Part shown: one piece after another, positions 1 to 64,000 of the stretch
Layout: each line of letters begins with the position of its first letter
Position numbering within the stretch: position 1 is the stretch's first letter
Translations under genes and position numbers: made by a program
Notes under the pieces: generated by a model
Databases searched by the model: none
What the model was told of the DNA's origin: nothing
What the model saw: only the letters and a program-made list of their open reading frames with translations
Source of the DNA: Artocarpus heterophyllus
Taxonomy: Eukaryota; Streptophyta; Magnoliopsida; Rosales; Moraceae
Reading direction: 5' to 3'
Length of the DNA stretch: 64,000 nucleotides
Assembly (NCBI GenBank): GCA_025403435.1
Contig: CM046340.1
Coordinates: 13,212,091 to 13,276,090, forward strand

Positions 1-2
1 TT

Positions 3-2108
3 CGCAGCTTCTTAGGTCTTGCTGGATATTACAGGAAATTTGTAAAGGACTTTTTGAAGATTGCAGCTCCGTTGACGAGATTGATCAAGAAAAATGTCAG
101 GTTTGAGTGGGATGAATATTGTGAGCTTGCTTTTCAGGAATTGAAGAACCGGTTGACTTCAGCTCCAGTGTTGGTTATTCCTAGCAGTGACGAGCCGTAT
201 GAGGTTTATGCGGATGCTTCAGGGCGTGGACTTGGATGCGTGTTGATGCAGCATGGACGTGTGGTTGCGTACGGATCGAGACAGCTACGACCTCACGAGC
301 GGAATTATCCTACTCACGATTTAGAGCTTGCAGCGGTGATCTATGCGTTGAAGATTTGGAGGTGTTATTTGTATGGAGCATCGTTTCAGGTCTTCTCTGA
401 TCACAAGAGTTTGAGGTATTTGTTCACTCAGAGGGATCTCAATTTGAGGCAGCATAGGTGGGTAGAGTACATGGAGGATTATGATTTCGCGTTGCAGTAT
501 CATCCCGGGAAAGCTAATGTGGTAGCGGACGCGCTTAGCAGGAAGTCTTCTGGAATTCTCGCTTGTTTGATTTTTGAGGACTGGAGCAGGGATGCGACAG
601 TGAGTGAGTATCGGCTACTGTATCGTGAAGATGGTGATCGAGTTTCGTTATATCATGTGGAAGCGACTCCAGCTCTTGTTCGAATGGTGAAGCAAAATCA
701 GTAGTAGGATCGACATTTGCAGGGGATTTGGTCACGGATTCAGAACGGGGAGCAGTTTGAAGAATGGAGCGTGCATGTAGATGGATCATTGTACTTTCGG
801 GAGCGTCTTGCAGTTCTAGTTATCGCCGAGGTGACGAAAGCCGTTCTAGACGAAGCTCATAGGTCTCAGTTTGCTATTCATCCGGGGAGCACCAAGATGT
901 ATCGCGATCTGAAGAGGCAGTATTGGTGGAGAGGCATGAAGAAAGATGTTCGTGAGTACGTGGCCAAGTGTTCGACGTGTCTCTAGGTGAAAGCTGAGCA
1001 TCAGAAGCCTGCAGGTCAGCTTCAGCCGCTTCCTATTCCAGGGTGGAAATGGGAGCATGTGACGATGGATTTCCTCACAGGTTTGCCGAGGACGGAGCAG
1101 CGGCATGATGCAGTTTGGGTTGTGGTCGACAGGTTGACGAAATCGGCGCATTTCATTCCATTTAGGTCGACGTGTTCGAGGAAGATTCTCGGGGAGTTGT
1201 ATATGCAGAACATTGTGAGGTTGCATGGAGTTCCTTTGTCCATCACCTCTGATCGAGACACCAGGTTTAATGCTAAGTACTGGAGGAGTTTTCAGGAGGC
1301 TTTGGGTACGGATTTGAACTTCAGTACGGCGTTTCATCCTCAGACTGATGGGCAGTCTGAGCGGGTTATCCAGGTTCTCGAGGATATGTTGCGTGCTTGT
1401 GCGTTGGACTTCGGCGGGAATTGGAAGCAATGCTTGCATTTGGCGGAGTTCGCGTACAACAACAATTATCAGGCGAGTATCGGTATGGCACCATTTGAGG
1501 CATTGTATGGGTGACCGTGTCGGTCACCTGTGTGTTGGGCCGAGCCGGAAGATAGAGTTATTCTTGGGCTGGAAGAGATTCATGATAGCAACGAGAAAGT
1601 CGCGGTGATCCAAGATCGATTGAGGGTAGCTCAGAATCGGCAGAAGAGCTACGCGGATAGGAGACGTAGACCTTTAGAGTTCGCGGTTGGAGATTTTGTT
1701 CTCTTGAGGGTGTCGCCTCGTAAGGGAACTATGCGGTTCGGGGTGAGTGGGAAGCTCGCGCCGAGGTATATTGGTCCGTTCGAGATCACTCAGCGTGTTG
1801 GTGTGGTCGCTTATCGGCTTAATCTTCCGCCCGAACTTTCTCATGTGCACGATGTGTTTCATGTGTCGATGCTTAGGAAATGTCCACCTGGGCAGGATAA
1901 GATAGTTTCGTTTCGCGATGTACAGGTTCAGGAGGATACGACATACGAAGAAGTGCCGATTCAGATTATCGACCGGAAAGTGATTAGCTTGCGTCGTCGT
2001 GAGATACCGTTGGTAAAGGTCGTGTGGCAGCATCACGGGGTTGATGAAGCCACTTGGGAATTAGAGTCGAGTATGCGGGTATTGTATCCGCATTTGTTTT
2101 GCTTTTGA
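3..2108 (+). pseudogene. Tekay-type Ty3/gypsy pol, 3' part (RNase H, integrase, chromodomain), three nonsense codons
   Basis: This is the C-terminal part of a chromovirus polyprotein that would copy and integrate the element; the window edge cuts off its start. One frame is open except for three stops. In order: the end of reverse transcriptase ([11 protein letters not shown], near 10-45), RNase H (YADASG, the E of LELAA, SDHKSL, ADALSRK; about 200-545), the integrase HHCC zinc finger (860-980), the D,D-35-E core (MDFLTGLP, TSDRDTRF and the E of SERVIQVLED; 1060-1390), and a chromodomain ending the protein (about 1955-2085). The stops are TAG at 702-704, TAG at 984-986 and TGA at 1512-1514; there is no frameshift. 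Family comparison suggests they replaced Gln, Gln and Arg, each by one C-to-T change. Catalytic residues remain, so the element died recently by point mutation. Confidence 0.93.
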
Positions 2109-2140
2109 GATGAGTTGTCAATTTCGAGGACAAAATTTCT

Positions 2141-2156
2141 TTTAGGGGTGGAGAGC
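2141..2156 (+). promoter_or_regulatory. Polypurine tract of the Tekay element
   Basis: A purine-rich run directly precedes the TGTAACG start of the LTR and follows the ATTTCGAGGACAAAATTTC block. It would prime plus-strand DNA synthesis. A nearly identical block precedes the 3' LTR of the LOG-carrying element at 56951-56989. Confidence 0.75.
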
Positions 2157-4288
2157 TGTAACGTCCTGAAATTTATTTAATATTAATGTAATGTAAATGA
2201 GGGATTAGTGTGCCATAATTAATGTTTTAACTTTAATTAAATTATTTGGTTGGATTTTGAATCTTTGGTTGTTTTGTTAAATTGATGTGTTCAAATGATT
2301 TCTTATTGATTTAAAATGATGTTTTGAGTTTTAAAACACAATAATTTGTAAAATGTTAAAAATACTCTGTTTTGCAAAACCGTGGGCGGCACATAGTTTT
2401 CGCACAATAAAACCGCCCACTTATTTTCTCTATTTATTTCCTTCCTCTCTCTCCTCACTCTCACGTTTCACTCTCTCTCTCTTCCCTCTCTCTCTCGGCA
2501 GCTCCCTCTCTCTCAATCTCTTTCAAAAAAATTTAAAACAAATTCGAATCCAAGCTTCGGGATAGCAAGGAGGAAGCTCAGGGACGTGATTCGGCAACCG
2601 AGAACGCGGATTGAAGCTTCGATTCGAGGTTAGATTTGAAATTTCTAAACTTTTTACAAAATGTTCAATTTTGTGTGTTTTTGAAATCTAAGTTTGTTTA
2701 AGCTTAGAAAACCTTGGATTTGATTTAGATGAACTTAGAACAACTAGAATCTAAGCTTAGATTGAAGAAAAACGGATTGAATTCAAGATTTTTCATTTTT
2801 CCCCTCATTTTCTCATTTTTGGATTTTTGAGGATTTCGAGTTCAAATCTTGTTTAAATGAGTCCAAACATGTTTTAGAATGTTTTTCTATCAACTATAAT
2901 TGTTTTTCATGCCTGGGATTTGAGAAAAACAGGTTGGAAACAAGATTTGGATTTTGGGGATCGAGAAACCCGTGGCTGGGATTTCTAGATTTTCCCAGTT
3001 CGGCAGGCCGAAGTAATGATCGGCAGGTCGGTGTTCTTCCGACCGGCAGGCCGAATCTGGGGAAATGTTCGGCAGGCTGAACCTTGCTTTCGGAAGGCCG
3101 AACTGTGCAGTTCGGCAGGCCAAAGCAGGGCGTCCGGCAGGCCGACCGAGGCATGAAAACTTTTGTGATTTTTACCCGTTTTCACTGTTTTGAACCCAGA
3201 TTTAAATCCCAACCTTATAGGAAGATTTTAAAGGTACAAATGGCACACTAGGACATCATGAAATGATTTAGTAACATAGAATGTCTCGAACTAGATATTG
3301 ATCGACTTAGTTTGTATCTAGGATTGTTCGTGGTTCCGTGGAGCTAACGTATAGCGGACCGGGATTACGGTGTGGGGGCACCGGCACGAGTATTGATGTA
3401 GGACTTCTATCCTATTTCTTTGGTAGCCTGGTTTTGAAATGATTTGGCTTTGAAAAGGATTTCTATCAAATGTTTTCAACGGTTGTTTGAAAATGGTTTT
3501 GTCGGTTATATTTTAATATACCGTGATTATGAAATGAATTTCATAATAAACGTAATTGACAACACTCGGTAATTGGGTTTTGAATGATAATGATAATAAA
3601 CACAAAGGCATGATGCCATATCAGAGATCGGGTCGTGTAGCGATCGACCTTGGGGGCAGGTCCCGAAACCCAGCTGGGCCACTACGGTGGTGATATCATG
3701 GTTTGCCTAGGTAAAGGTAAATTGGTGTTTTGATTTGACGAGTGAATTGTTCTGTGACAGAACGGTTCTACTCAAATTATTTATTTATTTATTTATTTAA
3801 GTTTACTCTGAATAACTTCTAATGATGCTATGTTTCTTTGCATTAAACTATTTTATAAAACATAGTCCTACTGAGCCTTTCGCTCACGTTTTATTGTTTT
3901 AAATTTCCCCCATCTAGGTGGTCTTCCATTTAGGTTTGGAGAAGATTCTTCGGATCGAACTCAGGAGCAATAGGAGAGTTTATTTATATTCTGTAGTATT
4001 AATCAAGGCATGTAAGACTTTAACTTTATTTGTACTTGGACTGTAATTGTATTAGTGATATTGTCAGAACCTGTGTGTGCACAAGTTGTGGGTTGTGGAA
4101 CCCATATTTGCGGTTTTTAATTAATTATTATTATTTGCTTAATATTTATAAATTCTTTTATAAAATGTGGTGGAAATCTTCTTAATTTTTATTTAATTTG
4201 ATTCTCAAACTCTCGATTTTTAATTAAATTCTCTTTTAATTAATCTAAATATTTCGCCATGTCACCTCCCGTACTCCGGGGCGTGACA
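2157..4288 (+). repeat. 3' LTR of the Tekay element (about 2.13 kb)
   Basis: The LTR begins TGTAACGTCCTG directly after the polypurine tract and ends GGGGCGTGACA, giving TG...CA ends. Its 5' partner lies outside the window, so neither the target-site duplication nor the age can be read. Inside are a CT-rich leader (2440-2525), a candidate splice donor CGAG|GTTAGA (GT at 2629-2630), a 22-bp minisatellite (3001-3144) and an ATTT run (3778-3800). The base after the LTR is retrotransposon RNase H coding sequence on the other strand, so the element is nested in an older one. Confidence 0.85.
3001..3144. repeat. Minisatellite of CGGCAGGCCG hairpin units inside the LTR
   Basis: Seven copies of a 10-bp core near CGGCAGGCCG start at 3001, 3021, 3044, 3070, 3091, 3113 and 3135, a spacing of 20-26 bp. 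The core is an interrupted palindrome (CGGC-AG-GCCG) and the block is far richer in G+C than its surroundings. Confidence 0.8.
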
Positions 4289-7200
4289 GCTTCTGAAGGG
4301 CTTACCTTAATGAATTGGTCAAAACCACGATTTTGTGCGCTAGAAAAATATCTCTTCAGCTTCCTAGCTAACATTACTAAGGCTAATACAAGTTTTGCCA
4401 TCTCTAGGTAGCTCATCTTAGCATCAAGCAAATGCTTGCTCGCATAGTAAACCAGGAGCTAAGCATTTCCTTCCTCCATTACAAGGACTAAACTTCAGAA
4501 GTGGGTGAGATAGCCAAAAAGAGATACAAGGTCTCCCCCGATAGAGCCTTAAAAAGCAACGGGTATTGGTTTCCCAAGATACTCTTTCACGCATTTGAAT
4601 GCCTCTTTATATTCTTTCCTCCATTCAAATAGCTTTTTCAAAACTTCAAAGCATGGTACGCATTTGTCGGTCGCCCTTGAGATGAATCAATTGAGGGCGG
4701 TGACACAACCCGTCAACTTCAAAACTTCCTTAGGTTTTTATGGAGCCTCCATGTCAAACAATGCTTGTATCTTTGCCAAGTTGGCCCCGATACTTTGATG
4801 GCTGACCATATAACCCAAAAACTTTCTTGACGCCACCCCAAAGGCACACTTTAACAGGTTGAGCTTCATTTTGTAGTCACTCAATATATGGAACATCTCG
4901 TCTAGATTGGCCACATGTAAACTCGCCTTCACCCTTTTTAACTAGCATGTCATCGACAAATACTTTTATGTTCTTCCTAATTTGTTTAGCAAACATCTTG
5001 TTTACCAAGCGCTGATATGTCATGCCGCATCTTTTAATCCAAACGGCATAATAAGATAACTGCAAAACCCTCAGTCTGTGATAAAGGCCGTGTGTTCCTG
5101 ATTGCGTGGATGCATTGAGATTTGATTATACCCTGTATAGGCATACATGAAGCTCAACAATTAATGCCTTACTTTTGTGAGAGTCGAAAGTTGTCCTTTG
5201 AATAAGTCTTGTTAAGATCGCTAAAATCTATACATGTTCTCCACTTCCCATTGGGCTTACGGATGAGCATTAGATTCGATATCCACATAGGATATTTGCA
5301 TTCCCTAATAAAGCCATTTTTTAGCTTGTTAACTTCTTCTTGAAGGACCTCATACCTTTCCAGGTTCATAGATCGCCTCTTCTACCATTTTGGGGGGTAG
5401 GCTAGATCTATGTTTAGTCTAAGGCAGGCAACTCCAGGTTCAATTCCTACCATATCTTCATGGCTCCAAGCAAAGACATCTAAATTAGCCTCAAAAAGTT
5501 GGTGAGCTCATCCGCTTGTTTCTTGGTCAGCCCTGATCCAATTTTCAGCATCTTCGACGAGTTTTGCTCATCCACTGTCACCTCGATGAGATCTTCAGCC
5601 AGTTCTGTTCCTGTTATCTTTTCATCTCTCCTCGAATCGATGTCTTCCTCTATTGGTCTTTGATTGGCCATTCTCAACTCCGTCCTCCTAGGATATGCAT
5701 ATTTATGCATTACATCCGAGTAAGTGAGTCTCAACTCATACTGATTGTCTTTCATTTTGCTTACCTAAGCTAGGTTGGGAAACTTCATTTTCTAATGGTA
5801 TAAGGAAGTGAAAGCCTTGAGGGCTCTCAAGGTTGGCCTTCCAATGATTGAATTATATTAGTCTCCGCCTTTAACCACTAGGAAGTTTGACATGACCATC
5901 ACCACCTTAGGCTTTTCTCCCACCATGATTGGCAATTTTATAGTTCCTTTGGGAATAGCGTTGTCACCTATAAAACCATATAAAGGGGGCAAGAATTTGA
6001 GGTCGTCTGATCTAACGAGATCCCCATCTTAACTAAACAATCAGCATAAAGTATGTCGACTAAACTCTTATTTTCCACTAGAATTTGGCAAACTCTAAAA
6101 TTGCCAATCACTGCCTCGATTACCAAGGCATTATTTTATGGGAAATGGACTTCGCTGGCATCGTCCTCTAAGAATGTTATTTCCATCCTGCCATATTTTG
6201 GCATTTTGGATGGTCTATTTGTTGACACATTAAAAAGGCACTGCTTAGTTATTTCTCTTACTTCTTGAGCATAATTTTTCTAAGACCTCCTAGAGTCTCC
6301 AGAAGGTAAGGTCCCTTATGAATTATGCTAATAATATTCACGGGTTCTGTCACATTGTTCTCTCGACAATCATTCTCTAGCCTTCGACCATTGTTCCTTT
6401 GGTCATCTCAACGATCATTTCTCTTATCACTCCTTTTGTGATTTCTATCAACAAGATGTTCATGCAATTGTCCTTCTCTAACCAGCCTCTAGATTTCATC
6501 CTTGAGGTCTATGCATTCACCAGTATTGTGATCTATGTCTCTGTGAAACTTGCAACATTTGCTTTGATTGTGTTTATTGGGTTAAACCTCATAGGTAGAG
6601 GTCACTGCAACTATGGTTGATCACTGATTATATGGTACATATCTATTGGGATGGTGAGATCATGATAAGTATCATATCTCTACTACGGTTGAGGTCGACC
6701 ATCATCTTGCCTCTGTCGTTAGCATTATCAATAACGATTGCTCAGCTTGGAGGATTTTGCTACGACTACTATGAGTCATAGATCGATTACCTAGGTGCAC
6801 CAATCTACCCCTACAGATGACCTTGTTTCTTCACAACTAGGCTCAACCCTTGGTTGTCATTGCTTCTGCCTCCCATACCTCGCCCTCGTAATAAGCCCTC
6901 GATTTCTTCCTGATTTATGAACCCTCAGGCTCTCTCTAGGAATTCTCTATACGACTTGGTACTTTTATAGTTGAGGTCATCCCTAAACGGAATATTTTTC
7001 CTCAGGCTGCTAAGCGCCCCATTAAGGTGACATCTTCTATGATGCCTTTGATTGTCGCTACCTCCTTTGTGTACCTCACGAGCCAGTCCTCTAAGGACTT
7101 ATTCGGCTAGCTTTTCCTTTGATGAGGGAAGAGCTCTTACTCTTGTGAACTAGTTCAAGAAAGCCATTTTTAGGCCCTAGAAGCTCGTAATGCTCTCTCC

Positions 7201-8087
7201 TTTTAGGGATCTGAACCATTGCTAAACCAGCAAGGGTTTTGCTGAAAGCCTTGTACATGATTCTATGTAGGTACCCATAAAGCACCATGTAGGACTCATA
7301 TATCTAGATATGATTATCCAGGTTGGTGAGACCTTCATAAGGCGCCATTTCGGGAGGCTTAAACTTATCTGAAAGAGGCACATCTCTGATCTCCAGTGAA
7401 AAAGGGTTAGTGTAAGTTATCTCTTTGCCACGATGCACGTCGAGCTTATCCTTCAATTCACTCACTCACCCCACTAGGCACCTTACTTTGTTGTAGGGAG
7501 TCCTAATGTGGCTTGTAGCTGCTACTGCACCTGTTGGGCGATTAGTTGTCCATGAACCTAAGGATAATTTACTTGTCGATCAATGGCTAGAGGATCAGCA
7601 TTAGGGTTGTTTCCCTATGAAACAGCCTTTCGAGCACATTGGCGATCTCTCAAGTCACCTCGTTGCAGATTATCTCTAAAGTCTCCCTTATTGTGGATTG
7701 ACATAGTATCTTGTCTCGCATTACATCTTGACGAGGCGGGGGTAAACCCAAATTCTGCCTTTGGTCTTGGCCTACATTTCATGCTTGGGCTTGAGCTGCT
7801 CTTCGCCTCCTTTCTTAACTACCTATTGAGTTAGCTCTCCTATTGCGGCCATCTTCAGTCTCTCCGGTTCCCTTAGGGTCAGCCTATTGGCCATTGCTCC
7901 TTCAGTTATCAATTTGGTCCCCTTGGTTTACCGAGTTATTACCTACATAGTTACCATTTTGGCCTTGTACCTCATCCAAGGTCATCGAGATTTTCTCAAG
8001 CAGTCTTCCTATTCTATCCACCCTTTGTTCTAGTAGGGTGGCTTGCGAAGGTTGTCGGCCTCTCCTAGTCTCTTCGTTGCCCCCCAC
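4289..8087 (-). pseudogene. Decayed Tat-lineage gag-pol, truncated by the Tekay insertion
   Basis: This is a heavily mutated Ty3/gypsy polyprotein read leftward. Recognisable pieces from the 5' side are an N-terminal gag fragment (8087-7902), the gag core (about 7420-7090), a degenerate CKFHRD-type knuckle region (about 6540-6450), protease (6090-5770, with LYGFIGD and IIGRPTL), the pre-RT linker with FAWSHEDM (about 5480-5450), and reverse transcriptase (5369-5169 KNGFIRECKYPMW; 5065-4877 FVDDMLVKK). It ends with the start of RNase H (4431-4300, LALVMLARKLKRYF), where the Tekay LTR interrupts it. Many stops and frameshifts separate the pieces. The order and motifs match the better preserved element at 15481-26284, so it is the same lineage but older. 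Integrase and the 3' LTR should lie left of the Tekay element, outside the window. Confidence 0.85.
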
Positions 8088-8231
8088 CCCCCCACCTCAA
8101 CGGATGGGTTGTTGTCTTGAGCGTCGAGTTATCCCTGGTATGGTTGGTATGTGTGGTCACCATGATGCTTATGAGGAATCTCTTGGTTCAATCTTAGATA
8201 AATCTTGGCCCTCCTTCTTGCTCTAATTGTT

Positions 8232-8760
8232 TGTTGATGATGAAAATTCATCAACAATGTACCTCACAAAACACTCACGAATTCCCATGTGAATATATAA
8301 AAAATGAAAGTAAAATGGAATGCTTTAAACAAGAACACCAGAAGTTATAGTGGTTTACTCTAAAGAGCTATGTCTACTCTAAAAGAATTTCATTATAATG
8401 TTGATAATTTGGGGTACCCTACAGAGGTTTTGACCCTCATTTGTAGTACAAATTTATGTGTTAAAAAAACATAATTTAAATTTCTCTATTAATCCTACGC
8501 TCAGCCCTCTCACCCCGTGCATGGTTTGACCTACTTTCTGAGTCCGTGTTGGCCTTTGCCCATTAGGTGATGCAAGCCCACGTTCTTAGATCAAATGTAT
8601 TTGGATATTTTATTATCTCGACCTTTACCTCCCCTAAAGTTATGTCGCCGTCTTGCAAAAGTTTGGCTGATCTGTTGAGATATCTTCTTGGACTTAGGCT
8701 TTTATTGGGCCTTGGTAGGGTCTCGACCATGGCTTTGGGCCATTAAGATTACCCACAACA
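8232..8760 (-). repeat. Probable 5' LTR of the decayed Tat element
   Basis: The interval runs from TGTTGATGATG to CCCACAACA, so both strands have TG...CA ends. It lies just upstream of the gag N-terminus and its inner end resembles that of the intact Tat LTR (TGTTGATGC). It holds no ORF. With no second LTR copy to compare, the outer boundary is inferred. Confidence 0.5.
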
Positions 8761-9518
8761 AGTACCATTTTGAGTTTCTTAGGGAGGGGGGCACTATTTT
8801 GAGAAAGAAAAACGAAAAAGCAGAATCAAACTAGCATTTTCTATGTTCACCCTCTCAAAAAACCAACTACAAAGACTACTTTTTCATTAACAAAAAAAAA
8901 AATAAAAGATCTTTATTTGTATCTTTTTAATAATTATATAACTATTAAAGCAGAATAGAAAGAAATAAATTGGTCTAATTCAGGATCGTGCTTCCAATGC
9001 TAGTAAAAAGTCACTCCCTTTCACACTCACATCACATTGAGGTAATTGGTTATTCCTTACCTCCGGACCAAATTGGGTATTCGACAATAAAAATTTATAA
9101 TAGGTGTACCATAAGCGATTTTTGAAATAGGCTCCCCCTTGGTAGAGTTATTTAAGTTTAAAAAAAAAAAAGGATTCAGCTATACAATAAAAAAAAGGAT
9201 CTAAATAGAGATGATTTTGCAATTTTAGGAAAGGCCATTGTTCAACGAATAAAAATTACTCTAAGGATAACAAGCTAACCAAGAAAAGAAGTAAAAGCAA
9301 AGTAACAAACAATATAAAACTAAGCAAATGATTCATCTTATCATTAATAGTTGGTTGTTGTTGAGCGCAGAATGCCTAAAATATTAAAATAATTTGAACC
9401 TATTTCATCCATCCAAAATAGATAAGCTGTACTAGCCCAATTTTTTTATCTTTTTCCGCTCACTTTTAACTAATTATGCTTGCTTTGAATAATCCCTCCT
9501 AGATAGAAAAGTACTTAT
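8761..9518. other. AT-rich intergenic DNA
   Basis: I see no gene here. Poly-A tracts occur near 8890 and 9160. Confidence 0.5.
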
Positions 9519-10066
9519 GGGTCCGTTTGGTAAATAAATTCGAATTAGCGATTTGATTTGAGTTAATATGATTTGAGTTAAAATTTGAGTTAATGATTTG
9601 AATTGTTATCCGAATTCGTGTTTAGATGTATATTTCGATTTTAATCTGAGTGTGAAATAAAATTAAAATTTGTGTTTGAAAATGTAATAAAAATAATTTT
9701 TGATTTATTAACAAATCTAATAAAATCTTAATGTTAATGATCCCAAAAAATATGCAATATGAATCTTAATTATCCATCTCTTCACTAGAAACATAATGAA
9801 AAAAAAAAAAGCATCTCAATTGAATAGCAAATGAAGAAGTTATGATTTTTTTCTCAAATATAGGAGAAAAAATTTTAATTTGTACTGTAACAAAGATATC
9901 CGAGTATCAAAAATTTAAAGAGGAATGAAAACTCTGAAAACTTAAATTTTTGATACTCAAAAGATTCAAATTTTCAAAAAAACAAACACGTATCTAAAGA
10001 ATTTTTGATACTCAAATCTAAATTTAAATTCATTGAAGCCAGCTAATACTCAAAACAAATAGACCC
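9519..10066. mobile_element. Foldback MITE candidate, about 550 bp
   Basis: The left end GGGTCCGTTTGGTA is matched by a right end whose complement reads GGGTCTATTTGTTTTG. The arms carry complementary repeats: GATTTGAGTTAA near 9556-9600 against TACTCAAATCTAAAT near 10009-10024. It has no coding capacity and looks like a non-autonomous DNA transposon. I could not identify a clean target-site duplication, so the superfamily is not assigned. Confidence 0.5.
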
Positions 10067-10540
10067 TTTCCACTACCAAACAAATTTAGTGAGTTAAAAG
10101 GTTTGAAAACTACATGCCTTCTAAGTTTAAAAGTGTAACATATTAGTTTTTACAATATTGCTGACTAGAGTTTTGGCCTGTAGCTATTTGAAACTATTTT
10201 TTATTTTTTTATATAAACCTGTCAAATGTTTTATTCTATCTATAGGTTAAAAGGGGAGTTTCAAAAGACCGCAAGTCGTACAATCTTTCTCAATAACCGA
10301 CAATATCACAAGCGAGAATTCCGATGTAGGAAAATTTCGCTAAGTGCTTTAAAATAGCCGACTTAAAGCCCATAAAACATACTACGCTACTAAGATCGTA
10401 GAAGGAATATTAAAAAAACTGAAGAAAAAAATAAAACAAAACAAAACCCGTGATTTACATTACATCACCCAAATTGGCGTCTTCCACTTTTTCGTTACCC
10501 ATTTTCCTCTTGTGTAAAAAAAAATCCTCTGCGATCATTT
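10067..10540. other. Intergenic, 3' flank of the LRR kinase gene
   Basis: AT-rich sequence with no gene. It should hold the 3' untranslated region of the minus-strand kinase gene. Confidence 0.5.
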
Positions 10541-13500
10541 TCACTGACTCGTTCCGCACGTGTCCTCCGACACAGAAGGCGACTCGGACACTGAGTCCAA
10601 CCCGTCATGACTCGGCGACATTTCAACCCCGCGAATCTCCTCGATCATCTTGACCACTTGGCTCATCCTGGGCCGTTGATCAGGCGCAGAAGCCGTGCAA
10701 GCCATGGCGATCTGAAGCAAACCCACCATCTCCTCTTCAATATCCTTGTACCTCATCAGCTCCAGATCAAAAACCTCAGCCGTCCATTCCTCCCTCACGA
10801 CGGACTGGACCCACCTCGGGAGGTCCACCACCCCGCCGCCGTAGCTGCCTACACCGCCAGCTACACCGCCAGAGAAACCGGTGTCTATGACGGAGGGGCA
10901 CTTTCCGGTGAGCAGCTCGAGGAGGAGGACGCCGAAGGAGAAGGCGTCTGACTTCTGGGTGAGCTTACGGCCGTCGATGGACTCCGGGGCGCGGTAGCCA
11001 TTGTAACGAGGGGTGGCAGCGGGGGCGGCAAAGACGGAGAGTCCGAAGTCGGAGACACGGGCATTGCCAGTGTTGTCGACGAGGATGTTGGTGGACTTGA
11101 TGTTGCCGTGGGTCAGCCTCAGGGATTTGCACGAGCTGTGGATGAACGCCAGCCCACGGGCTGCGCCTGCCGCGATTTTCAGCCTCGTGGTCCAGTCCAG
11201 TGGGGTTCTTCCTGGCCCTCTGTTACCTGTACAGGATATCGCTGAAAAACTTATTCCAAGACCAAAACATAACATGAAATGAATAAAACGAACAATTCTT
11301 TTTAAAAATATATATATAGTTGACTTGACAACAATTTTGTCTACTTACAAATAGGTGTTTGAAAAAATGATAAAAATTAGTGATGGAAACCACTTTTATT
11401 GTAACATGTAAAAGTTTTACACTTAAATATATTTTTTTATTGTTACTGTAGTATAGCTTTATACTGTTTATAACTAAAATTGTGATAAAAATTGAGTAGT
11501 TCTTACTGCTGTTAAATACCCCTAATTTTTGTATTAATTTAACATGATTCAATATCTAAAAGTGTCAGAAAAAGAAAGATCTATTTCTCAATACAATAAT
11601 CAGAGAACTATGCGTACAACATAAAAAATAAATGCCTTACAAATTTAAGACAACCATGAACAACAAATTTTCAATAGACTGTTTAAGCTGTTCCTTTTTT
11701 TTTTTCCTAATAGGATTATGCATGATAGTTCAAAAATATATCTGTCAATAGTAATTTTTTTACATCCTACTATAGAATTCTCCAAAAAAGAGTGACCAGA
11801 TGACCAAATTATTTTATATCCATCATAAAATTATCTTAAAAACCTTAATATTTTCCCTCAAAAAGAGAACTTTAATACTCAGCCAAAATACTAATTATAC
11901 TACTCAACAGTTTCTGGATATAGTCAAGTCAAATAAGAGAGCAAGGCCCAAAAAGCCCACATTCCATGAAATGTATGAGCTCCAATGTTAAGGAAAGCTT
12001 TAGGAAAGTGAGTAGATTCGCTTTACTTTTTGGTCGAATTAACAGGTAAAAAGAGCAGGAAATGAACAAAAGAAGAGACTAAAGATGGAATTAATTATGT
12101 TAGATAATGGAAAAGCAAAGCAATACGCAGCGGGACAGTCTGTATTGGTGGAGTCTTGGTACAATATTTAATTTCCCAATGCCCAAATCGCAATTAAGCT
12201 TTTTGCAGAGTTGCAGGTTTGTGTTGTCGTCCTGTTATAACTGTTACCTTCTTCGTAGATCCATACGAGAAGAGATACAGTCCAAAGAAACTGAAATGAC
12301 TAAACGAACCCACGCCATGAAATCAACAAGCATATCTCCTTGCAGTTATAAAGGCCTAAAAGAAATCAGATCGTTGCAGGGTGTCTAGTAGAAACGTTAA
12401 AACGTTGATTAAAATTATTTTTATTATAATATGTAAAAATAGTAAATATTATTTATAATTGAAAAATAATCACAGCTGCCGTGAAGAATGTTTTTTGTCG
12501 GTCTGGTTCATGGGTTGGTCGGAAGGTTTGAAATTGTATTTCGAACCTACGAAACAAAGAGAAAAACTTTTATACTCGCCCTTGTTGACCATTATAACTT
12601 GGGACCTTTATCTAATTCTAAAACCCCAAAAACCCTTATCAGGGACGATGACTGAAAGCAACTTGCACATGCCTACTAAGGCAATAAAAACTGATTATGA
12701 ACTACTCACCAGTCACTACATTCACTAATCACTACTGTTCCTACCATTTGGCTGCAGAGAAAAAAACTAACAAAAACAAATTGAGAGAGACAAAAGCAAG
12801 GAGCAAACAAATAACAAAACAAAAAACAAGTGGTGATAATAATTACCGTGAAGAAGCCAAAACAAGCTGCCATTGGGCATGTAATCATAGACCAACAACT
12901 TCTCTTCCCTGGCGAAATAGTAAGCCCTCAAGCTGACCACGTTCTGATGCCTAAGCCTTCCCAGCACCTCCATGTGCTGCTCAAACTCCCTCTTCCCTCC
13001 CACCTGAGCGTCCTTCAGCCGCTTCACAGCCACCACATTGCCGTCGTCCAGCACCGCCTTGTACGCCGTCCCGAACACTCCTTTTCCCAGCATCTCCGCC
13101 GAGGCTCTGAGCAAATCCTCCAGCTCGAACCGCTTCACCCCTTCGAAGAACACCATCCTCCCCCGCTCGAACCCGGGCTGGGCCGGATACGGGCTCGACG
13201 AGTACACGATCTTCTCGGTTTCTAGAAGCTTCGAATTCGTGCCCTTCCCGTCCCGGTACTTGGATGCGTAGTAGCAGTAGAGGAGAAGCGATATCACCAC
13301 GATCACCAAAACGTCGCCGAGTATTATGGCGGTTAGTGCCATTGTGCTAATTTTCGCCGTCCCGTTGCGGCGGTTGTTGCCGTTTCCGTCAGATTTCTCG
13401 GGACTTGAGTTTGTCGGCAACGAGTTCGGGGAAGACGCCACGACCGTCGAATTGCTCCCCGGCACCACCGGCGACGCGATTGCTCCGTCAGATCCAGGCT

Positions 13501-14185
13501 TCGTCGGGTTGGCCGATACGTCCTTACAGTTTCGAACCGGAGATCCGCATAGGTTGGGGTTTTGGGAGAAAGCGGACTCTGGGAAACCGGACAAGGGCTT
13601 GGGTATTTGACCCGAGAAGCTGTTTCCCGAGACGTTGAAATCCTGGAGATTCGGGAAGTTTAAACCGGATATAGAACCTGAAAACCGGTTCGACTCGAGC
13701 CGGAGAGTCAAGAGGTGAGTCAAACGGTTGACCAAGACCGGAACCTCGCCGGAGAGGTTGTTGTACGACAGATCGAGGCGGTAGAGGCGGGAAAGAGACG
13801 TCACAGAGGCCGGAAAGTCGCCGGAGAAATTGTTATGGGAGAGAAAGAGGAGCTTGAGAGCTGTGAAGTTCGAGAGATCCGGAATGTGACCGGAGAGGAG
13901 GTTTCCTTTGAGGCTCAGAACTCGGAGCTGAGTTAGGGAAGTGAGAGGCTGGAACGAGCCATGGAGATCGAGTTTCTCGAGGACGAGACGAGAGACTCTG
14001 TCGTTTGTGCACGAAATGCCGGGAAAAGAGCAGGGGCTTGAGGTTGAGTTCCAGAGAGTGAGCTTGTTGGAGACGTCGGAGGCGGCTTTGAACGCCATTA
14101 AAGCTTCCAAGTCCGAGCTCGAAGAAGCTCCGAGGAGTAAGAAAGGAAGAAGAAAATGCAGAAAACAAAAGGAGACTTTCGCCAT
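10541..14185 (-). CDS. Leucine-rich repeat receptor-like kinase (LRR subfamily III), two exons
   Basis: Membrane receptor kinase resembling Arabidopsis At1g68400. Exon 1 is 14185-12847 and exon 2 is 11226-10541; the 1620-bp intron (12846-11227) has GT...AG ends and splits the Gly of LLHG|NRGPG. The product is 674 aa, normal for the family. Order: signal peptide (1-20), LRRNT region, about five LRRs (65-195), a Ser/Pro/Asn-rich juxtamembrane stretch, a transmembrane helix (about 281-306) and a kinase domain with G-loop [10 protein letters not shown] (367-376), VAVK Lys388, HGN at 486-488 and DFG at 506-508. HGN replaces the catalytic HRD, as in many LRR-III members, so it is probably a pseudokinase or scaffold. 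I chose the Met at 14185 over one 10 codons upstream because it starts the signal peptide. No breaks are seen. Confidence 0.94.
11227..12846 (-). other. Intron of the LRR receptor kinase gene
   Basis: The 1.62-kb intron is AT-rich. The donor is GTAATT and the acceptor is CTGTACAG on the minus strand. I see no nested gene and no clear transposon. Confidence 0.85.
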
Positions 14186-15480
14186 TGTCTTTCTGCAACT
14201 AGAGAGAGAAAGCATGAGAGAGAGAGGGGGGGAAGACTGCGTGGGTTTTGTCAGTATAAAAGCCTAGCAGAGAGTGGGTTGGGTTTTGGTAAACGACGAG
14301 AAAGGAGAAAGGGGTAATATTGTAATTGTGGGAATTGAAGGCGCTTTATGCGTGGAAAAGCGAATTGTATCCATTGACCAGAAAATGGAAACGACGATGA
14401 ATCGCTGTCGCTTCAACTTCTTAGATTATTCTCCTAAGGTGAAGAATGGGCCAACTCGCTAGGAATCGGAAAAATATAAAAAAGGGGAAATTGTATTAAA
14501 TGGTAGTTGAATCCCTTGCATGTAAGTCAACAACATGTTTTTGAAATTATGTAAGCATTTAGAAAAGATCAACCCATAAGAATGCTCTGTAAATACATTA
14601 TTTTATTAAAAATACTCTTTAATAAATTATTTATTAAACCCGTCATTTTATCTAAAATTATAGATTTATTAAAATATCAAGTTATCTTTCCTCCCGAATA
14701 GAACTTGCTATGCTCCATCTGAAACCCGTCTGGTTCTATCGTGGAACCTGCCTATAGTGCCCGAAGCGGAGGTTAAATTGTAACCTGACAAGTTTCAACT
14801 TAAAATTTATTAGATTCTAACTTATTTTTTTAAATAAAGAAGTGTCAACCGCTTCCGGATGCCAGCGAGAGTGTCAGGTTGTAACTTATAATACTCCTCA
14901 AGCTAACTAATAAGCTCGTGTAAAACTCGTTTAGTTAGGATAAAGAGTATTGACATTTCAATTACATTATGAACGTTCTTAAAATATTCATTTTAAATAT
15001 AAATAGTTTTGAAACTATTGTTTCATTTATTTTTCTTATTTACAATATAAACAACATCCATAAAAAGGAATGTGGAGTACACTAGCACATCCAAAATTAG
15101 TAACATATTTGTTTATAAACCATTACAGAGCTGCTAAATTTGACAAAAGCAGAGTTCTAAAATAAGCTTCAAAAGCCCATGCAAAACATGGCATATTAAC
15201 AAATTTTTGTCTAGCAGCTATGGATGTCTGGTCAACCCCTAACCCTATACATTCTCACCTGCATCATAAGAACTATAATGAACTAAAGGCTCAGTAAGCA
15301 GAAACTAGTGAATGAACATGAACATTGAATGAAAATGCAATCAGACATATTCTTCTATTAGTTTTCTTTCAACAATTCTCTCCCATTTTTGGCTACTCTT
15401 GGAATGTGGTACTTAATTGGTAATGATAAGCAGTAGTTTTCGGAACCTGTTCTTCATAATTTAGCCAATGCAATAATAGT
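14186..15480. other. Promoter side of the LRR kinase and intergenic DNA
   Basis: A GA-rich stretch (14203-14235) falls in the likely 5' untranslated region of the kinase. Around 14690-14890 lies a degenerate copy of the dispersed GAACCCGYYAGGTTCT-like repeat also seen at 28740, 37180 and 49650. The rest is AT-rich with no gene. Confidence 0.5.
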
Positions 15481-16117
15481 TATTGATGCTTACCGTGGTC
15501 CGGCGTCGGATTAACACCCACGTGCGGCTGCGCACAGTCTGACCTCTCCTTGGGCTCGCCTCTGCCCGGAAGTGCACACCTGCAAGAGGAGGGATGCTTC
15601 GGAGAAGATAGTAGGGTCAGTCAATAGACAAGAGCTCTCCGATGCTCAAGGCAGGTATTGCTCGGCAGAGGTCGACAGCTAGTTAGGTGTGTAGAAGAAG
15701 TCTCTCTCTAGAATGCCATAAATGCATCCTATTTATAGGCCACCACTTGGATCGGGTGTAAGGTGGGTTTTACCCACAACCTGGGTGTCACATCAAGGTG
15801 TGTCAAGCAGTAGGTAACAAGTGTCGCGCCCATCGCCCAATGGATTGGACTCTATCGGACGGCAATGTATCTGCCTTGTGTTGGCCTATAATGGCGAGTA
15901 GCAGCCTGCCTGCGAGTAATGTCGGTCCGACCCGAGCTACTGTACATTTCGAGGTGGCAGTCTTCTTAGGGTGCAACCTTGGATGCCTGAGAGGCACTTC
16001 GGGAAGCAGTATAAGGCATCGGGGGCCGACAGCAAGCTTGCCGGTGGTTCTTCCGAGCTTATTAGCCGACCACCGAAGTTAGTGTCCTTGGCGGTGGCAC
16101 CGAGCTCACCCTCAACA
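15481..16117 (-). repeat. 3' LTR of the Tat element
   Basis: On the minus strand it begins TGTTGAGGGTGAGC and ends GGTAAGCATCAATA; the terminal CA has become TA. A TATA box for minus-strand transcription (TATAAATA, complement of 15730-15737) sits in it. It aligns along its length with 25663-26284 and with the solo LTR at 36357-36997. Confidence 0.9.
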
Positions 16118-16131
16118 TAAGCCCCCCAATT
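16118..16131 (-). promoter_or_regulatory. Polypurine tract of the Tat element
   Basis: On the minus strand AATTGGGGGGCTTA abuts the LTR start TGTTGAGG, the expected place and composition of a plus-strand primer. Confidence 0.75.
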
Positions 16132-16339
16132 CACCTGGTCGGTGTCTGGCCGGGTGGACTAGCCGAGGGGGTGAGGTCGGCTAGGAGGGAGGCCAAGCGA
16201 CACTTTGAAGGGGGGTGAGGCGAAAAGACACATATATCAGACGGGGGACGCGTGTCGTATTGTGGCCGTCTGCGCCGCCTGACAGGCGTAATGATCGCGC
16301 GTCTAGTTTTTTGCGCTCGAGTTTCCTGCCTGAAATGGC

Positions 16340-16347
16340 TATAAATA
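16340..16347 (+). promoter_or_regulatory. TATA box of the antisense gene
   Basis: TATAAATA in the context GGCTATAAATAGGG lies about 150 bp upstream of the ATG at 16492, which would put the transcript start near 16370. It points opposite to the retrotransposon's own transcription. Confidence 0.6.
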
Positions 16348-16491
16348 GGGCCACCTTCTCTGTTATTCACACTTCATTTTCAGAAATTTTACACCCGAAG
16401 AGTTTTTAGCTGCCACGCTCAAGTTATATAGCCGAGGATCGTATCTCCCGAGCTACCGAGAACCCTAGCAGGTAACTTCCCTTGAGTGAAA

Positions 16492-19030
16492 ATGAGTGAT
16501 TTGTTCGATTTCTAGAATGTAGAGGTCTCCTGGTCGGACAGTAGCGCGGAGAGTAGTAGTTCTTCTACCACCCAGTCTGACGCAGAGGTAGCGTCCCCGA
16601 GACGGGACGGGGCCGGCCGGCTGGAGCAAATCCTGAGGGTTGACTCCCAGACGATACCCAAACAGGAATTTTTAAACATGCTGGACGGGCGAAGGCTCAT
16701 TAGGCCGTCTAGGGAGCAAGACCCCTATGTCGGGTCGGCTACAGCGGGCTCGTCCCGAGTTATTCCAAGGGAGAGGGCCGAGCTTCAGACCCGCGAGGAT
16801 GCTCCGAGCACTTCCGGCCTGAACGTTGGGGCCCCGGTCCAAGTCGCAGGAGTGATCATGGTTGACGTCTCTGACGAAGAGCATGTAGTCGAGGAGGCGG
16901 AGGCAGAGCAGCAGGAGATGGAGCAGGAGATCCAGGTCACCTGCGTCCGAGTAGTGACGGCATATCGGGTAACCCGGCCTGGGCAAACCTTAGTGGCGGG
17001 CTACACAAGCGCCATCACCGAGTCACGACTGGAGAACCTATGTGTCGAGTATGGCATCCCAGACGACGTGATTCTCATCATCCCCGGTGAGGGAGATTCA
17101 CCTTTAGACGCGCCGGAGGGATGCATCACACTTTATGCCGAGTTCTTCAAGGCTGGGCTGCGTCTGCCGTTGCACCCCTTTCTCCGTCGGGCACTCAACG
17201 ACTTCAACGTGTGCCCGGCCCAACTGAACCCGAACAGCTATAGGTCGCTGATCGGGATGTACATTCTATGGAAGTACCACCGGAGCACCGAGATGCCGCT
17301 GGAGGCCTTCAAACAAGCGTTCAAGATGAAGAAGCTTCCTCGGCAGTCCGGCTGGTACTACGTCACCGGCTTCCTGAAGGATTTTATCCTGGGCAACCCC
17401 GACTCGGACAAATTATAGAAGTAAGAATGGTTCTACGTCGGGGGAAACTTTCTAGCCCAAGCCGATGAGGCCGTCCCTGAGAATCAGCAAGTGCCAAGGT
17501 CGTTCGAGCAGGGGCATGTTTGGACCAAGCGCCCCTGGGCCCCGAGCCGTGTCATCAGGGCTGTTGATGAGCTGTTCGACAAGCCAGAGTCGACCAGGCA
17601 GCAGTCCTTCCTCCTCAGAAAGGAAACTTTATCTGGTTACGACTGGTTCGGGGAGTCCAGCAGTCTTCCCCAAGCTGTTTGTCCTGCTTGGGGGGCCGGG
17701 CAGGTTACAATTACTCGTCTGAGTGCCGCAGATGTTCCGGGGCCAAGCACTTCCCGGTCCGGGTGGCCGACGAGGGAGCCTTCTACGTCCAGTTTTGAGG
17801 ACTCGTCCAGTGGCTCCTTCGATGCAGGGCCACCTGTAGCCGACGAGGACCTCGAGGACGTGATTAGGCTCCTATACCCGTCTCGCCAGCTCCGGATCGG
17901 AGGTCAGCCTAGAACTTTATTTTTACTGTCGTCTTTTTCTTATCCCGACCTCGCTTTGACTTTGCATTTCCTTGTGCAAAAATGACGGCACCGACCTCCC
18001 ACGTCGATAGACGCGCCCAGATGGCAAGTTTAAGGAAGCAGAAGGGCAAGGCTGTCGACACCGGGAGAAAGCATAAGCGGACGCCGAGGCCCGAGCTTCC
18101 AACCTATACCGGGCAGGTCTCCACATCAGTCCATGTCCCGCCACCTCCGCCACAGCCGACCAGAGCCTCGCCAGAGGTCACTCCAGCAGACGAGGCCGCC
18201 AGAGGCTCGTCCGAGGACGTACAGAGAAGGCGTCCGAACTACCGTGGCGTCGTTCTTGAGCGCCTCGGAGATGCGGTTCCTCAGGATGACTTCTTCATGA
18301 ACATCCGGGGGGAGGACTTCCAGAGTCTCTGTAACACGGCCTTCCGAGCCGCCGCCTCTGTAAGTATCCGAGCTTAACGATAGTTGGATTCCTTTTATCA
18401 TATTGCCGAGGACTGACGCCTTTTCTTGTAGGTGAGCGTCGTTCTATATATGGTGCACTCCACCGGGATAAGGGAGATCCACAAGGAGAAGGAGATGCAC
18501 AAGAAGACCTTCCTGAAGAAGATGGACTCCGACAAGAAGCTCAACGATAAGAACATTGAGCTAGACCAAGCCAAGGAGTCCCTCTCACGGGCCCAGGAGG
18601 AAGCTCAGAAGGCTAAGGTCGAGGCCGAGGAGGTAGTGAGGCAGCTTAGGGAGGCAACGGATAGGGCTGCACGGCTTGAGGGGCAGCTGACGACCCTGCA
18701 GGTAGAGCACCATCACTTCGTCGTCGAGCTCCCTGGTCGCCTGACAAGTGCGGTTGAGGAGCGGTTGAGGAATTCAAAACATCCCCGGAGTATGACGATC
18801 TCTACTACTTCGGCATGACAGACCTCCGTAAGCACCTGATCGAGAAGCACCCCGAGGCGGCGAGATTCGACTGGTCAGTGATTGTCGAGCCCGACCAGGA
18901 TGGTGCCAAGCAACAGCAGGGTGAAGAAAACGAGGTCGTCATGGTAGACGGCGATGACGAGGGGGATGGGCAGAGCACCGGAGGAGGCAGAGGCGAGGAC
19001 GCGGTTGGGGGCGAGACCCAGGCCGATTGA
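16492..19030 (+). pseudogene. Antisense gene of the Tat element, Transposase_28-like (PF04195) protein, three exons, broken
   Basis: Lies between integrase and 3' LTR, opposite to the element. By my reading, exon 1 is 16492-17902, exon 2 17980-18359 and exon 3 18432-19030, with introns of 77 and 72 bp; phases agree and imply an original product near 792 aa. The region with GLRLPLHPFLRRALNDF (about 17155-17210) resembles the 'putative gypsy type transposon' family PF04195. Exon 3 encodes a coiled coil rich in Glu, Lys and Ala, then an acidic tail. Breaks: TAG in codon 8 (16513-16515), TAG and TAA at 17416-17424, a probable G-to-A change at the intron 1 acceptor (17979), and an 11-bp tandem duplication (18750-18771) that shifts the frame. 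Extra ORFs at this position are known in Tat elements such as Grande; their function is unknown. Confidence 0.8.
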
Positions 19031-19949
19031 CATCTGTATTTTGCCCTTTCTTTCCCCTTTTTTTATTTTGTCTGGGCTCGGGAGGTGCCCGGTTTACTTG
19101 TACCTCCCCGATGAATAAAGACCCTTTTCTCTTCTTGAATTCTTGTGAGTAGTTTTATTTTGCCTTACTTTTCACATTATTGTCCTCGAGTTAACAATCT
19201 TAGCTTTAGGTGCACCTCGATGCGAGGTATTCCTCGAATATCTGGTTACTGTCATCTAGTGTTAGGTAACCGTTATTGTCCAAGTTAGATGCTCCTCGGG
19301 GAGGATCCTAGGCTGGGAACTAGCCATCTCGACAGCCATGGGATTGGCTCGAGTTCCCCTGTCTGTTCAGTTAATCCGAGCGAGTAGGTTCTAACCTCGG
19401 CTAGGTTGTCGAGTCGTCCGAGCAAAGGTGAGTAGTACTTCTGTTCTCAGTTAATACGAGTAGTTATCCTTCTCTGCTTGGTTAAATAATCTAAGTAAGT
19501 CTAGGTTTCTAATCTTGTTCGGGTAGAGCATAGACGGCGTATGACTACCCTTACCCTGTTGCCCCTAGACTTGCTTAAGTTTTAAAGAAGCTTGACAAGT
19601 ATAGGACTCATCGGGCACAGGATTGTGCCAAGCAACTCAACGGGTTTTCTGTACGGCAACAGACATATGGTCGGCATATCGACCAGCCCCCCAGCCTAGT
19701 TTAATAAGGATGACTCTCCCTTGGCGGGAGTTATTGTCTTGTCCTCCGAGCTAGAGTCGCGGCCTTTTGGATTTACTTTTCCTTTGAACACATTACTCGG
19801 GTGGAATGGTATAGGAAAGTTGTACTCCATTAATGTGATATGCATATAGATTTTTCTAGCCCTATTCGGTAGGTCTAGTTACAAAAGAATTGTGGCCATA
19901 AGTCAAAAAAAGAAGTCTCTGGCTCTGAATTTTAGCAATAGAATCTTTT
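19031..19949 (+). terminator. 3' untranslated region and poly(A) signal of the antisense gene, then noncoding DNA
   Basis: AATAAA at 19114-19119 lies 84 bp after the antisense stop codon, in a T-rich context typical of plant polyadenylation. From about 19140 to 19949 I see no ORF; this spacer lies between two converging coding units. Confidence 0.55.
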
Positions 19950-21152
19950 TAAGAGCTCAACATTCTATGGATGACCGAGCTGATTCCCCTCCATGTTAGT
20001 TAATCTGTACATGCCCGGTCGTACGATGTCTTCGACTCTGAATGGACCTTCCTATTTTAGACCGAAGGACCCGAGGCCGGGCTGTTGAACCGTGACATTC
20101 TTCAGTACCACGTCACCAACCTTAAAGCTTCTGGGCTGGACTCTTTTGTTGTAATATCGAGCTACCATCTGGTTTCGAGCTGCGTTACAAATCGCTGCTT
20201 GGTTTCTCTTTTCTTCGAGTAGGTCGAGCTCGGCCATCGTCAGCTCCACGTTCGGGGTATCCTCGTAGTGTTCAACTCTAAAGCTCGACAAACCTACTTC
20301 GACTAGGATGATAGCCTCAGCCCCGTAAACGAGGGAAAATGGTGTTTCATCGGTTGCTGTTCAGGTAGTTGTTCAATATGCCCAAAGCACCTAAGGGAGT
20401 TCGTCAATCCAAGCACCCTTAAGCCCCTCGAGTTTTTTCTTCAGGTTGTCTTTGATTGTCTTGTTCACGGCCTTAACCTGGCCGTTACTCTGCGGATAGC
20501 TAGGAGAGGAGAAGACCTTCTTAATACCAAGCTTCTCGCATAGACGCCATAGACCTGATGATTCAAACTGTTTGGCGTTATCGGTCACAATGGTGTGTGG
20601 GATCTTGAACTGGCAAATGATGTTCTTCCACACGAAGTTGGTGCACTCGGTCATGTTGGTACAGGGTTCAACTTCGATCCACTTCGTAAGATAGTCAATT
20701 GCCACGATGCAGTATCTGAATTGCGATCGGGCCGTTGGGAGAGGTCCGATCAAGTCGATGACCCACTTTACGAATGGCCATGCCGAGGTCACTGGATTGA
20801 GGGGCTCGGCGTAGGAGCCAGGAATTCTAGCATACTGTTGGCATTTGAGGCATTTTCGAGCAAAGTTCCCGCAATCTTGCTGCATGGTAGGCCAGTAGTA
20901 TCCCTGTCGGAGGCACTTTTGGGCCAAAAAGCGTCCTCCAGAATGATTGCCGCATAGGCCTTCGTGGATCTCACTCATCAGATACTCGGCCTCCTTGGGG
21001 TCCAAGCATCTCAAGCATGGTGTAGTGCAGCCTCGTCGGTATAACTTTCCAGTGATCATCGAATACCGAGCCGAGCCATTACGTACCTGACGTGCTTCCT
21101 CTCGGTCGTCGGGCAACTCAGCTGTGGTCAGGTATCGGATGATCGGGTCCAT
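19950..21152 (-). pseudogene. Tat integrase with a mutated catalytic glutamate
   Basis: Integrase inserts the cDNA into the genome. The HHCC zinc finger (HEGLCGNHSGG ... CLKCQ) lies near 20970-20845 and the core has WVIDLIGPLP and TDNAKQFES. The third catalytic position, usually Glu in NGQVEAVNKT-type motifs of this lineage, reads NGQVKAVNKT (about 20490-20460): a GAG-to-AAG change that should abolish activity. The frame is open from 21152 to 20391, then has three stops in about 40 bp (20391-20350). A further open part (20291-20052) resembles the C-terminal region (RSFKVGDVVL). The TAG just upstream of 21152 lies where family members have Trp. Confidence 0.88.
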
Positions 21153-23353
21153 CTAGGTACTTCTCGGCTCCTCGGCCAGGCTCATGACCTCCTTAACTAT
21201 GCTTGGTTCGGACAGTCTTTCGATGGGGACCAACGTTAGGTCACTTCCACCCAAGCCAGAGGCTAGTCGGGCAAGGACATCGGCTTCCACGTTTTTCGAC
21301 CGGGGGATCTGCTTGAAAGCATAGGATTTAAATTGCCTGAGAAGTTGTTTCGCTTCTTTTAAATATGCTGCCATAGAGTCCGCTCGGGCCTGAAATCCTC
21401 CAGTGACCTGCTGCACCACTAGCATTGAGTCACTGTAGATGGTGAGGCGGTTGACGCCGAGATCTTGGGCGATTTGGAGTCCGGCCAGCAGAGCTTCATA
21501 TTCTGCCTCATTGTTAGAGGCCTTGAAGTTGAACCGGAGGGCATAGATGACCTTGTACCCGTCCAGGCTCGTTAAAATCAACCCGGCCCCCGATCCATCG
21601 ACGCAGGTAGAGCCGTCGATGTGCAGTGTCCAGTCCAGCCCCGGGGAGAGGCTTCTTCGCTAGAGCTTGGTGTATTGGGCTCTTAAATGGGTGACTTCTC
21701 AACTTATGGAGTCGCCTTGCCAGCCTCCGTGAATTCGGCAATGAAATCCGCCAGGACTTGAGCTTTTATTGCCGTTCTCGGCACGAAATGCACATCGTAT
21801 TGGCCTAGCTCAACCGACCACTTGGCCATTCGGCCCGATATCTCCGGGCTCTGGAAAACCTGCCGAAGAGGGAACTTGGTCGGGACCTTAATGGTATGGC
21901 CTTGGTAATATGGTCGCAGCTTCCAGACCGATGTTATTAAGGCGAAAGCCAACTTCTCCAGTGGTGGGTACCGCTCCTCGGCACCTTGGAATGCGTGGCT
22001 GGTATAATAAACGGGTCTTTGGATCCCGTCTTCGTCTCAGACCAAGACCAAGCTGACAGCTTTCTCTGACACGGCTAAATAGGCGGTTAAAGCTTCACCA
22101 GGCAGAGGTTTGGACAGGAGCGGGGGCGTAGCCAGGTAAGTCTTTAAGCTTTGAAAAGCTTCTTCACACTCCCTGCTCCACTCAAACCTCCCCTTAAGTG
22201 CCTTGAAAAAAGGGTGGCACTTGTCGGTAGCCCCGGAGACAAACCTTGACAGGGCTGCCACCATGCCAGTGAGCCGTTGTACATCCTTTGCTGTCCGAGG
22301 AGAATGCATGTCGATAATCGCCTGGGCCTTCGCTGGGTTGACCTCTATTCCTCTTCGATTGACCAAAAATCTGAGGAATTTGCCCGAGCTGACGCCGAAG
22401 GCGCATTTTGCCGGGTTGAGTTTCATCCCATATTCCCAGAGAATGTCGAAGCTAGCTCGGATGTCGGCCATGTGGTCTTTTGCTTGGACAGATTTTACTA
22501 ACATGTCGTCCACGTAGACTTCCATAGTTTTTCTGATCAACTGAGCAAACATCTTATTGACGAGGCGTTGGTACGTAGCTCTGGCGTTCTTGATGCCGAA
22601 TGGCATCATGACGTAGCAATACAAACCCTGGTCGGTAACGAAGGCGGTTTTGACTTGGTCTTCCTCGGCCATCCTTATCTGATTGTACCCGGAATACGCA
22701 TCCATAAAGCTTAGAAGCTCGTGGCCGGCAGTGGCATCGACGAGCTGGTCTATCCGAGGAAGTGGGAAGCAGTCTTTCAGGCAGGCCTTGTTGAGATCGG
22801 TGTAGTCAATGCAGACCCACCATTTGTCGTTCGCCTTCTTGACGAGGACAACATTCGCTAACCATTCCGGGTATTTGACCTCTCTAATGAATCCATCCTT
22901 GAGGAGTTTCTGGACTTTATCGTTGATTGCAGCATACCTCTCTGGGTTAAAGGCCCTTCGTTTTTGTATCACCGGCCTGTGGCCAGGTTGGACGTTGAGC
23001 TGATGGCTGATAATGCTCGGATCAATGCCGGGCATGTCCTCATGGGACCACGCAAAAACATCACGATATTTGGAAAGAAGGCATTCCAGGTCGGCCCGGA
23101 TCTCAGGTCGCAGCTGTGATCCGAGTTGGACTGTGCGTTCAGGCCTTTCAGGGTCTAGGGCGAATGGCACTAAGTCTTCGACCAGAGTGGCCCTTACCTC
23201 TTCCCTGGGCAGCCTAGGGTCCAGGTCTGCCAACATCTTAGGCGCTGGGTCGACGGGGAGATCGGCCTCGTCGATCGAGTAGACGACCAAGACGCCATTG
23301 TGCAAGGCTGAGGCTGCTCGTACAGCACTAGCGTAACAAGTCCAGGAGTCTAC
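21153..23353 (-). pseudogene. Tat reverse transcriptase and RNase H domains, with stops and a frameshift
   Basis: The open segment 23305-22037 carries the linker FAWSHEDMPGIDP, the RT palm motifs (CIDYTDLNKACLKD, FMDAYSGYNQI) and an intact YVDD (about 22515-22505), then the connection and first RNase H region. A TGA at 22039-22037 interrupts it; reading resumes in frame to 21704 with two TAA codons shortly after. A +1 shift near 21650 leads into a second RNase H domain of the archaeal-like type found in Tat elements (GAGLILTSLDGYKV, FKASNNEAEYEALLAGL, IYSDSMLVVQQVTG, ADVLARLAS; 21590-21260). The second RNase H supports the Tat assignment. Confidence 0.9.
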
Positions 23354-25593
23354 CTAGGATGATTATATCACTCCAACGCCGTCGTCGATCGGAAATTTCA
23401 TGGCCAGGTGGTATGTTGACAGGATGGCCTTCAAGCCGTTTAGCGTTGGTCGGCCGGTGATGATATTGTACAGGAAGGGTTTGTCGACAACTAAAAAGTT
23501 GACTACCCGAGTGATCCTAGCAGCTCCTTCTTTGAAAGTCATCAGCAAACTGACTTTCTCGGTTGCTCGGACACATTCCCTCGCAAAGCCGTAAAGCGGG
23601 GTCCGGACTGGGACCAAGGGGGCGTTGCTTATCTTCAGTCTGTCAAAAGCCTGTTTGAAGAGGATGTCGGCTGAACTACCGTTGTCGATTAAGACACGCC
23701 GCACTACATTGTTGGCGATGGGCAGTTCGCATACCAGGGCATCGTTGTGGGGGTGCATCAATCGATCTGCTTCCTCCTCGGTGAAAGTGATCGAGGTGTC
23801 TTCTTGACGGCATATCTTGTTGATGTGCTCGGACATGTTTATGAATTCACCCCGCTTGATCCGTCGAGCTTCTCTGACGTAAGATCGCCGCCCATTCGAC
23901 GTGTCCCCGGTAACAGGCCCGTCGAATATCATGTGAACGATATTCGGGGGATCCGAGGTGTTCCCATCGTCGGTCCTGGGTCGGTTCTGTACGTCTCGGC
24001 CCAACGAATCGTTCCTTCCCGAGGTGGGCCTTGGGGCTATAACCCGCTCCACAAATTCTTGCAAATGACCTTCTCGGACCAGTCTTTCTATCTGGTCCTT
24101 CAACTGAATGCATTCCCTAGTACTGTGCCCCACATCCTTATGGAACTCGCAAAACTTTGACTGATTTTGCTTCACCTTGCTCCCTCGGAGCTTGGGTGGT
24201 GGTGTTAGTAAATTTTTGCCACTAACTTGGGCGAGCACCTCGTCGATGGTCGCCACTATTGGTGTGTAGCTTTGAAACTTACTGGTCGGCCCCTTTGGCT
24301 TCTCAGATTTCTCTTTCTTCTGCTTCTTACTATGCTCGGCGCTGCTCTGTTCTGGCACCTTCTTCTGTTTCTTATCCTTCTTTGTTTCACTCGGGCCAGC
24401 CTCTTCCCGACGGCTTTTCATGTATTCTGTAGCGTTAGCGTGTCTCTGAGTATACCCGAGCATTTGAGAAAACGTGCTCGGCTGTTCAAAGGCTAGGGAC
24501 CAGGTCAGCTTCTCGTCTCGGAGACCCCCCACAAAAATGTGTTTGAGGGTCTCGTCTTCGACGTGCTTGACCTCAAGAGCTGCCCGGGTAAACCGGTTAA
24601 TATAATCCCTGACGCTGCCGTCTCCCTGCTTAACGGCATACAGGTATGTTATTTCTTTCCTCCGCGTTTTGGTTGTGGAGAATGCGGAGGAGAAGGCGTC
24701 GGCCAGCTGTCGAAAAGAAGAAATTGAGCCGGGTTCGAGTCGTCGAAACCACTGCCGAGCAGGGCCCGTAAGGGTGAGTGAAAAGGCTTTGCACATCGCC
24801 GCGTCACTGGCGTTCTGCAGTAGCATGTGCCCCCGGAAGAGTTCAACATGCTCATCAGCATCTGTGGTCCCATCGTAGGACTTAATCTGCGGTACCTTGA
24901 ATTTCGGCGGCATAGGCGCCCGCATTATGTTGTCCGGGAAAGGTGGGTCCTGAGCTCCTATGTCATCTAGGCCAAATCTGCAAATTTGGATCTCGTCGAT
25001 TTGGCGCTGTAGCGCCCGGAACTGGCGGCTGTTGGTGTCTTCGGGTAGTTTGACCCTCTAGGGTACTCCGCCCTCGACACGGCCTCCAGCTCCAGGCTGA
25101 CGGTTCATGTTTGCTCCCTGAGACCCAAGCCGGTCAAACACCGAGGCCCGAGAAGCTTGTGGCAATGGAACACGAGCCGCTTGGCGTCCAAGACGGCGTT
25201 CCTGAACCAACCTATTATTAGCTGAGACCCCTCGGGAGGAGCCCGCAGACTGCTCGGATTGGTCTTCTTCAAGGTCGGCCGCACTTCGCTCAACTCAACC
25301 TCCGGCCTGGTCAACTTGGGCCGGGGGTGGCAGAGCTAGTGCAGCCTGGCGCTGAGCTTACTGCGCCAGCTGTTGAGTTAGGATCCGGACCGCGTCTATA
25401 AGTTCCCGGATCGGATCTTGGGCGACCGGGGCATCCATCAGCTCGGCCCTTGCTGTGCTCCCTTGCCCCCCGGACCGGGACCGTGCAGTCTGGGGACGGC
25501 CCTAGGCCTGCCTGTGTTTGGTTGCCTATTTCTCTCGTCACCCGACCCCTCCTGTCGGGCTGGCTCGTCTCTGGCGTTGCCTCGGGTCGTCAT
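23354..25593 (-). pseudogene. Tat gag and aspartic protease, with nonsense codons
   Basis: Gag packages element RNA and the protease cuts the polyprotein. From a Met at 25593 (MTTRGNARDEP) the N-terminal part is broken by several stops (for example near 25345, 25275 and 25063). From 24925 to 23363 it is open for 520 codons: the gag capsid region (YDGTTDADEHVELFRGHM, FSTTKTRRKEITYLYAVKQG), a Lys-rich linker, a knuckle-like CEFHKDVGHSTREC (about 24145-24100), and a protease with VLIDNGSSADILF (about 23700-23660) and NIITGRPTLNGLKA. TAA (23365-23363) and TAG (23356-23354) then separate it from RT in the same frame. The Asp-Asn-Gly active site, not Asp-Thr-Gly, also occurs in related plant elements as far as I know. 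Confidence 0.9.
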
Positions 25594-25642
25594 CTCGGGC
25601 GTCAGAGATAATGTAGCTTGATTTTGGATGAAGGCATAGGTG

Positions 25643-25659
25643 CCCTCCTTTTAGCGCCA
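25643..25659 (-). promoter_or_regulatory. Candidate primer-binding site of the Tat element
   Basis: On the minus strand TGGCGCTAAAAGGAGGG begins 3 bases after the CA end of the 5' LTR. TGG followed by CGC fits the complement of a tRNA CCA end. I could not assign the tRNA. Confidence 0.5.
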
Positions 25660-25662
25660 AAA

Positions 25663-26284
25663 TGTTGATGCTTACTGTGGTCCGGCGTCGGATCAACACC
25701 CACGTGCGGCTGCGCACGGTCTGACCTCTCCTTGGGCTCGTCTCTGCCCTAAAGTGCACACCTGTAAGAGAAGGGATGCTTCGGAGAAGATAGTAGGGTT
25801 AGTCAATAGACAAGGGCTCTCCGATGCTCAAGGCAGGTATTGCTTGGCAGAGGTCGGCAGCTAGTTAGGTGTGTAGAAGAAGTCTCTCCCTAGAATGCCA
25901 TAAATGCATCCTATTTATAGGCCACCACTTGGATCGGGTGTAAGGTGGGTTTTACCCACAACCCAGGTGTCACATCAAGGTGTGTCAGGCAGTAGGCAAC
26001 AAGTGTCGCGCCATCGCCCAATGGATTGGACTCTATCGGACGGCAAAGTATCTGCCCTGTGTTGGCCTATAATGGCGAGTGGCTACCTGCCTGCAAGTAA
26101 TCTTGGTCCGACCCGAGCTACTGTACATTTCGAGGTGGCAGCCTTCTTAGAGCGCAGCCTTGGATGCCTGAGAGGTACCTTGGGAAGCAGTATAAGGCAT
26201 CGGGGGCCGACAGCAAGCTTGCCGGTGGTTCTGCCGAGCTTATTAGCCGACCACCGAAGTTAGTGTCTTCGGCGGTGGCGCCGA
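25663..26284 (-). repeat. 5' LTR of the Tat element
   Basis: It aligns with 15481-16117 throughout, with many single-base differences, so the insertion is not young. Its TATA box (TATAAATA, complement of 25912-25919) would drive the sense transcript. Compared with the other two copies, its outer end lacks about 10 bp (GCTCACCCTC), so the exact outer boundary is 26284 or 26287. Confidence 0.88.
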
Positions 26285-26289
26285 ACAGT

Positions 26290-28182
26290 ACAAGTTTTCC
26301 ATCTTGGTCTTAAGACCTCTGGTATTTGCTTTATTCAATCCCAATCTTTGTGACTTTTCTTATCTTAGTTTTTTTCTACCTCAAATTATTCACCACGTTT
26401 ATTGGGCCTACCAATCCTACCCGTATCCCATACCAATTAAGCATCAAACCCTATTTTTTGTTAAAATCTCATTTCCTTTTTAGATCATATCACATGTTCT
26501 TATGTACATGTCATGAATTATGAATGTTCTTCAACAATTTATATCAATGCCAAATAATAATATTCCAATCAATATACCTTAAAACATAAGTAACACTATA
26601 TAGTTCTTATAATGTAGTAAATGGTAGTTTCTATTTACCTCGAGTTCAATTTGTGTTGAGTAAAAAAATTAGTCCTCTTAAGAGATAAGGCGTACTAAAA
26701 GCCTAACAACAATAAAATCATATACCATTCAATTTTTCATAAACTAAACTTATTGATCTATGTCATAAGTTCATATTGCAAAAATTTTGCATTAAATCAA
26801 ACACAAAATGGGCTGAGCATAAAAATATCATAATGCATACTTATGGCCAAGGAATCTGCTATATAACTAGAAATATGATTAAACATAGAGATTTGGCATT
26901 CAATCATCTCAATAAACATGCATATCTACACATTTTTGCTGCAAATACTTAATATCACATGTAATAATGTTTCCTCTTTCTAGCAAAAAAAAGGTTTTCA
27001 ATGAATCACTAATCTTTCCAAATATTAAAATATCATTAAGGGAAGTATATAATCTTATAAAAACAACTCAAAACATAAGAATCAAGCATGGCATGGACCT
27101 TATCTTCCACCTAACCTAGTTTTGCATTTTTTTTCTTTAAATTCAAAAATAGCATTCTAACTAATTTCAAGCTACGTATAAGTGTTAAAAATCATTCAAT
27201 AAACACTTCAAGTCAATTGAAATAAATAAATAATTAGATTCCTAAAAAGTTTCAGTTTTGCAAATAAACTAACTCAACTAGCTTAGTTTTGTTTCAAACA
27301 CATTGAATCTGAATTGCCAACATTACAAATAGATAAGTAACTTTAAAATCGCATCAAAAACCATTAATTCATCATAAAAACATATAGAAATTAAATACCT
27401 TGCTAGGGGTTCAAATTCTGGGTTCTTAGAAAGCTCAAAATCAACATTTTTCCAAGCTTAAAAGGGTGAAGGCTTAGCCTGTTTTGTGTAAACCGAATTT
27501 TTAAGGTCTTGTTTCAGTTTTTATGAGCTTGAAAACTTGAAAAATGGAAAAAAATGAAGTGGGAAGAGTACAGGACCTTTTTAGGATTGTTGGAGAAAGA
27601 AAGAAGCAAAACTTAACATTCTAGCTAATTTGGCTTAATCAAAATCAAGTACGTGAAGGGAGGTAGTTGCTTGGGTTTTTTACCATCTTTTTCTTGGATT
27701 TGACATATGGAAAGGGTGCTGAGTAACAAGAAATTTTAGCTAATTGGTAGCCAATTAAGTCAATTACAAACAAGTGCAACTTAATTTTCTATAACCTGTT
27801 TAGCATACTTTCAATTCTAATTAAATCTAGCTATTTCAAATATATAAATAGGCAAAACAATAAATTTAGGATGCATTTAACATAGAAAAACTTTTTGCAA
27901 TATATCTCGTAACTGTTTAGCATACCAATCTTCCTTAATCGAGAAACCGAGCTTTTCACTACAAATATAAGTACATTTATGCATGATTAAATATTAAAAC
28001 TAATAGTACCCATGCTCGTCAAAATATACTTTTTATATGCTTGTAATTCAATAACGCATGTTCCTAAATGCATAGTCATACAAGATGTTTATTACTAGCT
28101 AATTGTGAGTTAATTGGGTATTACATAACATGTCAGGTTCTAACTTGAAGCCTACTAGATTCTAACATATTTTTTTGAACCT
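26290..28182. other. AT-rich intergenic DNA, no gene seen
   Basis: About 1.9 kb of AT-rich sequence with only short chance ORFs. At its end (28130-28182) is a fragment of the dispersed AGGTTCTAAC / CTACTAGATTCTAAC repeat. Confidence 0.5.
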
Positions 28183-28400
28183 GTTGAGGTGTTGAGATCC
28201 CCGGCCGGAGTCTGGCGGACACCTCTAACGTATTGCAGGGGAGGCAGCCCGACACGACCCCGAGTTAATTCCCAAGGAGGTCGGGAGCCCCCACGCAGAT
28301 TTGCCTCCAGTCAAGGAGCGCGTCCCCCAAGAGTTGAACCCGTGTCCTCTTGAATAAGAGGGTCTTAGGGTGTCCCCTGGGTACCAATCCATCCAATTTA
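28183..28400 (-). mobile_element. SINE-like copy A (tRNA-derived)
   Basis: About 218 bp, close in sequence to copy B over its whole length. On the minus strand the head carries an A-box-like TGGTACCCAGGGG and a B-box-like GGTTCAACTC, spaced as in a tRNA-derived RNA polymerase III promoter. Confidence 0.5.
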
Positions 28401-28618
28401 TGTTGAGGTGTTGAGATCCCCGGTCGGAGCCTGACGGGCACCTCGAAAGTATTGCCGGGGAGACAGCCCGGCGCGACCCCGAGTTAATTCCCAGGGAGGT
28501 CGGGAGCCCCCACACGGATTTGCCTCTAGTGAAGGGGCGCATCCCCCAGGAGTTGAACCCGTGTTCCTCTTGAATAAGAGGGTCTTAGGGTGTCCCCTGG
28601 GTACCAATCCATCCAATA
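28401..28618 (-). mobile_element. SINE-like copy B (tRNA-derived)
   Basis: Directly adjoins copy A in the same orientation. Read on the minus strand it starts TTGGATGGATTGG, has the A-box-like motif near 28606-28594 and the B-box-like GGTTCAACTCC at 28559-28549, and ends GATCTCAACACCTCAACA. No poly-A tail is evident. A different kind of repeat with fortuitous tRNA-like boxes is possible. Confidence 0.5.
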
Positions 28619-28702
28619 ATTGGATGGATTGGTACCCAGGGGACACCCTAAGACCCTCTTATTCAAGAGGAACACGGGTTCTGAGATGCGCCCCTTCACT
28701 GG
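28619..28702 (+). mobile_element. SINE-like fragment C, inverted against copy B
   Basis: The first 63 bp (28619-28681) are the exact reverse complement of 28555-28617, with one base between. After a short deletion, similarity continues through GATGCGCCCCTTCACTGG. The arrangement is head to head. Confidence 0.7.
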
Positions 28703-30142
28703 ACCCCGCTAGGGTTTCAAGAGGGTCTTAGGGTTTTAACATTGAACCCCGCTAGATTCTATCTAAAAAATCGATAGAACCGTTAGATCTCATCCTGAAA
28801 CCTACTAGATTCTATCGCGAAGTTTGCCAGGTTCCAAATTAAAAATAAAAACAATAAATCAAGCAAATAACATGGCTCAGAGTTCTCGCTAGAATCGGCC
28901 GAAGCCTCACCGGAACTCATCATTTGCTGGTAAGAAAACTCAATCCCATATATTCCAATAATCATCCAAAAACCAAAAAATATATATACAAAATCATCAT
29001 ACAACATGCTCAGATCAATAATTGAAATAGGAAAAGCTCCCTTTGCTCGCTTTGCTTCTAAAACAGTAGTCTCAAATGTCTGTATGAGTTCTCTTTCTCT
29101 AGGATGCTTACTTTTTTCTATCATTGCAATTAACTAAAAGATAATCATGTCCCAAGTATGTATCAAATTGAGAGATTTTAATAAAAGCTCTAGTCTAGTA
29201 AAAAAAAAAAAAAAGGAAATAAACTAGAAGCTGAAAAAACAAAAGGCACAAACTGATACATAAATAATAAAAAAAGAAAGAAAAAGAATTGTCGAAGAAA
29301 CATAATCATGATCATGTCTAACTCGCCGGCCTCCGACCTCAACAACAATGACAACAGCTCTTGAATCTCCTCCACCTTGTTGGTGTCACAAAGACCTAAT
29401 CAATCTTACTGATGCTCCTCCTCCTCCTCCTCCATACAAAGCCTTTGCAAAACTTTATCCAAATTTCTAGTCAATTATTCAATCTCGAAATAAAATTAAA
29501 CATCCACAAAAACCATTAAAACGAAATGGTGAAAATGTCTAAGTTTTGCAATAAGACCAAATCGTGCTACAAGTTGCCAGCATCTTGTCGGCAACGATGA
29601 TCCACCGTCGTAGATCTCCTCGGCTTGCCACAAAACTCGTTACCAGAGAGAAAAGATACATTGGAGAGAGCGCTGGAGAAATTGAGGCTTTTTAGCGTGT
29701 AACCTGTGAGCAACGATCGGAGTCCAAAAGCACTGCCATAATTCTCGATTTAAGTGACTTGAAGAAGCCCAAGCGGTGGCAGTTTTGGCCGGGAAAAAAG
29801 AGAGAGGAAAATCGGGGATAGAGAGAGAGCAAGATCAGGGGTTTGAGAGAGAGCTAGACATGAGATCTGGGAAGGAGACAGAAAGAACTTGAAATAAAAA
29901 AAGAATCTGAGATAGGTCAAGGATATATATGTAAAATTATAAACCCAATTAAAAAGAAAATAATAATAAAAAAGACAATTTTGAGAAGTGAAAAAGAGGA
30001 TGGCATTTTTAATAAGTGGTATCATTTAGGGGGCATTCTATGTAGTTTTCTCTTTCTGAAATTCAATGTTTTTTATAAACACTTGAATTTTTAATTTTAC
30101 TTCCTCTTTGTTCTTTTTGTTCTTCTTTTTCTTTTTATTTTG
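28703..30142. other. Intergenic DNA with dispersed repeat and short ORFs
   Basis: 28740-28835 carries the AACCCCGCTAGATTCTATC-type dispersed repeat. The rest is AT- or GA-rich with CT and CTC runs (29415-29433, 29795-29860). Apart from one low-confidence ORF at 28783-29124, no gene is supported. Confidence 0.45.
28783..29124 (-). CDS. Unrecognised 113-aa ORF, doubtful
   Basis: The ORF begins MIEKSKHPRERELIQTFE and has two hydrophobic stretches (residues about 46-64 and 86-102). I recognise no family. It ends inside the dispersed AGGTTC repeat, which argues against a conserved protein. It may be an exon remnant or chance. Confidence 0.15.
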   Translation of the reverse strand: MIEKSKHPRERELIQTFETTVLEAKRAKGAFPISIIDLSMLYDDFVYIFFGFWMIIGIYGIEFSYQQMMSSGEASADSSENSEPCYLLDLLFLFLIWNLANFAIESSRFQDEI

Positions 30143-30947
30143 GATTAATTATAAAAATTCCCCATAAATTATGGTCTTTGTAATATTTTGCCCCCTGAAC
30201 TTCAAAAATAAAATCTGCTCCCCCTAAAGCATGAAATGTTAACAAAAATAGTCATTCGGTTAGAATTTTAATAGAAAATTGACAAATGACTATAAGTTTA
30301 GGGATATTTTAATAATTTTGATTGTAAAAATAACCATAAAAATTAAAACTATAATAAAAATAGTCTTTATTGATGATTGAAAACAAAAAATAATCAATTT
30401 AAACCATTATACCATTAGCATATTTAATTTTTGATATACCAAAATTTTACTCAAAATTTTTATTTTTTTAATCCAAAAAGTATTTTAAAATTTTAGAAGT
30501 TATATTTTACAAGAAATTTCAAAGCAGAAACATTGAAAGTATTAATAAAATTTCTTTCATATTTGAAAGTTTTATTCATATTTATGCCTTTTAAAATTTT
30601 AAAATGCTTTTTAAGTGTAAAAAAAAGTCGATAAAATTTCAAAGAAAATTTTGATACATTGAAAAAAAAAAAGAGGGATCTAGATAGTAATATGTTATTA
30701 ATTGATTTTTTTAATCGTCAATAAAGATGATTTTTATTATAGTTTTAATTTTTTGTTGTTTTTACACTTGTATTACAAAAATATCCCTAATTTTAAAATT
30801 ATTTATCAATTTGCTGTTAAAATTTTAACAAAAAAATCATTTTAGTTAATAGTTCATATTTTAAGAGAAATATATGTTACGTTTTGAAATTTGACATATA
30901 AAGTGTTACAAAAGCTATAATTTAAGAAAATTTTTTATGATTAATTC
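30143..30947. mobile_element. Long-TIR foldback MITE, about 0.8 kb
   Basis: The first 50 bp (GATTAATTATAAAAATTCC and on) match the reverse complement of the last 50 bp (GAATTAATCATAAAAAATT and on), including CTTTGTAA/CTTTTGTAA. Complementary blocks continue inward (TTAGAATTTTAATAGAAAATT near 30260 against TTGCTGTTAAAATTTTAAC near 30812). There is no ORF. Ends of this kind occur in Mutator-like MITEs of dicots, but I could not read a target-site duplication. Confidence 0.55.
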
Positions 30948-32781
30948 TTTTGGTTTTGCTTTCCGTTCTCTATGTTGCTTCATATTTATCTTTATATTAT
31001 TTAAAAATAAATTTTATTTTAATTCAAACGAGTTATTTATTAAACGATGTTATATTTTAGTCCGTTTGTTTTTTTTTTTTTTCTCGTTTAATGACACCTA
31101 ATTCTTAGTAGTAAATTGAAATTACTATTTTGTGTGTTATCGAGATGGGTGCGTACACCGACAAACAGAGGAGCTAATCAATAAGAAGTGACGTAACAAG
31201 TGGGAACTGATAATATTTGTTTTTTCATTGTTGCGAAAACAAAAGACGCTGACGCTCTAGCAATCATGCCAAAGGACCGCTTTTTTTTATTTTTCGAGGA
31301 AAAGCAAAGGACTGCTTGTGTGTTGCGAAACATGTAAACCAAACGATCTTCCGTACGTCTCACCATCTCTTCACATGCGCGGGCCTCTCCACTTGTTTCA
31401 CACACTCCGTTGTTAATGTTATTATTATTATTTTTTAACGGACAGTTTTTATTTTATGGTGACAGTTGGCCCTAAAATTTTAGAGCTTGTTTATTTTAAT
31501 ATTTAAATCATAATTTAAATTATTTTATTATAGTATTTTTTTAATTAAAATTTAAATCTTTATTGAAATATTTTATTTAAATACTTGAACTAAACGGGAC
31601 CTTATATACCTTACATTTGTGGAAAAAAAAATTAAAGCAATAGTTTTAATATTTATTTAAAACTTTATCTGTTTTTTAATTTATTTTACACATGTTAAGA
31701 GTTTTATATCATAGATAGTTTGAATAAGCAGCTATGTTGAACGGAAGATTACTTATTATGATTTGAGAAAAAATAATAAATTGAGAACCGTGATTTGATT
31801 TTTTTTGAAATGACACTACAATCTCACATTTTTGAATTAAAGGAGCTGAAGTTTGACCTTGTTTTCTAAAAGATACCGGTAGCAACCAAATTTAGTGAAA
31901 GTGATATTAGGAGTCTCAACTTCAATCACAACTTTTTAATATTAATTGTTGTATCATGTGACTTGTCGTTTTTTTATAGGTAAGTGTTTAAAAAATTGTC
32001 ATATTAATTAGTATTAAAAAGTTATCTCTTTGAATAATAAGATATGAAAACCGAAACGTTAAGATAATTTTACTTGAGAGCCTTAATAATACTTATATAA
32101 CATTAATATTCTTCATCTTGAGAAAAAAATATAATTGGCATCGTTTGGTATTGTTTTGAAAATTTTTAGAAATGTTTTTGCAAGCTTTTTGAGGTAAAAA
32201 TTTTAAAAACTCTTTTAGTACAATCCTTAAAAAATTCACATTTTTCAAAACAAATCTATCTTCACCTATTTTGAAAACACTAGTAAGGAACCATTATTAA
32301 TTTCTCTTTTTGAGAGTATCATATAATATAATTCTCGCTTCACTTGTTACGAATGGCGACATCGGCACACTACAATGAAAAAGTTGATCCCTTTGTACTT
32401 CAACATATTCAAGATAGACTTTGAATTCGATATTATCGTATTATTTTGTTCACGTCAATAATAATAATAATAATAATTATCAAATATCATACTAGTTTTC
32501 CATAAGAATAACTCCTCAACTATCAATATTAGATCCTTGGATGGAATAAATTGGGTAATTTGCGCACGTTTCTAACTTTGTAGTCAATAAGAGGTGGACC
32601 GTTATGTGCTACGAATTAAAAACATAAGGATAAGGAGAATGTTATGTATATAAAAAATTATGCAGTAAAACATCATACCGGTAAGATATTGTTTTTAACC
32701 TTTTTTTAAGGTAAATGTTTTCCAAATCAAGGAGATACAAATACTAATGTTGACACAAATGACCTCGCATTACAAGAAAAT

Positions 32782-33303
32782 TCAGCCGAACAACTCACCA
32801 GTATCACCAATAAGTTTTAATGAAACGTCCAAAGGGATAAAACTTACACCAAGCTCTAACAATAGGATACCTCCAAAGCACACAAACAATCGAGCATACA
32901 AATGGTGCTTTAAAAATTCCGCTACAATGGATGAAAAAATCCGATCAATTGAGACTAAAAAACCCATAAACTGAAGGTCACCCACAACATCGCTTAACAA
33001 CAAACCAAAAGGATTGAACATACAACTAAAAACAGAGAATGAGGAGACCACCTTTATTATTTGTGACTCAAAAGAAGAGTGACATAACAAAGCATACATC
33101 CTAATAGGCGGAATACAACACGCTATTATTTGAAACAAATAACTGCCACAAAATGGACATGTGACCCTGCTCATACAATAAAAACACCCGATTAGAAGAT
33201 AAGTCATACAAACAAAGGAGCCACAGGACCCAGATCTGAACGAAGTAGAAACGAACACCAAGGAAAGCAACGCCATAGGGACACAAACCCCCCTAGACGC
33301 CAT
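32782..33303 (-). CDS. Unrecognised 173-aa hydrophobic ORF with a CPFCGS motif
   Basis: The ORF starts MASRGVCVPMALLS, directly after an ATAT microsatellite. It has several hydrophobic segments and a CPFCGS motif, and resembles no family I know. The homologous region in the second duplication copy (46129-46479) keeps part of the reading, including CPFCGSCLF, but is shortened and has a different N-terminal half. That speaks against a conserved gene, though an exon of a membrane protein is possible. Confidence 0.2.
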   Translation of the reverse strand: MASRGVCVPMALLSLVFVSTSFRSGSCGSFVCMTYLLIGCFYCMSRVTCPFCGSYLFQIIACCIPPIRMYALLCHSSFESQIIKVVSSFSVFSCMFNPFGLLLSDVVGDLQFMGFLVSIDRIFSSIVAEFLKHHLYARLFVCFGGILLLELGVSFIPLDVSLKLIGDTGELFG

Positions 33304-34241
33304 ATATATATATATATATATATGTCATAATTAATAGAACAATCCAACTGTAAAAAGCCTAATTTATTAAAGCAATTCTTCATATAAGAAAAAAGTCTAA
33401 TAAAATATTTAAAAAGTGTAGTTAAAATTTATAATTAAAAATAATTTTGATTAAAAATATTATATAAGAGCTTTTATATTATAATATTTTTTTTAATGTA
33501 ATATATATTAGTTTTTTTTACTGTTTATTAACTAAAACAATTGGTTTTATTAAGAGTCAAACACCCTATAGTTCTACAAATATAAAGTTTTAAATGGCTC
33601 GGGAAAAAGAAGAGAGCGAGAGAGAGAGAGAGAAAAAAAAAAAAAAAAAGGAGTCTCGCGTCTGACTATGGTAGGGTGGCGGTCTGAGGCAGGAACAAAG
33701 CGTTGTTCTTTTTGGGTTCTCGAAGTTGTCCCCATTTTTGTTTCCTTAGCTTTCGCTTTTGCTTTATGATTGTCCATGGTTTAAATCAAGTCAATTCTTG
33801 CTGCCAACTTTAGCCTTTGCGTAATTGTTAAATAGTTTCTTTAATGCAACATTCATAACGTTTCTGCTTGACAAGTGGTCCTCTGTCGAAATTCAAACGT
33901 ATGATACCCTATCCTAAAAAGAGTTAATTGATTAATGAATAATAATGATGATATATAAAAGACCAACTGTACAGCTCCGGAAGTCATTATTACTTCCACG
34001 TATGTATGCAACAATAATGGTAATATTTAGGTGTATTCTTTAGGATGAAAATGTAACACGGGGTGCGTCGTTTTCAGATTTTTTACGTTAAAGAAACTTG
34101 TATGAAAAAAAAAAAAAAAAAAAAACCCATTTCATCTGGTAGTCCGATCTCTTGAATATTCTCTTTTTTTTAAGTTAGTCGTTGTACTTGTACCTGATTT
34201 AGTCTCCGGTTCCAATTTTGAAATTTTGAATAAAAAACATT

Positions 34242-34467
34242 AGACTGAATTGCAAAAATATAGTTTGAGAGTTCCTTTGAAAGATGTTGTTGCCATTGTT
34301 TAACAGATCAAAAGCCAGTATTTACCAAAATTGAGTTACAATTAGCTGTTGTATCTTGGCAAGTTTGTGACAATTTTGTTGGGGTTATATAATGAAAGTA
34401 AGCCCTAATAAGTAATGGCGCTAGGTGGAGCCTCTTAATGTTGGGTGTATACCCCGACTCAGCTTTA
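34242..34467. repeat. 226-bp block identical to 47390-47615
   Basis: By direct reading both duplication copies are identical over 226 bp, while the flanks on both sides differ by many substitutions and indels. It contains no long ORF. Near its end GGGTGTATACCCC can fold back. Confidence 0.8.
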
Positions 34468-35009
34468 AAAGTTTTAATTATGTTACTATTTTACAGGAAA
34501 AAAGATAATCATGCCTCAATTAATTAATTAATTAATATATATCATTGTGTTTTTATTTTTTAAGAATAATTATAGTCTGTTGTCAAAACATGTAACTATG
34601 TTTGTATTTAATAAAAGTGAAATTATAATAGATAGACTATTTAAAAAATATATATTCATGGTAAATAATATATTTAAAATATTTGTAGTAAATACGTTAA
34701 ATGATTCATTTATAAAGCATATTTATAACTTAAGTTCACCATAGATATGCTTAGTAAATAAATCATTTACCTTAAATATAATATTTTTTATAAATATTTT
34801 AAAATGTTAATTGGTAGACGGGATTTTTTATAATAGTAAAAATGTATTCATGACATAGTAGTTCTGTCAGGTGGCTAGTTGAACATCCAAACATTTGAGT
34901 GCAAACCTTCGGAAGGTCAAGCGTCATAGGGAATCTCAAGGGTCGTTACACGTCATCAAGTAATGAAATGGTTAATGATTATAGGCAAACAATGACCAAT
35001 GATTAAATA

Positions 35010-35246
35010 TTGTTGAATGAGGTATCAGCTGTAAACCGAAGATGTGAAGAATTTTTATCATGTATTAAAGAGAAAAATAACTCTGAGATTAATAGAAGAA
35101 TTAAATTACTTCATTCCAATGTACTTTATATAAATTCTCTCAATTTAAGAGAAAGAGACACATACTATTTTCAATACAACGACCTTGAGATTCTCACATT
35201 ATCTTTGTTTTATTCTTTTAACGTTACTTATATGTTTCTTGAGTGA
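35010..35246 (+). CDS. Short duplicated ORF (78 aa), function unknown
   Basis: It begins MLNEVSAVNRRCEEFLSCIK. The second copy (48174-48398) keeps the frame over about 67 codons with three amino-acid changes (R to P, Y to H, D to S) before diverging. Just downstream of the conserved part a TATATAAATTCTCTC block looks like LTR leader sequence, so this may be part of an old LTR rather than a gene. Confidence 0.2.
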   Translation: MLNEVSAVNRRCEEFLSCIKEKNNSEINRRIKLLHSNVLYINSLNLRERDTYYFQYNDLEILTLSLFYSFNVTYMFLE

Positions 35247-36356
35247 TTAATCTTTTTTCCTTAGATTATTTGTTTGCTTAATCTGGATAAACTAATTTAA
35301 GGACTACAATTCAAAGGTGGTGTTTTTAACAAAATCAACTCTAATCAAAACTTTTAGTTATTACAATATAAAGCTCTCATATGCTGTAAGAAAAAATAAG
35401 CTATAAAGTAAAGCTCTAGTATGCTACAGCTTTCAGTTCAAAAGTTTCAATTCTAACCTTAATTTCCAAACATTCTATTAGTGCTGAACGGAATTTTGTT
35501 TTCACATTATTCATTATAAATATTTTCCCAATAATGTTATTCAGCTTTATCACCCTGTATTAATTAAATTAGCTATACAACATTAAAAAAAAAAAAACTT
35601 GAATATTCATCAGAAAATTATATCGACTGCATTTTAGAAACTGCTAAATAACCCTTAAAATTTTATTAGCAATTACCCAACAAAATTTGAAAATAATCAT
35701 ATCACGTAGTTTGGACAAGAGTAAAACTCACTATCTGGATTTCTTAACGCCATTCATATGTCGACCTAATTTCACATAACAACCTGCATTAAATACCATA
35801 ACACCATAGCCATTATACTGGGCCATACAACCAGCTCCAATGCAAAAGTCAATACCAATGTTTTATTTACTATTAAAAAGTGTACAAAATAACATATTTA
35901 ATGTTAATTTACTTTATGCTCTATTGTATAATGCTATTTGAAATGTCACAATCGTCTTATGTTATAATTATTAAACTTTAAAACTTAAAAAAGTAAACTT
36001 TTGATATTAAAATAATTAAAAATAATAATGTTGTAATCATTAAAGTAAAAAAAGCTAATCTATCAACTAATAAGAATCAAATATTAAACTTGTTATATGT
36101 TAAATTTTGTGACAAATTTGTCATAAAATTTAGCATACAACAAATTTAGAATTAAAAATGGTATTGCATTGAAAAATGTTTTTTACACTTACATGCTAAA
36201 TTTGTTATTGACATATTCATTTAACGTTGCATTAAGGATTCTCTAAGTAGATCTTTTCTCAAATTGCTTCATCAAGAAAACTTTCATATTGTTTTTGATG
36301 TTTTTACAAGTTTCTTTGTACTTCTTGACCATGAAACATGGTTCACTTTTATTGGA

Positions 36357-36997
36357 TGTTGGAGGTGAGTTCGGCGCCACCGTCGAGGAGACGAACTTCG
36401 GTGGTTGGCTAAATAGCTCATCAGAGCTTCCAAGGAGCAAAACTACCGACTCCGACGACAACGCGCACTTCGTCTGAGGTGCTTCTCAGGGCCCCCGAGG
36501 CCGCACCCCTGGTAGGTTGCCACCTCGGGCTATGCACTAGCTCGGGTCGGGTCATTCTTATTCACAAAGTAGACTGCTACTCGCTATCACATGCCAACAA
36601 ACGGCAAGTTACTCACCGTCTGATGGGAGTCAATCCATCGATAGGGGACGTGACACTGGTCACCTACTGCCTGACACACATTGATGTGACACCCGGGTTG
36701 TGGGCAAAACCCACCTAACACCCGGTCCAAGTGGTAGCCTATAAATAGGATGCATTTATTGCATTCTAGGAAAGAGACTCCTTCCCACCTAATAAGCTCT
36801 CGTTCTCTGTCGAGTAAACCCTGCCTTGAGCATTGGAGACCCTTGTCCATTGACTGACACCTTTCTCTCTTACCTCCGAGGCGTCCCTCCTCTTGTTGTA
36901 GGTGCGCCCGACCAGGCAGAGACAAGTCGAGAAGAGTTAGACCGTGCGTACCTGCACGTGGTGTTGATCCGACGTCGGACCACGGTAAGCATCAACA
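36357..36997 (+). mobile_element. Solo LTR of the Tat family, with target-site duplication
   Basis: 641 bp running from TGTTGGAGGTGAG to GGTAAGCATCAACA. It matches both LTRs of the element at 15481-26284 but is in plus orientation, with TATAAATA at 36740-36747. It is flanked by TTGGA (36352-36356) and TTAGA (36998-37002). The unoccupied site is preserved in the second duplication copy, where TTGGA (49471-49475) runs straight into GATTTATG. Recombination between the two LTRs of a full element removed the interior. Confidence 0.95.
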
Positions 36998-37180
36998 TTA
37001 GAGATTTATCCTCATGAAAATAGTCCTAATTTGTTAGGGCAACAAAGAAGAATGCCCCTAAAGAACCACCATTTTAAGATTATTTTCTTAAAAGGCTTTT
37101 TTCAAAACTGTCCATTTAATTAAAAAGGTAATTTATTAAAAGTTCAAATTACCCTCATTTCTTACCGACTCATAAGGAAT

Positions 37181-37290
37181 GCCGTCCTAGAACCCGCCAA
37201 GTTTTGTCATGAAATCCACCGGAACTAGCCAGGCTCTATCTTGGAACTCGCCAAATTCCGTACCAAAACCCACTAGAACCTGGCGTTGAA
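37181..37290. repeat. Dispersed AGAACCCGCCAAGTTTTG-type repeat
   Basis: Degenerate units of about 20-25 bp alternate GAACYCGCCA and RTTCYRTCNTG phrases. Related arrays lie near 14690, 28740 and 49650. Confidence 0.55.
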
Positions 37291-37976
37291 CATTAGATTC
37301 ACTTTTTAGCATGTCTAGTATTTTTTATAACATGTTTGACACCTCAGGCATTAAACATTACATTCACACTTTAGCATCTCTAGTGTTATTTATAACATGT
37401 TTGACAAAAAGTTGTCACGTAAAGTAAAAGGCTGTCATACTACAAAGCTTTCATATACTACAATTTTTGAACTAATTTCTTCGGTTTAAATTGTTTGCCA
37501 GACATACCATTAATCAGAGCAGAGCATGCAGAAGTGTTTTTGCTTATCCGCACCTGTCCCAACACATTGGGTTGAGTTGAAAGCATATATGTCCACCATG
37601 TCTATTTTATCTCCAGTTTACTAGATATCTTATTTTCAAATTGACCAATTTTGCCGGGTTATTTAAAGTTGATAATACCTTAAGCTTTGATTATATAAAA
37701 AAGCACATACAGAAATGTCTTGGGGAAAAAAAAGAATCGATAGTATATTAAACTGGGAAGCCAGCACCTTGTCAATACTTGGTGATAACACGGCAAGGGT
37801 TTTAAATCTCACAAAAGGACCAAAGAAAATTAATTATTATGGTCTTAAAGCATAATTTTGATTTTTGAACTAAAAATTCAACCACGACCATTAGTACAAG
37901 ATGATCTGAAATAGTCTAGACAACTTTTAGTTGTTAATTGACCTGAAAATTCATCTTCAAATAATATTTATAACAA

Positions 37977-40402
37977 CTAAAAAGTATTAGAAATATCTGC
38001 TGGTGGTGACCTTGAAGGAGAGAACAAGAAAGGCTTGGGTGGTACTGGCAAGGAATCAAGACTCCCTTCCAACATTTCTATGACTCTACTCATTGCGGGC
38101 CGGTCTGAAGGGTTAGTTTGTATGCACCACAAGCTCACAATTATCATCTTCCTCACTTTCACCCCATCTTCTTGGTTCATGATTCTCTTCAATCCAAGTT
38201 CTTCATCTAGCTCAAGGCGCTTGTAAATCCAGTGTGGAAAATACATTTCACTTGTATTTCCTGCTCCAATATTGACATTCTTTCTTCCTCCTACCATTTC
38301 AAGAACCATCATTCCATAACTGTAGACATCAGACTTATGTGAAATTCCTCCGAAGTTTCTGCAAAAAACTTCGGGAGCAATATATCCAACCGTCCCTCTC
38401 AGTCCCAACATTGAGACAAGACTTTCTTTTCGGGTGCAAATTTTGGCTAGGCCAAAATCCGAGATTTTGGGCGCAAAGTCTGCATCAAGGAGAATGTTAT
38501 GAGGCTTTATGTCAAAATGCAAAATTCTTGTATTACAACCACGGTGTAAATATTCTAGCCCCCTAGCAATGCCCAATGAGATTTGGTAGTGCATTTCCCA
38601 ATCCAGCTGATGACCATTTACTGTGGCATTTTCATCAAATATGAATTTCTCAAGTGATCCATTCCCCATGAACTCATAAATGAGAGCTCTTTTAGTACCC
38701 TCACAGCAGAAACCCAACAGAGAGACAATGTTAACATGAGAAGTTTTGCTAATGGCTGCTACCTCATTAACAAATTCTTCGCCATTAGCTTTCGATTCGT
38801 CTAGCACCTTAACTGCAACAAGACAACCATCATGCAACTTTCCCTTGTACACACTGCCAAAACCTCCTTGGCCTAATTTTTCTTTGAAAGAGTTGGTCAT
38901 TTTCTTGACATCCAAATAGCTATATCTTCTAGCTTGCAGTGGCCCGTAGTTCTTTAGAAACGCCTCAACATTTCTCTCTGTTAGACTCTGCTTCTTCCAA
39001 ATATGGGATGAGAAGTATAACTTCCACATACAACAGAAAACCAGAATCAGTACAACAATACCAGATAACGTCCCTGCAGTCAAAAAAAGTAAATGAGAAA
39101 CTATAATGTTCTTGAAGTTATACAAAATAAGGTTCTAGCGGTTTACTAAAATCTAAAAAAATCTAGTTTACTCTGACCAATTCTGTGGTGTTTTGTAATT
39201 CAATTGACATTCTCACCTAGTCCCAACTACAATCCCAATTTCTTAGGTCCTAAGGATTTGTCCAGATTAGCATCAGTAACAATTTAGTTGTCTCGTAACT
39301 AAAGAAGTGTCTTACCAAGTCCAGACCTCAATTCCCGCTTTTTAGATCCTGCAACATTATAAAGAAAAATTTTCTCAGCAAAAGTAATCAATGAGGAAAA
39401 GATCATAAGATAAAATTGGGGCTCACCAAAATCAAAACTTGAAGTGTGAAAATAGAAATACGAACCTATCCGAACATTTACAATCAGAAATTGTTCGTAG
39501 AAAACTGTCACATACTTTTCGCAATCCCAAATGAGAATTTTAATAAAACAAAGCTATAATAGTGCTATGGAGGATAAGCATAGTGAAAAGTACAAAGAAT
39601 AAGAAAGACGTAATCCATATAAGAAGCCATGCTCATGCAATCTGAAATAGATACCTCTTTCTTTCCCATCCAAACAAGAGGATTCATCGTTGCCCTTAGG
39701 TTGGCATTGGCCTCCCCTAAAGTAACAATCACGACAGTAAAGGCTTACACTCACATCAAGGACGCAGAAAGGTAAACTTGAAATTTCGTTATCGAGATTT
39801 CTATGATAGCCCGGGAGCTGGATCATCGAACACTGATATGGACAAGATGAAAGATTAATATTTGAAACAGCATAGTAGATATCATAATTTCCAAAGCTGG
39901 TGTGACTAAAATCTTCCGGGAGAGTAATGTGAGGACTCTGGCTGCAATTGAAGACGGTTAACAAATTGGGCGTAGACAGTTTAGATATCATGGAAGGGCC
40001 AGGAAGAGCAAAACTGTCATTGAATTCACATTTGCTGGGATCAAAGTGTCCCCGTTGCACCCCGCTCCCAATGGTAATAGAATCTTGTAGAGGAGAGATG
40101 CGTTCAATTTCATACCAATGTCCTCCTTCTTTTAATTGTATCTTCGGAACAGGCTCTGAACAATTAATTGTGTACAACCCACATTCAGTGCTCGTATTAT
40201 TTCTAAATGGGGGTCTCATCTGCCCAAGTTTTCCACACGAAAACGATGGACAACCCGGGTGATGTTTCTGCTCTTCAGCCGAGCCAAGGAGCACAAGCGG
40301 GGAGAGAAAGAACACAAGAAGCAAGGAAAAAGAGGCCATCAGGAATCCTGTAACTGGAAAATAACCGTGTTCTCCAATAAATAATGGCCTCTTAGTAGAC
40401 AC
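37977..40402 (-). CDS. LRK10-like receptor kinase (GUB_WAK / WAK-associated ectodomain), three exons
   Basis: Plasma-membrane receptor kinase of the LEAF RUST 10 DISEASE-RESISTANCE LOCUS-like group. Exon 1 is 40402-39655, exon 2 39348-39316 (33 bp) and exon 3 39073-37977; all junctions are GT...AG and phases join to 625 aa. The likelier start is the Met at 40339 (MASFSLLLVFFLSPLVLLGS), a signal peptide, giving 604 aa. The ectodomain has the cysteine pattern of wall-associated kinase relatives (CPSFSCGKLGQMRPPF, CGLYTINC, CRDCYFRGGQC). A transmembrane helix (about 264-281) follows the mini-exon. The kinase is intact: GQGGFGSVYKG, VAVKVL, HFDIKPHN (Phe for Arg, common in this group), DFGLAK and GTVGYIAPEV. 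No break is visible, so it is probably active. Confidence 0.93.
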
Positions 40403-41639
40403 CGAAGTTTCTTTTCACGGCCTGTTGTGTTCTTTTCTTAGTCGCGCACGCATTGACTTGTTCCGTACCCAAAAGTCAAGGTAATTGGAAATTGCATGGT
40501 GAGTTACCATGTGGAGAAGTTCACGTCTAGCTTATCGTCAGATAGAATTAATCAAGTTTTTTCCACAAGGTATGGAAAGTCAATGAAAGATAAAGCTTGT
40601 TTGGAAAACGATATTCCAACGACTTCAGGACCATACACTTCAAAAGTATTGGGTTGCGAGTAATAATTTGCATTGCCGTGTTGTTTTGGGTTGTACTATG
40701 GACTAGAGAAATGGAGAAGATAAATACAACTCAGCTGATCGGACAGGCTCATGTGTTTACGTTCTATATTTTTACCGCCCATTTAGTAATATAAGGGTCG
40801 CAATATGGTTTTACAAAACAATTCGACTAGATCTTGTTTTAAATTGATTGTTTAATTGACACGAAAATTGACTCCAATTAACTATATTTGTTAAATTTTT
40901 ATTACAAATATTGACAAATACTTTTAAAAAGGTATTTTTTCATATTAATTTAAAATTTTAATTATGTAATTATACTTTCTAATTTTAATTATTTTTCGTT
41001 GTATCTTTCAATTTTAAAAACTACAAAATATTATTTTAATTAAAAAAACCTGTTTTAATTTCCTTCTTTGCATTCATTCTGGACAAAAAATAAGGAAAAA
41101 AGACAACCTCCCAAACTTACAGGGAAGATTCATGGCCGCTTAACCTAAAAAGAGGCATACAAATTCTGTTCAGTTTATGATCTAGCGTTGTTGAGGATCT
41201 CGCAAGCCCTAACTTCCCTACGATTGTGTGCAACCAGTATGTATTCATAGGGGCCCAATAAGTAAGACGGATTAGATATACATAGAATTTGATCATAATA
41301 AAGCATAATCTACTCACACATCATTTTATAAATGTTTTAAGCTTGTTTTGCGAGTATTGAGCGAAAGATGACTCAAAAATATTTATGTTGTAGGTAAGTA
41401 ACCTGTAAGAAACTTGTGATGGACAGTGACAAATGACAAACCGATGGTCGAGATGGATATCGATACCACTTGCTAATATATATTCCACAATAGTTTTAAA
41501 ATGAGCATGTGTATACATATAAGTAGTTTTGCGTTTGAAACTAAGGCTCTAACTGTACAGACTTTTCTTAAATTACTTTAAGATTTCTATCTTGCAAAAT
41601 GCATAAATGAAGGGTTTAAACTAGTTAACAATAGTAATA
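40403..41639. other. Intergenic DNA upstream of the LRK10-like gene
   Basis: The first few hundred bases should hold the promoter of the minus-strand kinase gene. The remainder is AT-rich and no gene is seen. Confidence 0.5.
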
Positions 41640-44276
41640 AATGAATGGAAACTGCGCTCGAACGCGGAAAGATCAGAGTTGCGCAGCAGAATTATAGCGC
41701 AACAATTCAAAGAAATATGTTAATGAAATGATGAAAGTTTATGAAGTTCTAAGTTGGAGACTTAGTTTTTATTAAAAAAAGTAAAGATAAAGGAAAGTAT
41801 GATAAGAATGGAAATGATGATAGGAAATAAGAGCGTACCTCTTGTCAAGTTTATATGATGAAAACATGAAGTAGAGATAGCAATATGAAAGTAAGAAGAG
41901 GATAGGAAAATGAACTACCCATGAAAGTTCTAATTTTTTAGGACAAAAATTTTTAAGGAGGGTAAATTATGACACCTGAGTATTTTTAGTATGTTAAAAA
42001 TGTAATAACTTAAGGATTATGTTAAGACAAAAATACAGTTGAAGAAAAATATTGTATAATAATATGAAAAAGTTATACAGTATTTAAATAATACAGTATA
42101 AGAAAGTACACTGATAAAGTTATGTAATATGAAAATTACATTACAAAAATAATTTAGTGTAGGAATTGGATTGTTTAAAGTTAAAGTAGTATAGGAATAA
42201 TAATATTTGGACGACATGAATGAGTAAGAAATGCTATGTAAGCTTAAAACAATATAGAGAATATACAGACAATATGTCAGTATAAATTTAGACTGTGTAA
42301 AGTTAAGCAGTGTAGGAATTACATTAAGTGGTGGATGTAAATAAGAATGGGAGGCTGTGGGACCTCATGAATTGTATAGAGAAGAATACCGACAGTATAA
42401 AAAAATATTATTAATATAAATTTACATTGTGTAAAGTAAAAGGGACCCACCATGGGGACACCTTAATGGTTGAGATTAGGCCACCACACATCTTGATGTG
42501 GCCCAATCCCTCAATGCCAAATTAGCCCTAAGTCATGATTAAAGAGGCGAGTCATCAAATTTAATAAAAAGAAATCAAGTATTTATCCATTTGTTTCACA
42601 ATATAAGAACCAAAAAGTGTTTCATTTTGGTTCTCCACCAAAAAAAAAAAAAAGGTCCCCTCCCTAGGCCTTTTTCTCTCAAATTTTTGATGAGTTTCAA
42701 GCCTTCAAGTTATGTTGCGGAGCAAATCAAGTATGAGTAGGAAGATTAAAGAGTTTTAAGGTTTGGGCTTGACGTCAAAGGAATTTGGAAGCTTTTAAGT
42801 GCAAAAAAGTAAGGGCAAGCACTTTGCATGGATTTGGACTTAAAAGCTTACTGATGAAAGGAAAAGGATTGAGACGGGAGCGTTAGAGCTAGGGCTAGGT
42901 AAGTTCAAATCTTACCTACAGCATGAAGAAAATGATTTTCTAATGCATTTTATATGTTTGTAAATGTGTTAGCAAATGTTATACAAGTTGTTTTTAAAGT
43001 ATGTTTGCATTTTTTATGCAAAAGGTTTTAAAGTTTAAATAAATACTTGCAATGTACTTGCAACTATGATGTTTAAAACATAATTGCATTTAATATGCAT
43101 AAAGTTTTTAAAGATCAAGCAGAGGTTTGCAATGTATTTGCAATTGTTATTCTTAAAGTATGTTTACACGTGAAATGCACAATGATTTAAGGAGTACAAG
43201 TTATGATTTGCAAATGTATTTGCATGATATATTAGCATTTGATATGCTTACTAAAGTTAATAAGAAGGTAAAGTAAAGATAAAAAGAAAGTATCGTACCA
43301 GTCTCATTGATGTGAGGTATACAAGTAAAGTTAAAGTTATGACCTCCTTGATATGAGGTACACATGTAAAGTTAAAGTTATGACTTCAGTGTTTGATAGT
43401 CTCAAGTCTTCTATAAGGAAAGCATCATGTTTATGTTCTCATGTTAAATGATGTTGGCACGAACACTGAAGGTTACATGTTAAAAGTAAAGATAAAGAAT
43501 GATCATGAAATGCTCATAATTGAATGATTATAAATGAGCATAAATAGAATCATGCATTTTGATTTTGCCAGTATTCCTTAATACGAAATGTTTATATGTT
43601 ATGAAAAATATTCTGAGAAACGTTTTGTATTAAATGTTTATGAAAAACATTTTTATGTTTACAAGAAAAGATTTATGAAGGACGTTTTAAGGAAAAACGT
43701 TTAAGAAATGTATTTTTAAAAAAAGGTTTTTATGAGAAAGCTTTTAAAGCATGTGAAAATGAATTGTGAGATTTCATTTGAACTTACTGAGTGAAAACTC
43801 ATCAAAAATTTCTTCATGCTGCAAGTAGTCCTATGGGTGACCAGTAGGACCTGTTTGAGGAGTTTAGTACTACGGAGGACAGATGCGAAAATTTAGATAT
43901 GGATATCACTAGGCATGCTTCCGCTGTTCAAAAAAAATGTTTTTTCACTATTTGATACAGTATTTTTAAAGTTTTAAGAAAATCAAAGTTTTAAGAAATG
44001 TTTTCTAAGTTTTAAAATATATTTTACGAGATGTTTTATATAATTTATAAAGCTAAGTTTTAATAAACGATTTGAAATGGTTTTCAAGTCAAATGTTGAG
44101 TAACGTCTCAACTTAAGTTGCAACTAAAGTCACAACAACTTTTAAGTATATTTTAAAGTACGTTGAAAGGATGTTAAACAAAATTTCTAGTAACTTCTTA
44201 CTAAGTAAGAAGATTAAAGTTAAAAAAATGATATTTAAGAAAATTAATTAACAGCCTAAAAATACGAAGTGTCACA
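41640..44276 (+). mobile_element. 3' end and LTR of a third long-LTR element
   Basis: A block resembling Tekay 3' ends (AGGACAAAAATTTTTAAGGAGGG, as a purine tract near 41940-41963) precedes an LTR that starts TGACACCTGAG at 41970 and ends GAAGTGTCACA at 44276 (2307 bp). The LTR has a CT-rich leader near 42655-42680 and a candidate splice donor CTAG|GTAAG (GT at 42899-42900). Upstream internal sequence is short and noncoding, and its left limit is uncertain. No coding domain remains. Confidence 0.65.
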
Positions 44277-47200
44277 CGTATTTTTGTCTATATCATTTAA
44301 AAAGTAAATTTTATTTTAATTCAAATGAGTTTTTACTAAATGATGTTATATTTTTGTCTGTTTATTTTTATTCTCGTTGAATGATGCCTATTTCTTAATC
44401 ATAAATTGAAAATACTATTTTGTGTGTGCTATAGAGATGGGTGTGTACACCGCCAAACAGAGGAGCTAATCAATAAAGAAGTGACGTAACAAGTGGAAAC
44501 TGATTTTTTTTTTTTCGAGGAAAAGCAAGGGACTACTTTTGTGTTGCGAAACATGTAAACCAAACGATCTTCCGTACGTCTCACCATCTCTGGACATGCG
44601 CGGGCCTCTCCACTTGTTTCACCAACTCTGTTGTTATTGTTATTATTATTTCTCCGTTGTTGTTTTTATTATTATTATTATTATTTAACGAACAACTTTT
44701 ATTTTATGGTGAAAGTTGGCTGTAAAAATCTTATTTGCCTTGTATGTGTGAAAAAAATTTAAACTAATAGTTTTAATATTTATTTAAAACATTATTAACA
44801 TATAAAAACTTTACATTATAAATGTTTTTTGTTTTATTTTATACATACTAAAAGTTTTACATCATAAACAGTTTGAACAGAGAGTTGTATTAAATAGAGG
44901 GTTACTTATTAGGATTTGAGAAAAAATAATAAATTGAGAACCATGATTTGATTTTTTTTTTTTTTTAAATGACACTACAATCTCACGTTTTTGAATTAAA
45001 GGAACTGAAGTTTGACCTTGTTTTCTAAAAAGATACTGGTAACAACCAAATGTAGTGAAAGTGATATTAGGAATCTCAACTTTCATCACAACTTTTTAAT
45101 ACTAATTGTTGTATCATGTAACTCATCGTTTCTTGATAGGCAAGTGTTAAAAAAAATTGTTATATTAATCAGTATTAAAAAGTTATCTCTATGAATAATA
45201 AGATATGAAAACCGAAAACGTTAAGACAATTTTACTTGAGAGCCTTAACAATACTTATACAACATTAATATTCTTTATCTTAGGAAAGACATGTTTGTTT
45301 TTGTTCTCAGAATTTTAAAAAATATTTTTGCACGTTTTTTAACGTAAAAATTTTAAAAACACTCTCAACGTAATTTTTTAAAAATTCTTATTTTCTTATA
45401 TAAAATATTTTCACCTATTTTAAAAACAATATGAAACTGTTATTTCTCTTTTTGAGAGTTTCATCTAATATAATTCGGGCTTCACTTGTTACAAATAGCG
45501 ACATGGACACACTACAATGAGTAAGTTGGTCCCTTTGTACTTCGAGATATTCAAGATAGACCGTGAATTTGATATTATCTTATTATTTTGTTCACGTCAA
45601 CAATAATAAATATCAAATATCATACTAGTTTCCCATAAAAATAACTCCTCAACTATCAATATTAGATCCTTGGATGGAATAAATTGGGTAATTTGCACAC
45701 CTGAGGTTGGGTCTCTAGCTTTGTAGTCGATAAAAGGTGGACCGTTATGTGCTACTAAAGATGAGGAGAATGTTATGTATATGAAGAATTAAGCAGTAAA
45801 AGATCATACCGGCAAGATATTGTTTTTAGCCCTGTTTTTAAGGTAAATGTTTTCCAAATCAAGGAGATACAAATACTAATGCTGACACAGATGACCTCGT
45901 ATTACAAGAAAATTCGGCCGAACGACTCATCAGTATCACCAATAAATTTTAATGAAACGTCCAAGGGGATAAAACTTACACACCAAGCTCCAACAATAGA
46001 ATACCTCCAAAGCACACAAACAATCGAGCATACAAATGGCGCTTTAAAAATTCTGCTACAATTGATGAAAAAATCCAATCGATTGAGACTAAAAGACCCA
46101 TAAACTGAAGGTCGCCCACAATACCTCCTTACAGCATACCAAAAGGATTGAACATACGACTAAAAACAAAGAATGAGGAGACCACCTTCGTTACTTTAGA
46201 CTCAAAACAAGAGTAACATAGCAAAACATAAATCCTAATAGGCGGAACACAACATGCCATTCTTTTAAACAAACAACTGCCACAAAAAGGACATGAGACC
46301 CTACTCATACAATAAAAACACCCGATTAGACGATAAGAGCGAAGTAGAAACGAACACAGAAGAGACTTCTTCAAGCACGTGCGTACACCACGTGCAACCG
46401 CCGGCTGCCTTTGAGTCCAAACGCACCCCCTCCAAGGAAAGCAACACCATAGGGACCCAAACCTCTCCCTAGACGCCATATATATATATATATATATATA
46501 TAATAATTACTAGAACAATTCAACCGTAAAAAGCCTAATTTATGAAAGCAATTGTCCATATAAGAAAAAACCTAATAGGATGTTTATGAAGTACAGTTAG
46601 AACTAATAATTAGAACCAATTTTAATTAAAACACTATACGAAAGCTTTTATATTGTAATAATAATTTTTTTTAATATGACATATATGAGTATTTTTTTGC
46701 TGTTTGTTAGTTAAAACAATTGGTTTTATTGAGAGTCAAGTATCCTGTAATTCTAAAATATAAAGTTTTAAGTGGCTCGGGGAAAAGAAGAGAGAAAAAA
46801 GGAGTCTCGCGTCTGACTGTAGCAGGGTGGTGGTCTGAGGCGGGAATAAAGCGTTGTTCGATTTGGGTTCTCGAAGTTGTCCCCGTTGCTGTTTCTTTAG
46901 CTTTCGCTTTTGCTTTATGATTGTCTATGGATTAAATCAAGTCATTTCTTGCTGCCAACTTTAGCCTTTGCTTAATTGTTAAATAGTTTCTTTAATTCGA
47001 TATTCATAACGTTTTTGCTTCACAAGTGGTCCTCTGTCTAAATTCAAACATATGATGCCCTATCCTATATAAAAAAAAGTTAATTAATTAATGAATAATA
47101 ATGATGATATATAAAAGACCAACTGTATAGCTCCGGAAGTCATTATTACTTCCATGTACGTATGCAACAATAATGGTAATATTTAGGTATATTCTTTAGG

Positions 47201-47389
47201 ATGAAAATGTAACATGGGGTGTCTCGTTTTCAGATTTTTTACGTTAAAGAAACTTGTATGAAAAAAAAAAAAAAACCATTTGATCTGATAGTCCGATCCC
47301 TTGAATATTATCTTTTTTAAAATTAGTGGTTGTACTTGTACCTGATTTAGTCTCCCGTCCCAATTTTGAAATTTTGAATAGAAAACATG

Positions 47390-47615
47390 AGACTGAATTG
47401 CAAAAATATAGTTTGAGAGTTCCTTTGAAAGATGTTGTTGCCATTGTTTAACAGATCAAAAGCCAGTATTTACCAAAATTGAGTTACAATTAGCTGTTGT
47501 ATCTTGGCAAGTTTGTGACAATTTTGTTGGGGTTATATAATGAAAGTAAGCCCTAATAAGTAATGGCGCTAGGTGGAGCCTCTTAATGTTGGGTGTATAC
47601 CCCGACTCAGCTTTA
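47390..47615. repeat. 226-bp block identical to 34242-34467
   Basis: Second copy of the block without differences. Its flanks diverge immediately: the following bases are GAAGTACTAAG here and AAAGTTTTAAT in copy 1. Confidence 0.8.
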
Positions 47616-49650
47616 GAAGTACTAAGTTTTTTCCTTAAAAATTTTAATTATGTTACTATTTTATAGGAAAAAATATAATTATGCCTCAGTTAATTAATTA
47701 ATATATATCATTGTGTTTTTATTTTTTAAGAATAATTATAGTCTGTCCTCACTCATTAGTCAAAACATATAACTATGTTTGTATTTAATAAAAGTGAAAT
47801 TATAATAGATAGACTATTTAAAACATATATATTCATGGTAAATAACATATTTAAAATATTTATAGTAAATACGTTAAATGATTCATTTATGAAGCATATT
47901 TATAACTTAAGTTTACCGTAAATTTGCTTCGTAAATAAATCATTTACCTTAAATATACTATTTATTATAAATATTTTAAAATGTTAATTGGTAGACTAGA
48001 TTTTTTATCATAGTAAAAATGCATCCATGACATGGTAATTCTGCCAGGTGGCTCGCTGAATATCCGAACATTTGAGTAAGTCAAGCGTCATAAGGAATCT
48101 CAAGGGTCATCACTTGTCATCAAGCAACGAAACGGTTAATGATTAAAGGCAAACAACAACCAATGATTAAATATTGTTGAATGAGGTATCAGCTGTAAAC
48201 CCAAGATGTGAAGAATTTTTATCATGTATTAAAGAGAAAAATAACTCTGAGATTAATAGAAGAATTAAATTACTTCATTCCAATGTACTTTATATAAATT
48301 CTCTCAATTTAAGAGAAAGAGACACACACTATTTTCAATACAACAGCCTTGAGATTCTGACATTATCTTTGTTTTATTCTTTAAAGTTACTTATATGATC
48401 CTTGAGTGATTAATTTTTTCTCCTTAGATTATTCGTTTGTTTAATCTGGATAAACTAATTTAAAGACTATAATTTAAAGGGGTGTTTTTAGAAAAATCAA
48501 TTCTAATCAAAACTTTTAATTACTACAGTGTAAAGCTCTTACATGCTATAAGAAAAAGTAAGCTATAGTGTAAAGCTCTCGTATGCCACAGCTTTCAGTT
48601 CAAAAGTTTCAATTCTAACCTTAATTCCCAAATATTCTATTAGTGCCGAACGGAATTTTGCCTTCACATTATTCATTATAAATATTTTCCAAATAATGTT
48701 GTTTAGCTTTATCAGCCTGTATTAATTAAATTAGCTATACAACATTAAAAAAAATTATATAGACTGCATATTAGAAACTGCTAAATAACCCTTAAAATTT
48801 CACTAGAATTACCCAACAAAATGTTAAAACAATCACATCACGTAGTTTGGACAAGAGTAAAACTCCCTATCTGGATTTCTTAACGCCATTCATATATCGA
48901 CCTAATTTTACATAACAATCTGCATTAATACCATAACACCATGGCCATTAAACTGGCCTTTACGGCTAGCTCTAATGCAAAAGCTAATACCGATATTATA
49001 ATAACTATTAAAAAATGTAAATATTTTACTTTATGGTTTAACGCTTAATGCTATTTGAAATGACATAATTGGCTTATGTTATAATTATTAAATCTTAAAA
49101 CTTATAAAAAGTAAACTTTTGACATTAAAATAATTAAAAAGTAATGAGGTTGTAATTATTAAAGTAAAAAAAGTCAATCTATCAACTAGTAGGAATCAAA
49201 TACTAAACTTGTTATATGCTAAACTTTGTGACAAATTTATCATAAAATTTAACATACAACAAATTTAGAATTAAAAATGGTATTGCATTAGAAAGTGTTT
49301 TTTACACTTATATGTTAAATTTGTTATTGGCATATTAATTTAACATTGCATTAAGGATTCTCTAAGTAGATCTTTTTTCAAATTGCTTCATCAAGAAAAC
49401 TTTTATATTGTTTTTGATGTTTTTATGAGTTTCCTTCTACTACTTGACCATGAAACATGGTTCACCTTTATTGGAGATTTATGCTCATGAAAATAGTCTT
49501 AATTTGCTAAGACAACTTACAAGAACGCCCCTAAAGAACTACTATTTTAAGATTATTCTCTTAAAAGGCTTTTTTCAAAACTGTCATTTTAATTAAAAAT
49601 GTGATTTATTAAAAGTCCAAATTATCCTCCTTTCTTACTTACTCATAAGA

Positions 49651-49800
49651 AATGTCGTCCTAGAACTCGTCAGGTTCTGTTCTAAAACCCACTAGAACCA
49701 ACAAGGTTCTATCTTGAAACTCATCAAATTTCGTCCCAAAACCCACTAAAACCTGTCAGGTTTCGTTGCGAAACCCACCATATTCTGTTCCAAAACATGT
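49651..49800. repeat. Dispersed AGGTTCTRTC / AAACCCACTA repeat array
   Basis: At least six degenerate units such as GAACTCGTCAGGTTCTGTTC and AACCTGTCAGGTTTCGTTG lie in tandem. The corresponding array in copy 1 (37181-37290) is shorter. Confidence 0.6.
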
Positions 49801-49811
49801 TAGGTTTCAAA

Positions 49812-50109
49812 GTGAAATCTACAAAACTCAAAGTTTAATGATGAAATCAAGTGCAAAAGACAACAAACATTATAACTTAACAATCAAAAACAAACATCAT
49901 AACTTTGATCAGATAAATACATAGATAGTATTCTGTATATATTATTGTTTCTTGATCTGTTCTAAAGTGGAATATACGAAACTCAAAGTTTAATGAAAGA
50001 AATCAAGTCCAAAAGACAACAAACATTATAACTTAACAATCAAAAACAAACATCATAACTTTAATCAGATAATACATAGATAGTATTATGTATATATTAT
50101 TGTTTCTTT
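49812..50109. repeat. Direct tandem duplication, about 140 bp per unit, only in copy 2
   Basis: Unit one (about 49812-49953) and unit two (about 49967-50109) both read AAACTCAAAGTTTAATG ... CATAGATAGTATT ... TATATTATTGTTTCTT, with few differences. Copy 1 has no such pair. Confidence 0.8.
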
Positions 50110-50377
50110 CCTTAAAAAACGAATCCACTTCAGGCACTGAACATTAGATTCACACTTTAGCATCTCTAGTATTTTTATAACATGTTTGACAAAAAGTTGC
50201 AGCGTAAAGTAAAAGACTGTCATATTATAAAGCTTTCGTATGCTATAATTTTTGAACCAATTTTTTCTGTTCAAATGGGTTTGTCAGACATACCATGAAT
50301 CAGAGCAGAGCATGCAGTCGTGTTTTGCTTGTCCGCGCCTGTCCCAACACATTGGGTTGAGTTGAAAGCATAGATGT

Positions 50378-52735
50378 TGTGACACCCGTTATTCTCCTAA
50401 CGGGTATTGAGGTAATTAAATTAATTTTAATGTATAAAAAAAAATTGCTTCATTTAAATTTATTTTATAATATTTATTTTTATCTATTTTTAAGTTTTCT
50501 AAAATTCTCCTATATTTATTTAGTATGATTACTAAAAAGCCTTAGAACTTCTAATAAATCTCAAAAATGTCATATTGGCATTATGTGTGTTAAAGTCTTT
50601 AGATGAGACATAAGGATATCTTTTCCAACTACTCTTGACCCTCATTTTCTTTATTTCCTCCGTGACATGCTTCAACATGTCTCCTCTATAATTGTTTCTA
50701 TCACTTCTTTTCAAAGACTTCATCTTTTCTTCCTTTCTCTTCCACGGTTCCCACACTCTTCTTCTCATTTCTTTGCTGAAGCAAAATACTTAGAGAACTT
50801 CTTCAAGGCAGCCATAAAAATCAGCCACCATCACCTCCATTTGAGCAAGAATTTCAGTCATACCGAAGTAAAGGAACCTGTTTTGAAGCCATTTCAAGCT
50901 TCCAACTAACCATAATCCGAGGTTAGAATCTTATGAACAAATTTAGTCTTTCATTTATAAATTTTCTTTTATACTAAAGGATTATTCAAATTTGCGTTCT
51001 TAAACCTAAGTATATGTTTGTTGCTATTTTGGAGCATATGTATGAAGTCTAAGTGTATATGCCCTAGACAGAAAATTTATATTGTTAAACTTTGTAATAC
51101 CTCTATGGGCAGTGGTTATTTCTTGAAATTCTAAGATTAAATTAAAATGAATTTTATGAATTGGTTTGCATATTTGAAAAGTAGCATCCTAGGCTTTCTA
51201 ACGAGCTATCATAAACCTAAATCGGAGTTGTATTTTATTTTCTAAGAATTATTCAATTTTTGTATTGGAAACTAGTAAATCTGCCAGTTTGTTATGGTAT
51301 ACCAACTACTAACCTGAACCAAGAACCCATCTTTGCTCACCACCTAATTCTTTAATGTCTTGCAACCTTTCCAATATTATCCTAAGTGATTGATGAATCT
51401 TATTAGGGACTAAAACATATAGATTACTTGTTCACATTTTATATTGTGTTAAGACAAAAATTGTTTACTGTGGTATTCAAAAGAGATTTATATAAAAGCT
51501 TTAATGGCATACTAGTAAGATAGGTTTACACATGATTTATTTATGAATGTAGTTGTATGTTGTGCTTTAGTTTTAATTGTCCTTATGCACGCCTTAGGAT
51601 CAAGGGAGTATGGAGCTAACGTTAACTGATTCCAGGATTAAAAGATTGTTGATAAGCTTGAAAGGTAGGGATTCTATTACTCATCTTTTGTAAGGTTTTT
51701 ATAGAATTAAAATTGATTGTTTTGCCGCAATATATATATCTATGTTGAACTGATATTATATGAGTATCACATATGAAACTATGACATGGACTCGTCTTGT
51801 ATTGTACGGCGAGGAACATAATGAATTTACACATGTTATAAATTGAGAAGCATGGTTAGGAAAACTAACTCTATTGATAATGATTCAATATAGAGAAATT
51901 GTAAGACATGAAGAGGGCGACGGTTACGTCCTTGGGCATGAATACCCTAAAAGGTAAAATAGGGGGAAGGCGATGACGCTTCCTTGGGTTGAAAGTCCCA
52001 GAACACACTGTACAGGAATCGATTTGGTGAGGACTCGGGGCTTGATGTCCCCTCACCGGAACACCCTTGGAATGTTTATAGGGTGATCAAGTGCGCCCAT
52101 TTGGGTTTCGATGAGTTGAGTGATACTCAATTTAACATGGATACCTAGGAACAATGATGATTGGTAATATTTGTATAAATGTGTAATTATGACACTTGGT
52201 AATGATTAACTACGGTATCCATAAGATGTGATCATAATAAACCTCATAATCTGGAATATGATGTAACCTACTAACCATGCAGTTTTTAATGTGGTAATGA
52301 TAAAAACCTAAAGGTGAGTAATGGCTTTCTCTACTGAGCATAGTGTTGCTCATTCCCTTATGTTTATATCTTTTCAGGACTCACTAAGTGTGAGGTGGCT
52401 ACGAGAAATATAGTTGACGAAGCGATGTAACTATATTACATTGGGACTGCTCAATTGTAAAGAATGTTCTTCATGATAATGTAAGCATCAATTGTTATTT
52501 TCTGTGACTGTATTACAATGTGTTGAGGGTTAAAATGATGATGACAACAGTTTATATTATTAAATTTAAGGTGCTACATTAAAACTGTGGTTTATTTATC
52601 GTTTATATTTTTATTTTTGAGTTGAGAGTTTTCATTTAAGTCCCCGGGTAAATTTTATTTTTAAGGTTTTACTTTTATTATTTATTTTTATTTTATCTCA
52701 TTAAAAACTGTTAACCCCCATATAGGGGCGTTACA
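50378..52735 (+). repeat. 5' LTR of the LOG-carrying element (2358 bp)
   Basis: Starts TGTGACACCCGTTATTC and ends ATATAGGGGCGTTACA. A TATA-like stretch (TATATTTATTT, about 50511) precedes a CT-rich leader (50620-50770). A candidate splice donor CGAG|GTTAGA has its GT at 50922-50923. A G+C-richer block at 51895-52080 holds three GGG...CCC foldbacks. The minus-strand ORFs inside recur in the 3' LTR only because the LTR itself is repeated. Confidence 0.95.
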
Positions 52736-52742
52736 GAATTTT

Positions 52743-52755
52743 TGGTATCAGAGCC
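52743..52755 (+). promoter_or_regulatory. Primer-binding site, initiator tRNA-Met type
   Basis: TGGTATCAGAGCC begins 7 bases after the LTR end. It is the standard complement of the 3' end of plant initiator tRNA-Met used by many LTR retrotransposons. Confidence 0.9.
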
Positions 52756-54221
52756 TAGGTTCGGTTAACCTAGGGAGTGTAGCACCACTTTAAAAAAAAT
52801 ATATTTTTGAGATGGTTTTGAAGCTGAATTTTCATTGTCATCATCAAAATGAACCTTCACATTGATTTATACAGTCTAGAAGGATGTAACATGGAAAGGC
52901 CATAGAATGAAAATATCAATAGTTATATGAGTACAATAATTATATAGAAGGAAAGTATTAATAGTTATAAGGGAATGATAATTATATGGAATGAGTTTAT
53001 AAGTAGATTGCTTATGAGAGATTCGTATAATATTTGGATCTATAAGCATATCTAATTCGTATAAACGATGAGAAACTCGTGTAGATACGAGGATTTAATA
53101 GCCTTTTGTCTCGTGAAAAACAATAAGAAATATAAGGCTTGATTTATTGATTTTAAAGTTTGGCATAGATATGCCAAATTTTTCGTAATTGATTCAAACC
53201 TAAGTAATGATTATGTGTGGATTCGATGGAGCACATAAGTGTCAATAACTTTTCTTAAAAGTTCTATTTATTTGAGGAATATGATATAAGTTGGGAATCA
53301 TGGTATTGAATCTTGAGAGAGATAAATGTTAGACTTTTGGTCTGTTGAGACTGTGTAAAGTCTAGAATGCATGAATCTCAAAATTGGAATATTTCGTTAC
53401 GTACATTGTATTTAAGTGTATCAGTGAATCTTTTGGTTACCTAAGGTTTTGTTATATGAGGAAATTATATATTGTATGAGTAGAATTGTGGGGATTGTAG
53501 ATGTTCTTAAGTAGTAACATCTAGTGTCTTTGTTCATTGATATGGTCAATGTTGGAAGACGTAAATCGTATTGATTTCAAGGTTAGTCGCATTCTAAACC
53601 CTTGGTAGTAATGATGATGAATCCATTGATAGATGTTAAGTATTATGAATAACATATGGGTGTATGTATTGTTCAATAAGGTTTGATTAAAACAAAATTA
53701 TTTGAGTTGCTGGAAGATTAAGTTGTTATGAAATGATTTTAAATATCATTCAGGAAGATCCTTGTTGTCGTTAAATTAGATTTGTTGTTTATAGTTAACT
53801 TATCTATAGTGGCTTTGAATTGGGTTTAAGATTCATACGAATTGGTTTTCAATTTTATGTTTGTTATTTAACTCGTTCTAAATGTGTTAAGGCCGAAACA
53901 ACCTGACCATTTTCAACTAAGAACATTTGGGCCTAGTTCAAATCTTAAATCAGTTTGATTCACACTGTCTCTCCCACGTGGTTTCTATACGTGTCATATA
54001 CAGTAGTTTAATCATTGTTTACAAATACGTTTACTGTGCATAGGAGCTTATTTCTCTGAGTTCACTTTTTCTCTCTTAATTTGTTATTTTCTCTTTAAAT
54101 CGCAAATCCTCTTCTTTTTCATTAAAAATTCTTCTTTTCTTCTAAAAGAAGAAGGAATTCTAGGATTCTGCAATTTACTATCTTAATTTTTCCTTTCTAT
54201 TTACTCTTCTTTCATCTCATC
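52756..54221 (+). other. 5' internal region of the LOG-carrying element, noncoding
   Basis: No gag or pol reading is found here. A direct repeat with a period of about 46 bp (ATCAATAGTTATATGAG / ATTAATAGTTATAAGGG) lies at 52917-53000. A perfect G-box CACGTG (53975-53980) with a TATA-like CATATACAG about 15-20 bp downstream precedes a pyrimidine-rich leader (54055-54220), so an internal promoter for the two ORFs is possible. Confidence 0.45.
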
Positions 54222-54743
54222 ATGGACCCAAAGTACCAACACCTGAGAAAGTATTTCCCATCACTCTCCCAAAAGATTCTCAGAAAGAAATACAAGGCTA
54301 GAATTACTCGGTTGTGGATTCTTATGCGTTTTGGTATCCCTTGTGATGTGAGAATGTTAATAGAGGGGAAAATCCGTCCGAGTGACTTTAGTCAAGATGT
54401 CGGTTTACCAGGAACAGGTACTAGTCGTAGTGCAATGAAAAGAAGAGCTCGTGCCATCGTGGTTACTTGTAACAAATGTGGAAGACAAAATTGTAACGGT
54501 AAATGTACTTCACCTGGTTATATGTCTACGAATAGAGAGGATAAAATAAGGTTTTGTAGGGATGGACTTTCAAAGGAGAACTTGGATAGCATCCATCCTC
54601 CTCTCCACGGTCACCCTAGTGGATATGTTCAAGGAGCTATTTTTAAACTCTGGCCTAAATTTTATACAGAAAGACAACGCCTCAGGAATATGGTATTTCT
54701 AGATCCTGTTTGTCAAGCCATAAGAAAACTGGATGGGGAATAA
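54222..54743 (+). CDS. Basic cysteine-cluster protein, 173 aa (viral NABP-like layout)
   Basis: Intact ORF, first in the element. The N-terminal half is basic and helix-prone (RKKYKARITRLWILMRFGIP, 21-40), followed by GTSRSAMKRRARA (66-78) and a cysteine cluster CNKCGRQNCNGKC (83-95, CX2CX4CX3C). The C-terminal part (96-173) has no motif I know. A helix-prone region, then a Gly-Ser-basic arm, then a Cys cluster, is the layout of the small cysteine-rich nucleic-acid-binding proteins of carlaviruses and vitiviruses, some reported as silencing suppressors or transcription activators. The likeness is by layout only. A diverged retroviral-type nucleocapsid knuckle is the alternative, but the expected CX2CX4HX4C spacing and His are absent. 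It sits 642 bp upstream of the LOG ORF on the same strand. Confidence 0.6.
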   Translation: MDPKYQHLRKYFPSLSQKILRKKYKARITRLWILMRFGIPCDVRMLIEGKIRPSDFSQDVGLPGTGTSRSAMKRRARAIVVTCNKCGRQNCNGKCTSPGYMSTNREDKIRFCRDGLSKENLDSIHPPLHGHPSGYVQGAIFKLWPKFYTERQRLRNMVFLDPVCQAIRKLDGE

Positions 54744-55385
54744 GTCATCGCTCTAAAAAGGTTATTTAGTCTTTGCTTATTTGAAGCAGTTTTAGCTGAT
54801 GTTCAACAGTTTGTGTTTTTCTTTTACTCAGAATTTTGCTTTTGTGTTTGAAATAATTGTGATTATTAGATTGATACAGTAAGTGTTAATATCTTATTTA
54901 ATTTATGATTTTCTTAAATATATATATAATAAAATATATTATCTTATCAGACACGTTACATACGGTACAGTAATATGTTTGAATTTTGAAAAACTTATCC
55001 AGATATTTCAAGATTTGTGTCTCAAATTTCAAAAGTTCTACAGTATTTGTCGTTTATATTAAATTTCTAGACTTGGTGTATATTTGTCAAAAAGTCTACA
55101 GTTGTGTCATGAGGGTCTTCTGTCGAATTGTTCTCAATTGTCAAAAGTTATACAATTAGAGTCTAATCTTTTTCAAAAAGTGAATCAGATTTTCTGTAAA
55201 CTATCAATCACCTTATCTTACTTTCTTATCCGCACAAGATTTTGTTTCAATCTTTGGATTACCTTTTCATTTCCTACTCATCTATCTCTTTAGCCCTTTT
55301 TGTATATTTCTCATCTTTAAAATCTCATGTAGAACCCGAAGTCTAAGTGGAGCAGACATTAAGCAACCACTTCTATAAACCAAAT
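54744..55385 (+). other. Spacer between the two ORFs
   Basis: AT-rich, no gene. A pyrimidine-rich stretch ending CTCATGTAG (about 55323-55331) could serve as a splice acceptor just before the LOG ORF. A GTG-initiated extension at 55347 is unlikely; the ATG at 55386 is the natural start. Confidence 0.4.
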
Positions 55386-56036
55386 ATGTCTACCTCCCAG
55401 TCCACGAAGAAAATAAAGAATGTCTGTGTCTTTTGTGGTTCCAGCCTTGGAAAAGATAAAGCTTATTTAGAAGCTGCAAATCACTTAGGGCAAGTCCTAG
55501 CACGCAAGAAGATTAACATAATCTATGGGGGTGGTAGTATAAAAATGATGGTAAATATGGCACTAGCAGCTAGGTCTAGCGACGCTACTGATGTAAGAAT
55601 TTGGCCTCATATTCCAGTTGAAGGAAACCTTTGTAAGGAAGCCATAGGTAAGGGAGAAGGAGTCAAGAGTATCCCTAAAAATTTTAAAGACATAATCTAT
55701 AATTCTGATGCTTTTATAGCATTACCTGGTGGTCTAGGTACTCTTGAGGAAATATTTATAGTTGCTTGTGGGCAATTGTTGGGCTTTTATTCCAAACCTT
55801 TGGGACTGCTGAACGTAAAGGGTTTTTATGACGGTCTTTTGAAATTTCTAGATTACGCTGTGGAAGAAAACATCACTACAGAATCGGAGAGACAAATCTT
55901 TGTCACTGCTTCAACAGCTGAGGAATTGATAGATAAAATGCAAATCATACATCCAGAATCTGACACTGCAACATCCAAGCTTGAATGGGAAAGGGAAAGC
56001 CGGGAGCGGCCAATTGATTTGAATCTCCATCTGTAA
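55386..56036 (+). CDS. LOG-like: LOG-family (cytokinin riboside 5'-monophosphate phosphoribohydrolase-like) protein, 216 aa
   Basis: LOG enzymes act in the cytosol and nucleus, releasing active cytokinin bases from cytokinin nucleotides. This uninterrupted, intronless ORF has family length and fold markers: VCVFCGSS (13-20), YGGGS (47-51), DAFIALPGGLGTLEE (108-122, the PGGxGTxxE signature with its Glu intact), KPLGLLNV (137-144) and SKLEWE (197-202). Two regions depart from plant LOGs. GGGS is followed by IKMMV where GLMG is usual, and the MHxRKxxM segment with its catalytic Arg reads IPKNFKDI (96-103). The C-terminus DLNLHL (211-216) is an LxLxL EAR-type repression motif, which I do not know from other LOGs. 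Host LOG genes have introns, so the copy was probably captured from an mRNA. Enzyme activity is uncertain; binding of a nucleotide is likely. Confidence 0.9.
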   Translation: MSTSQSTKKIKNVCVFCGSSLGKDKAYLEAANHLGQVLARKKINIIYGGGSIKMMVNMALAARSSDATDVRIWPHIPVEGNLCKEAIGKGEGVKSIPKNFKDIIYNSDAFIALPGGLGTLEEIFIVACGQLLGFYSKPLGLLNVKGFYDGLLKFLDYAVEENITTESERQIFVTASTAEELIDKMQIIHPESDTATSKLEWERESRERPIDLNLHL

Positions 56037-56975
56037 TCTTTTTGTTTTATCTTGGCATGTAGGCATGTGTGTCCGTATTTCGTGTGTTACGAATAACCGT
56101 TTGCCTTGTATTCTGTGTTTCTTGTGGTACGTTGTTGTTCAATCTTTTAGATTCATTGAGCCTAATGCCGGGATGGCTGGATACGGAGTACTTGATGCTC
56201 TCGAAACGCATCCTTCTTAAGGTCCGATCTTTTGTTTATCGATGTTTTTGTATCCTCTAAGGATGCATGATATGGATAGCTGGTATACGGAGTGCCTTGC
56301 ACTCTCGAAACGTATCCGTATTATGTTTGTAATGTGTAATATTCTGTTAATATTATGTGGAAGTACCAGAGTCAGTTATGGGGATATTCCATATGAAATA
56401 TGAGTATATTATTTGGATTGAATGTTTGTGTCATGAGGATAGCTGTTTAATGAAAAATATGTCGGGTATGTTTGCAACCAGAGATTCCGTTTAATATCTC
56501 TATGAATAAGTTTAATGTATAGTTTTGAATAAAAGTGTTTGTGATATATGTTTTATGATTATGTTCTAGTTTATTAGTTGAGGTATGAAATCAAATATAT
56601 TTGACTTTTCTTTACTCAAAAAGGAAAAGGAACCTAAAGATGAAGTATATAAAATTTCTCTGGCAATCTCCTTAAATGTGATTGTAAATCACAGTCCATG
56701 GACAATGAAGGACTGGAATCATGGTATGGTCAATATGTATGCCTGATCAGATTCTTAGACTATTACACGGTGTTATAAGTTGAAACTTGTCAGAAATACT
56801 CTCATTGAGGGATTTAGGAGTAAGATTTATTATGCAAGTAAATGAGTGGAGATACGATAACTTAAATTTGGAGGACAAACAACATTAACGGTTTAGACTC
56901 AGAATTGGAATCATAATGGAATTAAAATTTTTACTAGTATTGCTAGAATTGAAATTTCGAGGACGAAATTTCTTT
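56037..56975 (+). other. 3' internal region of the LOG-carrying element
   Basis: Noncoding. It holds two related hairpins (56171-56317), AT-rich sequence, and the TTTCGAGGACGAAATTTC block that precedes the polypurine tract. Confidence 0.5.
56171..56317 (+). repeat. Two direct-repeat stem-loops downstream of the LOG ORF
   Basis: Both copies share GGAT-GCTGG-ATACGGAGT ... CTCTCGAAACG-ATCC. In the second (56281-56317) GAGTGC pairs with GCACTC around a 3-base loop, and ATACG pairs with CGTAT outside it. In the first (56179-56213) GGATACG can pair with CGCATCC with one mismatch, and GAG with CTC. They begin 135 bp after the LOG stop codon. Confidence 0.6.
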
Positions 56976-56989
56976 AAGGGGGGTAGAGC
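56976..56989 (+). promoter_or_regulatory. Polypurine tract of the LOG-carrying element
   Basis: AAGGGGGGTAGAGC directly abuts the TGTGACACC start of the 3' LTR. Confidence 0.85.
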
Positions 56990-59192
56990 TGTGACACCCG
57001 TTATTCTCCTAACGAGTATTGAGGTAATTAAATTAATTTTAATGTATAAAAAAAAATTGCTTCATTTAAATTTATTTTATAATATTTATTTTTATCTATT
57101 TTTAAGTTTTCTAAAATTCTCCTATATTTATTTAGTATGATTACTAAAAAGCCTTAGAACTTCTAATAAATCTCAAAAATGTCATATTGGCATTATGTGT
57201 GTTAAAGTCTTTAGATGAGACATAAGGATATCTTTTCCAACTACTCTTGACCCTCATTTTCTTTATTTCCTCCGTGACATGCTTCAACATGTCTCCTCTA
57301 TAATTGTTTCTATCACTTCTTTTCAAAGACTTCATCTTTTCTTCCTTTCTCTTCCACGGTTCCCACACTCTTCTTCTCATTTCTTTGCTGAAGCAAAATA
57401 CTTAGAGAACTTCTTCAAGGCAGCCATAAAAATCAGCCACCATCACCTCCATTTGAGCAAGAATTTCAGTCATACCGAAGTAAAGGAACCTGTTTGAAGC
57501 CATTTCAAGCTTCCAACTAACCATAATCCGAGGTTAGAATTTTATGAACAAATTTAGTCTTCATTTATAAATTTTCTTTTATACTAAAGGATTATTCAAA
57601 TTTGCGTTCTTAAACCTAAGTATATGTTTGTTGCTATTTTGGAGCATATGTATGAAGTCTAAGTGTATATGCCCTAGACAGAAAATTTATATTGTTAAAC
57701 TTTGTAATACCTCTATGGGCAGTGGTTATTTCTTGAAATTCTAAGATTAAATTAAAATGAATTTTATGAATTGGTTTGCATATTTGAAAAGTAGCATCCT
57801 AGGCTTTCTAACGAGCTATCATAAACCTAAATCGGAGTTGTATTTTATTTTCTAAGAATTATTCAATTTTTGTATTGGAAACTAGTAAATCTGCCAGTTT
57901 GTTATGGTATATCAACTACTAACCTGAACCAAGAACCCATCTTTGCTCACCACCTAATTCTTTAATGTCTTGCAACCTTTCCAATATTATCCTAAGTGAT
58001 TGATGAATCTTATTAGGGACTAAAACATATAGATTACTTGTTCACATTTTATATTGTGTTAAGACAAAAATTGTTTACTGTGGTATTCAAAAGAGATTTA
58101 TATAAAGCTTTAATGGCATACTAGTAAGATAGGTTTACACATGATTTATTTATGAATGTAGTTGTATGTTGTGCTTTAGTTTTAATTGTCCTTATGCACG
58201 CCTTAGGATCAAGGGAGTATGGAGCTAACGTTAACTGATTCCAGGATTAAAAGATTGTTGATAAGCTTGAAAGGTAGGGATTCTATTACTCATCTTTTGT
58301 AAGGTTTTTATAGAATTAAAATTGATTGTTTTGCCGCAATATATATATCTATGTTGAACTGATATTATATGAGTATCACATATGAAACTATGACATGGAC
58401 TCGTCTTGTATTGTACGGCGAGGAACATAATGAATTTACACATGTTATAAATTGAGAAGCATGGTTAGGAAAACTAACTCTATTGATAATGATTCAATAT
58501 AGAGAAATTGTAAGACATGAAGAGGGCGACGGTTACGTCCTTGGGCATGAATACCCTAAAAGGTAAAATAGGGGGAAGGCGATGACGCTTCCTTGGGTTG
58601 AAAGTCCCAGAACACACTGTACAGGAATCGATTTGGTGAGGACTCGGGGCTTGATGTCCCCTCACCGGAACACCCTTGGAATGTTTATAGGGTGATCAAG
58701 TGCGCCCATTTGGGTTTCGATGAGTTGAGTGATACTCAATTTAACATGGATACCTAGGAACAATGATGATTGGTAATATTTGTATAAATGTGTAATTATG
58801 ACACTTGGTAATGATTAACTACGGTATCCATAAGATGTGATCATAATAAACCTCATAATCTGGAATATGATGTAACCTACTAACCATGCAGTTTTAATGT
58901 GGTAATGATAAAAACCTAAAGGTGAGTAATGGCTTTCTCTACTGAGCATAGTGTTGCTCATTCCCTTATGTTTATATCTTTTCAGGACTCACTAAGTGTG
59001 AGGTGGCTACGAGAATATAGTTGACGAAGCGATGTAACTATATTACATTGGGACTGCTCAATTGTAAAGAATGTTCTTCATGATAATGTAAGCATCAATT
59101 GTTATTTTCTGTGACTGTATTACAATGTGTTGAGGGTTAAAATGATGATGACAACAGTTTATATTATTAAATTTAAGGTGCTACATTAAAAC
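56990..59192 (+). repeat. 3' LTR of the LOG-carrying element, cut by the assembly gap
   Basis: Aligned with the 5' LTR it shows 3 substitutions (near 57015, 57539 and 57912) and five one-base deletions. All deletions lie in homopolymer runs and all are shorter in this copy. About 150 bp of the end are missing in the N run. Confidence 0.95.
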
Positions 59193-59292
59193 NNNNNNNN
59201 NNNNNNNNNNNNNNNNNNNNNNNNNNNNNNNNNNNNNNNNNNNNNNNNNNNNNNNNNNNNNNNNNNNNNNNNNNNNNNNNNNNNNNNNNNNN
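59193..59292. other. Assembly gap (100 N)
   Basis: Exactly 100 N, the conventional size for a gap of unknown length. The sequence after it does not match what follows the insertion site in duplication copy 1, so the true distance and content are unknown. Confidence 0.98.
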
Positions 59293-59517
59293 GAGGGTTG
59301 GGTGTGATCGTGATCATGGATAGCTATCCTGCATCATTGCGAATTGTGGATCATAAAATAGACTGGGTGTTGAAATTATGTTTGTGTGACTAAAAATTTT
59401 GTGGTTAAAAGTTTTAAATTGAAGTTGTAACTAAATACATATTAGTCACAATATTTTATTGTGACTAAAAATTTTCCTAAAAATTATTGTGACCAAAAGT
59501 TCAATTTTTTTGTAGTG
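59293..59517 (-). mobile_element. CACTA-type transposon end
   Basis: On the minus strand the terminus reads CACTACAAAAAAATTGAAC. It is followed by repeated TTTTTAGTCACAA / TTTTGGTCACAA subterminal motifs to about 59380. The rest of the element is lost to the left, in or beyond the gap. No transposase is seen. Confidence 0.65.
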
Positions 59518-60083
59518 ATGGTATTACTTAAGACCTATACATTACTTTATGTTGCGAATTAAAAGCTTTAATTTTATCAAGAACGAAATATATACGAACG
59601 AAAAATAAATAAGAACACACGAAATTTATAATGGTTCACATTCGATGTAAGAGCTACGTTCACTTTTAGCCGATACAGAATAGTTTACTATGACGATGAA
59701 GAACTTTATAAGAGAAAAATTGCACACTTTCTCTCAAGAATTTTTCTCTAGCTCCCCTGTCTCTAAATTTGTGAGAAGCACTCTACAAAGAAAAGAACAC
59801 AATCTACATATATATATATATATATATATAGGTTCAACAAGAATAGGCAACAAACGACAAACAACACATTATTTCTCATGTCAAACATTGGACACATGCA
59901 GCCGCACACTTCAATTTGCGCAGCCATGTAAGATTTACATCGCGCTACAATTTTTGTAGTGCTTCGCACGCAACCGCTTCGCTTTTCTACGCCCCGTGTG
60001 TAGGTTCTGTCCTACCACATAGCCGCATGCCTCTCCTTGTGCTTGGGCACGTTTGGCTCGGCTCCAAGCACGTTTTGTATGGG

Positions 60084-60225
60084 GTGATATTTTGAAAGGT
60101 GTTAAATTTGATTCTACGTTTTTTAACACTTTATTATGCTTAAAATATAGCAGAGTGATATTTTGAAAGGTGTTAAATTTGATTCCATGTTTCTTAACAC
60201 TTTATTATGCTTAAAATATAGCAGG
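60084..60225. repeat. 71-bp tandem duplication
   Basis: GTGATATTTTGAAAGGTG starts at 60084 and 60155. The two units differ at only a few positions (CTACGTTTTTT against CCATGTTTCTT). Confidence 0.9.
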
Positions 60226-61967
60226 GCCGAAATTCTAACTTAAATAAATTAAAATCCAACTCACTAAAATGATCTCAAAATTCTTAATTTAGGAACATCT
60301 AGCCTAACCTAGTACTCGTAGTCCAAAACAGTCCAACTGGCTTATTCATAACTTGATTTTATCAGATGTTATGGGTTAACTTGGTTCAAATATATTTCAA
60401 CCAATCAAAAGTTTTGTTCTCACAAGTAATGTGTAATTGAAGTAAAAATTCGAAGTTGATCCGTAAGAAATTGTGATACTGATGATATTAATTGTGAAAG
60501 ATACATGTGAAGCCAGTCGTCATTTTCTCATTTAATTTTTTTTTTTTTTTGCTTTTCTGTAAGTTGTACCTAATTATTATTCTCTTTTTGGTGTTGTGCA
60601 GAATTACAGTGGGACGATCAAAAAGGATGATCGGAAACTTCCCCATCTCCGTATGTTAGAACGAAAGAAGAAAAAGGACAAAATTAACAAAATATTCCAG
60701 AAGTCAAGCTGTAGGATTGGCTTCTGACTTAGTTGGCATCTAAGTCTTTTCTTTTTTTTCACCGGCCGGATAATAATTAACAATGTATTCTCTCTCTCTC
60801 TCTCTCTCTCTTCTGCGCTAATACCTGAAATTCCTAATTACCAATAAATCAAGCTATAGTAATTTTTTGAGGGTCTTAAAACTTGCAGCCTTTGCTTATT
60901 TATCAAGTTTGGTGGTTTGGTTTTTCTAAGCCTTGACGACACTTCTTGATGAATAGGTTATGATACACTTGCGTCTACTTCATGATGGAACATGTTAACG
61001 GCCTGTGAATAATTTATTTTGATTTGTCTTGCGGTTGCTAACACAACTTTTCTTACATTTTATATTCTTAGTGTCATATGTGACCAACGAATAATTTGTT
61101 GACAATTTTGAGCAGAATAAATTAGAGAAACGAACGCAAATATGCAATGAAGTATAAGTTAGGAGTGAGGTTTGAGGTTCAAATCTCTTTTTAAAACTAA
61201 AAAAAAAAAAGCAAAAAAAAAAGAAAGTTTGAATTATGAAATTAAGACTAGGTGTCGGATTAGTATTACGTAGAGAACATGACATTTTTACGAGAATTTC
61301 TCTAAAGTGCTTGAAGACTGGATTATTATTACAAAGAGAATCCATAATTCAGTCTTAACCTGATTTAATATCTACTTTAACTCTCATTATACGACATCGA
61401 TGCGATTGACTTTTGAACTCGCCGGCGTAATTTTCTCAAATTCAAGCTAATCCAATGAGGATTATCTTGACAGATTGATGATGAGTCTGTGGAGAGAGTA
61501 GAGGAAAAACATTATCTTCAGGCAAAAGATAGTAATTAGTTTGTTGGGGGGGCCAACAAGATTTCATGGTCTAAAGAATATAACACAAGATTTCAAAAGG
61601 GAAACATGTTCACTGTTGGTTGAATATGAAAGAGGCTGAGGTTGTAGTTATTAGTTAAAAAAAAGGGTAAAAAATTGACCACAATTTTAGCATGAAAAGC
61701 TGTCCTCCATGCAAAATGGCCCGCTCTATCATTGTCAATAAGTTTAAAGGCCTAAAGGAGTGCTTATAACCGGACTGAACTCCGTTGAATGAGGAGGAAT
61801 CAACTGCCCACGCTAAACATTATTTGAAGGTTGTCACCAACAGTGTATCTTTGTATTTGAACTTTCAGTGTTTTCAATGTTTTGGTAATTTCTCTTACTT
61901 TTATGCCCTGTCTTTTGACAAATTCAACTGTGGTCGTTGCCTTTAATTTGATTATCATCTTCTTATG

Positions 61968-61968
<1 letters not shown>

Positions 61969-62012
<44 letters not shown>
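61969..62012. repeat. Compound CT/AT microsatellite
   Basis: A CT run (to 61998) passes directly into an AT run (to 62012). Confidence 0.95.
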
Positions 62013-62855
62013 GAGGATGTGTCACTCTATGATTATGTTTTATATCCGTAAACACATAGTTCCATGTGGAACTTGGAAAGTTTTCCATATGGTTGTTTTT
62101 GGGTGTGAAAATAGAAAATGTTTTTTTTTTTTTTTTTTTTTGAGAATGGTGTTTCAACCGTTCCTAAATTACATTTGCTTTTTTTTTTTTTTTTGATAGA
62201 TTGTTATGAGTTAAAAAAAAAAAGAATATGTTTGATTATACTTTTGAAAACATATATTGAATATAGAAGCCCCAAAAAATTAAAACGGAAAAAGAAAAAC
62301 AACTTTAGGGCCTTTTTTTCGTTCCCTTAACGGAATATGACGACAAGTTTTCTACTTCTTTTTCATTTCTGGTGAAAATTAATGGAACCAAACATGATTT
62401 CAAAACTATTTCCAAGTCACACATCATCAGAAGACATGAGAAAACATTTTTGAAATTCTAATAAGTAGGACCTTAGTTTCTATCTATTCCTAAATGACTA
62501 GCGTGTAGCTAGGAATTGCAAATTGTAAGCATGAAATTACGCATTTTGCTAGCGGTTTTAATTCACTTGTCTTAATCAAGAACTAAAAAAACTAAACAAG
62601 GATTCCTACATTATTATATGTAACGAGACTATTTTTGATGAAGATACACGTATAGTCAGCGTCACCAGAAAGTGGACTTTTGTTGAATTAACCATTGATT
62701 TATCTAACCGTTTGCGGCAAATTAATTTGCGTAAACTCTGTCACACGAGCGATAGATACCGGATAGAATCGAATAATTTTTAATAACTATGGTAAATGCT
62801 AATCTAGCTAACAAATTGTTTGTTGATGATATTAAAGGGAAACTTAAGGGTCTAC

Positions 62856-63000
62856 CACTACAAATATGACCTTTTACGACGGTTTTAGACTGTTGTAGAA
62901 AACTTTCACGACAAACGTCGTGAAAACTTTCATTATGGTATCAAATTAAGTTTTCATGACAGTGTTTTAAATTGTCATAGAAGACATCATTTTTAAACAG
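62856..63000 (+). mobile_element. Second CACTA-type end, left terminus
   Basis: CACTACAAATATGACC at 62856 is followed by subterminal TTTACGACGG and TTTCACGAC motifs. These include the hairpin TTTCACGAC-AAAC-GTCGTGAAA (62904-62925). No transposase or matching right terminus is seen before the window ends. Confidence 0.6.
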
Positions 63001-64000
63001 TACTACCGCATTTGGATTACTATCACCAAAGTATCTTTGCTAAAGGAAACTGATTTATTCCCGCTTTTGTTCAAATCCGAGTCTCAAAGTTGTCATCTCT
63101 AGTTTTGGTGTCCCTTTCATTATCTTCTGATTATCTTCCAAAGTTATTACTCACTAATAAAAAATTTGGCCTAATACATGTGCAGACATTTATAACTTTA
63201 CTTGTCCCAACCAAATTAATTTTGTTAGGCTTGCCAGAATTGGCGGACCACAAACATGGGCCATATGTAGATCCTTATAACTTTGGTGTCTTATAATAAA
63301 GAAAGAAAACCATAATTGGTGTCTTACTCTACAATTTCAGCTAGAATTGCAACAAATTTATTAAGGAAATTCATTGTTTAAATCTGAATCAAATTCTAGA
63401 TTTGAACTAATAAATTCTGAGAACATTACATGAGATATACTGAACACCTCTAGGATAATGCTTGGATTTTCTTACACTCAGATCCACTCCTGCACAGATC
63501 CACTCATATTGTCACATAGTTTTTTTTTTTTTTTTTTGTATATTTTATGATTTTAGTGAATTTTGTGAATTCCAGTAAGAAAGTTTGGTGAATATCAATA
63601 GTTACCGGTCAGTATCATGATGGTTACAAGTCGGTCACCACCCATAGACTAGTATCAAAATGGTGGTCGGTTCCAGCCGGTATTGCAGTAGTTGTCAATC
63701 AGTATCTTGAGTAAATTTAGGTATCTTTAAATATAGTGACGTAAAATCACGTCACATTTTCTTGCAAATATTTTTTTTATTGCATGAGTTAATCTATTTT
63801 TGTGATATTCTTGGAAAGTGCCCAAATGGATGTGAGCAAAGCAATAATAAGCCCAAGCTACACGTTGTGATCATCATTGCCAAGAGGTTCAGCCCCATTA
63901 GCATGGTGAAAATATTTAGAATAAAAAATTGATAGCTAAAAGGATAAGTGGCATAGTGTGTTAGATATCCAAAGTACTTGTAACTTTTAAGCTCTTTTCT
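63001..64000. other. AT-rich DNA, no gene seen
   Basis: Around 63600-63710 the phrases CCGGTCAGTATCATGATGG, AGTATCAAAATGGTGGTCGG and CAATCAGTATC form a loose, degenerate repeat. The rest is unremarkable. Confidence 0.45.

Follow-up and report, generated by a model that had tools for sequence, protein, structure and literature searches.

A young, gag-pol-less Tekay-type LTR retrotransposon family of Artocarpus heterophyllus carrying a LOG-like gene and a gene resembling those of flexivirus nucleic-acid-binding proteins

An LTR retrotransposon was recognized in a 64,000-nt stretch of the Artocarpus heterophyllus genome (contig CM046340.1, positions 13,212,091 to 13,276,090; this whole stretch is designated as the window). 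It is composed of the following features:

50378..52735, forward strand: 5' LTR, 2,358 nt, TG...CA (TGTGACACCC...GCGTTACA), direct repeat with the 3' LTR
52743..52754, forward strand: primer binding site (PBS) TGGTATCAGAGC, read directly; we take it to be of the initiator tRNA-Met type
54222..54743, forward strand: ORF1, 173 aa, putative homologue of flexivirus/carlavirus nucleic-acid-binding (silencing-suppressor) proteins, from Pfam and a viral fold search
55386..56036, forward strand: ORF2, 216 aa, LOG-like protein, from PF03641, PDB 2a33 and a residue check
56955..56969, forward strand: 3' block TTTCGAGGACGAAAT, partly common to Tekay elements by sequence comparison; the likeness is presumably to Tekay
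56974..56989, forward strand: polypurine tract adjoining the 3' LTR, read directly
56990..59192, forward strand: 3' LTR, its end lost in a 100-N assembly gap (59193-59292)

The two LTRs of the window copy show 3 mismatches in 2,203 aligned bases, plus a few gap columns. The target duplication of this copy is unreadable because the assembly gap cuts the 3' LTR at 59192. The interior includes two ORFs of at least 80 aa (173 aa and 216 aa), and the sole other listed ORF of at least 80 aa in the element, 80 aa long, lies within an LTR. The 216 aa of ORF2 are counted from the first ATG, while the ORF list starts it at an upstream GTG. The final 37 nt before the 3' LTR match a Tekay remnant at 2120-2156 of the window at 89%.

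Neither ORF1 nor ORF2 matched any gag or pol Pfam model at E ≤ 1, and in blastn comparison a gag-pol copy whose LTR is related shares with the element no more than the LTR and some 90 nt beyond the PBS. By ORF profiles and nucleotide alignment, no gag-pol was thus found in the element. LTRs with TG...CA ends, a PBS and a polypurine tract are present, as are 5-bp target duplications in other copies; the element itself yielded no Gag, reverse transcriptase (RT), integrase or chromodomain, and these were found in a partner copy, so that it is a derivative and not an autonomous member. It is a non-autonomous Tekay-type (Ty3/Gypsy chromovirus) LTR retrotransposon with a two-gene cargo in the place of gag-pol.

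The LTR family is young and high-copy, with around 3,000 copies. In its own 985-Mb genome, 3,797 LTR/PBS junctions (≤2 mismatches) and 2,976 ORF2 (LOG) ends were found. Fifteen further complete copies have the same layout as the window copy, and their LTR pairs differ by 0-0.35%. The layout is not a product of chance, because these 15 copies are alike and 14 of them have perfect 5-bp target duplications. ORF1 and ORF2 stand side by side in all 35 copies having an interior, 27 of which have the two frames open; among copies on contig C1, a sample not picked for open frames, both are open in 15 of 20. The initial annotation had proposed an LTR element with other genes in place of gag-pol, which is borne out by the LTRs, PBS, polypurine tract, two ORFs and 15 complete copies, and many copies retain the ORF pair within LTRs that match each other. 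It had also named the possibilities of only one copy, or of a LOG locally inserted into one member of a gag-pol family; neither possibility held. A single local insertion is likewise ruled out by the many copies. Gag-pol hidden in the same family was considered and rejected: on C1, seven junctions lacked an exact LOG end, and the five of them that were read comprise three members of the same family, one case that leads into an N gap and one diverged gag-pol relative.

A partner copy in the same genome shows matches to gag, RT, RNase H, integrase and the chromodomain region behind an identical 35-nt LTR/PBS junction, and no NABP or LOG match was found in the 4.5 kb after its RT piece. Scoring showed 39 further copies, of a younger gag-bearing family, that match this partner copy at 95%. 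The single LTR read from this family agrees with the element at 93% across 887 nt, and at 84% across 164 nt that span LTR end, PBS and leader. Its resemblance to the Tekay remnant in the window makes the partner probably a Tekay element rather than a member of another chromovirus lineage. The gag-pol Tekay family with related LTR, PBS and leader is a likely helper, and the similarity of these three parts suggests that the element is mobilized by Tekay, consistent with the helper originally envisaged.

ORF1 resembles the nucleic-acid-binding (silencing-suppressor) proteins of flexiviruses and carlaviruses. ORF1 alone matches Pfam Viral_NABP with the E-value 0.0096 and Carla_C4 with 0.1, both below curated cut-offs; among 16 members of the ORF1 family, 14 match Carla_C4 (best 3.5e-7) and 13 match Viral_NABP (best 1.9e-7) at E ≤ 0.1. 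A basic stretch, KRRAR, is followed by a C-x2-C-x4-C-x3-C finger, which is kept in 103 of 125 relatives. The fold search of viral models returned 36 matches, and ranks 1-18 are occupied by 17 named nucleic-acid-binding, RNA-binding, silencing-suppressor or 15K plant-virus proteins and one unnamed protein. These matches are individually weak (best E 2.1e-3, none ≤0.001), and at ranks 1-18 the TM-scores by query length are 0.25-0.41, with an ORF1 model of pTM 0.57. The cysteine-rich proteins of carlaviruses, including p12 of chrysanthemum virus B, also place a Cys4 finger behind a basic stretch (PMC8839810, PMC7588395), and are similar to ORF1 at the family level in sequence and fold; the finger quoted for one carlavirus is C-x2-C-x12-C-x4-C (PMC8839810), different from that of ORF1. 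Unlike ORF1, these proteins are viral and not encoded in a retrotransposon, and most of those returned by the fold search have 90-160 aa.

Proteins related to ORF1 number 856 at E ≤ 0.1, and the names of some of the 120 listed point to assemblies of poplar, Xanthoceras, Acer, Hibiscus, Rhamnella and Orobanche. A scan of viral contigs with the ORF1 alignment revealed no relatives. A closer NABP family in the same genome, represented by the homologue P0008, was rejected as a candidate: the 150 scored of 5,312 candidates were all 51-54% identical to P0008, about the same as ORF1 of the element. ORF1 is under purifying selection and is the better conserved of the two genes. With neutrality estimated from non-coding changes of the element itself, its omega is 0.30 (p 1e-4, 32 ungapped copies), and 0.17 at shared changes. 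Pairwise pN/pS is 0.04-0.28 against eight copies picked mostly for divergence, and 0.17-0.28 in three older copies. The initial annotation was right that the interior has two intact ORFs, but it left ORF1 unnamed and missed its flexivirus NABP type.

ORF2 matches PF03641 with the E-value 6.7e-22 and PDB 2a33 with 2.2e-43 by sequence and 1.8e-15 by fold, and it keeps the LOG fold and the PGGxGTxxE motif. EAR motifs, LxLxL or DLNxxP, recruit TOPLESS. The C-terminus of ORF2 is IDLNLHL (LxLxL), which we take to be an EAR-type motif, and of the 115 LOG relatives whose PGG motif could be read, 82 have an LxLxL-type end. The catalytic Arg is replaced by Asn99, and the next Lys by Phe100, in all 54 ungapped copies. 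In a bacterial LOG, Ala mutants of Arg155 or Lys156 are reported to have lost all phosphoribohydrolase activity (PMC5379747). Judged from its residues, ORF2 is unlikely to activate cytokinins. The LOG frame is open in 18 of 20 C1 copies and 19 of 20 C2 copies; its omega is 0.64 (p 0.06, 33 copies) or 0.71 (p 0.09, 52 copies), and constraint among copies is weak and not clearly different from neutral. The branch of the LOG-like protein is very long, with 1.24 changes per site. A scan of viral contigs with LOG revealed no relatives. Where the initial annotation had set a dN/dS near 1 against its proposal, ORF1 lies well away from this value and LOG comes near it.

Steinbauerova is said to have described in 2011 two elements of Athila type that resemble LOGL4. 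Gypsy elements with a LOG/YgdH domain have been reported in Citrus and Populus (PMC9289625, which cites Steinbauerova 2011), so that such elements, of which the initial annotation knew none, are already in print. They have in common with the window element a LOG-like ORF inside a Ty3/Gypsy element, whereas they were found through an RT marker and so keep pol, and the main text has no mention of a protein like the viral-type ORF1 (PMC9289625). A literature search for a carlavirus-type or viral-type protein in LTR elements found no report. Searched in other plants, LOG and NABP gave seven pairs of matches on equal-sized contigs; several are physically impossible or chance, and one 8,723-nt pair is only suggestive of linkage.

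AlkB occurs in flexiviruses. VANDAL elements are DNA transposons, and their VANC proteins are unrelated to ORF1 and sequence-specific. Bs1 and LARD-type elements are LTR elements with captured coding sequence, moving without gag-pol of their own. Gypsy elements of orchids that carry an ORF for an m6A demethylase (AlkB-like) are 25 kb long, with 2-ODD as the additional ORF, and the activity was tested in vitro (PMC9289625). Like the window element, they join to an LTR element an accessory protein of a kind that flexiviruses have too. VANC of Arabidopsis VANDAL transposons is a transposon-encoded protein countering host silencing, as ORF1 may be; anti-silencing is reported for VANC (PMC5735166, PMC10398659) and only inferred for ORF1. 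Compared with Bs1 (named in PMC7264820) and the LARD type, the window family keeps both genes open in 27 of 35 copies, one of them under purifying selection.

The element is probably a gag-pol-less parasite with an anti-silencing protein, copied in trans by the Tekay family, and with a LOG-like protein that no longer activates cytokinins. Its RNA would be packaged and copied in trans by the proteins of the gag-pol Tekay family. From its homology, ORF1 would be an anti-silencing protein, nuclear or RNA-binding, that dampens the host's RNA silencing against the element, in parallel to the carlavirus cysteine-rich proteins serving their virus. Anti-silencing would pay for such a parasite because its own RNA and that of the helper stay expressed. 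More doubtfully, the LOG-like protein may have become a co-repressor-recruiting version with an EAR motif, or a decoy LOG; its gene evolves fast and could be on the way out. It is conceivable, although we hold it only tentatively, that plant LTR retrotransposons took up, or were the source of, the flexivirus silencing-suppressor gene, and that the gag-pol-less element, parasitizing a Tekay helper and present in about 3,000 copies, uses the suppressor and a LOG turned EAR-type regulator as a cassette for anti-silencing and growth control.

If ORF1 were instead a nucleocapsid-like RNA chaperone aiding entry of the RNA into the helper's particles, with the LOG-like gene as a passenger, its basic character, Cys4 finger, position in the place of gag and purifying selection would fit, as would the description of carlavirus proteins of this kind as nucleic-acid-binding (PMC8839810). 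However, the relatives of ORF1 are viral NABPs, several of them named RNA silencing suppressor, and not gag, and Pfam gave it no gag or zinc-knuckle match at E ≤ 1; this explanation is rather unlikely. It is improbable that both ORFs are neutral cargo, open only through the youth of the family as in other large gag-pol-less derivatives: the small LTR differences of the 15 copies and the LOG omega not clearly below 1 are consistent with this, but the low omega of ORF1, overall and at shared changes, and its values in the three older copies are not. The initial annotation regarded LOG as an active cytokinin-activating enzyme favouring dividing, germline-forming cells. The preserved LOG fold, PGGxGTxxE motif and open frames agree with such an enzyme, while Asn and Phe at the two positions where Ala abolished bacterial LOG activity (PMC5379747), the very long branch and the LOG omega argue against it. 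The hormone-pathway idea is thus not supported, and we consider an active LOG highly improbable.

Plants silence retrotransposons by small RNAs, and to our knowledge retrotransposon-encoded suppressors of this silencing are hardly known. The question of such suppressors becomes testable with this very young family, which numbers about 3,000 copies, lacks gag-pol and keeps a gene of the viral-suppressor type under purifying selection. Through the relatives of ORF1, a flexivirus gene family is linked to plant genomes, which raises the question of the direction of transfer.

The LTR retrotransposon copy at 50378–59192 of the window is composed of the following features.

50378–52735, 5′ LTR
from 52743, PBS TGGTATCAGAGC
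54222–54743, ORF1 (173 aa)
55386–56036, LOG-like ORF (216 aa)
ending at 56989, Tekay-like 3′ block and purine tract
from 56990, 3′ LTR, which enters a 100-N gap at 59193

The two LTRs show 3 mismatches over 2,203 aligned bases. Besides ORF1 and LOG, the listing of ORFs of at least 80 aa from the element includes just one 80-aa ORF, inside the LTR. The 3′ part of a Gypsy element, presumably Tekay-type, occupies 1–2156 of the window, with an LTR from 2158; it includes RNase H, an integrase region and an SH3_Tf2-1 region, and its 3′ block matches that of the element at 89% over 37 nt. A second Gypsy-type element with gag, RT and integrase is found at 20394–25057 (−), and past its integrase, at 16516–18374 (+), are ORFs, one with a match to Transposase_28 ("putative gypsy type transposon"). 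The window also contains a receptor-like kinase gene with LRRs and a kinase domain (12770–14263, −), and a receptor-like kinase exon (37980–40414, −) adjoined by an ORF without a Pfam match.

The family is real, young and numerous, and the LTR element with a LOG cargo proposed in the initial annotation is confirmed. In the host genome (985 Mb, 334 contigs), a search with the final 33 nt of the LOG ORF gave 2,976 sites at ≤1 mismatch, and one with the LTR/PBS junction gave 3,797 sites at ≤2 mismatches; the control pattern gave none in either case. If each LOG end represents a full copy of ~8.5 kb, the family is estimated to constitute ~2.6% of the genome. Among the exact LTR/PBS junctions listed on contig C1, 58 of 65 are followed by an exact LOG end 3.18–3.42 kb downstream. 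A search with the initial 623 bases of the LTR gave identities of 97–100% at the best 40 of 87 candidate places, part of these matches covering only a portion of the query.

Twenty loci were fetched at LTR matches, and 15 of them have a complete LTR pair enclosing both ORFs. These 15 copies show LTR divergence of 0–0.35%, and are biased to young copies because they were drawn from the best LTR matches. A perfect 5-bp duplication flanks 14 of them; the exception, L018, continues into interior sequence. Of the other loci, four (L020, L021, L024 and L027) have a single LTR within the fetched stretch and L022 is nested or tandem; neither ORF1 nor LOG was found in these five stretches. The LTRs fall into two length classes, ~2.36 and ~1.97 kb. 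Five LOG matches lie ~6.6 kb apart on one strand at G000 C9:16537152–16564376. With L018 and L022, this spacing seems to represent head-to-tail arrays sharing LTRs, which look like products of LTR–LTR recombination.

Both genes were checked in 35 copies, the 15 complete ones and 20 from C1 located via the LOG-end pattern. ORF1 adjoins LOG in all 35; the frame is open for ORF1 in 28, for LOG in 32 and for both in 27 (15/20 in the C1 set). A further 20 copies from contig C2 include 19 with an open LOG frame. Conservation of the LOG end is not independent in the C1 and C2 sets, since these copies were found via its exact sequence. In a LOG protein search, the best 150 of 6,121 candidates were scored, and all of these, the best by construction, are full length and stop-free.

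A gag-pol partner was also recognized. The C1 junction at 11951781 (+), without an exact LOG end, is followed by pieces of gag, RT and RNase H with broken frames. Matches to integrase and the chromodomain region follow, then a second LTR; no NABP or LOG match was found in this last part. Identity between its LTR and that of the element is 77% across 1,590 nt and 87% across 197 nt. The gag start of this copy matched 39 other places, all at 95% with near-equal scores (40 scored of 886 candidates), which suggests a younger gag-bearing family in the genome. For the single copy of that family examined, 887 nt of the LTR are 93% identical to the element, and a 164-nt stretch of LTR end, PBS and leader is 84% identical. 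Such gag-bearing copies have the anatomy expected of a helper and are candidate helpers.

Raw Nei-Gojobori ratios were 0.18 for ORF1 and 0.32 for LOG, and 0.20 and 0.44 by distinct changes (14 same-length copies each). Because C-to-T changes predominate, the ORFs were measured against the non-coding changes of the element itself, tallied per alignment column without a tree and excluding non-coding matches <96%. In ORF1, 23 synonymous and 19 non-synonymous distinct changes (32 ungapped copies; L030, L042 and L046 excluded) gave ω 0.30 (p 1e-4), and shared changes gave 0.17. LOG gave ω 0.64 (p 0.06) in 33 copies under the same exclusions; with the C2 sample added (52 copies, 29 synonymous and 52 non-synonymous changes) the value was 0.71 (p 0.09), gapped copies and those <97% being excluded. 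Compared with the window copy, pN/pS was 0.04–0.28 for ORF1 (8 copies) and 0.07–1.04 for LOG (9 copies), mostly in copies chosen for divergence. ORF1 is clearly under constraint; that on LOG is weak at best.

The matches of ORF1 alone to Viral_NABP (E 0.0096) and Carla_C4 (E 0.1) fall below the Pfam cut-off. A first homologue search returned 15 proteins, 14 with a precomputed Carla_C4 domain, and a profile search 856 proteins at E ≤ 0.1, with Carla_C4 in all 120 listed; named members include proteins of Xanthoceras, Populus, Hibiscus, Acer, Rhamnella and Orobanche. When the family was rescanned at E ≤ 0.1, Carla_C4 was found in 14/16 (best 3.5e-7) and Viral_NABP in 13/16 (best 1.9e-7). The conserved core consists of a basic stretch, C-x2-C-x4-C-x3-C (103/125) and NREDKI. 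The predicted structure (pLDDT 78.5, pTM 0.57) had 36 matches among viral models, with low TM-scores and a best E of 2.1e-3. At ranks 1–18, 17 matches are plant-virus proteins whose names read nucleic-acid-binding, RNA-binding, silencing suppressor or 15K; the remaining match is unnamed. We take the viruses behind these matches to be flexiviruses.

In a carlavirus, a protein of this type carries a Cys4 finger after a nuclear-localisation stretch, and such proteins are described as weak silencing suppressors, with a link to cell proliferation in one virus (PMC8839810). For the p12 of chrysanthemum virus B, roles as a nuclear activator and a cytoplasmic suppressor are described (PMC7588395). Three proteins of the family (P0238, P0241 and P0243) are from the parasitic asterids Orobanche minor and O. 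hederae; most named matches are from rosids, distant from Orobanche. Either horizontal spread or an old family would account for this occurrence.

The LOG fold and family assignment of ORF2 are clear (predicted structure with pLDDT 76.3). According to PMC5379747, Arg155 and Glu178 are completely conserved across all LOG subgroups, and activity is abolished when Arg155, Lys156, Thr175 or Glu178 is replaced by Ala. The window protein retains the Glu and Thr. The idea of a working cytokinin-activation enzyme is made unlikely by the substitution of Arg by Asn99 and Lys by Phe100 in all 54 ungapped copies, including the window copy and diverged ones; judging from these residues, the LOG of the element is probably without enzyme function.

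The motif is readable in 115 of the 120 LOG homologues listed. Among these, 16 have Lys at the catalytic Lys position and 97 have Leu, Met or Ile there; 82 have an LxLxL-type C-terminal end, which is absent in 14 of the 16 with Lys. On a 50-protein tree, in which certain proteins without EAR appear truncated, the EAR label clusters (5 changes; as low in 0/500 shuffles). The counts and the clustering point to a LOG line in some plants, with named members in poplar and Reevesia, in which the catalytic Lys was apparently lost and a repressor-like tail acquired. On the same tree, the LOG of the element adjoins P0023 and P0113, its branch measuring 1.24 changes per site, and it seems to have changed further than other members of this line. 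The relatives are graded (P0072, P0095, P0107 and P0110 versus P0019–P0130), from R-K without an EAR tail to R-L/M/I with one. Loss of the catalytic Lys accompanies gain of the tail also in poplar proteins annotated as LOGL10.

The initial annotation knew of no described element carrying LOG. LOG (YgdH) domains are already reported in Gypsy consensuses from two Citrus species and poplar (PMC9289625), and therefore a LOG-bearing Gypsy element has precedent. For a carlavirus-type protein within an LTR element, no paper was found in open-licence PMC, a search covering no preprints and few subscription journals; in a word search of the main text of a 2026 review of plant gene capture (PMC13317346), "cytokinin" and "viral" are absent. 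The interest of the element exceeds its first description for another reason: its conserved gene is the viral-type ORF1.
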